Part shown: piece after piece, positions 1-61,326 of the stretch | Layout of the letters: each line of letters begins with the position of its first letter | Position numbering within the stretch: the stretch's first letter is position 1 | Notes under the pieces: model-generated | Seen by the model: only the letters and a program-made list of their open reading frames with translations | What the model was told of the DNA's origin: nothing | Databases searched by the model: none | Made by a program: the position numbers and the translations under genes | NCBI GenBank assembly: GCA_017544285.1 | Contig: JAFYEL010000058.1 | Span: forward strand, 1-61,326 | From: Lachnospiraceae bacterium | Lineage (GTDB): Bacteria; Bacillota; Clostridia; Lachnospirales; Lachnospiraceae | Length of the DNA: 61,326 nt | Direction: 5' to 3'

Positions 1-438
1 CCAGATGCGGTAGGACTCGATAAGCCGTCTGTCCTCCGTAAGCTCTGACAGATATGCGGTCTCATCCGGAGAAAAGAACCGCCTTGCAATCTGGTCCAAA
101 GGCCTTTCTATCTCCTGCACATCGCAGCCGCACTCACTTCCCGACACACAGCACATCACAAAGGATCCCGAGTGGGAGAGGTTGAAGTATATGCCCTTCT
201 GCCCTTTAAGATAGGGCTTTTTATGCTCGCCAAGCTCAAACTCGATGTCTGAGAAGCCCAAGGGCATCAGGGCTTTTTTTAAAAGCAGGAATGCCGCCGC
301 TCCCCGCGCCCTGTCAGCCTCCTGCCGGTAGCGCATGACCGCCTTCCTGCGATGGGAGGGCAGAAGTTCGATAAGGGAAGATGATGCGCCGGGCTCCAGA
401 TAAGCCGATATATCCTCTGCGTATATCCTTGTTTCCAT
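1..438 (-). CDS. 4'-phosphopantetheinyl transferase, Sfp-type (3' part off the window)
   Basis: This enzyme moves the 4'-phosphopantetheine arm of CoA onto a serine of acyl or peptidyl carrier proteins. The frame is open for 146 codons and runs off the left edge, so the C-terminus is missing. The visible part has the family landmarks: KPYLKG, then FNLSHSG around residues 89-95, then GCDVQEI with the metal-binding Asp, then RRFFSPDE with the Glu that completes the Mg site. The start at 438 has no Shine-Dalgarno sequence. A promoter-like TATACT ends exactly 6 bases before the ATG, which suggests a leaderless mRNA. Whether it serves primary fatty acid synthesis (AcpS role) or a secondary pathway cannot be told from here. 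Confidence 0.88.
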   Translation of the reverse strand, partial: METRIYAEDISAYLEPGASSSLIELLPSHRRKAVMRYRQEADRARGAAAFLLLKKALMPLGFSDIEFELGEHKKPYLKGQKGIYFNLSHSGSFVMCCVSGSECGCDVQEIERPLDQIARRFFSPDETAYLSELTEDRRLIESYRIW

Positions 439-444
439 AGCTAC

Positions 445-473
445 AGTATACACTTGCGGCCGCTTTTGGACAA
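445..473 (-). promoter_or_regulatory. Sigma-A-type promoter for the phosphopantetheinyl transferase gene
   Basis: On the minus strand, TTGTCC (468-473) and TATACT (445-450) are separated by 17 bases. Six bases then lead to the ATG, which puts +1 on the start codon itself. The -35 box lies right against the T-tract of the upstream gene's terminator. Confidence 0.55.
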
Positions 474-474
474 C

Positions 475-499
475 AAAAAAAGGAGAGCCGAAGCTCTCC
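475..499 (-). terminator. Rho-independent terminator of the secreted Ig-like protein gene
   Basis: GGAGAGC (482-488), loop CGAA, GCTCTCC (493-499) forms a perfect 7-bp stem. Read on the minus strand, it is followed by seven T residues (475-481). It lies 20 bases past the stop codon of the gene at 519-1451. Confidence 0.85.
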
Positions 500-518
500 C
501 TTTTTCGGGTGCATTACA

Positions 519-1451
519 TTATTTAGCTGCCTTGATCTTCTTAGGCTTGGTAATGTTAACGGTGATGGTGTACTTCTTGCCGTTTACGATAACGGGGAAG
601 GTTGCCTTGCCCTTAGCGGACTTAGCTACAACGATGTGATAAGCGCCATCCTCACCAAGAGCGATCTTTGCGCCGTTGGTAGCGGCCTTCCTATCCTTGG
701 GCTCAAGGATCTTGAAGTTACCGATGGTGCTGTTGATCTTAACGTCGAATGCCTGACCGGCTACTGCAGTAACCTTAAGCTTCTTGGAGTAAGGAGCTTT
801 CTGCTGTGATACGGTAGCGACGGTGTTAACAGTGTCAAGTGAAACGCTGTCGATTGCGAAATCAAGAACCTTTACATACATGGTAACTACCTTGCCCTCA
901 GCAACGGTAACCTTTACGGGAACACCCTTTGCATCGGTAGTAGCCTTTTTACCCTTTACAAGGCCCTTCTTGGATACGGAAACAAGCTTCTTGTTTGCTC
1001 TGTCCTCGATAGCGAGTGCCTTCTTTGCACCCTTGCCGGTAGCATCATCGATCACGGTGAAAGAACCACCCTTGATGATGGTGATGGAAGAGTTGTCAGA
1101 GATGGTTGAAAGGTTAACGGTGTAAACGTACTTCTTGTTGACTTTCTTCTCAGTCTCGGCAAGCTTGAGAGTGTCGCCGTAAACGCCAAGGCCGTTCTTC
1201 TGAGCGAACTCAGCCTTTGCCTTGTTGGTTGAAGGCGCGTTGGTTACGGAATCAGTTGAAGGAGCGCTAACGGTAACGTCAGCCTCAACTGCCTGAACCT
1301 CAACACCCTCTGCCTCAATGATGTCGCTTGCAGCAACAAAACCATCAGCGAAATCCTCAACGGTGAGCTCCTCTGCAAATACTGCAGTACCAAGAAGCTG
1401 TGTTGCAGTCATTGCGATAGCAAGAACTGCTGCGATCTTTCTCTTTAACAT
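519..1451 (-). CDS. Secreted protein with bacterial Ig-like (Big2-like) repeats
   Basis: This is a 310-residue exported protein of unknown role. It starts with a Lys/Arg n-region, a hydrophobic stretch and an A-x-A type cleavage site near residue 27 (TAVFAEE), so it is a Sec substrate. The rest is rich in Lys, Val and Thr and looks like beta-sandwich Ig-like modules, including a VSVSKKGLVKGKK segment that resembles Big2 domains. It ends in NGKKYTITVNITK followed by a basic tail. No sortase motif or catalytic residue was seen. The open frame extends further upstream to 1847, but the start at 1451 was chosen because it has a strong TGAGGAGG ribosome binding site and begins the signal peptide. 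The C-terminus resembles those of the protein at 26680 and the gene remnant at 37551. Confidence 0.75.
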   Translation of the reverse strand: MLKRKIAAVLAIAMTATQLLGTAVFAEELTVEDFADGFVAASDIIEAEGVEVQAVEADVTVSAPSTDSVTNAPSTNKAKAEFAQKNGLGVYGDTLKLAETEKKVNKKYVYTVNLSTISDNSSITIIKGGSFTVIDDATGKGAKKALAIEDRANKKLVSVSKKGLVKGKKATTDAKGVPVKVTVAEGKVVTMYVKVLDFAIDSVSLDTVNTVATVSQQKAPYSKKLKVTAVAGQAFDVKINSTIGNFKILEPKDRKAATNGAKIALGEDGAYHIVVAKSAKGKATFPVIVNGKKYTITVNITKPKKIKAAK

Positions 1452-1471
1452 ATTTATCCTCCTCAGGTGAA

Positions 1472-1500
1472 ATAATAAGTTTAGTGTTTTTTTGCACCAA
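1472..1500 (-). promoter_or_regulatory. Possible promoter for the secreted Ig-like protein
   Basis: On the minus strand, TTGGTG (1495-1500) and TATTAT (1472-1477) are separated by 17 bases that include a run of seven A. The predicted +1 near 1465 would give a very short leader that begins at the ribosome binding site, so another promoter further upstream is also possible. Confidence 0.4.
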
Positions 1501-1588
1501 CTATGATACGAACGAAGTTGTGATTTTTTTGGCAACTTTTTAAGATTTTTTTGAAAAACAACAAAATATGGTAAAAATAGCCGATTTG

Positions 1589-1617
1589 TTGATAAATATG
1601 GCACTTTGTTGTACAAT
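1589..1617 (+). promoter_or_regulatory. Sigma-A-type promoter for mscL
   Basis: TTGATA (1589-1594) and TACAAT (1612-1617) are spaced by 17 bases, with predicted +1 near 1624. This gives a leader of about 27 bases carrying CGGAGG in front of mscL. Confidence 0.6.
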
Positions 1618-1650
1618 ATGACGTAAATATCAAGAACGGAGGAATATAAA

Positions 1651-2061
1651 ATGAAAGGATTTGTTAAGGAATTCAAGGAATTCGCCCTGAAGGGCAACGT
1701 AATGGACCTGGCAGTCGGTGTTATCATCGGTGCAGCTTTCCAGGCCATAGTTTCATCGCTGGTGGATGACATCATATCCCCCCTTATCGGACTCATCGGT
1801 GACACTGATTTTTCCGAGAGGGCAGTTGAGGTAGGCGATGTTTCCATCCGCTACGGATCCTTTATCACCGCAGTGATCAACTTCCTGATAATGGCGATCG
1901 TCATCTTCTTTATGATGAAGGGCATAAACAAGCTCACTACCCTTGGTAAAAAGGAAGAGGCCGCGGCAGCACCCGAGACAAAGGTATGCCCCTTCTGCCG
2001 GAGCGAGATCAGTATAAAGGCCACCAGATGCCCTCACTGCACATCGGAGCTTAAGGACTGA
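1651..2061 (+). CDS. mscL: Large-conductance mechanosensitive channel MscL with C-terminal zinc ribbon
   Basis: MscL forms a homopentameric membrane pore that opens under membrane tension and releases solutes during hypo-osmotic shock. The 136-residue protein begins [20 protein letters not shown], the typical amphipathic N-terminus. TM1 follows ([20 protein letters not shown]), then a short periplasmic-type loop and TM2 (about residues 71-90). The C-terminal cytoplasmic tail carries two CPxC pairs (CPFC near 111 and CPHC near 129), which look like a zinc ribbon. This add-on is absent from E. coli MscL. The ribosome binding site is CGGAGG and the promoter is at 1589-1617. Confidence 0.95.
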
Positions 2062-2106
2062 GGACCGGCTGTCATTTCATTATAAAACAAGATCAGGGAG
2101 ATATTT

Positions 2107-2487
2107 ATGAGTAAAGAAACAGTAGCAACAAAAAACGCGCCGGGAGCCATCGGCCCCTACAACCAGGCCATCAAGGCCGGGGGCTTTGTCTTTGCATCGG
2201 GGCAGATACCCATTGACCCTGCCACCGGAGAGATGCCCGAGGGCATAGAGGCTCAGGCTGAGCAGGTCTTCAAAAACGTGGCCGCCATTTTGGAGGCAGC
2301 GGGCACATCCATGGCGAATGCGGTAAAGACCACCGTCTTTCTGCAGAACATGGACGATTTTGCCGCCATGAACCTGGTTTATGCAAGGGCCTTTGAGGGA
2401 ACCGAGTTTCCCGCAAGATCCGCAGTTGAGGTTGCCGCCCTTCCCAAGGGGGCGTTGCTGGAGTGTGAGGTCATAGCATTACTCTGA
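2107..2487 (+). CDS. ridA: RidA family (YjgF/YER057c/UK114) enamine/imine deaminase
   Basis: RidA proteins hydrolyse reactive 2-aminoacrylate and related imines released by PLP enzymes; some relatives have other substrates. The 126-residue length is normal for the trimeric family. The N-terminal [11 protein letters not shown] and [10 protein letters not shown] motifs and the C-terminal [16 protein letters not shown], which carries the substrate-binding Arg, are all present. The ribosome binding site is AGGGAG. The stop lies 1 base before the start of the ABC exporter gene, so the three genes are probably co-transcribed. Confidence 0.93.
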
Positions 2488-2488
2488 T

Positions 2489-4228
2489 ATGATACTTAAG
2501 CTGCTTAAGGACTACAAAAAAGAAACTATATGTGCACCTCTGTTTAAAATGCTGGAGGCCATATTTGAGCTGTTCGTACCCCTGGTGATCGCCCGGATGA
2601 TAGACGAGGGCATCACCGGAGGCAACAGACCCATCGTGATAAGGGGAGCCGCTTGGCTCCTTCTTTTGGCTGTCATCGGACTCACCTGTTCCATAAGGGC
2701 ACAGTACTATGCCGCAAAGGCGGCCATAGGGGCGTCAACCCTGCTTCGCAGCAGTCTTTACAGAAAGCTCATGGGATTGTCGTTTTCACAGATAGAGAGT
2801 CTGGGTACCGACACCATGATAACCCGTCTCACCTCCGATGTTAATCAGGTGCAGAACGGGATAAATATGACCTTGAGGCTTTTCTTAAGGTCACCCTTCA
2901 TCGTCTTCGGAGCCATGATCATGGCTTTTACCATAGATGCAAAGGCTGCACTTATCTTTGCCGTCACCATACCGGCTCTTTCCCTGGTGGTTTACGGCAT
3001 CATGGTCATCACCATGCCCATGTATAAAAAGGCTCAGGCCATGCTCGACTCACTGTTGGGCACAACCCGTGAAAACCTCACGGGCGTCAGGGTGATCAGG
3101 GCCTTTGCCATGGAAAAAGAGGAGCGCGCTGTCTTTAATGACCGCAACGAAGCTCTGAACTCGATGCAGAAAAATGTGGGCAGGATCTCTGCTCTCATGA
3201 ATCCCCTTACCTTTGTCATAGTCAATGCCGCCACCCTCATCCTCCTTTACACCGGGGCAGTCAGGGTGGACGAGGGAGTCATCAGCCGGGGCAGCGTGGT
3301 GGCTCTCATAAACTATATGAGCCAGATACTGGTGGAGCTTATAAAGCTTGCCAATCTCATCGTGCTCATCACCAGGGCTATGGCCTGCGCCGACAGGATA
3401 AAGAAGGTTCTCGAGATAGAGGGAGATGAGGAGGAACTCTCCCTTCAGGAGGATCCCTTTAACGAGAGCAGTCTTAGTACCGGAGCGAAAAAGGGCATTG
3501 GCATAGAGTTCAGAAATGTGGGCTTTTCCTACAATCCCGGGGCCGACGAACAGGCTCTTTCGGACATAAGCTTCAGCGCTCCCCCCGGAGCCACCGTTGG
3601 CATAATAGGAGGTACCGGTTCCGGAAAGACCACCCTGGTGAACATGATCCCCGGCTTTTTCTTCCCCACCCAGGGAGAGGTATACATAGACGGAACATCG
3701 ACGACGGATATGCCCCTGCGGCAGCTGAGATCCCTCTGCGGAACGGTGCTTCAAAAGCCCGTACTCTTTTCCGGCACCATCAGGGAAAACCTGCTGTGGG
3801 GCGGCAGTGCAACGGACGAAGAACTGACGGAAGCGCTGAAAACAGCCCAGGCCTGGGACTTTGTCAAAAACAGGAAAGGGGGACTGGACTGTGAGCTGCA
3901 TCAGGGAGGCCGGGACTTATCCGGCGGTCAGAGACAGAGGCTGAGCATAGCCAGGGCCATAGTTTCAAAGCCTCCGGTCATAATACTGGACGATTCCTCC
4001 TCGGCGCTGGACTACGCCACGGATGCTGCCTTAAGAGGCGCACTGGCAAGGCTTCACGAGGAATATGCTCCCACGGTTTTCATAGTATCGCAGCGCACCG
4101 CTTCCCTTCAGCATGCGGACCTGATAGTGGTGCTGGATGAAGGCAGGATAGCGGGTATGGGCACTCATGATGAGCTGCTCGCGGGATGCGATGAATACAG
4201 GGAGATCTACGATTCACAGGCGGGATGA
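2489..4228 (+). CDS. ABC exporter half-transporter with degenerate ATPase site (heterodimer subunit 1)
   Basis: This 579-residue membrane/ATPase fusion has about six TM helices in residues 1-310 and a nucleotide-binding domain in about 330-579. Walker A is GGTGSGKTT and the signature is LSGGQ. Walker B reads VIILDDSSSA, with Asp where the catalytic Glu normally sits, and the H-loop reads IVSQRTAS, with Gln instead of the switch His. These two changes mark the non-hydrolysing site of heterodimeric exporters such as LmrCD and TM287/288. Its start is 1 base after the ridA stop and it overlaps the partner gene by 4 bases. Substrate is unknown; drugs, lipids or peptides are typical for this family. 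Confidence 0.9.
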   Translation: MILKLLKDYKKETICAPLFKMLEAIFELFVPLVIARMIDEGITGGNRPIVIRGAAWLLLLAVIGLTCSIRAQYYAAKAAIGASTLLRSSLYRKLMGLSFSQIESLGTDTMITRLTSDVNQVQNGINMTLRLFLRSPFIVFGAMIMAFTIDAKAALIFAVTIPALSLVVYGIMVITMPMYKKAQAMLDSLLGTTRENLTGVRVIRAFAMEKEERAVFNDRNEALNSMQKNVGRISALMNPLTFVIVNAATLILLYTGAVRVDEGVISRGSVVALINYMSQILVELIKLANLIVLITRAMACADRIKKVLEIEGDEEELSLQEDPFNESSLSTGAKKGIGIEFRNVGFSYNPGADEQALSDISFSAPPGATVGIIGGTGSGKTTLVNMIPGFFFPTQGEVYIDGTSTTDMPLRQLRSLCGTVLQKPVLFSGTIRENLLWGGSATDEELTEALKTAQAWDFVKNRKGGLDCELHQGGRDLSGGQRQRLSIARAIVSKPPVIILDDSSSALDYATDAALRGALARLHEEYAPTVFIVSQRTASLQHADLIVVLDEGRIAGMGTHDELLAGCDEYREIYDSQAG

Positions 4229-5964
4229 TGAAAAAGAATACGGCTAAGGTATTAAAGTACATAAGGAAATATATCCCCGCGGTGGTATTTTCAATGATCA
4301 TGGCGGTGCTGATAGTTGCTTCAAATCTCTACATTCCCATACTTCTGGGGCGTGGAGTCGACTGCATTTTAGGCCCCCGCGATGTGGATATGCAGGGAGT
4401 CTTTGGGATCATAAAAACGGGTATCGCCGTGATCCTCGGAGGAGCGCTGGCCCAGTGGCTGATGAACGTATGCAACAACAAAGTGACCTACGGCGTGGTA
4501 AGGGACATCAGGAGGGATGTTTTCGAACGGCTGGAAAAAATGCCCCTGTCCTATCTGGATGCCCATCCAACAGGAGATATAGTCAGCAGGGTCATTGCCG
4601 ATGTGGACCAGTTTGCCGACGGACTGCTCATGGGCTTTTCCCAGTTTCTGACGGGAGTGCTGACCATCCTCGGAACCCTGGTATTCATGCTGGTGCTGAA
4701 CCCTCTTTGTGCCCTGGTGGTCATAGTGCTGACGCCGGTCTCGTTTCTGGTAGCCCGTTTTATCGCAACCCGCACCTTTAAGATGTTCCTGGCCCAGTCC
4801 GAGACCAGGGGCGAGCAGACAGCCTATTTAGAGGAGACCCTGAAGGGGATAAAGGCGGTGAAGGCCTGCTCCATGGAGTATGACACAGGTCTTCGTTTTG
4901 ATGAGATAAACGAGAGGCTGGGAGAGTGTTCGCTGAAGGCGACCTTTTATTCTTCCCTGACAAATCCAAGCACCAGATTCGTGAATTCGCTGGTTTACGC
5001 ATCCGTGGCGGTGACGGGAGCGATGCTGGCCATAAGAGGCGGTATCACAGTGGGATTTCTGACCTCCTTTCTTTCCTATGCCAGCCAGTATATGAAGCCC
5101 TTCAACGAGATCTCGGGAGTGGTGACCGAGCTTCAGAATTCCCTTACCTGCGCGGGCCGCGTGTTTGACCTTCTGGAGGAGGAGATCGAGACGGAAAGCC
5201 CTGAGGAAGACGTTTTGGCCATGGCCGCGGCCGAGGGCAGAGTGGACATATCCCACGTGGACTTTTCCTATGTTCCCGGACGGGATCTGATACAGGATCT
5301 TTCCCTCTCGGTAAAGAGCGGAGAGAGGATCGCCATAGTGGGGCCCACCGGCTGCGGAAAGACCACCCTTATAAACCTTCTTATGCGGTTCTATGATGTA
5401 AATGAGGGAAGCATTTCGGTGGATGGCACCGACATACGAAAAATGACCAGGCACAGGCTGCGCAAAAGCTATGGAATGGTGCTTCAGGACACCTGGATAA
5501 GGCATGCCACCGTCTATGAAAACATAAGGATGGGCAGGAAGGACATAAGCGACGACGACATTGTCCGGGCGGCAAAGAGCTGTCATGCCCACGGCTTTAT
5601 CATGCGTATGCCTAAGGGCTACGACACCGTCATAAGTGAGGAGGGAGCCGGGCTTTCCGCGGGACAGAAGCAGCTTTTGTGTATAGCCAGAGTCATGGTG
5701 AAGCTGCCGCCCATGCTGATACTGGACGAGGCAACTTCATCCATTGATACCAGGACCGAAATGAGGGTCCAGAACGCTTTTGAAAAGATGATGAAGGGCC
5801 GCACCAGCTTTATAGTGGCCCACAGACTTTCCACCATCAAAAATGCGGATGTGATCCTGGTTATGAAGGACGGAAATATCATAGAGCAGGGGTCTCATGA
5901 TGAGCTTCTGGAAAAGGAAGGCTTCTACAAAAAGCTGTACATGAGTCAGTTTGCTATGGTCTGA
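4225..5964 (+). CDS. ABC exporter half-transporter with canonical ATPase residues (heterodimer subunit 2)
   Basis: This is the partner of the preceding gene, also 579 residues with an N-terminal six-helix membrane domain and a C-terminal ATPase. Walker A is GPTGCGKTT, Walker B is MLILDEATSS with the catalytic Glu intact, and the H-loop is VAHRLST with His. Its signature reads LSAGQ rather than LSGGQ. In the dimer this altered signature faces the degenerate Walker B and H-loop of subunit 1, while the intact residues here pair with the perfect LSGGQ of subunit 1. That is the expected arrangement of one active and one degenerate site. The start overlaps the upstream stop, so translation is probably coupled. 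Confidence 0.9.
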   Translation: MMKKNTAKVLKYIRKYIPAVVFSMIMAVLIVASNLYIPILLGRGVDCILGPRDVDMQGVFGIIKTGIAVILGGALAQWLMNVCNNKVTYGVVRDIRRDVFERLEKMPLSYLDAHPTGDIVSRVIADVDQFADGLLMGFSQFLTGVLTILGTLVFMLVLNPLCALVVIVLTPVSFLVARFIATRTFKMFLAQSETRGEQTAYLEETLKGIKAVKACSMEYDTGLRFDEINERLGECSLKATFYSSLTNPSTRFVNSLVYASVAVTGAMLAIRGGITVGFLTSFLSYASQYMKPFNEISGVVTELQNSLTCAGRVFDLLEEEIETESPEEDVLAMAAAEGRVDISHVDFSYVPGRDLIQDLSLSVKSGERIAIVGPTGCGKTTLINLLMRFYDVNEGSISVDGTDIRKMTRHRLRKSYGMVLQDTWIRHATVYENIRMGRKDISDDDIVRAAKSCHAHGFIMRMPKGYDTVISEEGAGLSAGQKQLLCIARVMVKLPPMLILDEATSSIDTRTEMRVQNAFEKMMKGRTSFIVAHRLSTIKNADVILVMKDGNIIEQGSHDELLEKEGFYKKLYMSQFAMV

Positions 5965-5979
5965 AAAATGGGATATAAT
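5951..5979 (+). promoter_or_regulatory. Promoter of the first glycan gene cluster
   Basis: TTGCTA (5951-5956) and a perfect TATAAT (5974-5979) are spaced by 17 bases. The -35 box lies inside the 3' end of the ABC exporter gene. The predicted leader is about 15 bases and holds the GTGAGG ribosome binding site of the epimerase gene. Confidence 0.65.
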
Positions 5980-6000
5980 AGGACGAAGTGAGGTAAGAAC

Positions 6001-7080
6001 ATGAAAAGATCCATAGAACTTGAGGGCTCAAAGGTACTGGTGACCGGCGCCGCAGGCTTCATCGGAAGCTTCCTGTGCGGCAGGCTCTTAAAAGAGATAA
6101 AAGACATCACGGTGATCGGCATAGACAATATGAACGATTACTACGACGTTAGCATAAAGGAAAGCCGTCTTAAGGGACTGACCGGGGATGACAGATTCGT
6201 TTTTGTCCGCGGCGATATAGCTGACAAGGCTGCAGTGGACGACATATTCGAAAAATACAGCCCCGATGTGGTGGTAAACCTTGCCGCCCAGGCCGGAGTC
6301 AGGTATTCCATTGAAAACCCGGCCGCTTACATAAATTCAAATCTGGTGGGCTTTTTCAACATATTGGAGGCCTGCCGTCATTCCTATGACGACGGGAAAA
6401 AGGGAGTGGATCATCTGGTCTATGCCTCGAGTTCTTCCGTGTACGGATCGAACGAAAAGATCCCCTATAGCATCAGCGATCCGGTGGATCATCCGGTGAG
6501 TCTTTACGCGGCTACCAAAAAGTCCAATGAGCTCATGGCCCATTCCTATGCAAAGCTTTACGCCATTCCCTGTACGGGACTCAGGTTCTTTACGGTCTAC
6601 GGTCCCATGGGCAGGCCCGACATGGCTTATTTCGGCTTCACGGACAAGCTGGTTAAGGGCGATACCATAAAGATATTCAACTACGGAAACTGCAAAAGAG
6701 ATTTCACCTATGTTGACGACATAGTAGAGGGCGTGATCCGTGTCATGAAGGGCGCTCCGGAAAGGCAGGTGGGGGACGACGGTCTTCCCGTGCCGCCCTA
6801 TGCTCTTTACAACATCGGCAATTCCTCTCCCGAGAACCTGCTGGATTTCGTCGACATCCTTTCAAAGGAGCTGGTGGCAGCGGGCGTTCTGCCGGAGGAC
6901 TTTGATTTTGATGCCCACAAGGAGCTTGTTCCCATGCAAAAGGGCGATGTGCCGGTGACCTACGCCGACGTCAGCGCTCTCACCGAGGATTTTGGTTTTA
7001 AGCCCTCAACATCCCTGAGGGAGGGGCTTTCACGTTTCGCAAAGTGGTATAAGGAATACTTGGATGAAAAAGCCCGATAA
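6001..7080 (+). CDS. NAD-dependent UDP-glucuronate 4-epimerase family protein
   Basis: This is a cytosolic short-chain dehydrogenase/reductase-type sugar-nucleotide epimerase, 359 residues. The NAD-binding GAAGFIG lies near residue 17, and the active-site Ser stretch ASSSSVYG is followed by YAATKK, the Tyr-x3-Lys pair. The blocks NLAAQAGVRYSIENP and LRFFTVYGPMGRPDMA match UDP-glucuronate 4-epimerases, which make UDP-galacturonate for surface polysaccharides; UDP-glucose/galactose specificity is less likely. It is the first gene after the promoter at 5951 and overlaps the next gene by 17 bases, which fits a role in supplying sugar to that cluster. Confidence 0.87.
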   Translation: MKRSIELEGSKVLVTGAAGFIGSFLCGRLLKEIKDITVIGIDNMNDYYDVSIKESRLKGLTGDDRFVFVRGDIADKAAVDDIFEKYSPDVVVNLAAQAGVRYSIENPAAYINSNLVGFFNILEACRHSYDDGKKGVDHLVYASSSSVYGSNEKIPYSISDPVDHPVSLYAATKKSNELMAHSYAKLYAIPCTGLRFFTVYGPMGRPDMAYFGFTDKLVKGDTIKIFNYGNCKRDFTYVDDIVEGVIRVMKGAPERQVGDDGLPVPPYALYNIGNSSPENLLDFVDILSKELVAAGVLPEDFDFDAHKELVPMQKGDVPVTYADVSALTEDFGFKPSTSLREGLSRFAKWYKEYLDEKAR

Positions 7081-9415
7081 GTATAAGATCATATTCGCAG
7101 TCATCATGGCCCTGTTTTTTGTGTGGGGTATCTGCGTTTTCAGAGATTACGGCATATCCTGGGACGAGGGAGCCCAAAGAGCCAGAGGACTGGCTGGCAT
7201 GCGCACAGTCATCACCACCCTTTTCGGAGCGGATAAAGTTCCCGCAAGGCTTCTGGAGGATGACGTGGCAGCCTACAACTACGGCGGCGTGGGCTACAGA
7301 CTCCCGGTGCTTTTGGCGGAAATGGCCACGGGCTTTACTCTTTCGGCCGAAAGAGCCTACAAGCTCTATCATCTCTATGTGTTTCTGTTCTTTTTCCTTT
7401 CGGCTTTTTTTGCATACTCGGCCTTGAGGCTTCTTGGCTTTGACAAAAAATACTCTCTTACGGGACTGGTGCTTTACCTCACCTGCCCCCGAATACTGGC
7501 TGATGCTTTTTATAACATCAAGGATCTGATGCTGCTGTCGTTTTTTACGATCCTGATAGCTCTGTCCATGTGGCTGGTAAAGGATTTCACCTATAAAAAG
7601 GCCGTTCTTCTGGCCGTGTTTACCGCCTTTGCCAACACCCAGAAAACCATGTCTGCATTTCCCGTGCTGATCTTTGCGCTTTACTATTTCCTTGTACCGG
7701 TCATAAAAAAAGACCGGACCGAGATCGTTTCCAGGGTTAAAAAACTTGCGGTCTGCGTAGCTTCCTGCATGGCGGTGCTCTTTGTCATCACACCCAAGCT
7801 CTGGCTTAATTTTTCCGAGACAATGGTAAAAAAGGTGACCACCACCTTTAACTACACCCACGGGGGCTTCGATATGGTGGCGGGCATGCTCATGAACAGG
7901 ATGGAGCTGCCCTGGTATTATCTGCTTCTCACCATCACCATGACGGTGCCCTGTATCTACGTTATTTTCTCCTGTGTCGGATCTCTTTCCTTTGCAGGCG
8001 GGATCTTTGTGAGAAAGGCCGGTGAAAAAGAGGATGAGGTCTTTTCACGCCACATGCTGTGGCTTATCTGGGGGCAGTTTGCCTTCTTTATGATCTATCC
8101 CATAGTCATGCGTCCGATGCAGTACAATCTGTGGAGACATTTCTATTTTGTGTTCATCTACATTGTCATCTTTACGGTCTACGGCATCAGGTTTGTGGCC
8201 GAAAAGGGCAGGATGCAGGCTGTGCTGACATCCCTGTTCTGTGTGATATCAGTGCTGCTGACCCTTGTCTGGATCGGGAAAAACCACCCTTACGAATATC
8301 TGTATTTCAATCCCGCTTTCCGTGGAGAGGCTGCAAAAAATACGGTTCAGGATTATTGGGTCGTCTCCTATAAGGGCCTTCTGTCACAGATCAAAGACGG
8401 TTCGGTCACGGATGTGAGCATCTTCCCCAGTTTGGTGGGGGATGTCTTTTTCGGCGATCCGGGGTGGGAGAATTACCATCTTGAATCCATCGACCACAGC
8501 GCCAAGTACCGCATCGAAGAGGGAAATCCCGGAGATAACAATATATACAGGATCTTAAAGACGGTTGAGGTGGATTCCCGCATCTGCGAGTCCCTGGTGA
8601 GAAGGGAGAACTTCTCCAATCTCATCCGCAAATACTATATCGAAAACGGAAGGGTAAGCGGCAAAAATTACGGCGACGAAGCAGAGATAGAGCACTACAG
8701 CGAGGGCACCGACAGATGTATCTGCATATCCCTGCCCGCCTCCCTTAAGGTGAAGGAGGCCGATCTCCTCTATGAGTCGGATTCCGTGGTAAATGAAAGA
8801 GTCTATGTCTCGGATAACGACTATGACTGGAGACTTATGGAGGGTGACTGCGTAAGGAAATGGGATGATCTTTTTGCCGTTGCGGATGAAGAATACCTGC
8901 CTTCGTTCATACTCATAAAATATGAGTGCACCTCCCCTTCCGATCCCGATATCGCCATAAGGCTTTTCGGGGAGGATGCCTCGGAAAAAACCACACGCGG
9001 AGATATCGCTTTCAACAGTAAGGATTCCCGCGAAAACACTGAGCTTGTCAGCTATCCCGGAGCGGATGGAGAGTCCGTTAAGACCCTTTTTGACGGATCG
9101 GACAAGGTGAGCCTGGATATCTTCAGTGAAATGAAGGGCGGAGAGGAGATCCGCCTTAGCTTAAGGGAAAACGCCGGGCAGATAGCGGGCTTCCGCCTTG
9201 ACTGCGGCAGCTCCCCCATGAGCGCGCCCCGGGGCATTGAGATAGAAGGCTCTTACGACGGGGAAAGCTACAGTCCCATATCCTTTAGCTACGGCAGCGC
9301 CGATGACTATGTATTTGACAGTCCGACGGATTACAGATATTTTATTATAAGGCAGACGGGTGAGAGCACTCACGCCCTCGCTCTTTCCGAGATTGGACTT
9401 TTGAGACAACCATGA
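7064..9415 (+). CDS. Polytopic GT-C type membrane glycosyltransferase
   Basis: This 783-residue protein has about ten to eleven TM helices in residues 8-430 and a large soluble C-terminal part with beta-sandwich character. Just after TM1 comes GISWDEGAQ, with an acidic pair where GT-C enzymes (PMT and ArnT type) keep a catalytic Asp. After the last helix comes HPYEYLYFNP, a motif shared with that superfamily. Such enzymes use polyprenyl-phosphate sugars outside the membrane. A polyprenyl-phosphate sugar synthase candidate is encoded two genes downstream (10530), which supports this job. The acceptor is unknown. The C-terminal region (about 550-783) was not recognised and may bind carbohydrate. 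Confidence 0.7.
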   Translation: MKKPDKYKIIFAVIMALFFVWGICVFRDYGISWDEGAQRARGLAGMRTVITTLFGADKVPARLLEDDVAAYNYGGVGYRLPVLLAEMATGFTLSAERAYKLYHLYVFLFFFLSAFFAYSALRLLGFDKKYSLTGLVLYLTCPRILADAFYNIKDLMLLSFFTILIALSMWLVKDFTYKKAVLLAVFTAFANTQKTMSAFPVLIFALYYFLVPVIKKDRTEIVSRVKKLAVCVASCMAVLFVITPKLWLNFSETMVKKVTTTFNYTHGGFDMVAGMLMNRMELPWYYLLLTITMTVPCIYVIFSCVGSLSFAGGIFVRKAGEKEDEVFSRHMLWLIWGQFAFFMIYPIVMRPMQYNLWRHFYFVFIYIVIFTVYGIRFVAEKGRMQAVLTSLFCVISVLLTLVWIGKNHPYEYLYFNPAFRGEAAKNTVQDYWVVSYKGLLSQIKDGSVTDVSIFPSLVGDVFFGDPGWENYHLESIDHSAKYRIEEGNPGDNNIYRILKTVEVDSRICESLVRRENFSNLIRKYYIENGRVSGKNYGDEAEIEHYSEGTDRCICISLPASLKVKEADLLYESDSVVNERVYVSDNDYDWRLMEGDCVRKWDDLFAVADEEYLPSFILIKYECTSPSDPDIAIRLFGEDASEKTTRGDIAFNSKDSRENTELVSYPGADGESVKTLFDGSDKVSLDIFSEMKGGEEIRLSLRENAGQIAGFRLDCGSSPMSAPRGIEIEGSYDGESYSPISFSYGSADDYVFDSPTDYRYFIIRQTGESTHALALSEIGLLRQP

Positions 9416-10533
9416 AGATATTGATAGTTTCCCATGAATATCCCCCCATCGGCGGCGGCGGCGCAAACGCCTGTAAGTTTCTGTCCCGTGAATTCGTAAA
9501 GAGAGGCCACAGCGTGGTGGTTGTCACCGCGGGCTTTGAGAGCCTCAACGGGATCGCTGAGGAGGACGGCTATGCCATCCACAGGCTGCCCTGCAAAAGA
9601 AAGCACAGGGAGCACTGTTCCTTTGCCGAGATGTCGGACTATATAAACAGGGCCATGCCCTACTGTGCTCAGCTTCAGAACCTTGCACATTTTGACGTCT
9701 GCATGGTCTTCTTCGGGATACCAGGAGGAGTTGTGGGCCGCTATCTCAAGAGCAGGTTTTCACTGCCTTATATCATCCGCTTCGGAGGCGGAGACATTCC
9801 CGGTTTCCAGGAGCGGTTTAAGCTGATATACAAGTTTGTCTCTCCCTTTGTGAAGAATATCTGGCATCATGCCTCGGCCCTTGTGGCAAACAGCGAGGGT
9901 CTGAAAAAGTTCGCCCTGGATTTTTGCCCCAAATATCCGGTACAGGTGGTGCCCAACGGAGTTGATACGGATTTCTTTTCCCCGGAAGGCTCAACCGTAA
10001 GCGATGAGGGAGATGAGGTAAGGCTCCTGTTCGTATCCAGGCTGATAAAGAGAAAGGGACTCCAGAACCTGATCCCCCATCTTAAGGATATCGAAAAGGC
10101 CTGCGGCAGGCGCGTTACCCTGACGGTTGTGGGTGACGGCCCCTACAGGGAGAGCCTTGAAAACCTCTGTACCTTCCATGATGTGGAGGACAGAGTCAGC
10201 TTTGAGGGACAGAAGGATAAAGAGGAAATACCGCCCTATTTTTCCAAGGCGGATATTTTTGTTTTCCCCTCATCAAGAGAGGGAATGCCCAATGCGGTGC
10301 TCGAAGCCATGGCGGGAGGACTGCCTGTGGTTATGACTCCCTGTGAGGGAGCTGCCGAGCTGATAGACGGCAACGGCATTATCGCAGAGGAGGGTGAGTT
10401 TTATAAGAGTGTAATAGAAGCCGTTAAATCCGGGCGTCTTGCCGATATGGGAAGGCGCAGCGCAAAAAGAGCCCGAAAGGAATTCTCCTGGGGGCAGACG
10501 GCGGAGAAATATCTGGAGATCATGAAATTATGA
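9412..10533 (+). CDS. Glycosyltransferase family 4, GT-B fold
   Basis: This 373-residue cytosolic enzyme begins with MKILIVSHEYPPIGGGG, the glycine-rich N-terminal loop typical of GT4. The C-terminal half holds LFVSRLIKRKGLQNLI and FVFPSSREGMPNAVLEAMA, with the E-x7-E type nucleotide-sugar binding motif. The start overlaps the previous stop by 4 bases (ATGA) and its own stop overlaps the next start, so it sits in the middle of a translationally coupled set. Donor and acceptor cannot be read from the sequence. Confidence 0.88.
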   Translation: MKILIVSHEYPPIGGGGANACKFLSREFVKRGHSVVVVTAGFESLNGIAEEDGYAIHRLPCKRKHREHCSFAEMSDYINRAMPYCAQLQNLAHFDVCMVFFGIPGGVVGRYLKSRFSLPYIIRFGGGDIPGFQERFKLIYKFVSPFVKNIWHHASALVANSEGLKKFALDFCPKYPVQVVPNGVDTDFFSPEGSTVSDEGDEVRLLFVSRLIKRKGLQNLIPHLKDIEKACGRRVTLTVVGDGPYRESLENLCTFHDVEDRVSFEGQKDKEEIPPYFSKADIFVFPSSREGMPNAVLEAMAGGLPVVMTPCEGAAELIDGNGIIAEEGEFYKSVIEAVKSGRLADMGRRSAKRARKEFSWGQTAEKYLEIMKL

Positions 10534-11525
10534 AAAAAGTATCTGTGGTTGTTCCCGTATACAACGAAGAGGGCAATGTGAAAGAACTTCACAAGGAGAT
10601 CGTGGACACCTGTGAAAAGGCGGGACTTGATTATGAGATAATATTTGTGGACGACGGCTCCGGGGACAAGACCGCCGAAATATGCAAGAGCCTGTGCCCC
10701 TTAAAGCTCATATGTTTCAGGCGTAATTTCGGCCAGACAGCGGCTATGGATGCCGGAATTAAGGCGGCAAAGGGCGATTATATCATCACCATGGACGGCG
10801 ATCTTCAGAACGATCCCGCGGAGATACCCGCCCTTATCAAATACCTTGAAGAAAACGACCTTGACGTGGTTTCCGGATGGAGAAAAAACCGCAAGGATAC
10901 TTTTTTCAAAAAATTCACCTCGAGGGTAGCAAACCTTCTGCGTTCCATCATAGTAAAAGACGGCATTCACGACAGCGGATGTTCTTTAAAGATATACAGG
11001 AGGGAGTGCTTCAGAGGTGTTAATCTGTACGGCGAGCAGCACCGTTTCATACCCGCCCTTTTAAAGATAAAGGGCTTCAGGGTAGGTGAGATGGTGGTAA
11101 ACCACAGGCCCAGGACGGCAGGTGTCACGAAATACAACTGGCACAGGGCAGTCAAGGGATTTGTGGATATGATATCCGTCTGGTTCTGGGATAAATATGC
11201 TGCAAGACCGCTTCATATCTTCGGCGGTCTGGGCATGATATTCATGGGCATCGGAGGCATCTGCGGCATCATGACCATCAGACTCTTCCTCATGGGACTG
11301 AAGCTGAACAGAAACATTATGTGGCCCGTGATGACCATCTTCTTCGTGATCATAGGTCTGATGATGTTTGTCTTCGGACTGATGAGTGAGATCATGATGA
11401 AGACGTATTACGGCGTTCACGTTGACATGCCCTATAACATCCGGTACATCACCATGGACGGAGAGGACATCACCGAGGAAGCCCTTCCCGATATCAAGGG
11501 CCGTCACCTCATAAGAAATCAATGA
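10530..11525 (+). CDS. GT2 polyprenyl-phosphate sugar synthase (DPM1/GtrB-like)
   Basis: This 331-residue protein has an N-terminal GT-A domain and two C-terminal TM helices (about residues 232-255 and 267-292). The blocks VVPVYNEEGNV, FVDDGSGDKT, RNFGQTAAMDAGI and TMDGDLQNDP are characteristic of dolichyl/undecaprenyl-phosphate mannose, glucose or related synthases. These load a sugar onto the lipid carrier at the inner face so that it can be flipped and used by GT-C enzymes. The GT-C protein encoded at 7064 is the natural partner. It overlaps its neighbours by 4 bases on both sides. Confidence 0.88.
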   Translation: MKKVSVVVPVYNEEGNVKELHKEIVDTCEKAGLDYEIIFVDDGSGDKTAEICKSLCPLKLICFRRNFGQTAAMDAGIKAAKGDYIITMDGDLQNDPAEIPALIKYLEENDLDVVSGWRKNRKDTFFKKFTSRVANLLRSIIVKDGIHDSGCSLKIYRRECFRGVNLYGEQHRFIPALLKIKGFRVGEMVVNHRPRTAGVTKYNWHRAVKGFVDMISVWFWDKYAARPLHIFGGLGMIFMGIGGICGIMTIRLFLMGLKLNRNIMWPVMTIFFVIIGLMMFVFGLMSEIMMKTYYGVHVDMPYNIRYITMDGEDITEEALPDIKGRHLIRNQ

Positions 11526-12400
11526 TGGGAAAACTGAGACTTTTTGCGGTATTTTGCGCTCTTATGGTGGTGCTCTGCGCCTGTGAGGGGGAAGGTATAT
11601 CATCCCCGAAGGACAGTGCGTCGCAGTCCCTTCCGGTAATAGTGATGGATGAACCGTCACCGGAAGTAAAGACGGAGCCGGAAGAGGACAGGGAAGAAGC
11701 CCCGGAGGAGACCGGTGAGGATACGGTGAAAGAAGCTGCCCCTGCGACCGGGGAGGATATGAACGAAACGGTTGAAGAGGGCACGCCGGAAGAAACTGAT
11801 GGTATCGAAGCCGGAGACTGGGTGGACAATCTCAAAGCCGCGGCATCGGAATCCCAGATACTCACTGTTGCCGCGTCCGGAAGCAGCGCACAGGTGTCCC
11901 TTCATGATAAGGGAGGGGACGGACATTTCAGACAGGTCTTTCAGACCGATGCATCCATAGGAAAAAACGGAATAGGAAAGAGCCGTGAGGGCGACGGCAA
12001 GACTCCCACGGGGAAGTACCGCTTCACCATGGCCTTCGGGCGAAAGAGCGATCCGGGCTGCAGCCTGGGATACACTCAGGTGGACGGAAACTGTTTCTGG
12101 GTGGATGATCCGGAGTCGAAGTATTATAACTCCTTTGCCGACACAAGGTCCGTTACGCCGGACTGGAAGAGTGCCGAGAACCTGTACGGGGCGGGAGCCT
12201 CATATAACTATGCCCTTGCGCTGGATTACAATGCGGCAAGGGTGCCGGGGAAGGGTTCCGCCATCTTTGTACACTGCAGGCCCACAGGAGGTGCAGGCTG
12301 CATCGCCATGGAGGAATCCATGGTAAAAAAACTGCTGGTGAATGTAAAACCGGGGTGCCTTGTGATAATAGACTCGGCCGATGGGATAGCCGGCTATTGA
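11522..12400 (+). CDS. Lipoprotein with L,D-transpeptidase (YkuD-like) catalytic domain
   Basis: This 292-residue exported protein has a signal peptide ending in a lipobox (VLCAC, Cys near 21), so it is probably lipid-anchored outside the membrane. An acidic low-complexity linker spans about residues 25-100. The C-terminal domain has GKSREGDGKTPTGKYRF and then FVHCRPTGGAGCIAM, with His251 and the presumed nucleophile Cys260, as in YkuD/ErfK-type L,D-transpeptidases. These enzymes cross-link peptidoglycan or attach proteins to it. ATGATG offers two starts (11522 or 11525). It closes the five-gene cluster that starts at 6001, so wall modification is a likely theme. Confidence 0.82.
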   Translation: MMGKLRLFAVFCALMVVLCACEGEGISSPKDSASQSLPVIVMDEPSPEVKTEPEEDREEAPEETGEDTVKEAAPATGEDMNETVEEGTPEETDGIEAGDWVDNLKAAASESQILTVAASGSSAQVSLHDKGGDGHFRQVFQTDASIGKNGIGKSREGDGKTPTGKYRFTMAFGRKSDPGCSLGYTQVDGNCFWVDDPESKYYNSFADTRSVTPDWKSAENLYGAGASYNYALALDYNAARVPGKGSAIFVHCRPTGGAGCIAMEESMVKKLLVNVKPGCLVIIDSADGIAGY

Positions 12401-12492
12401 GGTCCCGGGATTGTAGATATTTTAACGACTCAAAAAGGTTTTTTCGGCAAAAAATACCCCCGAAGAAAACGTATAAATCTCTAGCAAAGGCT

Positions 12493-12520
12493 TTGACTTA
12501 CCTTTGTAAATTTTTAGTTT
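12493..12520 (+). promoter_or_regulatory. Weak promoter candidate ahead of the structured RNA
   Basis: TTGACT (12493-12498) is followed at 16-base spacing by TAGTTT (12515-12520). The -35 box is good and the -10 box poor. The predicted +1 near 12527 lies just before the 5' strand of the candidate RNA's closing stem. Confidence 0.3.
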
Positions 12521-12527
12521 TGCATAA

Positions 12528-12833
12528 AGAGGCAGGTACGTTTTCGCAGAAAGCGAAATGCCGGCATCCGGGGGCTTTTCTTCGGGGGCAGCTTTGATAA
12601 GTCGTCATATCGGGGCCGCTTTCAAAGGAGCTTACGGTACGCAGGCAGCCGAAATGCCGAAACAGTACGCATGTTGTCGCGCAGTGCACGGCGGGGCCGC
12701 ATGTGAGGTTAGGCCGACGGGCCGGATCTTTGACTTATCCCCGGTATCAGGCACCGGCCTGCCCCGCAAAACTGATTTTATAAGACAAGTTGATAACGGA
12801 TTGCCCCGGGTGGTTCACCCGGGGCTTTGTCTT
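12528..12833 (+). ncRNA. Candidate structured non-coding RNA in a 513-base gene-free stretch
   Basis: The stretch from 12401 to 12913 holds no convincing gene, although several shadow frames are open. It does hold ordered secondary structure: a closing stem GGCAGG (12531-12536) with CCTGCC (12758-12763); a hairpin whose arms are 12539-12545 and 12549-12555 around loop GCA; a CCGGT/ACCGG hairpin near 12741-12757; and a perfect 10-bp terminator hairpin. It has a possible promoter of its own and a separate promoter for rmlB follows. It lacks the SRP RNA core, the RNase P consensus, the tmRNA ends and the T-box sequence. A 6S-type RNA or a long leader for the rml operon remain possible. Not recognised. 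Confidence 0.4.
12803..12833 (+). terminator. Strong rho-independent terminator before rmlB
   Basis: GCCCCGGGTG (12803-12812), loop GTT and CACCCGGGGC (12816-12825) form a perfect 10-bp stem followed by a T-rich tail (TTTGTCTT). An outer AAGACAA (12782-12788) can also pair with TTGTCTT (12827-12833). It would end transcription from the candidate RNA, or read-through from the gene at 11522. Confidence 0.75.
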
Positions 12834-12860
12834 GTGTATTTTCCAAAAAAATGCTATCAT
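12832..12860 (+). promoter_or_regulatory. Promoter of the rml/ABC-export glycan operon
   Basis: TTGTGT (12832-12837) and TATCAT (12855-12860) are spaced by 17 bases, with TGC directly before the -10 (extended -10 type). Predicted +1 is near 12867, giving a leader of about 47 bases ahead of rmlB. Confidence 0.5.
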
Positions 12861-12913
12861 TATTAGGATTGTGTAAAGAAGGATCCTGTGTCCTTTTTCC
12901 GGAGGAAAAGCAA

Positions 12914-13996
12914 ATGAGAACATACCTGGTTACGGGAGGCGCCGGCTTCATCGGCTCCAATTACATTCACTACATGTTTGAAAAATACGGCGATGAGATC
13001 CGCATCATAAATGTGGATGCCCTTACCTATGCGGGAAATCCCGAGAATCTCAAGGATATTGAGGGCCGCGACAACTACACCTTTATCAAGGCTGACATCA
13101 CCGACCGCGAGGCCATAGAGGATATATTCGACAAAAACGATATCGACAGGGTGGTGCACTTTGCCGCAGAGAGTCATGTGGACCGATCCATCACCGATCC
13201 CGAGGTCTTTGTAAAGACAAACGTGCTGGGCACTCTTGTAATGCTCAATGCCGCAAAAAAAGCCTGGGAGAATCCCGACGGAAGCTTTAAGGAGGGAAAG
13301 AAATTCCTCCATGTTTCCACTGACGAGGTATACGGCTCTCTCTCTGATCCGGACGATTATTTTTACGAGACAACCCCTTACGATCCCCACAGTCCCTACT
13401 CTGCCAGCAAGGCATCTTCGGACTTCATCGTAAAGGCTTACATGGACACCTACAGATTCCCTGCAAACATCACCAACTGCTCAAATAACTACGGACCTTA
13501 CCAGTTCCCGGAAAAGCTGATACCCCTCATGATCAACAACGCTCTTTCCGGCCGTGACCTTCCGGTTTACGGTGACGGCAAGAATGTCCGTGACTGGCTC
13601 TATGTTGAGGATCACGCCAAGGGCATAGACATGGTCCAGGAAAAGGGGCGTCTCTTTGAGACCTACAATATCGGCGGCCACAACGAAAAGCAGAATATCG
13701 AGATAGTCAACATCATCATCGAGACTCTTCTTGAGCTTCTTCCCGCTGATGACCCCCGCAGGAAAAATGTGGGCACCCATCTGATCAAATACGTCACCGA
13801 CCGCAAGGGCCATGACCGCAGGTATGCCATCGCTCCCGACAAGATAAAGAGCGAGCTGGGCTGGGAGCCCGAGACCATGTTTGCCCAGGGTATAAAAAAG
13901 ACCATAAAGTGGTACTTAGAGCACGAAGAGTGGATGCAGAACATCGTAAACGGTGACTATATGAACTACTACGATAAGATGTACGGTGACCGTTGA
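12914..13996 (+). CDS. rmlB: dTDP-glucose 4,6-dehydratase
   Basis: This enzyme converts dTDP-glucose to dTDP-4-keto-6-deoxyglucose, the second step of dTDP-L-rhamnose synthesis. The 360-residue protein has the NAD site TGGAGFIGSNY at the N-terminus, then FAAESHVDRSI, then the STDEVYGSL block with the catalytic Thr-Asp-Glu, then YSASKA (Tyr-x3-Lys). All are diagnostic of RmlB. The open frame reaches back to 12827, but the start at 12914 was chosen because it has a CGGAGG ribosome binding site and begins directly with the Rossmann strand. rmlA and rmlC follow at short distance. Confidence 0.96.
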   Translation: MRTYLVTGGAGFIGSNYIHYMFEKYGDEIRIINVDALTYAGNPENLKDIEGRDNYTFIKADITDREAIEDIFDKNDIDRVVHFAAESHVDRSITDPEVFVKTNVLGTLVMLNAAKKAWENPDGSFKEGKKFLHVSTDEVYGSLSDPDDYFYETTPYDPHSPYSASKASSDFIVKAYMDTYRFPANITNCSNNYGPYQFPEKLIPLMINNALSGRDLPVYGDGKNVRDWLYVEDHAKGIDMVQEKGRLFETYNIGGHNEKQNIEIVNIIIETLLELLPADDPRRKNVGTHLIKYVTDRKGHDRRYAIAPDKIKSELGWEPETMFAQGIKKTIKWYLEHEEWMQNIVNGDYMNYYDKMYGDR

Positions 13997-14032
13997 GTCG
14001 GCATTGTTAAAGCTGCAAGATAGGAGATAAAA

Positions 14033-14902
14033 ATGAAGGGAATAATTCTGGCAGGCGGATCCGGCACAAGGCTCTATCCGCTGACAAAAGCGGTAAGCAA
14101 GCAGATGATGCCTGTTTACGACAAGCCCATGATATACTACCCGCTTTCAACACTGATGCTTGCGGGTATCCGTGAAGTCCTGATAATCTCCACACCCAGG
14201 GACCTTCCCGCATTCGAGGAACTCCTGGGCACCGGAGAACAGCTGGGCATGAGCTTTTCCTATGCGGTACAGGAGCTGCCCAACGGCCTTGCGGAGGCCT
14301 TTATCATAGGTGATTCCTTTATCGGGAACGACAGGGTCGCAATGGTCCTGGGAGACAATATCTTCTACGGCCAGAATTTCTCGAGCGTGCTGAGGAGAGC
14401 CGCAGAGAGAGAGGACGGGGCCACTATTTTCGGCTATTACGTAAAGGACCCCAGGGATTACGGCGTGGTTGAGTTCGACCGCATGAACAGGGTCATCTCC
14501 ATCGAGGAAAAGCCCGAGAATCCCAAGTCAAATTACGCGGTTCCGGGACTCTACTTCTACGACAACGACGTGGTTGATATCGCCAAAAACGTGAAGCCTT
14601 CGGCACGCGGCGAGATAGAGATCACTTCGGTAAACAACGAGTACCTGAAGAGAGGAAAGCTTCATGTGGAGACTCTGGGCAGAGGCTTTGCCTGGCTCGA
14701 CACCGGTACTCATGATGCCCTTCTGGATGCGGCGGACTTCGTCAGCGCCTTCCAGAAAAGACAGGGACTTTACATCTCCTGCATAGAGGAGATCGCATAT
14801 AAACGCGGCTTTATAGACAAGGACAAGCTTATCGCCCTTGCACAGCCGCTTCTTAAAACCGCTTACGGAGCCTATCTGATGGATGTGGCTAACGGACTTT
14901 GA
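14033..14902 (+). CDS. rmlA: Glucose-1-phosphate thymidylyltransferase
   Basis: RmlA joins dTTP and glucose-1-phosphate to give dTDP-glucose, the first step towards dTDP-rhamnose, and is usually feedback-inhibited by dTDP-rhamnose. The 289 residues are standard for the family. [18 protein letters not shown] is the nucleotide-binding signature, followed by [18 protein letters not shown] and, further on, [11 protein letters not shown] with the metal-binding Asp. It lies 36 bases after rmlB with an AGGAG ribosome binding site, and 13 bases before rmlC. Confidence 0.97.
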
Positions 14903-14915
14903 TTTGGAGGATGCA

Positions 14916-15467
14916 ATGGGAAAGATCAGTGTTGAAACCTGTCACATAGAGGGCCTTAAGATCATAACTCCCACGGTTTTCGGGGATGAGAGAGGCTACT
15001 TCATGGAGACCTACAACTACAACGATTTCGCCGAGGCAGGCATTGACTGCACCTTTGTTCAGGACAACCAGTCCTCATCCCGCAAGGGAGTGCTCAGGGG
15101 CATGCATTTTCAGAAAAACTTTCCCCAGGACAAACTGGTAAGGGTTATCAGCGGAGAGGTTTTTGACTGCGTCATAGACATGAGAAAAGGGTCTCCCACC
15201 TACGGGCAGTGGTTCGGCGTGGTGCTCAGCGCGGAAAACAAAAAGCAGTTTTTTATACCCAAGAATTTTGCCCACGGTTTCCTGGTACTTTCGGATAAGG
15301 CTGAATTCACCTACAAGTGTACCGATTTTTATCATCCCGATGACGAGGGCGGAGTGGCCTGGAACGATCCCGAGGTGGGCATAGAGTGGCCCATTCCCGA
15401 GGGTATGGAGCTCACCCTTTCACCCAAGGATGAGAAGTGGCCCGGCATTTCTGCATATAAGAATTGA
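14916..15467 (+). CDS. rmlC: dTDP-4-dehydrorhamnose 3,5-epimerase
   Basis: RmlC epimerises dTDP-4-keto-6-deoxyglucose at C3 and C5, the third step of dTDP-rhamnose synthesis. The 183-residue cupin has FGDERGYFMETYN, the catalytic His in GVLRGMHFQ, DVIDMRKGSPTYG-like spacing around the active site, and FFIPKNFAHGFLVLS. The upstream in-frame ATG at 14883 would overlap rmlA; the start at 14916 was preferred because of the TTGGAGG ribosome binding site. The stop TGA shares one base with the next start. No rmlD (the final reductase) lies anywhere in the window. Confidence 0.95.
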   Translation: MGKISVETCHIEGLKIITPTVFGDERGYFMETYNYNDFAEAGIDCTFVQDNQSSSRKGVLRGMHFQKNFPQDKLVRVISGEVFDCVIDMRKGSPTYGQWFGVVLSAENKKQFFIPKNFAHGFLVLSDKAEFTYKCTDFYHPDDEGGVAWNDPEVGIEWPIPEGMELTLSPKDEKWPGISAYKN

Positions 15468-16441
15468 TGACTACCAAGAAAAAGGTTATCCTGTCCGTTT
15501 TAGCCCTGATAATTGCGTGGAACTGCTACATCATTTTTCACCGTAACGTTCTGGCGGATCAGGAACAGGAGATAATAAAAAAGATCATATCGTGCGTGAT
15601 CATTGACGGTGCCTTTGCCTGCTTTGCCCTGTTCTATGACAGGATAGTGATCCTTCCAGTGGAGCTCTGGCAGAACAGAGAACTCATCAGCAAGCTGGCC
15701 ATCAATGATTTCAAATCAAAATATTCGGGAAATTACCTGGGCATTTTCTGGGCCTTTGTCCAGCCCGTCATCACGGTGCTGGTGTACTGGTTCGTCTTTG
15801 CGGTGATGCGCGGCGACTGGGGACTTGACGGTAACGGCTACCCCTTCGTGCTCTGGCTCATCGCCGGGATAGTGCCCTGGTTCTTTTTTTCCGACGCCAT
15901 AAGTCAGGGCACCAACGCCCTTCTGTCTTATGAGTACCTGGTTAAAAAGGTGGTCTTCAAGATCAGTATACTCCCCATAATCAAGGTCATATCCGTAATG
16001 TTCATTCACGGATTTTTCGTGATATTCACACTTGTGCTGCTGGCGTGTTACGGGTATTATCCGGATCTTTACAGTCTTCAGATAGTGTATTTTTCCTTCT
16101 GCATGTTTCTGCTCACCCTGGCTATGTCCTATATCACCTGTTCCGTGGTGGTATTCTTCAGGGACCTGGGGCAGATGATCGCCATAGCGCTGCAGGTGGG
16201 TATCTGGATTACACCCATAATGTGGAATATCGAGGTCCTTCCCAGGCAGCTGCAGATCCTTTTCAAGCTGAATCCCGTCTTCTATGTGGTGGACGGTTAC
16301 AGGATGGCTCTTCTGGATAAGATGTGGTTCTGGGAGCATTTTTATTCCACGGCATACTTCTGGATATTTACGGTGGTCTGTTTTCTGCTCGGCGCCCTTG
16401 TGTTCAAAAAGCTCAAGGTGCATTTTGCCGATGTGCTGTAG
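15467..16441 (+). CDS. ABC-2 type polysaccharide export permease (Wzm/TagG/RfbA family)
   Basis: This integral membrane subunit of a glycan ABC exporter has 324 residues. Two predicted TM helices at the N-terminus (about 7-24 and 42-58) precede the usual ABC-2 permease core of six helices. The core starts with the amphipathic ELISKLAINDFKSKYSGNYLG segment typical of TagG/Wzm. It also has WAFVQPVITVLVYWFVF and, near the end, LNPVFYVVDGYR. The two extra N-terminal helices are an addition relative to standard Wzm. The ATG at 15467 overlaps the rmlC stop by 1 base; TTG at 15464 is an alternative. The ATPase partner is at 18157, separated from it by the CotH-like gene. Confidence 0.92.
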   Translation: MTTKKKVILSVLALIIAWNCYIIFHRNVLADQEQEIIKKIISCVIIDGAFACFALFYDRIVILPVELWQNRELISKLAINDFKSKYSGNYLGIFWAFVQPVITVLVYWFVFAVMRGDWGLDGNGYPFVLWLIAGIVPWFFFSDAISQGTNALLSYEYLVKKVVFKISILPIIKVISVMFIHGFFVIFTLVLLACYGYYPDLYSLQIVYFSFCMFLLTLAMSYITCSVVVFFRDLGQMIAIALQVGIWITPIMWNIEVLPRQLQILFKLNPVFYVVDGYRMALLDKMWFWEHFYSTAYFWIFTVVCFLLGALVFKKLKVHFADVL

Positions 16442-16444
16442 GAT

Positions 16445-18157
16445 ATGAACAGGAAAGCTTTTCTCATCCTGCTGTCGGTTATATCGGCGGTCCTGATCTT
16501 AATAATGTGTCTTTCTCCCCGCAGTGAACAGGCAGATGAAAAAAGCCCGCTCCCGGAAGTACGGGAAACGGCCTCTGTTTTTGCGGTCGTGGAAGGAGGA
16601 GCCGCCTCGCAGCGGATATCACCTTACTTCAAAGATGAGGAGGCATATTTTTTCCTTCCCGCCTTTGCGGACAGGAAAAAGCTGACCCTTGGGACGGCTG
16701 ACGGAGCAAGGGTGGTTTTGAACGGACAGGAGATCGGATCTTCATATGTGATGGATGCAGGCAGTCTGCCCGGGGATCTTGAGATCTACCGCGGGGATTC
16801 CTTCGAGAAATACACACTGAACTGCATGTGGTCCGAAAAGGTACCCGCCGTCTTTATTGAGACCGGCAGCGGTGATATGACGGCGGTAGACTCCGACAAA
16901 GAGGTGGTTGACGAGGGCCGTTACACGGTGATCGACGGCAGCGGGCACACCGACGGACAGGGAAGCCTGGATTTCATACACGCCAGGGGCAATTCCAGCT
17001 TTCAGGCGGAAAAGAAATCCTACAGGATCAAGCTTTCCGAAAAGGATTCCCTTTTGGGACTGCCCTCCGACAGGAGCTTTATACTTCAGGCTAATGCATA
17101 TGACAATACCGATATACGCAATGCGCTTGCCTTTTCCCTGGCGGAAAAATGGGGCATGGACTTCATTCCCCGGTATGTGCAGACGGATCTGTATTTAAAT
17201 GGCGGATACGCCGGCGCCTACACCCTTATGGAATCAATAAAGGTGACGCCGGAAAGGATAAATATAGCGGGGGACGGGGGTTATCTCTTTGAGGTGGTCC
17301 ACGACGAAAAGCGTCTGGATGACGACAGCTTTGCCTTTATGTGCGGTGGCGAGGTTCATCTCAGGGTTCTGTATCCCGAGAAGCTTACGGCCACGGAAAA
17401 GCAGTATACCGAGTCCCATATGAACAGGATAAATGACATGATAGAGGAACTGGGGAAAGATGAGTCCACAGCTGAGCTTGAGAATTATCTGGACCTGGAT
17501 TCCTTTGCAAGGATGTACCTGTTCAATTTTGTGACCAACGATATCGACGCGGGGAACTATTCTTCCTACCTCTACATAGACCCCGCGGATAAAAAGGTCC
17601 ACCTGGGACCGGTCTGGGACTATGATAAGGCCTGGGGAAACGAGTATAAGAAAAACGGACTGCCCGAGTTCAATTCCTACTCCTACAGATGGCCGGAGAT
17701 CCTTTCGGACAACAAAGAGATGAAAGAGCGTATCAGGCTCTGCTACGAGGGGGTCAGTCCTGTCACTGATATGATGCGCGCTGAGGGCATTTTGGGCCTT
17801 GCGGATGAGGTCAGGGAGTCAGCAGCCATGGACAGGGTCAGATGGGGCAATCTGAGCTCACAGAGCGTTGATACCGGCAGCTTTGACTCGGACGTGGAAC
17901 AGCTTGCCGGATATTATGGAGACCGGGTTTCCCTCCTTGAGGATGTGCTTTATAAGGACGATCTTTGCAAGGTGTTTATTAAGGGGCCCAGTGGACGGCT
18001 CTTCTGGGTGAAAAAAGGAGAAGGGCTGTCGAAGGAGCAGCTTGATTTTGCGCGAAAGCTTTTCGGAAGCGATAAGTTCTTCCTGCCCTCGGGAGAGGAA
18101 GTCGATGAGACTGCGGTATTTGTTGAAGATACGGTAATTAAACCGGAGAATATGTGA
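16445..18157 (+). CDS. Exported or membrane-anchored CotH-family kinase-like protein
   Basis: CotH proteins have an atypical protein-kinase fold and phosphorylate Ser residues, as shown for the Bacillus spore coat. This 570-residue protein has an N-terminal membrane anchor or signal sequence (about residues 5-22), an N-terminal beta-rich domain (about 35-150) and the CotH domain from about 165. Hallmarks are RGNSS (181-185) with nearby Lys residues in SYRIKL, DNTDIRNALAF, the TDLYLNGGYAGAYTLMES block, and VWDYDKAWGN near 390-399 with metal-binding Asp residues. A short C-terminal extension follows. It sits between the permease and ATPase genes of a glycan exporter, with overlaps of a few bases. 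Its substrate is unknown, and the unusual position suggests a role in modifying or anchoring the exported glycan. Confidence 0.83.
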   Translation: MNRKAFLILLSVISAVLILIMCLSPRSEQADEKSPLPEVRETASVFAVVEGGAASQRISPYFKDEEAYFFLPAFADRKKLTLGTADGARVVLNGQEIGSSYVMDAGSLPGDLEIYRGDSFEKYTLNCMWSEKVPAVFIETGSGDMTAVDSDKEVVDEGRYTVIDGSGHTDGQGSLDFIHARGNSSFQAEKKSYRIKLSEKDSLLGLPSDRSFILQANAYDNTDIRNALAFSLAEKWGMDFIPRYVQTDLYLNGGYAGAYTLMESIKVTPERINIAGDGGYLFEVVHDEKRLDDDSFAFMCGGEVHLRVLYPEKLTATEKQYTESHMNRINDMIEELGKDESTAELENYLDLDSFARMYLFNFVTNDIDAGNYSSYLYIDPADKKVHLGPVWDYDKAWGNEYKKNGLPEFNSYSYRWPEILSDNKEMKERIRLCYEGVSPVTDMMRAEGILGLADEVRESAAMDRVRWGNLSSQSVDTGSFDSDVEQLAGYYGDRVSLLEDVLYKDDLCKVFIKGPSGRLFWVKKGEGLSKEQLDFARKLFGSDKFFLPSGEEVDETAVFVEDTVIKPENM

Positions 18158-19449
18158 TGGAAAATGAAATCGCTATCAGGGTATCCCACCTTGATAAGAT
18201 CTACAAGCTTTATAATAAACCGACGGACAGACTCAGGGAGTCCCTGGGGCTCTGCGGAAAAAAACGGCTCTCCAAGGATCACTACGCCCTTAAGGACGTT
18301 AGCTTTGAGGTAAAAAAGGGAGAGACGGTGGGCATAATCGGTACCAACGGATCCGGTAAATCCACCATCCTTAAGATCATCACCGGCGTGCTTTCGCCCT
18401 CTTCCGGAACCGTGGATATAAAGGGGCGGATCTCGGCACTTTTGGAGCTGGGAGCCGGCTTTAACCAGGAGTTTACCGGCATAGAGAACATATATCTGAA
18501 CGGCACCATGATAGGCTTTTCAAAGGCCGAGATCGACGAAAAGCTCCAGGATATTCTGGATTTTGCGGACATAGGAGACTTTGTCTATCAGAAGACCAAG
18601 ACCTATTCCAGCGGTATGTTTGTCAGGCTTGCCTTTGCGGTGGCCATTAACATCGATCCCGAGATCCTGATAGTGGACGAGGCCCTTTCGGTGGGTGACG
18701 TTTTCTTCCAGAATAAGTGCTACCACAAGTTTGAGGAGTTCAAGGCCCAGGGCAAGACCATTCTTTTTGTTTCCCATGACCTCTCTTCCATCTCGAAGTA
18801 CTGTGACCGCGTGGTGCTCCTTGAGCACGGCGTCAAGCTGGGAGAGGGCGGTACCAAGGAAATGATCGATATGTACAAGAAGGTGCTTGTACATCAGCTG
18901 GATGATTCCGCCATGGAAAATGCCGCAAAGAGCAATGCCCTGGATTCCGGAAAAAAAGGCGGGCTCTGGAAGTCGAATATGGTGGTCAATCCCGACGCGG
19001 ATATCTACGGAAGCGGACTTGCGGAGATCACGGATTTCTGTGTTGTGGACAACAGCGGAAACATCACCAACACCATAATCAAGGGTGATAATTTCTCGGT
19101 TAAGGTAAAGGTTAAGTTCTTCAAGCATATTTCCGAGCCCATAATTGCGGTTTCGGTCAAGAACAGGATGGGAGTCGAGATAACCGGCACAAATACCATG
19201 TTTGAGAAGCTGTCCACGGGAGAGCCTGAGAACGGGGATGAGATAACCGTGACATTTTCACAGAAGATGAGCCTGCAGGGAGGAGAATATCTTATTTCCC
19301 TGGGATGTACCGGATACATGGACGGAGATTTTACGGTATACCACAGGATGTACGATATCTTTTCCATCCAGGTAATCTCATCCAAAGATACTGTGGGTTA
19401 TTACGATTGGGATTCAGATGTCTCTATTCACAGAACACGAAGAGACTGA
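18157..19449 (+). CDS. Polysaccharide ABC exporter ATPase with C-terminal Wzt carbohydrate-binding domain
   Basis: This 430-residue ATPase powers the ABC-2 glycan exporter. Residues 1-240 form the nucleotide-binding domain: Walker A GTNGSGKST, a TagH/Wzt-type ISALLELGAGFNQEFTG stretch, signature TYSSGM, Walker B EILIVDEALSVGD and H-loop FVSHD. After a linker, residues about 275-425 form a beta-sandwich (strands around VDNSGNITNTI, NFSVKVKVKF, MSLQGGEYLISLG) like the Wzt C-terminal domain that recognises the end of finished O-antigen chains in E. coli O8/O9a. The ATG at 18157 overlaps the cotH stop by one base; GTG at 18154 is an alternative. Confidence 0.93.
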   Translation: MENEIAIRVSHLDKIYKLYNKPTDRLRESLGLCGKKRLSKDHYALKDVSFEVKKGETVGIIGTNGSGKSTILKIITGVLSPSSGTVDIKGRISALLELGAGFNQEFTGIENIYLNGTMIGFSKAEIDEKLQDILDFADIGDFVYQKTKTYSSGMFVRLAFAVAINIDPEILIVDEALSVGDVFFQNKCYHKFEEFKAQGKTILFVSHDLSSISKYCDRVVLLEHGVKLGEGGTKEMIDMYKKVLVHQLDDSAMENAAKSNALDSGKKGGLWKSNMVVNPDADIYGSGLAEITDFCVVDNSGNITNTIIKGDNFSVKVKVKFFKHISEPIIAVSVKNRMGVEITGTNTMFEKLSTGEPENGDEITVTFSQKMSLQGGEYLISLGCTGYMDGDFTVYHRMYDIFSIQVISSKDTVGYYDWDSDVSIHRTRRD

Positions 19450-19463
19450 AAGGATAATTATAC

Positions 19464-21545
19464 ATGACAGAAAAAATCGGCAAAGTAAGCCTTGATCTGA
19501 CGGACTACTCCGGAAAAGACCTGTACAGCGAGGGAGATGCGGAGGATGTTCTCCTCTCCATCGTTAAAGAGCACGGCCCCGAAGAGTACAACCATCAGAT
19601 AATGGCCCACCAAAGCTGGTCAACCCTCTACCATCTTTCGGATCTGAGGGGAAATATAATAGATTTCCTTCCGGTAAAGGAGGGAGAAAAGGTCCTGGAG
19701 GTAGGAGCGGGCTGCGGTGCAGTGACAAGCGCGCTTGTAAAGACGGGAGCTGCCATCACCTGCGTGGAGCTTTCAAAGAAGCGCTCCCTCATCAACGCTC
19801 ACAGAAACTCAGGCTGTGAAAACCTTGAGATCAAGGTGGGCAATTTCCAGGATATCGAGAAAAGGCTCGATAAAGACTATGATCACATCATGCTCATAGG
19901 TGTATTTGAGTACGCCGCTTCATACATAGACGCTCCGGATCCCTACAGGACCTTTATGAAGATCCTTCTGGGACATCTGAAGGAGGGCGGCAGAATGATG
20001 ATCGCCATAGAAAACAAGTATGGCCTCAAGTATTTTGCCGGCTGCAGAGAGGATCATCTGGGCACCTTCTTCGGAGGCATTGAAGGCTATGAGGACTCCG
20101 CTAAGGTCCGTACCTTCTCAAGAGACAAGCTGAGAAAAATGGCAGAGGAAGAGGGCTGCAGTGTTTTCGAGTACTACCCCTATCCGGACTACAAGCTTCC
20201 CGTCACCGTCTTTTCCCAGGAAAGGCTTCCCTATTCCGGCGAGACGGACAGCCGGGGCTTTAATTTCGACGCCGACAGGGCCCTGCTCTTTGACGAGAGT
20301 GCCGCCACCACCCAGATAATAGAGGACGGCATGTTTCCCTTCTTTTCAAACTCATTTTTGTTTGAACTGAAAAAAGGCTCATCCGGAGCGGAGAGCGACA
20401 GGGTAATTTATTCCAGGCACTCCAACGAGCGCTCGCCCCTTTATGCCATCAGAACAGACATTATCAGAAAACCCTCGGGAGAATTTTCGGTAAAAAAATG
20501 CCCCCTTTCGGAGCGTTCCGAGGCTCACGTAAGATCCCTGGCGGATAAATACGAGAAACTGAAAGCCTATTTTGAGGGCTCACGTTTTGCCGCAAACCAT
20601 TGCAGTCTAAGCGGCAGGGATGCGGAATTTGAATTTATTGAAGGCGACACCCTGGAGAGGGAGCTCATAGACCTTTTGAAAAACGGCAGGGAGGATGTGG
20701 CCTATTCCCTCATGAAGGAGTTTTCCATCTTCCTTGAGTCCCTGGGGCGTGATGAGGACGGGAATATGTCGGTCTGCGATGTGGACATGATCTTTTCCAA
20801 TATCATCCGTGAAAACGGAACCTGGCATGTGCTGGACTACGAATGGACGGACCTGGTGAAGGCACCCTGTGGCTTCGTCTTCTACAGGGCGCTGAAATAT
20901 TTTGCCGCAGCCTGTCCCGAGGTATCGCTTTTGGACATGTGTATCAGGTTCGGAATAGACGAGGATGCCGCCTCTGAATACGAAGAAAAGGAAGCTCTGC
21001 TCCAGCAGCGTATCGCCCAGGGACGATTAAGTCTTATCGCCTTTGACGCCATCTTCGGAAAGGGAGCCTACACCCTGAAGGAGATGATGAGAACCGTTGA
21101 GGCAAGAGGCAGGATCGAGAGAGCGAAACTCTATTTTGACTGCGGAGAAGGCTTCTCGGAGGGCAATTGCTGCTACACTGAGGGCAGGATAATAGATAGA
21201 AATAAGTTAATTTTCGATATAACATTACCTAATAACATAAAAGCGCTGAGGATAGATCCCTCGGATAATCCATGCATGATTAAACTATTTCATGCAGACG
21301 CCAGAGAACTCAGCACCAACGGACATAAAATAAATAACGATACGATATATTTTGGAGAGCCGGATCCTCAGATGATCTTCGACCTCAGATCATATAATAA
21401 CACCGTGTTCCATATTGAATACCAGATAGGGTATATCGAGGAAGGTTTTCAGGAGAGGATCAACGAGGTTGTGAAGAAGGCAACGGAAAAATGGAAGGGT
21501 TTATTCGGTGGAAAGGAGATCTATGAAAAGGTCACGTTATCTTGA
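19464..21545 (+). CDS. Methyltransferase-kinase fusion resembling WbdD chain terminators
   Basis: This 693-residue protein appears to have three parts. Residues about 40-290 are a class I SAM methyltransferase with motif I VLEVGAGCGA (77-86). Residues about 310-560 resemble a small-molecule or eukaryotic-type kinase: a possible ATP-binding Lys in FSVKK (near 343), the EFIEGDTLE hinge-like segment, a catalytic loop with Asp441 and Asn446 (D-x4-N spacing), and Asp458 in HVLDYEW in the DFG position. Residues 570-693 are a beta-rich tail of unknown role, encoded by AT-rich DNA. The methyltransferase-plus-kinase order, next to wzm and a wzt with an extra domain, is that of WbdD, which caps E. coli O9a chains with methyl phosphate. 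Capping of a Gram-positive glycan is inferred; no such activity is shown. Confidence 0.7.
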   Translation: MTEKIGKVSLDLTDYSGKDLYSEGDAEDVLLSIVKEHGPEEYNHQIMAHQSWSTLYHLSDLRGNIIDFLPVKEGEKVLEVGAGCGAVTSALVKTGAAITCVELSKKRSLINAHRNSGCENLEIKVGNFQDIEKRLDKDYDHIMLIGVFEYAASYIDAPDPYRTFMKILLGHLKEGGRMMIAIENKYGLKYFAGCREDHLGTFFGGIEGYEDSAKVRTFSRDKLRKMAEEEGCSVFEYYPYPDYKLPVTVFSQERLPYSGETDSRGFNFDADRALLFDESAATTQIIEDGMFPFFSNSFLFELKKGSSGAESDRVIYSRHSNERSPLYAIRTDIIRKPSGEFSVKKCPLSERSEAHVRSLADKYEKLKAYFEGSRFAANHCSLSGRDAEFEFIEGDTLERELIDLLKNGREDVAYSLMKEFSIFLESLGRDEDGNMSVCDVDMIFSNIIRENGTWHVLDYEWTDLVKAPCGFVFYRALKYFAAACPEVSLLDMCIRFGIDEDAASEYEEKEALLQQRIAQGRLSLIAFDAIFGKGAYTLKEMMRTVEARGRIERAKLYFDCGEGFSEGNCCYTEGRIIDRNKLIFDITLPNNIKALRIDPSDNPCMIKLFHADARELSTNGHKINNDTIYFGEPDPQMIFDLRSYNNTVFHIEYQIGYIEEGFQERINEVVKKATEKWKGLFGGKEIYEKVTLS

Positions 21546-23379
21546 GCTGATCTCCTATGCCGAGGATCCATATCAGGGGTTTTTAAAATATAAAGGCTGC
21601 CTTGAGGAGAAACCGGTTTCCGACAGACGATATTCGGATCTTTGCGCAGCTCTTTTTGACCTGGGATATGTGCTTTACACCGGAAAGGGCTTCCTGGAGG
21701 AGGAATTCCTGTCCCTGGCACATGAAAGGATATCCGAAAACCTTGAAAAAACAGGGAAGACCCCGGAACTGGTTTATTGCGACGAGGACAGGAGAACGGT
21801 TGTTAACCGAGATCGAAAAGAGCCCTTTTTTAAGCCGGATTTTTCTCCGGACACTCTCAGGGGTTTCTTCTATATAGGAGGAGCTCTTCTTATTAAGAGA
21901 AGCAATGAGAAAAGCTTTCAAAACCAACTGGGAGAGTCGGACTACCTGAGGCTGGCGGGATCCATACTCAGATCTTTTATAAATAACAGGGCGACATTTA
22001 ATTCTATACATATTTGCAGGGTGTTATTTCATTCCGAGGACGAAACCGATTACCGCTACCCCGAGGGAGTGCATCCCACCCTGCCAACCTCTCCCGAGGG
22101 AAGGGAAAAGAAAAAAGTCAGGGCTGTTATCCTTTCTAAAAATAACAAAGAGTTACTTTTAGACTGTCTGGATTCCTTTATCAACAACAGCGACATGGAG
22201 ATGGAATATGTGGTTGTGGACAATGGGAGCGAGGAAATAATTAGAGCAGAAATTAAATCAGAGCTTGATAAACGTAACATTTGCTATCTTTATTCCCCCA
22301 TGGAATTTATATATTCGGCATTGTGTAATCTGGGTGCCGGAGCAGAGGGTGAAGACTACACCCACCTACTATTATTAAATGATGATATAATATTGCCCGA
22401 AGGTAAAAAGGGCTTTCCTTCGGAGCTTGTGGCCCAGTCAGACCTTCCTCATGTGGGGGCTGTAGGGGTTAAGCTTAAGTATCCGGATCGCGAAGGTTTT
22501 GAAAACCGGATCCAGCATGTTGGGATCACTCTTCTGAAAAACGGCCCCTCTCACAAGCTTTGTACCTATGACGATTCCGTAGTCTACGAACGGGGACGTA
22601 ACCGGGGGATATGGAATGTCATGGCTGTCACAGGTGCCTGTATGCTCATCCGTCGTGACAGGTTTGAAGAGGTGGGAGGCTTTGACGAAAGACTTCATGT
22701 CTCATATACGGATGTGGATCTGTGTATGGATTTGCAGAAAAAGGGATACTATAATATAGTATTGAATGATATTTTCCTGATCCACTACGAATCCCTCACC
22801 AGAGGATCCGACGGAGCGGATGAAAAAAAGGCCGGCAGGCTCATAAGAGAGAGAAAGATTTTTTATGAGAAGCATCCTGAGCTTTTGGAGACCGGAGACA
22901 GGTACTATAATCCGAATCTTACAAAGCTCAGACTTGACTATACCGCAGACTACCCTCTTCCCTGGGAGGAGGAAGTCATGGCAGAGGAGATCGGCATTGA
23001 CAACCTTCATATAAAGGAAGGGGTAAAAAAGCTGGACGGAAGTATTGACAGATCCGACCGCCTTGTGCCCGTCTTTGAGGAGGATGAGGAATGCGTGAGG
23101 CTTGAGGGCTGGTGTCTGATCCACGGAAGGGACATGCTTGGCTATGAACCTGCCGTGGCTGCAAAGACTTCGGACGGGTACAGAGTCTTTGAGGCCCGGC
23201 GTAAGATCAGGAAGGATCTGGGAGAGGTCTTCCCCGGCGATAAAAACGTACTCCTCTCCGGGTTTGTCTGCAGGATAAGAACCGGACAGCTTCCGGCGGG
23301 AGAGAATGTGAGTTATCACCCGGCACTGCTTAAGAATGGTTTGCTTGGCACAAACCTCTATGTTTTGGATAAGAGCTGA
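21523..23379 (+). CDS. GT2 glycosyltransferase with a truncated N-terminal GT2 half
   Basis: This 618-residue protein is probably a rhamnosyl- or similar transferase of the RgpF/tandem GT2 type. The second half is a full GT-A domain: VRAVILSKNNKELLLDCLDS, VVVDNGS, LLLNDDIIL (DxD equivalent), QHVGITL, VTGACMLIRRDRFEEVGGFD and YTDVDLCMDLQKKGY. The first about 180 residues keep only the middle of a GT2 domain (ELVYCDED and KPDFSPDTLRGFFYIGGALL) and lack the nucleotide-binding start, so this half is probably inactive. A beta-rich tail follows. The start at 21523 has AAAGGAG and overlaps the preceding gene by 23 bases; GTG at 21508 is an alternative. DNA near 22240-22400 is AT-rich. Confidence 0.82.
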   Translation: MKRSRYLELISYAEDPYQGFLKYKGCLEEKPVSDRRYSDLCAALFDLGYVLYTGKGFLEEEFLSLAHERISENLEKTGKTPELVYCDEDRRTVVNRDRKEPFFKPDFSPDTLRGFFYIGGALLIKRSNEKSFQNQLGESDYLRLAGSILRSFINNRATFNSIHICRVLFHSEDETDYRYPEGVHPTLPTSPEGREKKKVRAVILSKNNKELLLDCLDSFINNSDMEMEYVVVDNGSEEIIRAEIKSELDKRNICYLYSPMEFIYSALCNLGAGAEGEDYTHLLLLNDDIILPEGKKGFPSELVAQSDLPHVGAVGVKLKYPDREGFENRIQHVGITLLKNGPSHKLCTYDDSVVYERGRNRGIWNVMAVTGACMLIRRDRFEEVGGFDERLHVSYTDVDLCMDLQKKGYYNIVLNDIFLIHYESLTRGSDGADEKKAGRLIRERKIFYEKHPELLETGDRYYNPNLTKLRLDYTADYPLPWEEEVMAEEIGIDNLHIKEGVKKLDGSIDRSDRLVPVFEEDEECVRLEGWCLIHGRDMLGYEPAVAAKTSDGYRVFEARRKIRKDLGEVFPGDKNVLLSGFVCRIRTGQLPAGENVSYHPALLKNGLLGTNLYVLDKS

Positions 23380-23399
23380 GGCCGGTCTGACAGAAATAT

Positions 23400-25439
23400 A
23401 TGGCTAAGAATAAAGAAAAAGAAACAAAACCGAATAACCTTGAGGCTTACTTCAAAGAGCTTTATGAGAAGGAGAGGGACAAAAACAGGGAGCTGACAGA
23501 ACTTCTGGTGGCTGCCGAGGAGAGAGCGTCGGAGGCCGAGAGAAAGCTTGATGTACTTAAGCAGAGTAAACTCTTCAAGCTGATCAAGCCGTTTCGCAAT
23601 GTGTACGCAAAGCTTCTTGATATAAAGGTAAGGCTTGCCCGACACGGCAGCATCAGGGGTATCATTGCAAAGATAAAGTCGAAGCGGATCGAAAAGCAGG
23701 CCTGCAAGTTCCACGGGACCCTCAGCTTTCCCGATGAAGAAGAGAGGAAGAGACAGAGGGAATACCACTTCGAGCATAACCATCTTTTCAGCATACTTGT
23801 GCCTCTTTACAATACTCCGGAAGGCTTTCTGACACAGATGATAGAATCCGTCACCTGTCAGACCTACGAAAACTGGGAGCTCTGCCTGGCGGACGGTTCC
23901 GATGAGGACCACGCCTATGTGGAGCAGATCGTAAAGCGCTACATAGATGAGGAAAAGAGCGCCGGCAGGGACAGGATCCGTTACATGAGGCTGGATGAGA
24001 ACCGGGGTATTTCAGGAAACACCAACAAATGCTGTGAAATGGCCACCGGAGATTACATATCCCTTCTGGATCATGACGATGTGCTGCACCCCTCAGTGCT
24101 CTTTGAATACGCAAAGCGGATCGAGGAAACGGATGCGGACTTTATCTACTGTGATGAGACCACCTTCTGCGATGACAATATAGATAAGATGATAACCCTT
24201 CATTTCAAGCCGGATTTTTCTCCGGACAATCTGAGGGCCAATAATTATATCTGTCATTTCAGTATGTTCAGGGCCTCACTTCTTGAGGGAATGGAGCTGT
24301 TCCGTTCACAGTTTGACGGAAGCCAGGACCATGATATGATCTTAAGGCTCACCAGGGCGGCAAAGCGTATAGAGCATGTGCCAAAGATCCTTTACTACTG
24401 GCGTTCCCACGAGGCATCCGTGGCATCCGGCATCGAGGCAAAGACCTACGCCATAGACGCGGCAAAAAATGCTGTCCTTGACGATCTGGAGTGCAGGGGT
24501 ATCCACGGTGCAAAGATCGAGAGCACCAGAGCCTTCGCCACCATCTTCAGGATACGCTATCCCCTGAACGGAAATCCTCTGATATCCATAGTCATACCCA
24601 ACAAGGATCATTTGGAGGATCTTAAGCGCTGTATCGAATCCATAGTGACCAAGGCCAGCTACGAAAACTACGAGCTGGTGGTGGTTGAGAATAATTCAAA
24701 GAGTAAGGAGATCTTTGCATATTATAAGGAGCTGGCGAAGACTCTCCCCAATTTCCGTCTGGTGACCTACAAGGGCGCCTTTAACTATTCGGCGGTATGC
24801 AATCTGGGAGTGAAGAATGCAAAGGGCGAATACATCCTGCTGCTGAACAACGACACCCAGGTGATCTCCAGAAATTTCATGGAAGAGCTGCTGATGTACG
24901 CCCAGAGAGAGGATGTGGGCGCCGTCGGAGCCAAGCTCTATTTCGGCGATCACAAGATACAGCATGCAGGCATCGTCATCGGTCTGGGTGCTCACAGAAG
25001 CGCCGGCCACACCCATTACGGCCTTTCAAAGGATAACCTGGGATACATGGGAAGGCTTTGCTATGCCCAGGATGTGACTGCGGTAACGGGGGCCTGCCTG
25101 ATGGTGAAAAAATCCCTGTATGACCGGGTCGGAGGCCTGGAGGAAAAACTTTCCGTGGCTTTGAATGACGTGGATTTCTGTCTGAAGCTTCGCAGAGAGG
25201 GGCTGCTGAATGTGTTCACCCCCTTTGCCGAGCTCTTCCACTTTGAATCGGTATCCCGCGGCACCGATTCGGCAGAGGACGAAAAAAACGCCAAAAGATA
25301 TCAGAAGGAATGCGACTTTTTCAAGGATAAATGGAAGGCCGAGCTGGAGGCCGGGGATCCCTATTACAACCCCAACTTTTCCCTGGATCACAGCAATTAC
25401 ACCCTTAAGGCCGCACCAATGGCACAGGTTGGAGAATGA
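23400..25439 (+). CDS. Tandem-domain GT2 glycosyltransferase
   Basis: This 679-residue protein has a charged, probably coiled-coil N-terminus (about residues 1-65), then two GT-A domains. Domain 1 (about 125-360) has FSILVPLYNTPEGFL, RGISGNTNKCC, SLLDHDDVLHP with the DxD, and YYWRSHEASVA. Domain 2 (about 385-640) has ISIVIPNKDHLEDLKRC, VVVENNS, ILLLNNDTQV, IQHAGIVIGLG, VTGACLMVKKSLYDRVGGL and ALNDVDFCLKLRREG. Dual-domain GT2 enzymes of this kind build rhamnose-containing wall polysaccharides in Firmicutes, which agrees with the rml genes upstream. Both active sites look intact, unlike the preceding gene. The ribosome binding site before 23400 is weak. Confidence 0.88.
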   Translation: MAKNKEKETKPNNLEAYFKELYEKERDKNRELTELLVAAEERASEAERKLDVLKQSKLFKLIKPFRNVYAKLLDIKVRLARHGSIRGIIAKIKSKRIEKQACKFHGTLSFPDEEERKRQREYHFEHNHLFSILVPLYNTPEGFLTQMIESVTCQTYENWELCLADGSDEDHAYVEQIVKRYIDEEKSAGRDRIRYMRLDENRGISGNTNKCCEMATGDYISLLDHDDVLHPSVLFEYAKRIEETDADFIYCDETTFCDDNIDKMITLHFKPDFSPDNLRANNYICHFSMFRASLLEGMELFRSQFDGSQDHDMILRLTRAAKRIEHVPKILYYWRSHEASVASGIEAKTYAIDAAKNAVLDDLECRGIHGAKIESTRAFATIFRIRYPLNGNPLISIVIPNKDHLEDLKRCIESIVTKASYENYELVVVENNSKSKEIFAYYKELAKTLPNFRLVTYKGAFNYSAVCNLGVKNAKGEYILLLNNDTQVISRNFMEELLMYAQREDVGAVGAKLYFGDHKIQHAGIVIGLGAHRSAGHTHYGLSKDNLGYMGRLCYAQDVTAVTGACLMVKKSLYDRVGGLEEKLSVALNDVDFCLKLRREGLLNVFTPFAELFHFESVSRGTDSAEDEKNAKRYQKECDFFKDKWKAELEAGDPYYNPNFSLDHSNYTLKAAPMAQVGE

Positions 25440-25897
25440 TGATGAATACTTTACAGGAGATATTAGGCAACAGAATGCTGATGACGGCAATAGCCGCATG
25501 GGCCATTGCCCAGGTCATAAAGACCCTGGTGTTTTTTGCCGTGAACAAGGAGCTTGATCTTTCGAGGCTGACGGGGGACGGAGGAATGCCCAGCGCACAT
25601 TCGGCCACGGTCACCGCGCTGGCGGTGAGGGCCTGCATAGAATACGGACCCGGCTCGGGTGTGTTCGCGGTGGCGGCCATCCTTGCGGTGGTGGTAATGC
25701 ATGACGCCATGGGCGTGAGACGCGAGAGCGGAAAACATGCTCAGGCTATAAATGAGTTGGTGGATCTGCTGGATCTTTTGAATCCCGATATCCAGATGGA
25801 TGTGAAGCTCAAGGAATTCATAGGACATACGCCGTCGCAGGTGGTGGCGGGAGCCGTGCTCGGACTCATTGTTGCCTGCGTTTCGGGAATGCTGTGA
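25436..25897 (+). CDS. Divergent PAP2-family membrane protein (YuiD/DUF212)
   Basis: This small protein of about 150 residues has four to five hydrophobic segments. It carries the divergent PAP2 signatures GGMPSAHSATVTAL, DAMGVRRESGKHAQAIN and EFIGHTPSQVVAGAVLG, which hold the His and Arg residues of the phosphatase-like site. Members are thought to act on lipid or prenyl phosphates, but a defined reaction is not known. Three in-frame ATGs occur in a row (25436, 25439, 25442). The GGAGA at 25431 best suits the third. It overlaps the end of the GT2 gene, so it may recycle the lipid carrier of this operon (inference). Confidence 0.88.
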   Translation: MMMNTLQEILGNRMLMTAIAAWAIAQVIKTLVFFAVNKELDLSRLTGDGGMPSAHSATVTALAVRACIEYGPGSGVFAVAAILAVVVMHDAMGVRRESGKHAQAINELVDLLDLLNPDIQMDVKLKEFIGHTPSQVVAGAVLGLIVACVSGML

Positions 25898-25934
25898 TAC
25901 ACGATAATATGCAATAAGAAAAAAGGAGAGTAAT

Positions 25935-26573
25935 ATGAAGATCGCACTTATCAATGAAAACAGTCAGGCAGCAAAGAACGGGATCATCGAGAAAGCCCTG
26001 AAGAAGGTGGTAGAGCCCATGGGACACACCGTGGTAAACTACGGTATGTATACCGCTGAGGATGAGGCACAGCTCACCTATGTACAGATCGGTATCCTTG
26101 CTGCGGTACTTTTGAATTCAAAGGCTGCAGACTATGTCATCACCGGCTGCGGAACAGGAGAGGGCGCAATGCTCGCCTGCAATTCCTTCCCCGGAGTTAT
26201 CTGCGGACACGTGGAGAGCCCCCTGGATGCCTACACCTTTGCACAGATCAACGACGGAAACGCCATCGCCATTCCCTTTGCCCTGGGCTTCGGATGGGGC
26301 GGAGACCTGAATCTTGAGTATATATTTGAGAAGCTTTTCTGCGAGGAGAGCGGACAGGGTTATCCCAGGGAGAGAGCCGTTCCCGAAAAGAGAAACAAGA
26401 AGATCCTGGATGAGGTCAAGACCGTTACCTACAGGAATCTTACCGACATCCTTCCTGAGCTGGATCCCGAACTTGCAAAGGGAGCCTTTGCCGGCGAGAA
26501 GTTCTCCGAGCTCTTCTTTAAGGATTGCAAGGATGAAAAGATCGCTGAAGCCGTAAAAAAGATCATGGGATAA
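25935..26573 (+). CDS. RpiB/LacA/LacB family sugar-phosphate isomerase
   Basis: This 212-residue protein is related to ribose-5-phosphate isomerase B and galactose-6-phosphate isomerase. The block VITGCGTGEGAMLACNSFPGV corresponds to the phosphate-binding and catalytic loop (Cys in GCGTGEG), and ICGHVESPLDAYTFAQINDGNAI is the second conserved block. It is longer than typical RpiB (about 150 residues), with a helical C-terminal extension after GFGWGGDLNL. The exact substrate is not predictable. It has an AAAGGAGAG ribosome binding site and may have its own transcript; no clear terminator follows. Confidence 0.85.
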   Translation: MKIALINENSQAAKNGIIEKALKKVVEPMGHTVVNYGMYTAEDEAQLTYVQIGILAAVLLNSKAADYVITGCGTGEGAMLACNSFPGVICGHVESPLDAYTFAQINDGNAIAIPFALGFGWGGDLNLEYIFEKLFCEESGQGYPRERAVPEKRNKKILDEVKTVTYRNLTDILPELDPELAKGAFAGEKFSELFFKDCKDEKIAEAVKKIMG

Positions 26574-26585
26574 AAAAAATCGGGC

Positions 26586-26614
26586 TTGAAAAAGGAACGA
26601 ACAGTTATTATAAT
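26586..26614 (+). promoter_or_regulatory. Strong sigma-A-type promoter for the large secreted protease
   Basis: TTGAAA (26586-26591) and TATAAT (26609-26614) are separated by exactly 17 bases, one mismatch from consensus overall. The leader is about 59 bases, with AGGAGGAG before the start at 26680. Confidence 0.7.
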
Positions 26615-26679
26615 TCTATTCAAAAATAGCTGTTACAATATTAACAACAGGATATTATCAACAAAAAGGAGGAGTAAAA

Positions 26680-29600
26680 ATGAGATTCAGGGAACTGAAG
26701 GCAAAGCTCGCATGCGTGCTGGCCGTGTCCATGCTTTTCGGCACGAATACCGTTCAGCTTATGGCAGCAGAACCTTATGAGGAAGCAGCTTTTGTTGAGA
26801 CAGAAGCTGTAATGGAAGATGTGGCTGATGTCGAGCAGGCACCGGAGGCTGTTGCAGCCGAAGAGCCTGAAGCAGCAGAGCCCACGGCTGAAGAAGCTGT
26901 TCAGGAAGAGGTCGTTACCGCCTCTGCCGAAGAGGATGCCGTAGGCGGCGAGGAGATCAATATAGAGATCAATCAGGGCTTCTCCCTTCATGAAAAGAAG
27001 GATATGTTAAAGTCTGATTCCCTCACCTACATGAGCAATTTCGTGGCCGGGAAGGCCACTGCCGTTATGTTTTCGGTAGCTGCTGACACAGAAGAAGCAG
27101 CCAAGGAAAAGGTTAAGAACTGGAAGCTGTACTACAAGCCGGTTGACAAAGATGGTAATGAGGGCAACGCTGAGGTTACCTGGGATAAGCTGGCTGATGA
27201 AGCTGAGTTTAAAAAATACTATGATGAAAACTCAAACACAGTCAGTGGAAACATCATGGTGGTTGCATCCCTTAAGACCGGTCCTTCAAAGGGAAAATAT
27301 ACCTTCTATCTTGATGACGCAGATGGAAAGAATATAGCAAAGATGGGCAATATCGACTTTTACGATACACAGCCCCTCAACATTCTTGCTGTGCCCGTAA
27401 CCGCATATTACAGCAAGTCCGCAAACCCTGAGGGAGGCGGATGTCCCGCTGATCAGGCAGAAAAGCCTGTTCCCTGCGGTGAGAAGTGGAATACCACGAT
27501 AGCCGATGTTAAGAAGTACCTGTCGGATGTATATCCCGTAGCCGAGATCAACGTCGATGAGGGCCATGCCATAGATGCCGGCACCGCCGAGTATGATATG
27601 TGTACCGATGACGGTCAGAAAAAGCTCTGGGAGGAGGCCTGCAAGCTCCAGAGCAAGAACAAGGAGACCGGAAAAGACAAGTATGATATAATCCTTGCCT
27701 TCGTTATGTATCGTCAGGATGCAACCGGCTGCGGACAGGGCTATACCTATGGAAAGCCCGCAAATATCATTACCCTTATGGATAAGGATATGCTTCCCAC
27801 CGTTGCCCATGAGATCGCGCACTGCTATGAAGTAGGTGATGAGTACGACGGCGGAAGCTATAACTACAGAGTAAATAATGTACCTCTTGAGTATAAGTCC
27901 AACGGACGTGACAAGGTGACCGGAGAAGCAGTCAGCGATACTACTGAGTACACCATGAAGAATATAGGCGCTTACGAAAAAGATCAGAGCAAGTATTACT
28001 GGCTTTCCGGCGGACAGTACCAGAAAGGCCTTGGCGGAAAGACCGTTATGGACGGTAAGAGCGATATAGCCGACAACGGAAGCGGCGGAGTGGTTTATCC
28101 CTCACTGCATCCCTACATCCTCAGCGAAAAGGAATTTGTACATTTTGCAGTTGACGATAATAAAAAGGCTTATCCCACCCTCAGCTACATGGGCTCCGGA
28201 TATTCAGGAGATAAATTCTATTATTTCACCACCAGCGTTATCTGGGACCACCTTCTTGATCAGTTCCTTGTAAAGTCAAAGAAGGCAGAGAACGGTGAAG
28301 AGAACAACAACGGCGCTACCGTAAGCGCTGATGATATGGATCTTTACTATGACGAAGGATACCGTGAGGGTTCTTCAAGGATGGTAGAGGTTGCCGGAGA
28401 AGTGCTGTATGACTCCGTAAGCGATAACGCAACCGTCAGCGGGTGCGTTGTGGATCCTATGTTCTCCTATCAGGGCGACCTTTCCTACATAGAGTATTTT
28501 GAGGATGAGGAAAAAGATATCCCTAAGGATGATCGTTTTATTTTCGCAGCTATTGGCAAGGACGGCAAGGTTATGAAATCCCCCGTTGACGGAGAGGAAG
28601 CCACCGTTGAGTTCTACGGCGGTAACTTTAACTCCGCAATGCCTGCTCCTGCAAAGGGAAGCGGTTTAAAAGACAAGAGATATCAGGACTTCTGCGAGTT
28701 TGCCTTTGATGCAGAGTATCCCGAAGGCACCGATATGTTCGTGGTTGTAAAAGAGAATGACTTCGATTCAAAGAAGGTATACAAGAAGACCGATAAGTCA
28801 GTCCTCTGGTACAGGGATACTCCCGACAAGATCATTGACGGTGAGCTTAAGGACGTACAGCAGAGCAAGGATAAGTTCAGCTTCTCCTGGGATGCTGCAG
28901 CATACGACGAAAATGACAATGCTACAACTAAGAACCTGTACACCATGATCTACTTTGCTCCTCAGGGAGATGACGGCGACGTATACTTCATCGAGGATGG
29001 CGATTATGAGAAAGACTTCGGAGCAGCAAATAACGGTGTTGCATCCTTCAGCTTTAATCCTTCGGAGTACACTGACAATATCAACGACAAGGCATATGCA
29101 TGGATCAAGGTATCCGATGGTGTAAACGGCCTGGATCTTTACACTGATGAGTTTGAGGGCGGTGCTACCGAGGAAAAGGCAGCAGCCGCAACCGAGAAGC
29201 TCATCGCTTCAATGACCCTTGATAAGAAGGATCCCAACTACAAGACCGAGCAGAAGGTTAATGTATGGGGCGCTGTAGGCGATACCGTAAGTACCTGCGT
29301 AGCTATCAAGAAGAACAAGGTTAAGAGCATTACCCTTGATTACGACAAGAACAAGGGCGTATCAGAGAACAAGGCTACTCTCAATGCCAAGACAAAGCTC
29401 ACCGGCTTCAAGGGCTACACTGTAGCAATTTCTGATGTTGTTCCTGTAGCAAACATTTCCGAGAAGGCTTCAAAGAAGGTAGATAAGGCCGTAGACAAGG
29501 CTCAGAAGAAGGCCAACAAGACTCTGAAGAGGAAGAACGTACTGACTATTCCTACCATCAAGAACGTGGATTCCTACAAGCTGGTATTTACAGAGGCAGA

Positions 29601-30015
29601 AGGAAAGAGCGGTGTTACCGTTACGGTTGTCAATGTTCGCTTCGACAAGAAGGAACTTAAGGGCACCAAGATCTCAAAGGAAGCGGTTGTTTCCGCTAAC
29701 AATGTATCCGAGAACGCAGTACCCGCATCCGAGACCGCATGTGTGGCAGTGAAGGACAACATTATCACCCTTGGAACCATGCCTTACAAGAACAGATTCG
29801 TAGGCGGTTACTGGATGGTCGGCAAGACTCCCATCACAAAGATCGGAGTTACCACTGCTGCTAAGAGCGGCAAGGTTCAGCTCAACGCAGTAGTGAACAA
29901 GAACGGTACCATCACCTTCGCACTTGCTCCCGAAAATGTAAAGAAGGGAAGCGTTAAGCTTACCTACTGCCTGAACGGCAAGAAATACAAGGCAAGTATC
30001 AAGGTGACCAAATAA
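26680..30015 (+). CDS. Large secreted zinc metalloprotease, M64-like motif, with Ig-like C-terminus
   Basis: This 1111-residue exported protein has a signal peptide (cleavage near AEPYEE, residue about 29). A Glu/Ala/Val-rich acidic linker spans about residues 30-95. A catalytic region holds HEIAHCYEVGDEY, with Zn ligands His377 and His381, the catalytic Glu378 and Asp387 as a possible third ligand; the HExxH-x5-DEY pattern is that of M64 (IgA peptidase-like) proteases. Further beta-rich domains follow, including Lys/Val-rich Ig-like repeats in the last 250 residues, ending in CLNGKKYKASIKVTK. Similar ends occur in the protein at 519-1451. The large size and signal peptide point to action on proteins outside the cell. 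The target is unknown, and the M64 assignment rests only on this motif. Confidence 0.72.
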   Translation: MRFRELKAKLACVLAVSMLFGTNTVQLMAAEPYEEAAFVETEAVMEDVADVEQAPEAVAAEEPEAAEPTAEEAVQEEVVTASAEEDAVGGEEINIEINQGFSLHEKKDMLKSDSLTYMSNFVAGKATAVMFSVAADTEEAAKEKVKNWKLYYKPVDKDGNEGNAEVTWDKLADEAEFKKYYDENSNTVSGNIMVVASLKTGPSKGKYTFYLDDADGKNIAKMGNIDFYDTQPLNILAVPVTAYYSKSANPEGGGCPADQAEKPVPCGEKWNTTIADVKKYLSDVYPVAEINVDEGHAIDAGTAEYDMCTDDGQKKLWEEACKLQSKNKETGKDKYDIILAFVMYRQDATGCGQGYTYGKPANIITLMDKDMLPTVAHEIAHCYEVGDEYDGGSYNYRVNNVPLEYKSNGRDKVTGEAVSDTTEYTMKNIGAYEKDQSKYYWLSGGQYQKGLGGKTVMDGKSDIADNGSGGVVYPSLHPYILSEKEFVHFAVDDNKKAYPTLSYMGSGYSGDKFYYFTTSVIWDHLLDQFLVKSKKAENGEENNNGATVSADDMDLYYDEGYREGSSRMVEVAGEVLYDSVSDNATVSGCVVDPMFSYQGDLSYIEYFEDEEKDIPKDDRFIFAAIGKDGKVMKSPVDGEEATVEFYGGNFNSAMPAPAKGSGLKDKRYQDFCEFAFDAEYPEGTDMFVVVKENDFDSKKVYKKTDKSVLWYRDTPDKIIDGELKDVQQSKDKFSFSWDAAAYDENDNATTKNLYTMIYFAPQGDDGDVYFIEDGDYEKDFGAANNGVASFSFNPSEYTDNINDKAYAWIKVSDGVNGLDLYTDEFEGGATEEKAAAATEKLIASMTLDKKDPNYKTEQKVNVWGAVGDTVSTCVAIKKNKVKSITLDYDKNKGVSENKATLNAKTKLTGFKGYTVAISDVVPVANISEKASKKVDKAVDKAQKKANKTLKRKNVLTIPTIKNVDSYKLVFTEAEGKSGVTVTVVNVRFDKKELKGTKISKEAVVSANNVSENAVPASETACVAVKDNIITLGTMPYKNRFVGGYWMVGKTPITKIGVTTAAKSGKVQLNAVVNKNGTITFALAPENVKKGSVKLTYCLNGKKYKASIKVTK

Positions 30016-30046
30016 TAAGGGAATCTTAAAAAAGTGCCGAAGGGTA

Positions 30047-30075
30047 TTGACACAGAGGCCGAAGGATGGTATCCT
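30047..30075 (+). promoter_or_regulatory. Promoter of the trp operon T-box leader
   Basis: A perfect TTGACA (30047-30052) and TATCCT (30070-30075) are spaced by 17 bases. Predicted +1 is near 30082, just upstream of the T-box stem I. A second TTGACA at 30075-30080 has no -10 at proper distance. Confidence 0.6.
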
Positions 30076-30084
30076 TGACAAAAT

Positions 30085-30398
30085 TTAATATACTAAACCG
30101 TTGAAGCGGAGATAACGGCGATGATGCCTCTACAGAGAGCCCGGATGGTGAGATAAGGGTGGGAAACAAGTCGTCAAATGGACCGCTGAGGGCGCAGTCA
30201 ACAGCGTGTAAACGCCCAGTATTCTGCGACGTGGGGCATACGTCAGTTGCCGGGGATATGAAGGTATCCCGCTAAGTGCACGGAGTCATTTCCGTGAATC
30301 AAGGTGGCACCGCGGATAGTGCCTCTGGTCTCGTACCACAGGTGTATTTATTCGTCCTTGACAGAGCTATAGCTATAGCTCTGTCAGGGACGTTTTTT
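30085..30398 (+). promoter_or_regulatory. Tryptophan-specific T-box riboswitch leader
   Basis: This leader RNA binds uncharged tRNA-Trp and switches transcription of trpDCFBA on. The T-box core AAGGTGGCACCGCGG is at 30301-30315. Stem I has the conserved AGAGAG (30134-30139) and GGGTGG motifs. Its base pairs AGCGG (30105-30109) with CCGCT (30183-30187). Just inside this helix is the codon TGG (30179-30181) followed by A, the position of the specifier, so it reads Trp. AAGG of the T-box (30301-30304) can pair with CCTT (30356-30359) to form the antiterminator, in competition with the terminator hairpin. This matches the downstream tryptophan genes. Confidence 0.93.
30353..30398 (+). terminator. 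T-box regulated terminator
   Basis: The two arms 30353-30372 and 30373-30392 are fully complementary apart from one G-T pair and form a long hairpin. Six T residues follow (30393-30398). Its 5' arm contains the CCTT that the antiterminator would take up. Confidence 0.9.
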
Positions 30399-30436
30399 AT
30401 TGGAATCGATCAGAAGGTATCAAAGGAGGAAGAAAA

Positions 30437-31459
30437 ATGATCAAGGAAGCAATCGTAAAGATCGTAAACAAAGAGGACCTTACATACGAAGAGGCATATA
30501 CGGTAATGAATGAGATAATGAGCGGTCAGAGCACCCCCACCCAGAATGCCGCATTTCTGGCCGCACTTTCCACAAAGAGTGCAAGGGCAGAGACCGCAGA
30601 CGAGATCGCAGGCTGCGCGACGGCCATGAGAGAGCATGCGAAGAAGGCAGAGCTCGGAAAAGGACTTTTCGAGATAGTTGGAACGGGCGGAGACAACGCC
30701 GGAAGCTTTAACATTTCCACCACCTCGGGACTGGTAGCCGCGGGAGGCGGAATGAGGGTCGCAAAGCACGGCAACAGGGCGGCATCCTCAATGTGCGGAA
30801 CGGCTGACTGTCTGGAGGCACTGGGAGTGAACATCCGTCAGAACCCCGAGAGATGCAGGGAGCTTCTGGACGAGGCCGGCATGTGCTTCTTCTTTGCACA
30901 GGAGTATCACACTTCCATGAAATACGTGGGGGCTATAAGAAAGGAGCTGGGATTCAGAACAGTGTTTAACATCTTAGGACCCCTTACGAACCCGGGAAAG
31001 CCCGATATGCAGCTTCTGGGAGTATACGATGAGTATCTGGTTGAGCCCCTGGCACAGGTGCTGGCCGACATGGGAATAGTCAGAGGCATGGTGGTATACG
31101 GAATGGACAGGCTGGACGAGATATCCATGAGCGCTCCCACCAAGGTATGCGAGATAAGGGACGGATGGTTTAAGTCCTACATGATAAAGCCCGAGGATTT
31201 CGGTTTTGAGCGCTGCACAAAGGATGAGCTGAAGGGCGGAAGCCCCGAAGAGAACGCAGCCATAACCAGGGCGATCCTGGCAGGAGAGACCGGACCCAAG
31301 AGAAACGCGGTGCTCATGAATGCCGGGGCATCCCTTTACATAGGCGGCAAGGCCGATTCCATGAAGGAAGGCATTAAGCTGGCAGCGGAGATAATCGATT
31401 CGGGAAAGGCAAAGGCAGCCCTTGAGAAGATGATAGAGGTGAGCAACAGGCCGGAGTGA
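30437..31459 (+). CDS. trpD: Anthranilate phosphoribosyltransferase
   Basis: TrpD transfers phosphoribose from PRPP to anthranilate in tryptophan synthesis. The 340-residue protein has the PRPP-binding block [18 protein letters not shown] (from about residue 79), [21 protein letters not shown] and the [10 protein letters not shown] motif, all family-specific. It is not fused to a TrpG glutaminase domain. It is the first gene after the T-box leader and has the strong AAAGGAGGAAG ribosome binding site. The genes for anthranilate synthase (trpE and trpG), which normally precede trpD, are not here. Confidence 0.97.
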
Positions 31460-31539
31460 TACCGGTGTCAAAGATGCCGATTCGCCGGATATGCCATCCC
31501 CGGAACCGTTAGGAGCAGGATAGTATCGGAGGAAAGCTG

Positions 31540-32322
31540 ATGAACATATTGCAGGAGATCGCAGTTCACGCGAGAAAAAGAACCGAGCAGGCAAAGAATT
31601 TTGTCGGTGACAATGAGATAAAGATAAAGGCAAGGGCTTTGGATAAGCGCGGATTCGAATTTGAAAAGGCGCTCAAAAAACCCGGTATGAGCTTTATATG
31701 CGAGTGCAAAAAAGCATCCCCCTCAAAGGGAGTCATAGCAGAGCGTTTTGACTACCTGGGAACGGCAAAGGATTACGAGAGAGCCGGAGCCGATTGCATA
31801 TCGGTGCTTACCGAGCCTAACTGGTTCCTGGGCAGCAACGAGTATCTCAGCGACATCTCCGGTGAGGTGGGGATCCCCTGTCTTCGCAAGGATTTCACCA
31901 TCGACAAATATATGATCTACGAGGCAAGGCTTCTGGGAGCTTCCGCAGTATTGCTGATCTGTTCCCTCCTGACACAGAATGAGCTTAAGGAATACATCTC
32001 CGTCTGTGACGAACTGGGACTTTCGGCTCTGGTGGAGACCCACGATGAGGAAGAGGTTAGGATGGCCCTGGACTCCGGTGCCAGAGTCATCGGCGTCAAC
32101 AACAGGAACCTGAAGGATTTTTCCGTCGATACAAAGAACAGCGAGAGACTCAGAAATCTGGTGCCTGACAGCGTCAGCTTTGTATCCGAGAGCGGTGTGA
32201 AGTCATCGGAGGATGTGAGGATACTGAGAGAGCTGGGAGCCGATGCGGTGCTGGTGGGTGAGATACTCATGAGAGCCGAGGACAAGGGACAAAAGCTTCG
32301 GGAGCTTTCGGGAAAGAGATGA
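31540..32322 (+). CDS. trpC: Indole-3-glycerol phosphate synthase
   Basis: TrpC decarboxylates and closes the ring of carboxyphenylamino-deoxyribulose phosphate. The 260-residue TIM barrel has FICECKKASPSKGVIAERFD (catalytic Lys in CECKKASPSKG), CLRKDFTIDKYMIYEARLLGA, GVNNRNLKDF and the phosphate-binding SESGVKS. It lies about 80 bases after trpD with an AGGAAAG site, and overlaps trpF by 4 bases. It is a stand-alone enzyme, not fused to TrpF as in E. coli. Confidence 0.96.
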   Translation: MNILQEIAVHARKRTEQAKNFVGDNEIKIKARALDKRGFEFEKALKKPGMSFICECKKASPSKGVIAERFDYLGTAKDYERAGADCISVLTEPNWFLGSNEYLSDISGEVGIPCLRKDFTIDKYMIYEARLLGASAVLLICSLLTQNELKEYISVCDELGLSALVETHDEEEVRMALDSGARVIGVNNRNLKDFSVDTKNSERLRNLVPDSVSFVSESGVKSSEDVRILRELGADAVLVGEILMRAEDKGQKLRELSGKR

Positions 32323-32918
32323 CTGAGATAAAGATGTGCGGACTGTCGCGGCTTTGCGACATCCGGTGGGCAAATGAGATAAGGCCGGAATTTGTGGGCT
32401 TCGTTTTTTTCAAAAAGAGCAGCCGGTATGTGAGCCCCCAAAAGGCGGCGGAGCTGAAGGCGGCACTTTACGCCGGAATAAAGGCTGTGGGAGTTTTTGT
32501 AAACGAGGATCCAATGGAGGTGGCCCGTCTTCTAAACGAGGGGACCATAGACCTGGCCCAGCTTCACGGCAGCGAGGATGAGGATTATATCAAAAGCCTG
32601 AGAGCTCTTACGGAAGGAAAACTGATACAGGCCTTTGTGGTAAAGAGCGAAGCTGATCTGGAAAGGGTAAAAAAGAGCAGCGCGGATCTGGTACTGCTGG
32701 ATGCGGGAGCCGGTGACGGAAAGACTTTTGACTGGAGCATTTTGGCAAAGATGGACAGGCCTTATTTCCTGGCGGGAGGACTGGACCCCGGAAATGTGAA
32801 AAAAGCCGTTGAGCTCTGCCATCCCTACGGAGTGGATGTGAGCTCGGGTATAGAGACGGACGGCTTTAAGGATAAGGATAAGATGACGGAATTTGCAAAG
32901 GAGACAAGAAATGGCTGA
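32319..32918 (+). CDS. trpF: Phosphoribosylanthranilate isomerase
   Basis: TrpF carries out the Amadori rearrangement of phosphoribosylanthranilate. The 199-residue barrel has [12 protein letters not shown] with the catalytic Cys, [33 protein letters not shown], and the C-terminal [15 protein letters not shown] and GVDVSSGIE phosphate-binding loops. All fit TrpF. The start overlaps trpC by 4 bases and the end overlaps trpB by 8 bases. Confidence 0.95.
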
Positions 32919-34101
32919 TAAAAGAGGACGATTCGGAGAACACGGGGGACAGTATATCCCCGAAACGCTGATGAATGCGGTCATAGAGCTTGAAGAGGCT
33001 TACAACAGATTCAAGGATGACCCGGAGTTCCGGGCGGAACTCACGCAGCTTCTGGACGAGTATGCAGGCCGGCCCTCAAGGCTCTATTATGCGAAGAAGC
33101 TTACGGAGGATCTGGGAGGCGCAAAGATCTATCTGAAAAGAGAGGATCTGAATCACACCGGATCCCACAAGATAAACAACGTGCTTGGGCAGGCTCTCCT
33201 TGCAAAGAAGATGGGCAAGACCAGACTGATTGCCGAGACCGGAGCGGGCCAGCACGGAGTTGCCACCGCTACAGCAGCGGCGCTTCTGGGCATGGAGTGC
33301 GTGGTATTCATGGGCGAAGAGGACACAAAGAGACAGGCCCTGAACGTTTATCGTATGAGGCTTCTGGGATCCGAAGTGATACCCGTAAAGAGTGGCACAG
33401 CCACTTTGAAGGATGCGGTTTCCGAGGCTATGAGAGAGTGGACCTCAAGGATATCCGACACCCATTACTGCCTGGGTTCCGTTATGGGACCCCATCCCTT
33501 TCCTACTATTGTAAGGGATTTCCAGGCAGTGATATCCGGCGAGATAAAGAGCCAGATAATGGAAAAGGAGGGAAGGCTTCCTGACGCGGTCATAGCCTGC
33601 GTGGGAGGCGGCTCCAACGCCATGGGAAGCTTTTACCACTTCATCGAAGATAAGGACGTGCAGCTCATAGGCTGCGAGGCAGCGGGCAGAGGCATCGATA
33701 CCTTTGAGACCGCAGCCACCGTGAACACCGGCAGGATGGGGATCTTCCACGGAATGAAGTCCTATTTCTGTCAGGATAAATACGGACAGATAGCGCCGGT
33801 ATACTCCATTTCCGCAGGACTTGATTACCCCGGAATAGGACCCGAGCACGCATATCTCCACGATATAGGCAGGGCGCAATATGTGCCCGTAACGGATGAC
33901 GAAGCGGTGGAAGCCTTTGAATACCTTTCAAGGGTTGAGGGAATAATACCCGCCATCGAGTCGGCCCATGCGGTTGCTTACGCAAGAAAGATCGCACCGC
34001 AGATGTCTAAGGATAAGATAATAGTAGTGACCATCTCGGGCAGAGGCGACAAGGACTGTGCCGCCATTGCCAGGTACAGAGGGGAGGATATAAATGAGTA
34101 G
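32911..34101 (+). CDS. trpB: Tryptophan synthase beta chain
   Basis: TrpB joins indole and serine using pyridoxal phosphate, in an alpha2-beta2 complex with TrpA. The 396-residue protein has [17 protein letters not shown] at the N-terminus, the PLP lysine in [28 protein letters not shown], the phosphate-binding GGGSNAMG, and GEDINE near the end. It is the standard TrpB1 type. The open frame extends upstream to a TTG at 32893, but the ATG at 32911 was chosen because it has a well-spaced AAAGGAG. It overlaps both neighbours, which supports a coupled trpFBA unit. Confidence 0.97.
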
Positions 34102-34870
34102 GACAGGAGAGGCATTTAAGAACAGAAAGGCATTCATTCCTTTTGTAACCTGCGGCGATCCCGATCTTGAGACCACTATGAAGGTGGTGAAAGCGGCTGT
34201 GGAAGCCGGAGCGGATCTCATAGAGCTGGGCATACCCTTTTCCGATCCCACAGCGGAGGGACCGGTGATACAGGCGGCAAGCCTCAGGGCATTGCAGGGT
34301 GGCGTTACCACGGATGCTATTTTTGACATGGTGGTAAAGCTCAGGGAGAGCGTCAGCATACCCATGGTGTTTATGACCTATGCAAATGTGGTCTATTCCT
34401 ACGGTGCCGAAAGGTTCATGTCAAGGTGCAACAAAGCGGGGATAGACGGTATCATCCTTCCGGATCTTCCTTACGAAGAAAAAGGAGAGTTTCAGGATGT
34501 GTGCAGGGCACATGACGTGGACCTGATCTCACTTATCGCACCTACTTCCCAGGACCGTATAGCCATGATTGCAAAGGAAGCGGAAGGTTTCATCCACATA
34601 GTTTCCAGTTTGGGAGTTACGGGAGTAAGGAGTCGGATCACCACGGACCTTAATTCCATGGTTGAGGAGATCAGGAAGAATTCCGATCTGCCCTGCGCCG
34701 TGGGATTTGGTATATCTACCCCGGAACAGGCAAAAGAAATGGCGGCACTTTCCGACGGAGCTATTGTGGGATCGGCTATCGTGAAGATCATCGGAGAGTA
34801 CGGGAAAGAAGCGGCGCCCCATGTGGGAGAGTATGTGAGCTCCATGAGGAAAGCGCTGGATGAACTCTGA
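34094..34870 (+). CDS. trpA: Tryptophan synthase alpha chain
   Basis: TrpA splits indole-3-glycerol phosphate and passes indole through a tunnel to TrpB. The 258-residue barrel has [12 protein letters not shown], the catalytic Glu in [20 protein letters not shown], the catalytic Asp in [22 protein letters not shown] and the phosphate loop [11 protein letters not shown]. It is the last gene of the T-box operon and faces the minus-strand genes that follow. Confidence 0.97.
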
Positions 34871-34878
34871 TCATAGAA

Positions 34879-34893
34879 AGTAACACCGTTACT
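34879..34893. terminator. Weak inverted repeat between convergent genes
   Basis: AGTAAC (34879-34884), loop ACC and GTTACT (34888-34893) form a short 6-bp stem between trpA and the minus-strand SGNH gene. It overlaps the latter's stop codon. A rightward CTTT follows and a leftward TTTC lies on the other side. It could serve as a weak two-way terminator. Confidence 0.3.
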
Positions 34894-35968
34894 CTTTCAT
34901 CCAGCTTTCGTTTTCCTTTTCAAATTCGGACATCATTTCTTTCAGTTTTGCAGCAGAGGCAGGTGCTTTCTTTTCATCGGTCAGATAATTGTCGCCGGCA
35001 AAGCACTCTGCCATAAGCTCGCTGATATGCCGCCCGTAATGTGAACTGTCACGGTAATTGTCAAGATCCGTAATGAAATCGGCACTCTGGAAATCATAGA
35101 CCCTGACATTGTCATATTGTGAAAGCACATCCAGGATATGTTGCTTTACGCTCAGATAAACGTCGGCGTATCCGGCCTCTTTGGCATAACACCAGAATAA
35201 AACGGAATACGGCGGAAAATACATTACGTATTCGTTCCCGTCATCGATAATGCCGGTGAGTTTTTTGTCGACATTTTCACACATGCGCTCATACATGCCT
35301 TCCGTATTCTGGTATGCAATGGCATCGATCTTATTTTTATATTTTTTAATAACTCTGTCCCGGCCCAATTCATACCGTGTATACCAATCTCCCACATTGT
35401 CTATGGATTCTATGTTGTGCCGGGTGTCCATATCTATATCAAGCTTTTCAGCCAGCGCGTACCCCACACTTACCGGCATGGCCCTCATCCATGTTTCGTA
35501 TCCCAGAAGATATCTGTAGTCGTTGAGTGCGTTATCATCATAGAGATATAGCGGCGTATCCGACATATCGTCATCCTCTGAATTAAATCCTGAAAGGCCG
35601 ATCTCAACAAAATATCTGCCTTTTTTAAGCATCCGCTTCTTCCTTGACCTTTCGAGGGTTTCATAAAACAGATCTCTTTGTTCCAGAGTTAATCCACCTG
35701 TACAAATTTTTACCGGATTTATGCCAAGGCAGCGTCTGAAGGTTTCGGGGTTAAAGTTCTGGGACATGGACGAACCTATGATTGCGCTGTCATAGTCCGC
35801 ATTTTTAATAATACCAGCATCGATATAAGCCGAAGCTACATACATGATCCGGTTGTCTCGGATCCGGTAATAGCCATAAGGATCCCATAGATACACTAAG
35901 ATACCCATGATGATCAGTGTGACAATGACCGCGCTGATTACTTTTTGAATAAATTTTTTCTCAGTCAT
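34889..35968 (-). CDS. SGNH-type accessory protein for MBOAT acylation (AlgJ/DltD-like)
   Basis: This 359-residue protein has one N-terminal membrane segment (about residues 8-27) and an external domain. AIIGSSMSQNF (Ser near 68) and DNYRDSSHYG (Asp and His near 312-316) fit the Ser and Asp-x2-His of SGNH hydrolase-like acyltransferase partners such as DltD, AlgJ and AlgX. It is transcribed right behind the MBOAT gene with a 3-base gap. The two probably transfer acyl groups onto an extracellular glycan or a similar target. Base composition is lower in GC than the flanking trp genes. It could also be only structurally related, since sequence similarity outside the motifs is weak. Confidence 0.7.
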   Translation of the reverse strand: MTEKKFIQKVISAVIVTLIIMGILVYLWDPYGYYRIRDNRIMYVASAYIDAGIIKNADYDSAIIGSSMSQNFNPETFRRCLGINPVKICTGGLTLEQRDLFYETLERSRKKRMLKKGRYFVEIGLSGFNSEDDDMSDTPLYLYDDNALNDYRYLLGYETWMRAMPVSVGYALAEKLDIDMDTRHNIESIDNVGDWYTRYELGRDRVIKKYKNKIDAIAYQNTEGMYERMCENVDKKLTGIIDDGNEYVMYFPPYSVLFWCYAKEAGYADVYLSVKQHILDVLSQYDNVRVYDFQSADFITDLDNYRDSSHYGRHISELMAECFAGDNYLTDEKKAPASAAKLKEMMSEFEKENESWMKE

Positions 35969-35971
35969 TTT

Positions 35972-37315
35972 TCAAAAATTTGTATATACAAATATAGCAA
36001 GTCTGGAAAGATGTATCACCGATAATGTAAGCAGGCAAACCGTGGTGTACATATTTTTCTTTGTGGGTCTGAAAACCGCCGTCAGATCATTTGAGTTCTT
36101 AAACGCGAAAACAATAAGCGATGAGATCGCCGTTATAGCAACAAGATATGTTGCCCAGGCAATGTCGGGGAATGAGATGATCCCATCGTTGGCAAGTTTA
36201 CCCAAAGAGGAAAAAGAGCCAATACGGGATATATTGAACGCAGCTGTTAAAACCTCCGCTGTTTTTGACAGGCTGCCAGCCCGAAACGGCACCCACAAAA
36301 GACTTACCATTATAAATGTTAAAAAAACACGAATAATACGAGGAATCCTGCGCAGATAATCTCCTGCCAGTTTTTCGGCGCATAAAAGCAATCCGTGCCC
36401 CAATCCCCAAAGTACAAAACATATTCCCGCTCCGTGCCAGATGCCGCTTACCAGAAACACAAGCATTATGTTTATCATGGTTCTGACCGTGCCCTTCCTG
36501 CTTCCGCCCAGCGGAATATATACAAGCCGCGTAAGAGTCTTAGACAGGGATATATGCCATCTGTCCCAGAAATCTCCGATACCTTCGGCCAGATAGGGCG
36601 AATTAAAGTTTATCGGAAGATCATATCCCAAAAAGGACGCGACCGCAACCGCCATATCCGAATATCCGCTAAAGTCAAAATACAACATAAATGCATAACA
36701 GATTATCGTAGCCCAGGATTGCAGGAGATTTATATTTGCCACACTATATCCCGCATCCACGAATTGCACAAGAGTATCTGCTATGACAGTCTTTTTGAAA
36801 AGGCCGATCGAAAAAAGAAATAGTCCTTTGGCTGCCCTGTCCCATCCTGTTCCCTTAGACTCTCTGAGCTTAAAAGAACCGGCCTGTTTGCTGTAATCCA
36901 TAAGCGGGCCGGCTGAAAGTCTTGGAAAAAAAGACGAATACACCGCGTAATCAGTCCAACCCGTAAGCGGCTTTTCTCCGCGGTACAAAGCATAAAGATA
37001 ATCTATCTGGATTATGGAGTAAAAACTGATCCCCAGGGGAAAGAAGCTGCCGAAATACTTAAACCAGCCCAGCAGCAGCAGATTTGCCGTTACCGCACAT
37101 ATAAGAACATTTTTCTTTCCACGGATAAAAAGCGAAAAACGATAATTAATAAAAACGGATGCCGCAAGTACCGCAAGACCGGGTAACCCCGAACAGGCTG
37201 TAAAAACGGCCGATGAAAATAGCAGAACGGCTTTTCGGTATCTCTTCGCCCTGTAGTAGACAAAAAGAACTATCGGCAAGAATATGAAAATGAAGGAATA
37301 GGAAGATAATTGCAT
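35972..37315 (-). CDS. Membrane-bound O-acyltransferase (MBOAT, AlgI/DltB-like)
   Basis: This 447-residue polytopic membrane protein has about ten TM helices. The family blocks are FFPRLSAGPLMDY, YFDFSGYSDMAVAVASFLGYDLPINFNSPYLA, DFWDRWHISLS and SGIWHGAGICFVLWGLGHG, which carries the essential His. MBOAT proteins move acyl groups from an intracellular donor across the membrane to polysaccharide or teichoic acid, together with an SGNH partner. That partner is the next gene. The start has CCGGAGGG at good distance, and the promoter is at 37394-37422. Confidence 0.9.
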   Translation of the reverse strand: MQLSSYSFIFIFLPIVLFVYYRAKRYRKAVLLFSSAVFTACSGLPGLAVLAASVFINYRFSLFIRGKKNVLICAVTANLLLLGWFKYFGSFFPLGISFYSIIQIDYLYALYRGEKPLTGWTDYAVYSSFFPRLSAGPLMDYSKQAGSFKLRESKGTGWDRAAKGLFLFSIGLFKKTVIADTLVQFVDAGYSVANINLLQSWATIICYAFMLYFDFSGYSDMAVAVASFLGYDLPINFNSPYLAEGIGDFWDRWHISLSKTLTRLVYIPLGGSRKGTVRTMINIMLVFLVSGIWHGAGICFVLWGLGHGLLLCAEKLAGDYLRRIPRIIRVFLTFIMVSLLWVPFRAGSLSKTAEVLTAAFNISRIGSFSSLGKLANDGIISFPDIAWATYLVAITAISSLIVFAFKNSNDLTAVFRPTKKNMYTTVCLLTLSVIHLSRLAIFVYTNF

Positions 37316-37393
37316 TTATCGGCCCTCCGGCAAATGAAAACCGAAGTATTTCTGTCTCTCTGAACAGTTACGTTCTTTACACGCACGCATAAC

Positions 37394-37422
37394 ATTATGT
37401 CATTTGGAATCGCCTCTGTCAA
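37394..37422 (-). promoter_or_regulatory. Promoter of the MBOAT/SGNH pair
   Basis: On the minus strand, a perfect TTGACA (37417-37422) and CATAAT (37394-37399) are separated by 17 bases. Predicted +1 is near 37387, giving a leader of about 70 bases. This is one of the strongest promoter matches in the window. Confidence 0.7.
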
Positions 37423-37475
37423 TTTTTCGTCGGCAGATGCCTCAAAAAAATAATATACATTCTTCTTCAAATCCT

Positions 37476-37484
37476 TGGTATAAT
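37476..37484 (+). promoter_or_regulatory. Extended -10 element upstream of the gene remnant
   Basis: TGG followed by TATAAT (37479-37484) gives an extended -10 element pointing right, without a good -35. It may drive the lipoprotein gene at 37678. The rest of 37316-37550 holds only the divergent promoter and no gene. Confidence 0.35.
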
Positions 37485-37550
37485 ATATCTGATTGGCTTG
37501 TAAACCTTCGAAAAGGAACAGGTGGAAGAAGGAGCAGCAAGAGCAACCGC

Positions 37551-37661
37551 GCATTTGTAGACGAGGACAATGTGCTGGTGGCAAGGAATACGGGAAAGAC
37601 AAAGCTCACAGCAAAGATAAACGGAAAAACATTGACCATAGACGTCAATGTCACCGAATAA
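37551..37661 (+). pseudogene. 3' remnant of an Ig-like (Big2-type) surface protein gene
   Basis: The last 36 codons before a TAA read as the end of a bacterial Ig-like domain (VDEDNVLVARNTGKTKLTAK, then NGKTLTIDVNVTE). This resembles the ends of the proteins at 519-1451 and 26680. No signal peptide or further Ig-like sequence lies upstream in this frame. The open part before it (from 37404) is unrelated low-quality sequence overlapping the MBOAT promoter region. The simplest reading is that the 5' part of the gene was lost when the MBOAT/SGNH pair arrived. A short functional peptide is less likely. Confidence 0.5.
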
Positions 37662-37677
37662 AAAAGTGGAGGCAGAA

Positions 37678-38868
37678 ATGAGAATAAGACCGATAATAGC
37701 AGCAGGAGCAATAATATGTTTAACACTGACGGGATGCACGGGTGCAAAGCCCGCAGGAAACACCCCGCAGACGGGCGAAGCGGTACAGGATCAGGGTACA
37801 AAGCCCGAAGAGACCCCGGCTCAGAGTGAAAAAGCCGAACCGGAAAAGGAAGAGGCGAAGCCGGAGAAAGCGGAGGAGACCGCACCCGCAGCTAAGTCTG
37901 CGACCACAGAGTCCTGTGACCTCTTTTCCATCACCTTGCCCGAGGATATGGCGGGAGTTTATGTGGTGGAGACGGACAGCAACCGGATCTCAGTATTTGA
38001 AAAAGAGGCAAAGGACGCCGGCTTCGGAGGTTTTGCCTTCGGAGTGGCTGCCTATAAGGAACCCTCCGAGTACTACGGAGGCATGGACAGAAAGGTGGGA
38101 GAGTTCACAGCATCAGACGGTACACTCTACGATATCGTTATAGATTATCCCTCCGATGTTCAGTTCGATTATGAAAAGTACGCAGAGGAAGTGCCCGTAA
38201 ACTACGACAGGCTTTACCAGGGCGCCGAGGATGCTGTCAAGACCCTTGCCGGCGCGGACGGCAAAGGCTCCTTTGTATGGGGAGGCGGAACAAAAGGCGA
38301 GGATCTATATCAGGATGTGCTTGAGAAATTCCGCACCGCCATCAAGGAAGGCTGGGACGCAAACCGCCTCGAAGCGGAGGATATGAGTTCCATGTACTAT
38401 GTCATTTCATCTTCAGGTGAAGGAAATGGGGCAGATAAGATCGGCTATGCTTACTATGACACCAACAACGACGGCATAGACGAACTGCTTGTCGGTGAGA
38501 TTGCAGAGGATGACTGGAAGGGCACCGTCTACGATATCTACACAATGGCGGACAGGAAACCCATGCATGTGGTGAGCGGCTGGGACAGGAACAGGTACTA
38601 CGCCCTTGAGGACGGTTTTATAGTGAATGAATACTCCGGCGGCGCCGACGAGAGCGGCTGGAATGTTTTCGACATCGAGCCCAACACCGGAAGGATCATG
38701 GATCAGGTGGACTTTAAGATCGACGGATACGAGAATAAGGATAAGCCCTGGTTCATCTCTTACGACGAGGGCGAGACCTGGGAGAACGTTACGGAAGAAG
38801 AATTCGAGGAGCGCATGGAGACCTTCAAAAATTATAAACGCTTCGACTTTACGCCTCTGTCGAAATAG
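37678..38868 (+). CDS. Putative lipoprotein of unknown function
   Basis: This 396-residue exported protein has a signal peptide with lipobox LTGC (Cys near 20) and a Glu/Lys/Pro/Ala-rich spacer (about residues 30-75). It then has a region that begins CDLFSITLPEDMAGVY, common at the start of small extracellular beta domains, and a second region with YYDTNNDGIDELLVGEI. That segment looks like a calcium-binding or FG-GAP-like loop (D-x-N-x-D-G-x-D-E-L). No catalytic motif was recognised. The start at 37678 was chosen for its GGAGG and the signal peptide. It follows the gene remnant by 16 bases. Confidence 0.7.
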   Translation: MRIRPIIAAGAIICLTLTGCTGAKPAGNTPQTGEAVQDQGTKPEETPAQSEKAEPEKEEAKPEKAEETAPAAKSATTESCDLFSITLPEDMAGVYVVETDSNRISVFEKEAKDAGFGGFAFGVAAYKEPSEYYGGMDRKVGEFTASDGTLYDIVIDYPSDVQFDYEKYAEEVPVNYDRLYQGAEDAVKTLAGADGKGSFVWGGGTKGEDLYQDVLEKFRTAIKEGWDANRLEAEDMSSMYYVISSSGEGNGADKIGYAYYDTNNDGIDELLVGEIAEDDWKGTVYDIYTMADRKPMHVVSGWDRNRYYALEDGFIVNEYSGGADESGWNVFDIEPNTGRIMDQVDFKIDGYENKDKPWFISYDEGETWENVTEEEFEERMETFKNYKRFDFTPLSK

Positions 38869-38877
38869 ACGTTAGTA

Positions 38878-38886
38878 TGGTATAAT
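38878..38886 (+). promoter_or_regulatory. Extended -10 promoter very close to the GGDEF gene start
   Basis: TGG directly before a perfect TATAAT (38881-38886) forms an extended -10 element with no good -35. The start codon is only 8 bases further on, so +1 would lie about 2 bases before the ATG. No ribosome binding site is seen, and a leaderless message is likely. Confidence 0.5.
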
Positions 38887-38894
38887 ACATAGAT

Positions 38895-39995
38895 ATGTAC
38901 AACGAATTTTTGCAGGAAGTCATACAGCTTAATTTCCTGCCTTTATGCATTATATTGTTTCTGATAGTGTTTCTGTGCTTTAACGATTCTTTTGAGCACA
39001 GACTTACTGTGCTGTTCATTCCGCCCCTTGTGATGATCCTCATGCTGGTGATCGTGGATAACCTCGATTACTACCTGCTGAACATCAGATACCCGGGGCT
39101 TCTTCACGTGGCGACAGCGGTCGTAGGTTATAACCTGCGCATTTTTATAATGCTGTCCCTTATCTTTGTGGCGCTGAGAAACTCCAAGACCCTTATATAC
39201 AAACGGATCCTGCTGGTACTGGCCGTGGTTAACATGGGCTTTACCATCCTGGCCTTTTTCACAAAGCTGGTATTCTGGTACGGCGAAAACGGTGAGATCA
39301 ACAGAGGACCTCTGGCCTATACCACCCATATCACATTTTTGGTATATGCACTGTTCCTGGTATTCTACTCCGTCTGGATAATGATGTACGGCCGTAAGAA
39401 CGAGGGCATCATCATTATCATGACCGTGGTGCTGACCTTTGCCGGAACCCTTGTGGAGAACATTTACCAGCTCAGGGGCATACTGGTGGGCGTCATAGCC
39501 ATGAACATAATCTTTTATTACCTCTACATACACATTGAACACTACAAGGTGGATGTGCTCACCGGAGCGCTGAACAGGGGCAGCTTTCTGGCAGATACCG
39601 GAAATCTGACTCCCGAAGATAATATCTACGTGATCTCGGTGGACCTTAACGATCTGAAAAAGGTCAATGACACCATGGGGCATCTCACCGGCGATGAAGC
39701 CATAAAGTCCGTGGCGATCGGCATCAGGAAGGCCCTGGACAGTTATCTGGGCCGCTGCAAGATATACAGGGTCGGCGGCGATGAATTCGTGGTGATCTGC
39801 AGGGGCATCACGAAAAGCGATATCGAAAAGATAATGTCCTCCTTTGAGAACCGCTCGGAGAGTGCCAAGTATTCATTCTCTGCCGGCTGGGCTCACTGGG
39901 GGAACGGAGAGACCTTTGACACCGTTTACGAGCGCGCCGATAAGGCTATGTATGAGAAAAAACAGTCATTCCATTTAAAACATGAGCAGCGGTAA
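38895..39995 (+). CDS. Membrane-bound diguanylate cyclase (GGDEF protein)
   Basis: This 366-residue protein has about seven hydrophobic segments in residues 10-215 and a C-terminal GGDEF domain (about 220-360). The active-site motif is intact (RVGGDEFVV), preceded by DVLTGALNRGSF and DLNDLKKVNDTMGH with the substrate Asn and metal-binding Asp. It should make cyclic di-GMP from two GTP, with a sensor-like membrane domain of unknown ligand. No EAL domain, nor an RxxD inhibitory site just before GGDEF, was seen. It overlaps the next gene by 14 bases, which implies co-expression with a glycan-type membrane protein. Confidence 0.88.
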   Translation: MYNEFLQEVIQLNFLPLCIILFLIVFLCFNDSFEHRLTVLFIPPLVMILMLVIVDNLDYYLLNIRYPGLLHVATAVVGYNLRIFIMLSLIFVALRNSKTLIYKRILLVLAVVNMGFTILAFFTKLVFWYGENGEINRGPLAYTTHITFLVYALFLVFYSVWIMMYGRKNEGIIIIMTVVLTFAGTLVENIYQLRGILVGVIAMNIIFYYLYIHIEHYKVDVLTGALNRGSFLADTGNLTPEDNIYVISVDLNDLKKVNDTMGHLTGDEAIKSVAIGIRKALDSYLGRCKIYRVGGDEFVVICRGITKSDIEKIMSSFENRSESAKYSFSAGWAHWGNGETFDTVYERADKAMYEKKQSFHLKHEQR

Positions 39996-42102
39996 TCCTA
40001 AAAAACCTGTACTTTCCTATGTTCTCCTGCTGATCCTGGTGGGGATATCTTTAGTTGCCTCATATGCGGCAAAAAAGAACGACAGGATATATCTTTTTAA
40101 CCTTGCCGATTTTGATGAATCCGACGGACAGCTCAGAAGCCGCGCGGCGGTTCTTGAAAAGGGCATGTACACTCTCAGGGTTACATATACCGCCGATGCG
40201 GATGTGGCCTATCAGCTTTCTCTCGGCGATGACGACGAGACCAGCGGAAGTCTCGCGGCTTCGTCTTCTCCGGTATCGGCCGAGATTCCCTTTATCATAA
40301 AAAACGATACATTTTCATTCTTTGCCACCTTTTACGAGGCAGAGGAAGGAGGCATGGAGCTTTCCGAAGTGGAGATCGTGTCAAAGGATCCCATGAACAG
40401 GGACGCGCTCTTCCTGGGGATACACAGCGCCATTATGATCTTCATCTTTGTGTGGTATGTGAAGTGGCACAGGAAGGCCTACACAAGGCAGCAGGCGGCG
40501 GCACTGATCCTGATCTGCGCCTTTGCCGTGGCCAATTTCATGAATTTTGAACCCTACTTGCGTCTCGGCGCGGATGTGAGAGTGCACTTAAGGCGTGTTG
40601 AAGGCGTAAAAGATGCGTTGATGTCGGGGCAGCTCCCCGCCATCCTTTATCCCTATTCCTTTAACGGCTACGGTGAGATCGGAGCCCTGTACCCCAAGCT
40701 GTTCCTGTATCCCGCCGCCCTTATGCGCATATTCGGCATGTCCATGCTGAGCGCCTACAAGTGTCTGCTCTGTGATATTAATGCGGCGACTCTGGCGGTG
40801 GCGTTTTTCAGTGCCAGGAGGATGCGTTTTGATTCCCTCCTGTCTGCGGTGTTTGCCGCGGCCTATACGCTGTTCCCCTACAGACTTTATGTGATGGGAT
40901 ATTCCAGCTCTGCCCTGGGCAGGGGAATAGCCATGGTTTTTCTCCCCGCGGTTATAGCGGGACTCTTCCTTCTGCTGGGAGTGCGCTTCCGCAAGGACAA
41001 GGAATATGCCATGAGGGAAGGATCCTATCTCCTGGGAGTCGGCATGGCGGGCATACTCAATTCACATCTGCTGAATTTCCTGCTGGCCCTCGGCCTTGTG
41101 GGACTGACCTGCCTGGTGTTCTGTAAGAAATTTTTTAACCGAAGGGTGCTGATAGGCTTCGGACAGGCCACATTTCTGGCCCTGGTGCTTTCCGCCTCGT
41201 ATATTTTCCAGCTCCTGGGATATATCGATTCGGGGCTGAATCTTTCGTATCTGGAGTTTTCCCTTTTTGACAAGCTGTTTACACCCCAGACTTATTTCAC
41301 CTCAACCTGGAATATAATCGGCGCGGCCTTTATGATACTGGGGCTCACAGTGTTCATAAGGAGGGGAAGGGTGCCGAACCGCATAAAATTCCTGGCTGCC
41401 GTAGCCTTTGTCCTCACTCTTTTTGCCACTACCCTCGTGCCCTGGCAGTTTCTCATGACCATAGGTCCGGTGAAAAAGGTGATATCCACCCTGCAGAGCA
41501 TGAACAGGCTTTATTTCATCGTGGCGGTGCTGTGTCCCTTTATCATGGTGACGGGACTGGAGACCGCGGCAAAAGGGAAAAAGAGAAATATCGCCATGGC
41601 GGCGGTGCTGACCCTTACCGTTCTCTGCGCCATAGTGGAGTACAAGGCGTATTTTGACAAAGAGATCATAGTCGACAGGGTGGCTGCCTATACAGACAAC
41701 GAACAGATAGAGTATCTGCCGTCGGGCACTCAGCATTCCGATTACCGCTCCAACGCCGCCTACGTGTCCGATCCGGAGGCGCTTCATGTCTCCACCTATA
41801 CCAAGGAAGGATACGGTGCGGTGATAGAGTATACCTGTGACAGGGACGGGGTATATGCAGAGCTTCCCATGTTTTATTACAGAGATACCAAAGCGGTGGG
41901 TTCGCAGGATGAAAACGTAAAGATATGCATGGGAGACAAGCACAGAGTCAGGGTTTATTTTGACAAGACGGATGAGAGCCGGCAGATATGGGTGTACTTT
42001 TATATCAATCCTCTTTTCAGAGCGGGGATGATAATAACTCTTTTCGGTATTTTCGCGGCATTCAGGCAGGGGATTCATGTTGCCCGAAGAAGCGCTTTAT
42101 GA
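39982..42102 (+). CDS. Polytopic membrane protein of the PF10131 type (GT-C-like)
   Basis: This 706-residue protein has a first TM near residue 12-28, a beta-rich extracytoplasmic domain (about 30-140), some eleven further TM helices up to about residue 550, and a soluble C-terminal domain with a last TM near 680. The stretch [20 protein letters not shown] followed by [25 protein letters not shown] matches the family named after 6-pyruvoyl tetrahydropterin synthase-related membrane proteins, which resemble GT-C glycosyltransferases (Asp in the first loop, near GADVR). Function is not established. Its start overlaps the GGDEF gene, so cyclic di-GMP and surface glycan may be linked. Confidence 0.72.
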
Positions 42103-42108
42103 TATAAT
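42080..42108 (+). promoter_or_regulatory. Promoter of glycogen phosphorylase
   Basis: TTGCCC (42080-42085) and a perfect TATAAT (42103-42108) are spaced by 17 bases. The promoter lies within the last codons of the upstream gene. Predicted +1 near 42115 gives a leader of about 25 bases with AAAGGAG. Confidence 0.6.
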
Positions 42109-42139
42109 ACCATGGATTTTTGTGAAAAGGAGAAACGCC

Positions 42140-44473
42140 ATGACACTTGAGACTATGATGCAGCGTGAGGTTATGCTCGGAAACATCGAGAAACAGCTTG
42201 AAGACATGACCGCCGCGGCATACGGAAAGTCCATCGCCGAGTGCAGCAACGCACAGGTTTATTCCTGTGTGTTAAGGCTGGTTAAAGAGATGATCGAGGC
42301 CACCCCCGCCATCTCCGGCGACAAAAAGGTTTATTATATATCCGCCGAGTTCCTTATCGGAAAGCTTCTGTCAAACAACCTTATCAACTTAAGGCTCTAC
42401 GACAAGGTTGATGAGATACTGAAAAAGAACGGCAAGAACATAGCCGACATCGAAGAGGCAGAGGTTGAGCCCTCACTGGGCAACGGAGGTCTGGGCCGAC
42501 TCGCAGCCTGCTTCCTCGATTCGATCGCAACCCTGGGACTCCCCGGAGCCGGCATCGGCCTGAACTATCACTTCGGCCTTTTCAGGCAGGTGTTTAAGGA
42601 CAGACAGCAGACCGCAGTCAGGGATGAGTGGATGGGAGACGAGACCTGGCTTAAAAAGACCAACAGGTCCTATACTGTCTCACTGGCAGGTAAAAAATAC
42701 ACCTCCGTAATGTACGACATCGACGTGGTGGGCTACAACAACGGTATCAACAAGCTCCATCTCTTCGATATGGAGAGCGTTGACGATTCCATAGTTGACG
42801 AAGGTATCACCTTTGACCTTACGGATATAGAAAAGAACCTTACCCTTTTCCTCTATCCCGATGATTCGGGAGAGGACGGAAAGCTGCTGCGTATCTACCA
42901 GCAGTATTTCATGGTTTCCAATGCGGCCCAGCTCATAATCGACGAGCTTGAGGCTCAGAAGCTGGATCTTCACCAGATGTACGATCATGCGGTGATCCAG
43001 ATCAACGACACCCATCCCACCATGGTGATCCCCGAGCTCATCAGGATTCTCACCGAGCAGAAGGGCTTCAAGATGGATGAGGCCGTCAGGGTGGTCTCAA
43101 AGACCTGTGCATACACGAATCACACCATCCTGGCAGAGGCTCTCGAGAAGTGGCCCATGGAGTACCTGGAAAAGGTGGTCCCCCAGCTCATTCCCATCAT
43201 CAGCGAGCTGGACAGGCGTGTGGTCAGAAAATACACAAACGAAAAGGTATGGGTCATCGACAGGGAAGACCGGGTGCATATGGCAAACATAGACATCCAC
43301 TACGGCTTCTCGGTAAACGGTGTGGCAGCTCTCCACACGGAGATCCTGAAGAACACCGCCCTCAGCGACTTTTACGAGATCTATCCCGGGAAGTTTAACA
43401 ACAAGACCAACGGCATTACCTTCCGCCGTTGGCTGCTGGCCTGCAACAGGGAGCTTACGGATGTCATAACCGGCGCCATAGGCGAGGGCTTCAAGAAGGA
43501 TGCCGCCGAGCTTTCAAAGCTTGAGGGATTTTTGGACGATCCCGAGCTTCTGGATGCGGTACGCTCCGTAAAGGATCTTCACAAGAGAAAGCTTGCGGAA
43601 TACATAAAAGAAAAGGAAGGGGTAAGCATAGACCCCACCTCCGTTTTCGATATACAGATAAAGAGGCTTCACGAGTACAAGCGTCAGCAGCTCAACGCCC
43701 TTTACATCATCCACAGATACCTCGAGATAAAGGCAGGAAAGATACCGGAGACAAAGGTCACCTTCATCTTCGGAGCAAAGGCTTCACCCGCCTACATTCT
43801 TGCACAGGATATAATCCACCTGATCCTGGTGCTCTCCGAGATCATCAACAACGATGAGGAAGCATCGAAGTACATGAAGGTGGTCATGGTTGAGAACTAC
43901 AATGTCTCCTACGCCGAGAAGCTGATCCCTGCCTGCGATATCTCAGAGCAGATCTCCCTGGCATCCCAGGAGGCATCCGGAACCGGAAACATGAAGTTCA
44001 TGCTCAACGGTGCGGTTACCCTGGGCACTGAGGACGGAGCAAACGTGGAGATCCACGAGCTGGTGGGCGACGACAACATCTACATCTTCGGTGTGGATGC
44101 TGACACCGTTCAGGAGCATTATAAAAACAAGAGCTATGTCTCAAAGGAATACTATGACAAGAGCGAAGTGATAAAAGAGGCGGTAGACTTCATCATCTCC
44201 GACGATGTTATCGCAGCGGGCAACAAGGAAAGGCTCGAGAGGCTCTGGGACAGGCTGGTGAACGACGACTGGTTCATGACCCTGATAGACCTTGAGGACT
44301 ACATAAAGACAAAGGACAGGGTGCTCACCGATTACAACGATACCGATAAATGGAAGAAGATGTCCCTCATGAATATCGCTAAGGCCGGGTTCTTCTCATC
44401 CGACAGAACGATACTTGAGTACAACAGGGATATCTGGAAGCTTCCTCTTGAATCAGACAGGGACAGGGATTGA
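42140..44473 (+). CDS. glgP: Glycogen/maltodextrin phosphorylase (GT35)
   Basis: This enzyme releases glucose-1-phosphate from alpha-1,4-glucans. The 777-residue protein has [75 protein letters not shown] and the PLP-lysine block [15 protein letters not shown]. The PLP phosphate takes part in catalysis. The length fits the shorter bacterial GlgP type. An upstream in-frame extension to 42077 was rejected, since the ATG at 42140 has AAAGGAG and its own promoter. Glucose-1-phosphate from this enzyme is also the RmlA substrate, though no direct link is shown. Confidence 0.96.
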
Positions 44474-44474
44474 T

Positions 44475-45023
44475 ATGAATTACATCTTTCTTGCAGACGG
44501 TTACGAGACCGTGGAGGCACTTGCGGTTGTGGACATGATGAGGAGGGCAGCACTTCCTCTCACACTGGTCTCCATGAATGAAACGGAATTTGTCACCACC
44601 TCGCATCAGGTTGTCACAAAGGCCGATACCACCTTTGACAAAGCCGATCTTTCCGATGCCCGGATGCTCATACTTCCCGGAGGCATGCCCGGCACCGCAA
44701 ACCTCGAGGAAAATGAGGCCCTCTGCGATGCTCTGAAGAAGCATGCCAAGGCTGGAGGGGATCTGGCAGCCATATGTGCGGCACCCCGTGTGCTGGGCCG
44801 GCTGGGACTTCTTGAGGGCAAGCGGGCCACCTGCTTCCCCGGCAACGAAGAACTGCTGAAGGGCGCAAAGGTCAGCACCGCCGGTGTTGAATCCGACGGA
44901 AACGTCATAACCGGAAAGGGTATGGGCGCAGCCGTTCTGTTCGGAGCCGCAATAGTGGAAAGGCTTAAGGACAAAGAAACCGCCGACAGGATACTTGCCC
45001 AGATACAGTATCAGGGTGACTGA
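44475..45023 (+). CDS. DJ-1/PfpI family protein (YajL/ThiJ-like)
   Basis: This 182-residue protein has a flavodoxin-like fold. It has YIFLADGYETVEALAVVDMM with the conserved Glu, MLILPGGMPGTANL, and the nucleophile elbow AAICAAPRVLG with Cys101. The DJ-1 subfamily is linked to oxidative or carbonyl stress, possibly as a glyoxalase or chaperone; the precise role is disputed. The start at 44475 was preferred over an earlier in-frame ATG (44415) that would overlap glgP. It lies 1 base after the glgP stop and 1 base before the next gene. Confidence 0.9.
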   Translation: MNYIFLADGYETVEALAVVDMMRRAALPLTLVSMNETEFVTTSHQVVTKADTTFDKADLSDARMLILPGGMPGTANLEENEALCDALKKHAKAGGDLAAICAAPRVLGRLGLLEGKRATCFPGNEELLKGAKVSTAGVESDGNVITGKGMGAAVLFGAAIVERLKDKETADRILAQIQYQGD

Positions 45024-45024
45024 C

Positions 45025-45468
45025 ATGGAAAACATGGAGATAGAGCGGAAGTTCCTGGTAAAAGAGCTTCCGGCGGATCTTGAAAGCTATACCCATCACG
45101 CCATTGAGCAGGGATATCTTTGTACGGATCCCACAGTCCGCATCAGAAAGAGGGGGGATAAATACACCCTCACCTATAAAGGACGCGGGCTTATGGAGCG
45201 GGAAGAGTACAACCTTCCCCTGAATGAAGAAGCTTACCTTCACCTTCGGGAAAAGACCGACGGGCATCTGATCAAAAAAGTCAGATATCTGATCCCTCTT
45301 GAGGACGGTCTTACCGCGGAGCTTGATATCTTTGAATATCCAAAGGATCTGGTGATTGCCGAGGTGGAGTTTAAGAGCAGGGAGCAGGCAGATGCATTTA
45401 AGCCTCCCGTCTGGTTCGGGGCCGATGTTACCGATGACAGAAAATACCATAATTCAAATATGATATAG
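45025..45468 (+). CDS. CYTH-domain triphosphate tunnel metalloenzyme
   Basis: This 147-residue protein begins MENMEIERKFLVKELP, with the ExExK signature of CYTH proteins. It then has TVRIRKRGDKYTLTYKG, with alternating Arg and Lys of the tunnel wall, and EVEFKSREQADAF near the end. Bacterial stand-alone members often hydrolyse inorganic tripolyphosphate or triphosphate nucleotides; adenylate cyclase activity is known for distant relatives only. The start follows the DJ-1 gene by 1 base. It precedes tig by 13 bases. Confidence 0.92.
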   Translation: MENMEIERKFLVKELPADLESYTHHAIEQGYLCTDPTVRIRKRGDKYTLTYKGRGLMEREEYNLPLNEEAYLHLREKTDGHLIKKVRYLIPLEDGLTAELDIFEYPKDLVIAEVEFKSREQADAFKPPVWFGADVTDDRKYHNSNMI

Positions 45469-45481
45469 AAAGGAAACAAAA

Positions 45482-46771
45482 ATGAGTTTACAGGTAGAAA
45501 AGTTAGAGCACAACATGGCAAAGCTTACCTTTGAGGCAGGAGCCGACGAGGTGGAGAAGGCACTTCAGAATGCCTACAACAAGCAGAAAAAGAACATTGC
45601 CATTCCCGGTTTCAGAAAGGGAAAGGTGCCCCGTCAGATAATAGAAAAGATGTATGGTCCCGGGGTCTTCTACGAGGATGCCGCAAACGAGCTGATCCCC
45701 GTGGTTTATGAGAGAGAGCTCAAGGCCGCTGAGGAGCTTGAGGTTGTTTCACAGCCTGAGATAACGGATGTTAACATCGAAAAGGGCCAGCCCTTCTCCT
45801 TCGTGGCATCCGTTGCACTGAAGCCCGCAGTCGAGCTGGGCAAGTACAAGGGAGTCAAGGTTACTCCCATTCCCGTTGAGGTGACCGAGGATGAGATCAC
45901 CGCAGAGATCGACAGACAGAGAGACAAGAACTCCAGGATCGTTGAGGTTAAGGACAGGAACGTCAAGGACGGCGATATGATCACCCTTGATTTTGACGGA
46001 TATGTTGACGATGTGGCCTTCGAAGGCGGAAAGGGTACCAACTATCCCCTTACCATCGGTTCCGGCACCTTCATTCCCGGCTTCGAGGATCAGCTCATCG
46101 GAGCAGCCATCGGCGAAGAAACGACCGTTAACGTTACCTTCCCCGAGGAGTATCAGGAGAAATCACTTGCAGGCAAGGACGCTAAGTTCATCTGCAAGGT
46201 TACCGAGATCAGAGAGAAGGAGCTTCCCGCTCTTGACGATGAGTTTGCCCAGGATGTGGCAGGCTTCGATACCCTTGACGAGTACAAGGCAGATGTAAAG
46301 AAGAAGCTCACCGAGGCAAAGGAGACCGAGGCAAAGCGCGAGAAAGAAGACAAGGTCATCGAGGCCATAGTTGAGGATTCCAAGATGGATATCCCCGAGG
46401 CCATGATCAACACCGAGGCTTCCAGAAACGTTGAGAACTATGCCATGAACCTTTCGCAGCAGGGCCTTTCCCTGGATCAGTACATGCAGTTCACCGGCCT
46501 CACCAAGGAGAAGCTTCTTGACCAGATGAAGCCTCAGGCCGAGAAGAGCATAAAGGGCAGACTGGTACTTGAGGCAGTTGCCGCTGCAGAGAATATAGAG
46601 ATCTCTGACGAGGACTATAATGAAGAACTTGAGCGCATGGCAAAGATGTACCAGATGGAAGTTGACAAGCTTAAGGACTTCATAGACGAGGAAGAGGCAA
46701 AGCAGATAAAGAAGGATGCAGCCATCAGGAAGGCTGTTGACTTTGTAAGAGATAACGCAGTGGAGGGATGA
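45482..46771 (+). CDS. tig: Trigger factor chaperone
   Basis: Trigger factor binds nascent chains at the ribosome exit. The 429-residue length is standard. The N-terminal ribosome-binding domain has [16 protein letters not shown], close to the GFRKGKVP loop that contacts L23. The middle PPIase domain (about 150-245) has [14 protein letters not shown] and [16 protein letters not shown]. The C-terminal chaperone arms are helical and acidic. It is followed by clpP after 1 base, the usual order in Firmicutes. The ribosome binding site is AAAGGAAA. Confidence 0.97.
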
Positions 46772-46772
46772 T

Positions 46773-47354
46773 ATGTTAATACCTTACGTCATTGAACAGA
46801 CCAGCCGCGGAGAGCGCTCCTATGACATCTTTTCCCGCCTCCTTAAGGAGAGGATCGTATTCCTGGGAGAAGAGGTAAACGAGAGCACCGCAGGTCTTGT
46901 GGTAGCACAGCTCATGTTCCTTGAGGCTGAGGATCCCGATAAGGACGTGCACCTTTACATTAACAGCCCCGGCGGCGTTATCACTGCCGGAATGGCCATA
47001 TATGACACCATGAACTTCATCAAGTGCGATGTGGCAACCTACTGCATAGGCATGGCAGCCAGCATGGGAGCTTTTCTCCTGGCTGGCGGCACAAAGGGCA
47101 AGAGATACGCCCTGCCCAACGCAGAGATCATGATACATCAGCCTTCGGGCGGATCCCAGGGCCAGGCCACAGAGATAGAGATCGCGGCAAAGCATATTCT
47201 TCATCTCAAGCACAGACTGAACACCATCCTTTCCGAGAACACCGGAAAGCCCATTGATGTCATCGCTGCAGATACCGAGAGGGACAACTGGCTTACCGCT
47301 GAGGCTGCCCTTGAATACGGTCTTATCGATAAGATAATAGAAAAGAGAGATTGA
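46773..47354 (+). CDS. clpP: ATP-dependent Clp protease proteolytic subunit
   Basis: ClpP is the barrel-shaped serine protease that degrades proteins fed by ClpX or ClpC. The 193-residue protein starts [19 protein letters not shown], has the nucleophile in [12 protein letters not shown] (Ser97) and the active His in IMIHQPSGG (His122), and ends with [15 protein letters not shown]-like sequence (actually [12 protein letters not shown]). A GGAGGG site inside the end of tig serves it. clpX follows after 2 bases. Confidence 0.98.
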
Positions 47355-47356
47355 CA

Positions 47357-48661
47357 ATGTCGAAAAAGAACAACAACGGCGAAGGGGAGATCAGATGCTC
47401 GTTCTGCGGCAAAGGCGCGGGACAGGTCAGGAGGCTTATAGCAAGCCCTCTGGGTTCTTACATCTGTAACGAGTGCATAGATGTATGCTCCGAGATAATC
47501 GAGGAAGAGTACGGCATCCCCGATCACAAGGATGAGGCACCTCTGGATATTAACCTCCTTAAGCCCATGGAGCTGAAGGATTACCTTGACCAGTACGTCA
47601 TAGGTCAGGAGGACGTTAAAAAAGTGCTTTCGGTGGCTGTTTACAACCACTACAAGCGCATAACCGCCCCAGCCGACGATACGGACGGAGTCGAGCTCCA
47701 GAAGAGCAACATCCTGATGCTGGGACCTACAGGAAGCGGAAAGACACTGCTGGCCCAGACCCTTGCCAGGATCATAGGAGTGCCCTTTGCCATAGCGGAT
47801 GCCACCTCCCTCACCGAGGCGGGCTACGTGGGCGAGGATGTGGAAAACATCCTTTTGAAGCTCAGCATAGCGGCTGATTACGATATTGAGAGAGCTCAGC
47901 TGGGCATCATATATATCGACGAGATAGACAAGATCACCCGCAAGGGCGAGAATGTCTCAATCACCAGGGATGTTTCCGGTGAAGGCGTTCAGCAGGCTCT
48001 CCTTAAGATAATCGAGGGCACCGACGCCAATGTGCCTCCCCAGGGCGGGCGCAAACACCCCAACCAGGAGACCATACCCATCAATACCAACAACATTCTC
48101 TTTATCTGCGGAGGAGCCTTTGAAGGTCTGGACAAGATAATCGAGACCAGGCTCGACCGCAAGTCCATCGGTTTCGGTGCCGAGATAGGCATCAAAAAAG
48201 AAGAGGACGAGGGAGTGCTCTTAAAGAGCGTGCTCCCCGAGGATCTTACAAAATTCGGCCTGATCCCCGAGCTCGTGGGCAGGCTTCCCGTCACCACGGC
48301 CCTTGAAAAGCTTGACAAGGACAGCCTGGTACGTATACTCAGGGAACCCAAAAACTCTCTTACAAAGCAGTACGCAAGGCTGCTGGAGTTCGACGGGGTC
48401 GAGCTTGTCTTTGAGGATGACGCCCTCGAGGCCATAGCTGAGGAGGCCTTAAGGCACAAGACCGGAGCCAGAGGGCTCAGGGCCATTGTGGAGAGGACCA
48501 TGATGGATGTCATGTACCGGATACCTTCCGATGAGGGCATCATGAAGTGCATCATCACAAAGGATGCGGTTGAGGGAAATGCCCAGCCCGTTCTTTACAG
48601 GGAAAACGGTATGATTGACGAGATGAAAATCCCGGACCGTGAGCTTCGGAAATCCTCATAG
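47357..48661 (+). CDS. clpX: ATP-dependent Clp protease ATP-binding subunit ClpX
   Basis: ClpX is the AAA+ unfoldase that delivers substrates to ClpP. The 434-residue protein has an N-terminal C4 zinc finger (RCSFCGKG near 14-20 and [10 protein letters not shown] near 36-45). It also has Walker A GPTGSGKT, Walker [11 protein letters not shown], and IGFGAEI, the loop that docks onto ClpP. The ATG at 47357 starts directly before the zinc domain; a TTG at 47351 is a less likely alternative. It is separated by 2 bases from clpP and by about 30 bases from lon. Confidence 0.98.
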
Positions 48662-48693
48662 CGTCATATCCTACAAATTGGAGATATGAAAGC

Positions 48694-51072
48694 ATGAGCA
48701 AGGAGATAGTAATACCCGCCATAGCCCTTCGGGGCATGGCGATCTTACCCAATACGATAATACATTTCGACCTGAGCCGCAAAAAGTCCATCAGCGCAGT
48801 TGAAAATGCCATGATGAGCGATCAGCGCGTCTTCCTTGTGGCTCAGCGGGATCTGCAGGAAAAAGAGCCTGAGATAGAAAACATCTACGAATACGGCACG
48901 GTTGCCCTGGTAAAGCAGGTGCTCAAGATGCCCGGCGGCATAGTCCGCATCCTTGTGGAGGGCATGGAGAGAGGCCGGCTCATGGGCTTTGACCCTGAGG
49001 TGGATGATTACTTTCTGGCCACAGTAGAGGTCTTTTCCGATTACGCCGACGACAATACCGCCGCCACCGACTCCTATGAGGAGAGAGCCAGGCATGAGGC
49101 CATGGCCCTCGAGGTCAAGGAGCTTTTTTCGGAATACGCCTCTTATTTTCCCAAGGTGGGAAAGGCTTTTACCAGGCAGTTCGAGAGCATCCGGCAGCTT
49201 CCCAGACTTTTGGACGAGGTCATCGCCAATCTTCCCATCGATTATGAAAAAAAACAGAGAGTATTATCCTGCATAGACGTTGAAGAGCGCTACAGGACTG
49301 TCTGCGAGATCTTAAGACAGGAGACGGAGATAGCCAAGATACGCCAGGAAATGTCCGACGGCGTCAAGGAAAAGCTGGCCAAAAACCAGAAGGAATACGT
49401 GCTCCGTGAGCAGATGAACTATATCCGCAAGGAGCTGGGAGACGAGCAGGACGCCGATACAGAGGCGGACCGTTTCATGGACGAGCTGGACGCTCTTGAG
49501 GCCACCGACGAGATAAAGGAGCGTATCCGCAAGGAGATAAAGAGATACCGTTCCCTTTCCGGAAGCTCCTCGGAGAGCGCAGTTACCAGGGGCTATATCG
49601 AGACTCTGCTGGAGATGCCATGGGATAAGACAAAAGAAGAAAACAGGGACCTTTCAAATGCCGAGAAGGTCCTGAACGAGGAACACTACGGCCTGGAGAA
49701 GGTTAAGGAGAGGATGCTGGAGTTTCTGGCAGTCAGGAACCTGACTGACAAGGGTGAAAGCCCCATAATCTGTCTGGTGGGCCCTCCCGGCACCGGAAAG
49801 ACCTCCATAGCACGCTCAATAGCCAGAGCTCTTGATAAGGAATACGTCAGGATATGTCTGGGAGGCGTCAGGGACGAGGCCGAGATAAGGGGCCACAGGC
49901 GCACTTACGTGGGTGCCATGCCCGGAAGGATAGCAACCTCGTTAAAGCACGCAGGGGTAAAGAATCCTCTGATGCTCCTTGACGAGATAGACAAGGTTTC
50001 TTCCGACTACAGGGGAGATACCTCCTCCGCCCTTCTCGAGGTGCTTGACAGCGAGCAGAACAGGCATTTCAGGGATCATTACATAGAGCTTCCCATCGAC
50101 TTATCCGATGTGCTTTTTGTGGCCACGGCCAACAATGCGGCGGACATCCCCCGTCCCCTCCTTGACAGGATGGAGGTGGTGGAGGTCTCCGGATACACCG
50201 AAAACGAAAAGCTCCACATCGCCAGGGAACATCTGATGGAGAAGCAGCTGAAAAAGAACGGACTCACTGCCGATCAGCTTTCCATAAGCGATGACGCCAT
50301 AGAGGCCATAATCTCGGGTTATGTCCGGGAGGCCGGCGTCAGAGGCCTGGAGAGGCGTATAGGCGAGCTCTGCCGTAAGAGTGCCCGCAAGATATACGAG
50401 GGCAAAAAAAAGAAGATAGAGATAACCTCCAAAAACCTGGAGGATTACCTGGGCAAGGTGAAGTACACCAGGGACAAGGCCGGGCAAAAGGATGATACCG
50501 GCATTGTCAGGGGCCTTGCCTGGACCGCGGTTGGCGGTGATACCCTTGAGGTAGAGGTTAACATAATGCCGGGAAAAGGGGAGGTTTCCCTCACCGGAAA
50601 GCTGGGAGACGTGATGAAGGAATCTGCCATGGCAGGTCTTTCCTACATACGCTCCGTCTCCGACAGATACGGCATAAAGAGCGAGTATTACAAGGAACAC
50701 GATTTTCATATCCACATCCCCGAGGGAGCCACTCCCAAGGACGGCCCTTCCGCCGGTATAACCATGGCGACGGCCCTTCTTTCCGCTATAACCGACACTC
50801 CCGTCAGGTGTGATACCGCAATGACGGGAGAGATAACCCTGAGGGGCAGGGTGCTCCCCATCGGCGGACTTAAGGAAAAGCTTCTGGCGGCAAAGATGGC
50901 CGGCATAAAGCAGGTTCTGGTGCCCGTTGAGAACAAAAAGGATGTGGAAGAGATGGATAAGGAGATCACCGACGGTCTTGACCTCAGGTTTGTAAGCACC
51001 ATGGACGAGGTCATTGAACGGGCCATGGCACGAAAGATCAAGGTGAAGAGAGGATCAAAGAAGAGGCAGTAG
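48694..51072 (+). CDS. lon: ATP-dependent protease La (Lon)
   Basis: Lon is a hexameric AAA+ protease for misfolded and regulatory proteins. The 792 residues include the N-terminal substrate domain (about 1-200), helical linker, AAA+ domain with GPPGTGKTS and MLLDEIDKV, and the protease domain with PKDGPSAGIT (Ser686) and IGGLKEKLLAA (Lys729) as the catalytic dyad. The ribosome binding site TTGGAG lies ahead of 48694. engB follows after 2 bases, the common Firmicute order. Confidence 0.98.
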   Translation: MSKEIVIPAIALRGMAILPNTIIHFDLSRKKSISAVENAMMSDQRVFLVAQRDLQEKEPEIENIYEYGTVALVKQVLKMPGGIVRILVEGMERGRLMGFDPEVDDYFLATVEVFSDYADDNTAATDSYEERARHEAMALEVKELFSEYASYFPKVGKAFTRQFESIRQLPRLLDEVIANLPIDYEKKQRVLSCIDVEERYRTVCEILRQETEIAKIRQEMSDGVKEKLAKNQKEYVLREQMNYIRKELGDEQDADTEADRFMDELDALEATDEIKERIRKEIKRYRSLSGSSSESAVTRGYIETLLEMPWDKTKEENRDLSNAEKVLNEEHYGLEKVKERMLEFLAVRNLTDKGESPIICLVGPPGTGKTSIARSIARALDKEYVRICLGGVRDEAEIRGHRRTYVGAMPGRIATSLKHAGVKNPLMLLDEIDKVSSDYRGDTSSALLEVLDSEQNRHFRDHYIELPIDLSDVLFVATANNAADIPRPLLDRMEVVEVSGYTENEKLHIAREHLMEKQLKKNGLTADQLSISDDAIEAIISGYVREAGVRGLERRIGELCRKSARKIYEGKKKKIEITSKNLEDYLGKVKYTRDKAGQKDDTGIVRGLAWTAVGGDTLEVEVNIMPGKGEVSLTGKLGDVMKESAMAGLSYIRSVSDRYGIKSEYYKEHDFHIHIPEGATPKDGPSAGITMATALLSAITDTPVRCDTAMTGEITLRGRVLPIGGLKEKLLAAKMAGIKQVLVPVENKKDVEEMDKEITDGLDLRFVSTMDEVIERAMARKIKVKRGSKKRQ

Positions 51073-51074
51073 AC

Positions 51075-51716
51075 ATGCTGGTGATAAGGGATGCAAAACT
51101 GGAGACCGTTTGCGGGCTGACGAGTACCCTGCCGGAAAACTCCCTCCCCGAGGTGGCTTTTGCCGGCAAGAGCAATGTGGGAAAATCCTCGCTGATAAAC
51201 GCCCTGATGAACAGGAAATCCCTTGCCAGGACCTCTTCGGAACCGGGAAAGACAAGGACTATCAATTTTTACCGTATAGACGCCTTTGACAGGCAGCAGG
51301 GGGAAGAGGGAGAGATAAGAAAAGACGCCTCCATGTACCTTGTGGATCTGCCGGGCTACGGCTATGCAAAGGTATCAAAGACCGAGGCAGCCTCCTGGGG
51401 AGGCATGATAGAGGGGTATCTGAATACTTCATCAAAGCTTCGGGCCATATTTTTGCTGGTGGATATCAGGCACGAGCCCTCGGCGGCGGACCGCCAGATG
51501 TGCGAATACATAACCGCGGCAGGCTTTGTCCCCGTGATCATTGCCACAAAGTCGGACAAGCTCAAACGCTCCCAGATATCAAAGCAGCTCTCGGTGATCA
51601 GGAAATCCCTTTCCCTGCCGGAAAACGCCCGGCTGTTTCCCTTTTCGGCCCTGAGCAGGGACGGGCTTGAGAAGATTTCCTCCTATATGGTAGAATGTAC
51701 AGATGGCAGAGAGTAA
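51075..51716 (+). CDS. engB: Ribosome biogenesis GTPase EngB/YsxC
   Basis: EngB is an essential GTPase for maturation of the large ribosomal subunit. The 213-residue protein has G1 GKSNVGKSSLINAL, a G2 Thr in KTRTINFYRI, G3 DLPGYGYAKV and G4 ATKSDKLKRS, and G5-like FPFSALSR. All are intact. Its 3' end contains a promoter and the start of the first polysaccharide flippase gene, with a 14-base overlap. Confidence 0.96.
   Translation: MLVIRDAKLETVCGLTSTLPENSLPEVAFAGKSNVGKSSLINALMNRKSLARTSSEPGKTRTINFYRIDAFDRQQGEEGEIRKDASMYLVDLPGYGYAKVSKTEAASWGGMIEGYLNTSSKLRAIFLLVDIRHEPSAADRQMCEYITAAGFVPVIIATKSDKLKRSQISKQLSVIRKSLSLPENARLFPFSALSRDGLEKISSYMVECTDGRE
51667..51696 (+). promoter_or_regulatory. Promoter of the second polysaccharide cluster, inside engB
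   Basis: TTGAGA (51667-51672) and TAGAAT (51691-51696) are spaced by 18 bases, with TGG before the -10 (extended type). The ATG at 51703 lies 6 bases after the -10, so +1 falls on the start codon and the message would be leaderless. Confidence 0.5.
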
Positions 51717-53121
51717 TAAGGTCCTCAAAAGCGGACTGTGGTATATAATCTCAAACATAATGATAAGGGCGGTGGGGATTATCACATCGCCCATTTATAC
51801 GAGTCTGCTTAAGCCCGAGGAAAAGGTGCTGGCGGACAATTTTAATGCCTATGTGAGCATATTTACCACCGTTACCTGCCTCTGCCTTATCTATTCCGTG
51901 GGGCGGGCAAAGCTTGACTTCCCGGATGATTTTGACGGATATGTATCTGCTATCCAGACTCTTTCCTCCGCCTTCGGCATAGCGGTGCTGGTGGCTGCCA
52001 TGGTGAACGTGGACCGGCTGTCGTCGCTGATGCAGTACCAGAGGATAGAGCTGTTTTTAATGTTCGCCTACCTGGTGATCTTTCCGTCCATAGACTACAT
52101 GCAGTACAAGCTGCGGTTCGAATATAAATACAAAGAGAACATAGCCATATCGGTCATTATATGTATAACAACTGTTATAGCATCTGTGGCCCTGATACTT
52201 CTCATGCCTGAGCAGAAGTCCTTTGCAAAGATCCTGGGAACTGTGGTGCCCTCCATGACGGTGGGGCTGTGGTGCTATATCACGTTGCTAAGAAGCGGCA
52301 GAGTATTGTATAATAAAGTTTATTGGATATATGCCCTAAAGATCGGTCTGCCCATGATACCCCACGGGCTGGCCCTGGTGATCCTTAATAAGATCGACTC
52401 CCTCATGATAATGTCCTACTGCGGCAAGCATGACGGAGGCATATATACCACCGGCTATTCCATAGCCGTACTGCTGTCGGTGATAACCAACGCCATAGGT
52501 CAGGCTTACCTGCCCTGGTTTAACGAAAAGCTCCATGCAGGAGAGCGGAAGGTCATCAGTGAGAAGACCACCCTGCTGATGCTGGCAGGCTGTGTAATGA
52601 CTCTGGGCTTCATAACCGTGGGTCCGGAGGCCATAAAGATCCTTACGGCGGCATCCTATCACGACTGTATGTACGTGCTTCCGCCGGTGGCTGTGGGTAC
52701 TCTGTGCCAGTATTTCTACACAAATTATGTAAACCTGGAACTGTACCACAAAAAGACCGCGATCATTGCGGTAAACTCCATTGCAGCTGCGATAGCAAAC
52801 GTTATTCTAAATTACGTCTTTATCCAAAAGTATGGTTACCTTGCCGCCGCTTATACCACCGTGGCGGGCTATTTCATTCTCATGGTGCTCCACTGTATAT
52901 GCACCAGGGTGTTATTGAAAGAGAAACTTTACAAGGATGTTATTTATTTTGCGATGCTGATAGTTACAGGGGTTCTGGGCTGTGGCCTGGCTCTCCTCTA
53001 CGATAAAATAACGCTCCGGTACGGATTGATGATCCTCCTTTTGGGGCTTGTAGCCCTCTGGAAGAAGAAGGATCTTGCGGGAGTGCTGGAAATGGCGAAG
53101 AGCCGGCTTAAGAAAAGTTAA
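51703..53121 (+). CDS. Polysaccharide flippase (Wzx/MATE-like, MOP superfamily)
   Basis: This 472-residue membrane protein has 12-14 TM helices. It begins NKVLKSGLWYIISNIMIRAVG, with the typical Wzx first helix region. Further blocks are IGLPMIPHGLALVILNKIDSLMI and YTTGYSIAVLLSVITNAIGQAYLPWF, characteristic of oligosaccharide flippases. It should move undecaprenyl-linked sugar units across the membrane. It overlaps the end of engB by 14 bases and has no ribosome binding site, but a promoter lies just ahead. A second flippase gene begins at 60811. Confidence 0.9.
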   Translation: MAESNKVLKSGLWYIISNIMIRAVGIITSPIYTSLLKPEEKVLADNFNAYVSIFTTVTCLCLIYSVGRAKLDFPDDFDGYVSAIQTLSSAFGIAVLVAAMVNVDRLSSLMQYQRIELFLMFAYLVIFPSIDYMQYKLRFEYKYKENIAISVIICITTVIASVALILLMPEQKSFAKILGTVVPSMTVGLWCYITLLRSGRVLYNKVYWIYALKIGLPMIPHGLALVILNKIDSLMIMSYCGKHDGGIYTTGYSIAVLLSVITNAIGQAYLPWFNEKLHAGERKVISEKTTLLMLAGCVMTLGFITVGPEAIKILTAASYHDCMYVLPPVAVGTLCQYFYTNYVNLELYHKKTAIIAVNSIAAAIANVILNYVFIQKYGYLAAAYTTVAGYFILMVLHCICTRVLLKEKLYKDVIYFAMLIVTGVLGCGLALLYDKITLRYGLMILLLGLVALWKKKDLAGVLEMAKSRLKKS

Positions 53122-53145
53122 CATGTGCTCACAAAGGAACATGAA

Positions 53146-54789
53146 ATGAAGATATTGGTAGTGATCCCCGCCAGGGGAGGTTCAAAGAGAATACCCAGGA
53201 AAAACGTCAGGATCATGTGCGGAAGACCCCTGATCCTCTATTCCTTAGACAACGCAAAGTCGCTGATGGACAGCTATGATACCGATATAGCCGTCTCCAC
53301 AGACGATGAGGAGGTCAGAAACATCGCCTCCAAGAGGGAGGGAGTGACGGTCCTTATGCGAAGCGAGGAGCTTGCAAGGGACAGCGTGACCCTGGACCCG
53401 GTGATCTATGATGCCCTGGTGAGAATGGAAGAGGCAAAGCAGTGCCGTTACGACCTGGTGATCACCATGCAGGCCACTTCCCCCACTCTCTGTGCCGGCA
53501 CCGTCAGAGAGGCCATAGAGTCCTTTATAAAGCAGGATCTTGACACGATGATATCGGTCGTTAACCGAACCCATCTCTCCTGGAAAGAGGAGAATGGCAG
53601 GATAGTAAAGAACTATGAGAAGCGCCTGAATTCCCAGGAGCTTCCCAAGAATTTCCAGGAGACCGGCGGCTTTCTTATGGCAAAGCGCTGTGTTGTCACG
53701 AAGGATACCAGGATAGGTGAAAAGGTAGGGGTTTTTGAGATCCCTTCCAAAGAGGCCGTAGACATAGATACCGAGGAGGACTGGATAGTAGCCAGGGCCA
53801 TTCTGGAGAGAAAGAGGATCCTTTTCAGAACCGTGGGCCAGCAGAAGCTGGGCATGGGTCACATCTACCGCTGCCTCACTCTGGCGTACAAGCTCATAGG
53901 CCATGAGCTTCTCTTTGTCACCGACAGCGAGAGTGAGATGGGTATCAAAAAACTGGAGGAATCCTTCTTCCCCATGAAGGTGGTATCCGACATGGAGGAA
54001 TATGAGCAGGTCCTTAAGGATTATGATCCCGACATAGTTGTAAACGACATCCTTGACACGGATGAGCAGTATATGAAGCTTGTGAAGAAGTACGCCCAAA
54101 GGGTGGTGAACTTCGAGGACGAGGGAAGCGGAGCCATTCTGGCGGATGCGGTGATAAACGCCCTCTACGAGCATAATTCGAAAAAGAATACGAACGTTTA
54201 CGAAGGCTTCAGATATTTCTGTATAAGAGATGAATTCCTTGAGGAGCCCCCCAGGGAGTTCTCCGAAAAGGTTGGAAATATCATGGTGATCTTCGGCGGC
54301 GCGGATCCCGCGGACCTGACGGGTAAGCTCTACGGCATCTGCAGGCAGCTCCACCGGGTGAACCCCGAGGTGGAATTCCATTTCATCACCGGTTTTGCCT
54401 ACGGGCGCAAGGATGAAGTGGTGTCCCTGCCCGATGAAAACATTTTCGTACACCATGATGTCAAAAGGGTTTCCGAATATATGGGCAAGGCGGATCTTGC
54501 CATAACCTCACAGGGCCGTACCATTTATGAGCTGGCCAGCATGGGGGTTCCCGCCGTGGTAATGGCACAGAATCCCCGGGAGGCGGAGCATGTCTTTGCG
54601 GGTATACAGAACGGCTTCATAAATCTGGGGCTGGGTGAAAGGGTAGATGATGTTACTGTCATAAAGACCGTGCAGTGGCTTATGGACACCCCCAATGTAC
54701 GCCGTGAAATGAGACAGCTTCAGCTTTCAAAGGAATTTGCGAAGGGACAGGAGAGAGTGCTGGGGCTCATTCTGGGTAACGAGAGATGA
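53146..54789 (+). CDS. Fusion of cytidylyltransferase (NeuA/PseF-like) and PseG-like UDP-sugar hydrolase
   Basis: This 547-residue two-domain enzyme serves nonulosonic (sialic acid-like) sugar synthesis. Residues 1-225 form a CMP-sugar synthetase: VVIPARGGSKRIPRKN is the nucleotide-binding start, with DAL, MQATSPTL and a DTEEDW metal-binding segment. Residues about 228-540 are PseG-like: GQQKLGMGHIYRCLTLA, IMVIFGGADPADLTG and ITSQGRTIYELASMGVP. PseG removes UDP from 2,4-diacetamido-trideoxy-altrose. So the product may be CMP-pseudaminic acid or a relative. The start at 53146 has AAAGGA; an in-frame GTG at 53125 is less likely. No pseB, pseC, pseH or pseI is in the window. Confidence 0.83.
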   Translation: MKILVVIPARGGSKRIPRKNVRIMCGRPLILYSLDNAKSLMDSYDTDIAVSTDDEEVRNIASKREGVTVLMRSEELARDSVTLDPVIYDALVRMEEAKQCRYDLVITMQATSPTLCAGTVREAIESFIKQDLDTMISVVNRTHLSWKEENGRIVKNYEKRLNSQELPKNFQETGGFLMAKRCVVTKDTRIGEKVGVFEIPSKEAVDIDTEEDWIVARAILERKRILFRTVGQQKLGMGHIYRCLTLAYKLIGHELLFVTDSESEMGIKKLEESFFPMKVVSDMEEYEQVLKDYDPDIVVNDILDTDEQYMKLVKKYAQRVVNFEDEGSGAILADAVINALYEHNSKKNTNVYEGFRYFCIRDEFLEEPPREFSEKVGNIMVIFGGADPADLTGKLYGICRQLHRVNPEVEFHFITGFAYGRKDEVVSLPDENIFVHHDVKRVSEYMGKADLAITSQGRTIYELASMGVPAVVMAQNPREAEHVFAGIQNGFINLGLGERVDDVTVIKTVQWLMDTPNVRREMRQLQLSKEFAKGQERVLGLILGNER

Positions 54790-56003
54790 AGATAAAGGAC
54801 AGTATAAGAGTTTTTTTCATTAATGTGACCTGCGGCTACGGCAGCACAGGCAGGATCGTAACCGGCCTCTACGAAATGCTGGAGGACCAGGACATAACCT
54901 GTATGGCAGCCTACGGCAGGGGTGTGGCCCCGGAGGGGTATGACACCTACCGCATAGGCACCGAGATGGATGTCAACATCCACGGTGTTCTCAGCAGGAT
55001 CACCGACAGACAGGGATTTTATTCCACCCGGGCAACCCATGAGCTTGTGAGCGTCATAAAGAGGTTCGACCCGGATGTGATCCATCTCCACAACATTCAC
55101 GGATATTACCTGAATGTGGAGGTGCTCTTCGACTACCTTAAGACCAGCGGGAAAAAAGTGATATGGACCCTCCATGACTGCTGGAGCTTTACCGGGCACT
55201 GCACCCATTTCGAATTCATAGGCTGCAATAAGTGGCAGACCGGCTGCGGAAGCTGCGAGCAGCTCAGGGAATACCCCAAATCCATACTGGCCGATGCCAC
55301 CAAGCGCAATCTGGAGCAAAAGAAACGCCTGTTTTCAAATGTTCCGGGGATGCAGCTTGTGACACCCTCGGAGTGGCTTGCTGGAAAGGTTTCCCAGTCC
55401 TTTATGTCGGCCTATCCCATCACCGTCATACCCACCGGGATCGACCTTTACACCTTCCAGCCCACCCCCTCCAAGCTCCGCGAAAAATACGGCCTTGAGG
55501 ATAAATTCGTGATCCTGGGAGCGGCAAATCCATGGAGGGACAGGAAGGGCCTTGAGGATTTCAAGAAGCTCTCAAGGGTAATTTCCGACAGATACAAGAT
55601 AGTAATGGTGGGGCTGAAGAGCCGTCAGGCGGCACAGCTTCCCCCTGAAATAATAGCCCTGGGGCGCACCGATTCCACCCAGGAGATGGCAAAGTGGTAT
55701 ACGGCGGCGGACGCATACGTGAACCTCACCCTTGAGGACACCTTCCCCACCACAAACATCGAGGCCCTGGCCTGCGGTACCCCCGTCATCACCTACAGGT
55801 CCGGCGGCAGTCCCGAGAGCTTAACCCCGGAGTGCGGAATAGCCGTGCCCCGCAGCAATATGGAAGCGGTTGTGGCCGCGCTTGATACCCTGAGGGCCGA
55901 TCCCGTAGATCCTCAGGCCTGTGTGGACAGAGCTTCCCTTTACGGCGGAAACGAGCGCTTTAACGAATATTTTGAGAAGGTCTATGAAAAGATTCTGTAC
56001 TAA
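54786..56003 (+). CDS. Glycosyltransferase family 4
   Basis: This 405-residue GT-B enzyme begins VFFINVTCGYGSTGRIV and contains LHNIHGYYLN and WTLHDCWSFTGHC, with GC-rich Cys clusters (GCNKWQTGCGSC). That segment resembles a subgroup of GT4 that carries a Cys-rich insert. The C-terminal donor domain has GAANPWRDRKGLEDF and LTLEDTFPTTNIEALACGTPVITYRSGG (Glu motif). The role is addition of one sugar of the repeat unit. The start overlaps the previous stop by 4 bases. Confidence 0.87.
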   Translation: MKIKDSIRVFFINVTCGYGSTGRIVTGLYEMLEDQDITCMAAYGRGVAPEGYDTYRIGTEMDVNIHGVLSRITDRQGFYSTRATHELVSVIKRFDPDVIHLHNIHGYYLNVEVLFDYLKTSGKKVIWTLHDCWSFTGHCTHFEFIGCNKWQTGCGSCEQLREYPKSILADATKRNLEQKKRLFSNVPGMQLVTPSEWLAGKVSQSFMSAYPITVIPTGIDLYTFQPTPSKLREKYGLEDKFVILGAANPWRDRKGLEDFKKLSRVISDRYKIVMVGLKSRQAAQLPPEIIALGRTDSTQEMAKWYTAADAYVNLTLEDTFPTTNIEALACGTPVITYRSGGSPESLTPECGIAVPRSNMEAVVAALDTLRADPVDPQACVDRASLYGGNERFNEYFEKVYEKILY

Positions 56004-57333
56004 ATTTCAGAATTCCATACTCCTGGCGCTGACCGCCATACTTTATCTGGGCTGCTACGCGGTTTTCTTTGGGCTGCTCGGAATCGAAAACAAACAGCTC
56101 CTGGTGCTGTCCAGGACCTCGGTTGTCATCACCTTTTCCTGGATCATAATCACCTATCTGCTGACGGCGATCTACGGAAAATTCGATGTGGGCGTCAGAA
56201 AATCCAGGCCCATCATCATCTCTCTTTCTCTGACCACGCTGATGAACGACGTGGCTGCCTATCTTCTGCTCAACATAATGAACCGCAACGAAGACAATAA
56301 CAAGACCTTTAAGATCGAGTTCGCCGGGGTCTTTGTCTGCATAATGATCATCCAGCTTCTCTGGATCGCCCTTCTGACCTACGCAGGGAACGGTTTTTAC
56401 TTTATGATCAACGAGCCCCTGCGCACCCTTGTGATCGTCAGGGAGAAGGGGGATGAGGAAAGGCTCCGCAGGATCATAGGGGTTTTCCACCGCAGATACA
56501 GCATAGCCGGAGTTATGGGCTATGAGGACGAGGGCATAGACGAGGCCATAAACAACTGTCAGGCCGTGTTCCTCTACGATCTTCCTGTGCCCGAGCGCAC
56601 CAGACTGGTTAACGAGTGCTATCGCAAGCGAAAGAGCATATATTTCAATCCCGAGATATCGGATATCCTGGTACATTCCTCCCGTCAGTCCATGTTTGAC
56701 GACACCTCCTTCCTGGTTTGCGAGGAGAGGGCCATGAGCTTTGAGCAGCGGATAATCAAACGGCTCATGGACATAGGAGTGTCCGCCCTCGCCCTGATAA
56801 TAACCTCGCCAATTTTCCTTATAGCGGCCATCGCCATAAAGGCGGGGGACAAGGGACCGGTGTTCTTCAGGCAGGACAGGGCCACCCTGAGGGGGCGCAC
56901 CTTCAGGATATTCAAATTCCGCACCATGAGGGTGGATTCGGGTAACCGGTCGGTAACAAAAAATGACGACAGGATCACCCCGGTGGGTAAGGTTCTGAGG
57001 AAATACAGACTTGACGAGCTGCCCCAGTTCATAAACATCTTAAGGGGAGAGATGTCCCTGGTGGGCCCCCGTCCCGAGATGCTGGAGAATGTGGAAGAGT
57101 ACACAAAGGAGCTTCCGGAATTCGGCTACAGGCTGAGGATGAAGGCAGGTCTCACGGGCTACGCCCAGATAATGGGAAAATATAACACCTCGTCCAGAGA
57201 CAAGTTGATACTGGATCTTTACTATATTGAAAACTTCAGCATTTTCAAAGATATACAGCTGTTATTTCAAACCGTCCTTGTGCTGCTGAAGGCTGAGGAC
57301 TCAACAGAGGGCTTTAAAGGCAGACCGGAATGA
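55984..57333 (+). CDS. Polyprenyl-phosphate sugar-1-phosphate transferase (initiating phosphoglycosyltransferase)
   Basis: This 449-residue enzyme starts repeat-unit synthesis by moving a sugar phosphate to undecaprenyl phosphate. It has four TM helices in residues 10-150, a Rossmann-like CoA-binding region (about 155-245) and the conserved bacterial sugar transferase domain: KRLMDIGVSALALIITSPIF, FRQDRATLRGRTFRIFKFRTM, KVLRKYRLDELPQFINILRG and SLVGPRPEMLENVEEY. All catalytic Asp-Glu (DE in LDELPQ) residues are present. The start at 55984 overlaps the GT4 gene by 20 bases and begins the first TM helix. The sugar (GlcNAc, galactose, bacillosamine type) cannot be assigned. Confidence 0.9.
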   Translation: MKRFCTKFQNSILLALTAILYLGCYAVFFGLLGIENKQLLVLSRTSVVITFSWIIITYLLTAIYGKFDVGVRKSRPIIISLSLTTLMNDVAAYLLLNIMNRNEDNNKTFKIEFAGVFVCIMIIQLLWIALLTYAGNGFYFMINEPLRTLVIVREKGDEERLRRIIGVFHRRYSIAGVMGYEDEGIDEAINNCQAVFLYDLPVPERTRLVNECYRKRKSIYFNPEISDILVHSSRQSMFDDTSFLVCEERAMSFEQRIIKRLMDIGVSALALIITSPIFLIAAIAIKAGDKGPVFFRQDRATLRGRTFRIFKFRTMRVDSGNRSVTKNDDRITPVGKVLRKYRLDELPQFINILRGEMSLVGPRPEMLENVEEYTKELPEFGYRLRMKAGLTGYAQIMGKYNTSSRDKLILDLYYIENFSIFKDIQLLFQTVLVLLKAEDSTEGFKGRPE

Positions 57334-58544
57334 GGATATTATTTGTAACCCAGTTTTTTTATCCGGAAAATTTCAGAATAAACGATCTGGCGAGATACCT
57401 GGCAGCTGCCGGTCATGAGGTAACGGTGCTGACGGGGCTGCCCAACTATCCCGGCGGCAGCTTTTTTGACGGCTACACCAGGAAGGGCCCCTACAAGGAA
57501 AAGATGGACGGGGTCAACATCCGCAGGGTATTTGTGATCCCCAGGAAAAAGGGAGGCCTGTGGCTTTCCCTCAACTACCTCAGCTTTGTTCTCTTCGGAT
57601 GTCTTGAGGCTTCTGCAATGGAGCCTTCGGACTACGATGTTATCTATGCCTTCGGCACGTCTCCCATAACCCAGGCCCTGCCGGCGCTGGTGTTGAAAAA
57701 GATGGGAGGGGTTCCCGTGATCCTCAATGTCCAGGATCTCTGGCCCGACAATGTGGAGGCCATAACCGGAGTAAAGAATCCGGTGACCACCGGACTTTTG
57801 GACATGCTGGTGGATTTTATATATAACAGATGTGATTTAGTGCTGGGAACCTCCAGGAGCTTCGTAAAGGCCATTAAGTCCAGATGCGGACTGAAGGAGA
57901 AGCGCAAGGTGGTATTCTGGCCACAGTACGCCACTGTGGAAAGAAGCAGTGAAGAAAGGCGCGATATACTGCCGGAGGGATATTTCCATATAGTATTCAC
58001 CGGCAATGTTGGGCAGGGTCAGGGACTTGACACCCTTATCCGCGCCGCAGCCCTCCTTAAGGAAGAGTATGAGGGCAGGCTTGTTTTTGATATTGTAGGG
58101 GACGGCAGGGCAAGAGCCGACCTGATGAGTGAAACAAAAAAAGCCGGCCTGGAGGATATGATCCGTTTCCACGGAAGCTTTCCCGAGGAAGAGATTCCCG
58201 GCATCTTAAATACAGCCGACGCGGCTCTTCTTATATTGAAGGACGACGAGATCTTCAAGAGGACCATACCGGCAAAGCTCCAGACATATCTGAAGTGCGG
58301 AGCTCCCGTGGTGGGCTGCGTATGCGGTGAGTCACGGCAGCTCATTGAGAAATACGGAGTCGGGGTATGCGCCAAAGGTATGGGTGCAAAGCAGCTGGCT
58401 GCTGCGGTGAGGGAGGTAATGTCCCTTGAAAGGCCGCAGCTTGAAGAAATGGGAGAGCGCGGAGCGCGTCTTTCCGATGAAATGTTTGACCGGGATACCC
58501 TGATAGAGCGTCTCCTCAGGTATATGGAGATATTGGCCGGATGA
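57330..58544 (+). CDS. Glycosyltransferase family 4, WbuB-like
   Basis: This 404-residue GT-B enzyme has FVTQFFYPENFRINDLARYLA, TGLPNYPGG and LNVQDLWPDN, typical of WbuB-type enzymes (E. coli WbuB transfers N-acetyl-L-fucosamine). The donor domain has FTGNVGQGQGLDTLIRA and VVGCVCGESRQLIEKYGVG. Transfer of an amino-deoxy sugar is a reasonable guess from that family. It overlaps the preceding gene by 4 bases and the next by 4. Confidence 0.86.
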   Translation: MRILFVTQFFYPENFRINDLARYLAAAGHEVTVLTGLPNYPGGSFFDGYTRKGPYKEKMDGVNIRRVFVIPRKKGGLWLSLNYLSFVLFGCLEASAMEPSDYDVIYAFGTSPITQALPALVLKKMGGVPVILNVQDLWPDNVEAITGVKNPVTTGLLDMLVDFIYNRCDLVLGTSRSFVKAIKSRCGLKEKRKVVFWPQYATVERSSEERRDILPEGYFHIVFTGNVGQGQGLDTLIRAAALLKEEYEGRLVFDIVGDGRARADLMSETKKAGLEDMIRFHGSFPEEEIPGILNTADAALLILKDDEIFKRTIPAKLQTYLKCGAPVVGCVCGESRQLIEKYGVGVCAKGMGAKQLAAAVREVMSLERPQLEEMGERGARLSDEMFDRDTLIERLLRYMEILAG

Positions 58545-59710
58545 GGATAACTTTTTTTTCCAATTATTTCAATCATCATCAGAAGGCTCTCTGCGATGCG
58601 CTTGACGCCATAGACGGTGTGGATTTCCGCTTTGTGGAGACGGAGCCCATGGAGGCCTTCCGCTCCGGTATGGGCTGGGGTAAGGAGGATACCCCCTCCT
58701 ACGTGCTCAAGGCCCATCTTTCCGATGAAAACAGGGAAAAGGCCATGGAGCTTTCCCTTTCCTCCGACGTTGTGATGATAGGCAGCGCTCCCGAGGAATA
58801 TGTAAGGGAAAGGATAGAGCGGGATCTGCTGACCTTCAGATATACCGAGCGGCCCATGAAGGAGGGATGGATCAAGATGTTCATTCCCCGGCTGGGCCTT
58901 AAGTTTTACCGGCTTCATTACAAAAACAGGCAGAAAAAGCTGTTTCTCCTGGGAGCCAGCGCCTACGCGGCGGCAGATTATGCCATATTGCGCTCCTATC
59001 CCGGGAAATGCCTGAGGTTCGGGTATTTTCCCTCCGGTGAGGAACTCCCGGAAGAGGCCGTGATGGAACAAAAGAGAGGCAGAGCCCCTCTGAAGATACT
59101 GTGGACAGGCAGGTTTCTTAAGCTCAAAAGGGCGGATCTGCTGATAAAAGCCCTTTGGGGCCTGAAGCTGAGAGGCCTGGATTTCACCGCTTCCCTCGTG
59201 GGCGACGGGGAGACAAAGGAAGAATTGACCCAGATGGTCAAAAAGTATTCCCTGGAGGACAGGGTTAGCTTTTCCGGCTTTGTCAGCCCCGATGAAGTCA
59301 GAGCCCTTATGCGGGGGGCTGATATCTATGTTATGACCAGCAATTTCCTTGAGGGCTGGGGTTCCGTGATCTACGAATCCCTGTCAGAGGGCTGCGCGGT
59401 GGTGGCAAGCCACGCCTGTGGCTGTACCAACTGGCTTGTAAAGCCGGGAAAGACGGGGCTGGTGTTTAAAAGCGGTGACGCGGCAAGCCTTGAAGATAAG
59501 CTGGTCCGCTTTGTTACCGACGATGAATTGAGAAGGAACTGCCAGAGGGGGGCCTTTGAGCAGATGAAGAAGCTGTGGAACCCCCGGGTGGCTGCCGAAA
59601 GGCTTGCGGAGTTTTCAAAGGCCGTCATCGATGGCGGAAGGCTCCCGGATTTCGGTGAGGGACCCTTGGGACCTGCGGAGATACTGAAAAATGACTGGTA
59701 CAGGGACTGA
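58541..59710 (+). CDS. Glycosyltransferase family 4
   Basis: This 389-residue GT-B enzyme begins MRITFFSNYFNHHQKALCDAL, seen in a group of GT4 proteins. The C-terminal domain has LWTGRFLKLKRADLLIKA, SLVGDGETKEELT and TSNFLEGWGSVIYESLSEGCAVVASHACG with the nucleotide-binding Glu pair. The sugar is not predictable. It overlaps the neighbours by 4 and 20 bases. Confidence 0.86.
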   Translation: MRITFFSNYFNHHQKALCDALDAIDGVDFRFVETEPMEAFRSGMGWGKEDTPSYVLKAHLSDENREKAMELSLSSDVVMIGSAPEEYVRERIERDLLTFRYTERPMKEGWIKMFIPRLGLKFYRLHYKNRQKKLFLLGASAYAAADYAILRSYPGKCLRFGYFPSGEELPEEAVMEQKRGRAPLKILWTGRFLKLKRADLLIKALWGLKLRGLDFTASLVGDGETKEELTQMVKKYSLEDRVSFSGFVSPDEVRALMRGADIYVMTSNFLEGWGSVIYESLSEGCAVVASHACGCTNWLVKPGKTGLVFKSGDAASLEDKLVRFVTDDELRRNCQRGAFEQMKKLWNPRVAAERLAEFSKAVIDGGRLPDFGEGPLGPAEILKNDWYRD

Positions 59711-60824
59711 ATCAAGGAAAATAGCATATCTTCTGGAATATCCCCTGGATCTTCCCGGCGGAGCCCAGATGTCCACCCAGTCGCTGTGTACCTCCCTCCT
59801 CGGTACAAGGTATGAGCCCCTGGTGGTCTGCCCCCATCTTCTTAAGAAAAAGCCCGGGGACTATCCCTTCAGGGTCGTTACATATGATATGGGAGAGGGC
59901 AGGCTGTCAAACCTTATGAAGCGCAAAAAGGCCTTTAAAAGGATAATAGACAGCGAAAAGCCCGACATAGTCCACATACAGATGCCGGAGTCGCTGATAA
60001 CCTATCATATAGCGGGCATCAGATCGGAAAAGCAGGGGGGACCTGCTCTGATATTTACTGACAGGGGGCTGTATTTCGGATACCGGCCCCATACCATGAT
60101 CCTTATGAAGGCAGCCCTGAAGCGGGCCAGGGTACTTCTCACCACCACCGAATTCAACCGGAGGCTGTGGAAGGAGGGCTCTTCCCTTAAAAGGATCGAA
60201 AAGATATCCAATACCATAAGCGAATCCTTTGATTCTTTTGATCCCCAAAAGCGGAAAAAAACGGCCGGAGAACAGTCGTTCACCATAGGGCTGGCGGGCA
60301 GGATCTGCGAGGAAAAAAACTGGCCCTTCGCCGTAAGGCTCATAGAGATGATGGCTGAAAAGGGGCTTAAATTCAGGGTTTCCCTGGTGCTCTCCGTATT
60401 TGAAAAGGGTGATGATGAAAAGGTCAGATCCATAGTGGAGGGTATATCCGCCGCCATAGGAAAAGAGAACCTGGAATTCCATCAGGACTATACCCAGGAT
60501 GAGATGCAGGAGTACTACTACGGGGTGGATGTATTCATGATGACCTCAAGGTTCGAATCCTTCGGAAAGGCGGCGGTGGAGGCCATGAGCCGCGGCTGCG
60601 CCGTGATATCCACCGATGTGGGAGGGCTCTCCGAGGTGATCGGCAGACCCGAAAACCTCTATACCGAGGACAATGCGGACAGGGCTGTTGACTACATAAG
60701 GCGTGCTTCCACGGACAAAGCCTTTCTTGAGGCGGAACAGCGGTACTTCTACGACAGGTACCGGAGCTGTTTTTCGAGAGAAACCTGCCTGGCAGAGCAC
60801 CTGAAGATATATGATGAGATCTGA
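59691..60824 (+). CDS. Glycosyltransferase family 4
   Basis: This 377-residue GT-B enzyme begins with IAYLLEYPLDLPGGAQ near residue 11 and has DIVHIQMPES, FTIGLAGRICEEKNWPFAVRL and TSRFESFGKAAVEAMSRGCAVISTDVGG. These are acceptor and donor parts of a complete GT4. The start at 59691 lies 20 bases inside the previous gene. It is the fourth GT4 of the second cluster, enough with the initiating enzyme for a five-sugar unit (inference). Confidence 0.87.
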   Translation: MTGTGTESRKIAYLLEYPLDLPGGAQMSTQSLCTSLLGTRYEPLVVCPHLLKKKPGDYPFRVVTYDMGEGRLSNLMKRKKAFKRIIDSEKPDIVHIQMPESLITYHIAGIRSEKQGGPALIFTDRGLYFGYRPHTMILMKAALKRARVLLTTTEFNRRLWKEGSSLKRIEKISNTISESFDSFDPQKRKKTAGEQSFTIGLAGRICEEKNWPFAVRLIEMMAEKGLKFRVSLVLSVFEKGDDEKVRSIVEGISAAIGKENLEFHQDYTQDEMQEYYYGVDVFMMTSRFESFGKAAVEAMSRGCAVISTDVGGLSEVIGRPENLYTEDNADRAVDYIRRASTDKAFLEAEQRYFYDRYRSCFSRETCLAEHLKIYDEI

Positions 60825-61326
60825 AAACAAAAAGGAAAAGCAGGAAGGGTCGGCCTTCGGCGGTTTTCTGCGATACCTCTACGGAAATATAATAGTGCTT
60901 CTTCTGGGCTTTGTGTCCATTCCCCTCATCACCAGGGTGATGTCCAACGAGCAGTACGGCAGGACCGGGATGTTCACCAGTGCGGTGACGGTCATATATA
61001 TTTTTGCCATACTGGGAATGGATCAGGCTTATATCCGCTATTACTACACAAAGGGGATAGACAGAAGGGAGCTGTTGGCAAGGTGCCTTTTTCCCGCCCT
61101 TGGGATCGTTATTTTACTATGTGTTATTTATTGCGCCTTCTCAGTGCCCGCAAACGACTTTCTCTTTGGGGAGCAGGGCAGGGACCTGACGGGGCTTGTA
61201 ATAGCCTATACCATTATTTCCGTATTTGAGAGATTCTTATTTCTAGATATCAGAATGTCTCAAAATGGCAGGTTATATTCTAATTTAAATATTACCTCCA
61301 AGGTGATATATATAATCCTGATTGTA
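60811..61326 (+). CDS. Second polysaccharide flippase, 5' part (runs off the window)
   Basis: The last 172 codons are open to the right edge. After a charged N-terminus (ENKKEKQEG) come hydrophobic segments with NIIVLLLGFVSIPLITRVMS, EQYGRTGMFTSAVTVIYIFA and GMDQAYIRYYY, typical of Wzx-type flippases (polysaccharide biosynthesis proteins). Two starts, ATGATG at 60811 and 60814, overlap the preceding GT4 by 14 bases. From 61100 on, the DNA becomes clearly more AT-rich. The gene product would duplicate the function of the one at 51703, perhaps for another lipid-linked unit. Confidence 0.82.
   Translation, partial: MMRSENKKEKQEGSAFGGFLRYLYGNIIVLLLGFVSIPLITRVMSNEQYGRTGMFTSAVTVIYIFAILGMDQAYIRYYYTKGIDRRELLARCLFPALGIVILLCVIYCAFSVPANDFLFGEQGRDLTGLVIAYTIISVFERFLFLDIRMSQNGRLYSNLNITSKVIYIILIV

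Follow-up and report, generated by a model that had tools for sequence, protein, structure and literature searches.

A check in which the end of a surface glycan is capped and the cap is then read by the exporter has to date been known largely from bacteria with two membranes. In E. coli O9a, whose logic of a kinase and methyltransferase cap with the Wzt C-terminal domain as reader resembles that considered here (PMC3482155), the terminator is WbdD. In Klebsiella pneumoniae O7, the terminator ORF6-N was shown to place methyl-phosphate on the terminal rhamnose; the orthologs named in the relevant part of that paper are from alpha- and gammaproteobacteria and cyanobacteria, with no Bacillota among them (PMC11231755). 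On the reader side, Trp362 of the A. aeolicus Wzt carbohydrate-binding domain (CBD) is described as stacking on an O-methyl cap (PMC9445017). Among monoderms, WsaE of Geobacillus makes a 2-O-methyl cap that is predicted to be bound by Wzt (PMC2943079), and the S-layer glycan of C. difficile SLCT-11 terminates in cyclophospho-rhamnose, an end that the authors of that study compare with O9a (PMC6254364). These two caps make the statement in a preliminary description of the present locus, that such a checkpoint is undescribed in these bacteria, too strong; what stands of it is that the literature searched yielded no capping kinase assigned in a monoderm.

The locus lies in a stretch of 61,326 nucleotides (here called the window) from a Lachnospiraceae bacterium that is probably a monoderm. 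Spo0A was not found in the genome, which means little at a completeness of 84%. All genes discussed are on the forward strand, in the order rmlBAC, wzm, CotH, wzt, methyltransferase-kinase, GTa, and GTb. The genes rmlB, rmlA, and rmlC for dTDP-L-rhamnose supply (12917-15467; TIGR01181, TIGR01207, and TIGR01221) form a cluster without rmlD, which sits elsewhere in the genome (G000:C5). The exporter permease gene wzm (15464-16441; ABC2_membrane, 5.5e-15) is followed by wzt (18154-19449), which encodes a TagH-like nucleotide-binding domain (18154-18888; ABC_tran, 1.3e-23) and a C-terminal carbohydrate-binding domain (18988-19446; PF14524, 1.3e-40; residues 283-418). The preliminary description was right about this C-terminal domain and left unmentioned a CotH-family gene encoding one hydrophobic segment (16445-18157; PF08757, 1.6e-38), which separates wzm and wzt. 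Among 41 loci, CotH was found at this position only in the window and in L031, from the same genus. Downstream of the 693-residue methyltransferase-kinase (19464-21545) are two glycosyltransferase genes, GTa (21508-23379; GT2 type, Glycos_transf_2, 3e-8) and the two-module GTb (23400-25439; two Glycos_transf_2 stretches, 1.7e-44 for the whole protein).

The proposed two-domain make-up of 19464-21545, a SAM methyltransferase fused with a kinase-like part, was confirmed. Pfam matches within residues 51-234 (CMAS, 2e-9; Methyltransf_23, 2.8e-8) identify the methyltransferase domain (residues ~1-300; 19464-20363), and the motif VLEVGAGCGA is indeed at residues 77-86. A Pfam scan of residues 300-693 gave no match. 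The kinase domain was instead delimited by family conservation and profile comparison (residues 312-556; 20397-21131). The comparison took in 41 proteins with the kinase domain: that of the window and those of 39 out of 40 related loci, a single locus contributing two; at the missing locus, L066, the single-sequence search overlooked a kinase domain that profile A3 detects. The 40 loci were chosen by their terminator match, so that the presence of a terminator is no finding, while the neighboring genes are. K345, D441, N446, and D458 were all present in 38 of the 41 proteins; individually, D441 was kept in 40, N446, D458, E460, W461, and R475 in 41 each, and K345 in 39, the other two having gaps. 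The kinase-like spacing of Asp441, Asn446, and Asp458 is therefore not due to chance.

Sequence libraries did not name this domain. Pfam scans of 38 kinase segments returned, among the 25 families listed of 38, no kinase family except one Choline_kinase match (0.0076), and a kinase-only profile searched against the PDB gave nothing beyond marginal JAK1 matches (0.04). The profile search of the kinase part that had been proposed earlier succeeded in linking it, by hhalign, to eight APH-type proteins (E, 6.8e-10) and to 31 diderm kinase segments (E, 2.3e-20); it produced no convincing alignment to WbdD. In addition, nine small proteins matched weakly, and PF01636 was carried by all five of those scanned. 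By profile comparison, residues 312-556 thus appear to form an APH-like kinase domain. Our profiles comprised 21 of 28 two-domain proteins (A1), 27 of 41 Wzt proteins (A2), and 38 of 41 kinase segments (A3).

The preliminary description had called the protein WbdD-like, and a true WbdD relative of the E. coli O9a type could in principle have been acquired by a monoderm. The order of methyltransferase and kinase is the same, wzm-wzt-terminator gene order is shared, and N446 and D458 are 12 residues apart, compared with 13 for Asn356 and Asp369 of WbdD (PMC3482155). However, profile A1, which represents the window family, gave 230 to 322 bits for seven diderm O7-type relatives and 1.2 bits for WbdD of E. 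coli HS, and the kinase has no detectable sequence relation to that of WbdD. WbdD was compared as a single sequence by a method that barely links APH with WbdD, so that the comparison excludes close kinship and not a shared fold. WbdD is also described as having a long C-terminal coiled coil and as acting in a polymannose pathway (PMC3482155), whereas no coiled coil was detected in the window protein. We consequently rejected membership in the WbdD family, which is very improbable, and regard the family label as wrong.

The closest known relative instead appears to be the O7 terminator ORF6-N, a link drawn through relatives and published residue numbers. The P. asturiensis protein aligned to the profile in a single piece, from 27 to 629, and has the SAM-site residues at the literal published numbers; mapped through it, window residues Y21, Y56, G81, G83, E102, and Y150 correspond to Y28, Y66, G91, G93, E112, and Y158 of ORF6-O7. 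D441 of the window protein pairs with D443 of the P. asturiensis protein, and the published catalytic residue of ORF6-O7 is Asp441. The spacing of these residues is preserved across the family: at least six of seven published ORF6-O7 residue numbers were matched literally in 28 of 80 diderm proteins and all seven in four, including that of Enterobacter JUb54, counted from its own start. The conserved C-terminal region (residues 557-693; 21132-21545) is reached by the profile alignments of the P. asturiensis, P. cichorii, and Enterobacter JUb54 proteins, and the region after the kinase in ORF6-O7 is reported to be an Ig-like CBM (PMC11231755). The two systems share the order of methyltransferase, kinase unnamed by sequence libraries, and further domain, as well as SAM-site residues, catalytic Asp 441, an ABC-exporter pathway, and a rhamnose-containing glycan. 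They differ in that further parts follow in the O7 protein, a coiled coil and two GT2 modules, neither of which was found in the window protein, and in that the O7 host is a diderm LPS maker.

The coiled coil that typifies known terminators was not found in the window methyltransferase-kinase by a crude, home-made heptad score, which was 0.29 compared with a control maximum of 0.76. The same score recovered the WbdD coil (1.21 versus a shuffle maximum of 0.96) and exceeded the control in 43 of the 57 scoreable proteins among 80 diderm relatives. We also considered whether the ruler had moved to GTb, whose N-terminal 150 amino acids scored above control at 13 of 19 window-type loci, compared with 2 of 14 for GTa. 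This idea is weak: the rest of GTb is also often above control (0.86 versus 0.85 for the N terminus in the window), and the window GTb N terminus did not exceed its own shuffles. A protein without a detected ruler could be a decorating enzyme that acts on chain sugars or on the lipid-linked precursor and is neither a terminator nor the source of an export signal. We consider this improbable, as a homologous terminator has already been characterized, the reader pocket carries Arg (see below), and the gene is tightly linked to a single Wzt_C subtype.

This linkage was measured in 200 genomes sampled from the host's family, which are related to one another; 104 of them contained the kinase domain. 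Wzt_C lay within 8 kb of the kinase for 96 of 100 close copies and for 1 of 36 divergent copies, a split placed post hoc at an E-value gap, after exclusion of 7 Wzt_C rows that fell short of the Pfam cutoff and of 16 rows for the kinase that were weaker than 1e-17. The sole divergent copy near a kinase (G023) was the strongest scoring of its set. Conversely, no Wzt_C was nearby at 10 of 110 kinase places. From the 36 divergent copies, 15 loci were inspected, and other methyltransferases adjoined Wzt_C in six of the nine scanned.

A Wzt C-domain profile, 3 of whose 29 rows are diderm, matched the solved structures 2r5o (1.3e-24) and 7k2t (2.8e-11); alignment A5 held 26 of 41 Wzt proteins and 3 diderm rows. 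The A. aeolicus Wzt-CBD belongs to the same domain family (2.8e-11), and the position of its Asn313 is kept (PMC9445017). N347 and R398 of the window Wzt fall on cap-pocket positions, and Arg398 stands where the A. aeolicus domain has Trp362. The Trp362 equivalent was Arg in all 41 kinase-paired Wzt proteins, in 37 of 37 kinase-paired diderm Wzt proteins, and in E. coli O9 Wzt (35% identical to the window Wzt over 417 columns), compared with none of 15 unpaired Wzt proteins. For E. coli O8 Wzt, an aromatic residue was predicted before the sequence was retrieved, and Trp was found. A tree of Wzt, with an unresolved backbone, required only two changes between Arg and non-Arg; since the Wzt rows are related, independent Arg events are few. 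Moreover, three of the 37 diderm Arg-bearing Wzt proteins adjoin terminators in which the second kinase Asp is Glu, so Arg is no proof of an active kinase. It is quite possible, though somewhat less likely than not, that this position is a family-wide switch for cap type, with Arg for phosphate and an aromatic residue for O-methyl only, and that a large monoderm group uses it in an export checkpoint based on a phosphate cap, the window subgroup doing so with a terminator from which the coiled-coil ruler has been lost.

Direct analysis of the domains, the O7-type homology, the catalytic residues, the linkage, the reader-domain homology, and the pocket residues leads us to propose, at roughly three chances in four, that 19464-21545 encodes an O7 (ORF6-N)-type chain terminator whose methyl-phosphate cap is read by the Wzt C-domain to license export. 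The GT2 neighbors would build a lipid-linked, rhamnose-containing glycan in the cytoplasm. The kinase domain would phosphorylate the sugar at the nonreducing terminus, and the methyltransferase domain would methylate that terminal phosphate, whereupon elongation would stop. The Wzt C-domain, with Arg398 where methyl-cap readers carry an aromatic residue, may then bind the capped end and license export via Wzm/Wzt, after which the glycan could be attached to the wall or to an S-layer protein. The capping logic first suggested is thus well supported by homology, linkage, and cap-pocket residues once its WbdD label is removed.

Comparison by description with the monoderm precedents bears on the chemistry of the cap. 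The Geobacillus stearothermophilus WsaE/Wzt system shares with the window a monoderm host, rml genes, wzm-wzt, a methyltransferase cap, and predicted reading by Wzt; it differs in its 2-O-methyl-rhamnose cap and in WsaE itself, which is described with two GT modules and no mention of a kinase (PMC2943079). In WsaE the methyltransferase is fused to these two modules in one protein; the window protein showed no GT module, its methyltransferase being joined to a kinase domain. The C. difficile SLCT-11 system resembles that of the window as a monoderm with a rhamnose-rich glycan, an ABC exporter, a phosphate on the terminal rhamnose, and a proposed O9a-like termination, but its cap is assigned as a 2,3-cyclophosphate, and the main text of the paper uses neither the word kinase nor the word methyltransferase (PMC6254364). 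The idea that this cyclophosphate is an alkaline artifact of methyl-phosphate was rejected, as it was seen on native glycopeptide from proteinase K (PMC6254364). A monoderm phosphate cap therefore need not be methyl-phosphate, and 2,3-cyclophospho-rhamnose is the one chemically defined example in the literature covered (PMC6254364). Here, too, the cap might be another phosphate, for example a cyclic one, with the methyltransferase otherwise employed or the two activities acting at separate sites, as might fit the number of relatives in which methyltransferase and kinase are unfused. We consider this unlikely, because these separate genes remain close neighbors and the diderm enzyme with the same pair produces methyl-phosphate (PMC11231755).

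The O7-type methyl-phosphate terminator thus probably extends from diderms to a large monoderm family. A terminator without a coiled-coil ruler raises the question of how chain length is set. The Arg/aromatic position would provide a sequence rule for sorting Wzt exporters by the cap that they read. If the proposal is correct, many monoderm surface rhamnose glycans would end in a phosphate cap, a feature that has hardly been looked for.

In the 693-aa protein encoded at 19464-21545, Pfam assigns the methyltransferase half alone. The kinase-like motif that the preliminary description had placed in the remainder (Asp441, Asn446, and Asp458) was borne out by comparison with related loci. We collected 41 kinase-domain proteins from the window and 39 of 40 related loci, two of them from a single locus (L060); another locus, L066, gave no hit in the single-sequence search and was matched by the kinase profile. 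N446, D458, E460, W461, and R475 are each present in all 41 proteins, D441 in 40, and K345 in 39, with gaps in the other two; K345, D441, N446, and D458 occur together in 38. The two L060 proteins are terminator-like and form a tandem pair, 9207-11075 and 4905-9200 (-), one with Gln replacing the catalytic D441.

A PDB search with the 38-segment kinase profile returned no strong chain, the best being JAK1 (0.04), and the whole-protein profile reaches JAK-type kinases at 1e-4 to 1e-3. Weak matches to the kinase profile in the sampled genomes include nine proteins of 200 to 256 aa, and all five of these that were scanned are APH phosphotransferases (PF01636, 2.3e-12 to 1.5e-18). When the kinase profile was compared by hhalign with an alignment of 8 small APH-type proteins, the E-value was 6.8e-10, a pairwise value without database calibration, and D441 and N446 fell on the APH catalytic loop. 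At two loci, L081:1055-3325 (-) and L083:1381-3405 (-), a cytidylyltransferase domain comes after a kinase-like domain, which hits the kinase profile with E-values of 2e-15 and 7.5e-13, respectively; a weak methyltransferase match was also seen in the L083 protein. These two proteins are possibly paralogs that use CTP to activate a sugar or alcohol already phosphorylated.

The protein had also been called WbdD-like, and this label did not hold. In the O9 cluster of E. coli HS, the 708-aa protein that occupies the position of WbdD aligns with the window protein only in the methyltransferase, and a profile of window-family proteins with both domains (21 of 28) gives it 1.2 bits, versus 230 to 322 bits for seven diderm relatives. 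Alignments to this profile extend beyond the kinase in one piece in P. asturiensis and P. cichorii and jointly extend further in two pieces in Enterobacter JUb54; the Citrobacter kinase part scores weakly (6 bits). By hhalign, the window-family kinase matched 31 diderm-set segments with an E-value of 2.3e-20, again pairwise and without database calibration.

The report on ORF6-O7, the methyltransferase-kinase chain terminator of Klebsiella pneumoniae O7, describes transfer of methyl-phosphate onto the 3-position of rhamnose, names Y28, Y66, G91, G93, E112, Y158, and the catalytic D441, and finds D441A inactive (PMC11231755). The window counterparts are Y21, Y56, G81, G83, E102, Y150, and D441; P. 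asturiensis has the first six published residues at identical numbers and the Asp at 443. A profile scan of genome contigs recovered at least 562 relatives, the best 80 of which are mostly from Proteobacteria, with others from Nitrospirota, Verrucomicrobiota-like bacteria, Bacteroidota, Acidobacteria, one cyanobacterium, and two oddly labelled MAGs. With a sliding start allowed, agreement with the seven published numbers reaches six or more in 28 of these best 80 and is complete in 4; JUb54 and one Micrococcales MAG show complete agreement when residues are counted from the called ORF start. ORF6-O7 therefore fits this family, and JUb54 does not stand out as its counterpart. Upstream of its wzt, JUb54 has ORFs of rml-gene and wzm size and order. 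Unusual hosts of homologs, a contig labelled Micrarchaeota MAG (L123, 1815 aa) and a Micrococcales MAG (L151, 622 aa), are possibly binning errors.

Of the best 80 relatives, 67 retain the Asp, Asn, Asp, and Trp of the kinase, and 2 have Glu instead of the second Asp; in the remaining 11, the residues differ or the alignment failed to resolve them. An rmlBACD-wzm-wzt-terminator cluster on Citrobacter braakii plasmid pF217-3 encodes a terminator (L106:7944-9893) with Glu for the second Asp of its kinase-like domain, and two relatives (L132 and L140) carry the same change; these variants may have a modified or inactive kinase.

A coiled coil is described as the hallmark ruler of published terminators in one source (PMC11127046). 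In contrast, none was detected after the window kinase (score of 0.29, below the control maximum of 0.76). That control was exceeded by 43 of 57 scorable diderm proteins and 19 of 41 family proteins, 17 of the latter 19 being split or very long. In other architectures among the relatives, separate genes encode the methyltransferase and the kinase, or the kinase is fused to GT2.

Among 200 genomes of the family, which is probably Lachnospiraceae, the kinase profile matches 113 at 1e-3, and 118 pass the Wzt_C cut-off. Close Wzt_C copies lie <8 kb from a kinase domain in 96 of 100 cases (median, 1.6 kb), versus 1 of 36 divergent copies, the two classes having been split at an E-value gap after the list was seen. 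Among genomes carrying a close copy, 99 of 100 also have the kinase, and 5 of the 104 genomes that have the kinase lack a close copy (Fisher value of 2e-49 for the linkage, which ignores the relatedness of the genomes). In 38 of 41 loci, the methyltransferase is encoded in the first gene downstream of wzt; in diderms, the Wzt ORF ends <=400 bp upstream of the terminator in 37 of 80, some loci being cut by contig ends. At 15 divergent-Wzt_C loci of the same family (L202-L216), neither a methyltransferase nor a kinase domain of terminator type was found. Nine genes immediately downstream at such loci comprised 6 methyltransferases of other families (one FkbM type), 1 GT, 1 epimerase, and 1 unassigned gene; these methyltransferases are candidates for making methyl-only caps. 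In wider samples, few genomes matched the kinase at 1e-3: 12 of 398 from the phylum and 22 of 291 from the class. Several came from the same family, and many of the other matches were weak.

A profile of the Wzt C-domain (wzt, 18154-19449), built from 26 family and 3 diderm rows, matches 2r5o (1.3e-24), A. aeolicus 7k2t (2.8e-11), and 5hno (2.6e-6). We take 2r5o to be the E. coli O9a Wzt domain; it agrees with the O9 sequence. The column of A. aeolicus Trp362 holds Arg in all 41 kinase-paired family Wzt proteins (R398 in the window), in all 37 diderm Wzt proteins adjoining an O7-type terminator (three of these terminators having the Glu change), and in E. coli O9 Wzt (Arg402). In 15 kinase-unpaired Wzt proteins, it holds Tyr (8), Phe (5), Trp (1), or Met (1). 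For E. coli O8 Wzt (IAI1; methyl-only cap), an aromatic residue was predicted before the sequence was retrieved, and the residue is Trp. The A. aeolicus study places Trp362 in a stacking contact with the O-methyl cap and Asn313 in contact with the sugar ring, and it reports that LPS binding is essentially lost in W362L (PMC9445017). The Asn313 position is kept in 41/41 kinase-paired, 37/37 diderm, and 13/15 unpaired proteins. On a tree of 58 Wzt rows with an open backbone, two changes explain the trait, so the Arg/non-Arg pattern rests on few lineages.

The operon runs rmlB, rmlA, rmlC (12917..15467), wzm (15464-16441), CotH, wzt, methyltransferase-kinase, GT2 (21508..23379), GT2 (23400..25439). 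Because rmlD is present on a different contig of the same genome, dTDP-L-rhamnose synthesis is possible. The CotH-family kinase gene (16445-18157) occurs between wzm and wzt only in the window and same-genus L031 among 41 loci; L038, L040, and L042 have ORFs of 493 to 512 aa at that position. Farther upstream, a protein with about nine hydrophobic segments and no Pfam match (7064-9415) and a GT2, GtrB-like as a guess (10530-11525), may together be a pair for extracytoplasmic side-chain addition; next comes a gene for a YkuD L,D-transpeptidase (11522-12400). The 2.33-Mb host genome, about 84% complete and with the window as one of its contigs, has one Wzt_C domain, that of this operon, and a single LytR-CpsA-Psr protein, a family also found in some diderm controls. 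It has no Omp85 match, versus 7 of 14 control genomes, which fits a monoderm host and at this completeness is not proof.

In the open literature searched, we found no capping kinase assigned in a monoderm. Two reports describe a 2-O-methyl cap for Geobacillus WsaE (PMC2943079) and a cyclophospho-rhamnose end of the C. difficile SLCT-11 glycan, for which an O9a-like role was suggested (PMC6254364). By homology with ORF6-O7, the window enzyme would phosphorylate and then methylate the terminal sugar, probably rhamnose because of the rml genes and the O7 precedent. Capping would end chain growth, and, by analogy with studies of O9a and A. aeolicus, the Wzt C-domain would recognize the capped end via Arg398, with export to follow.
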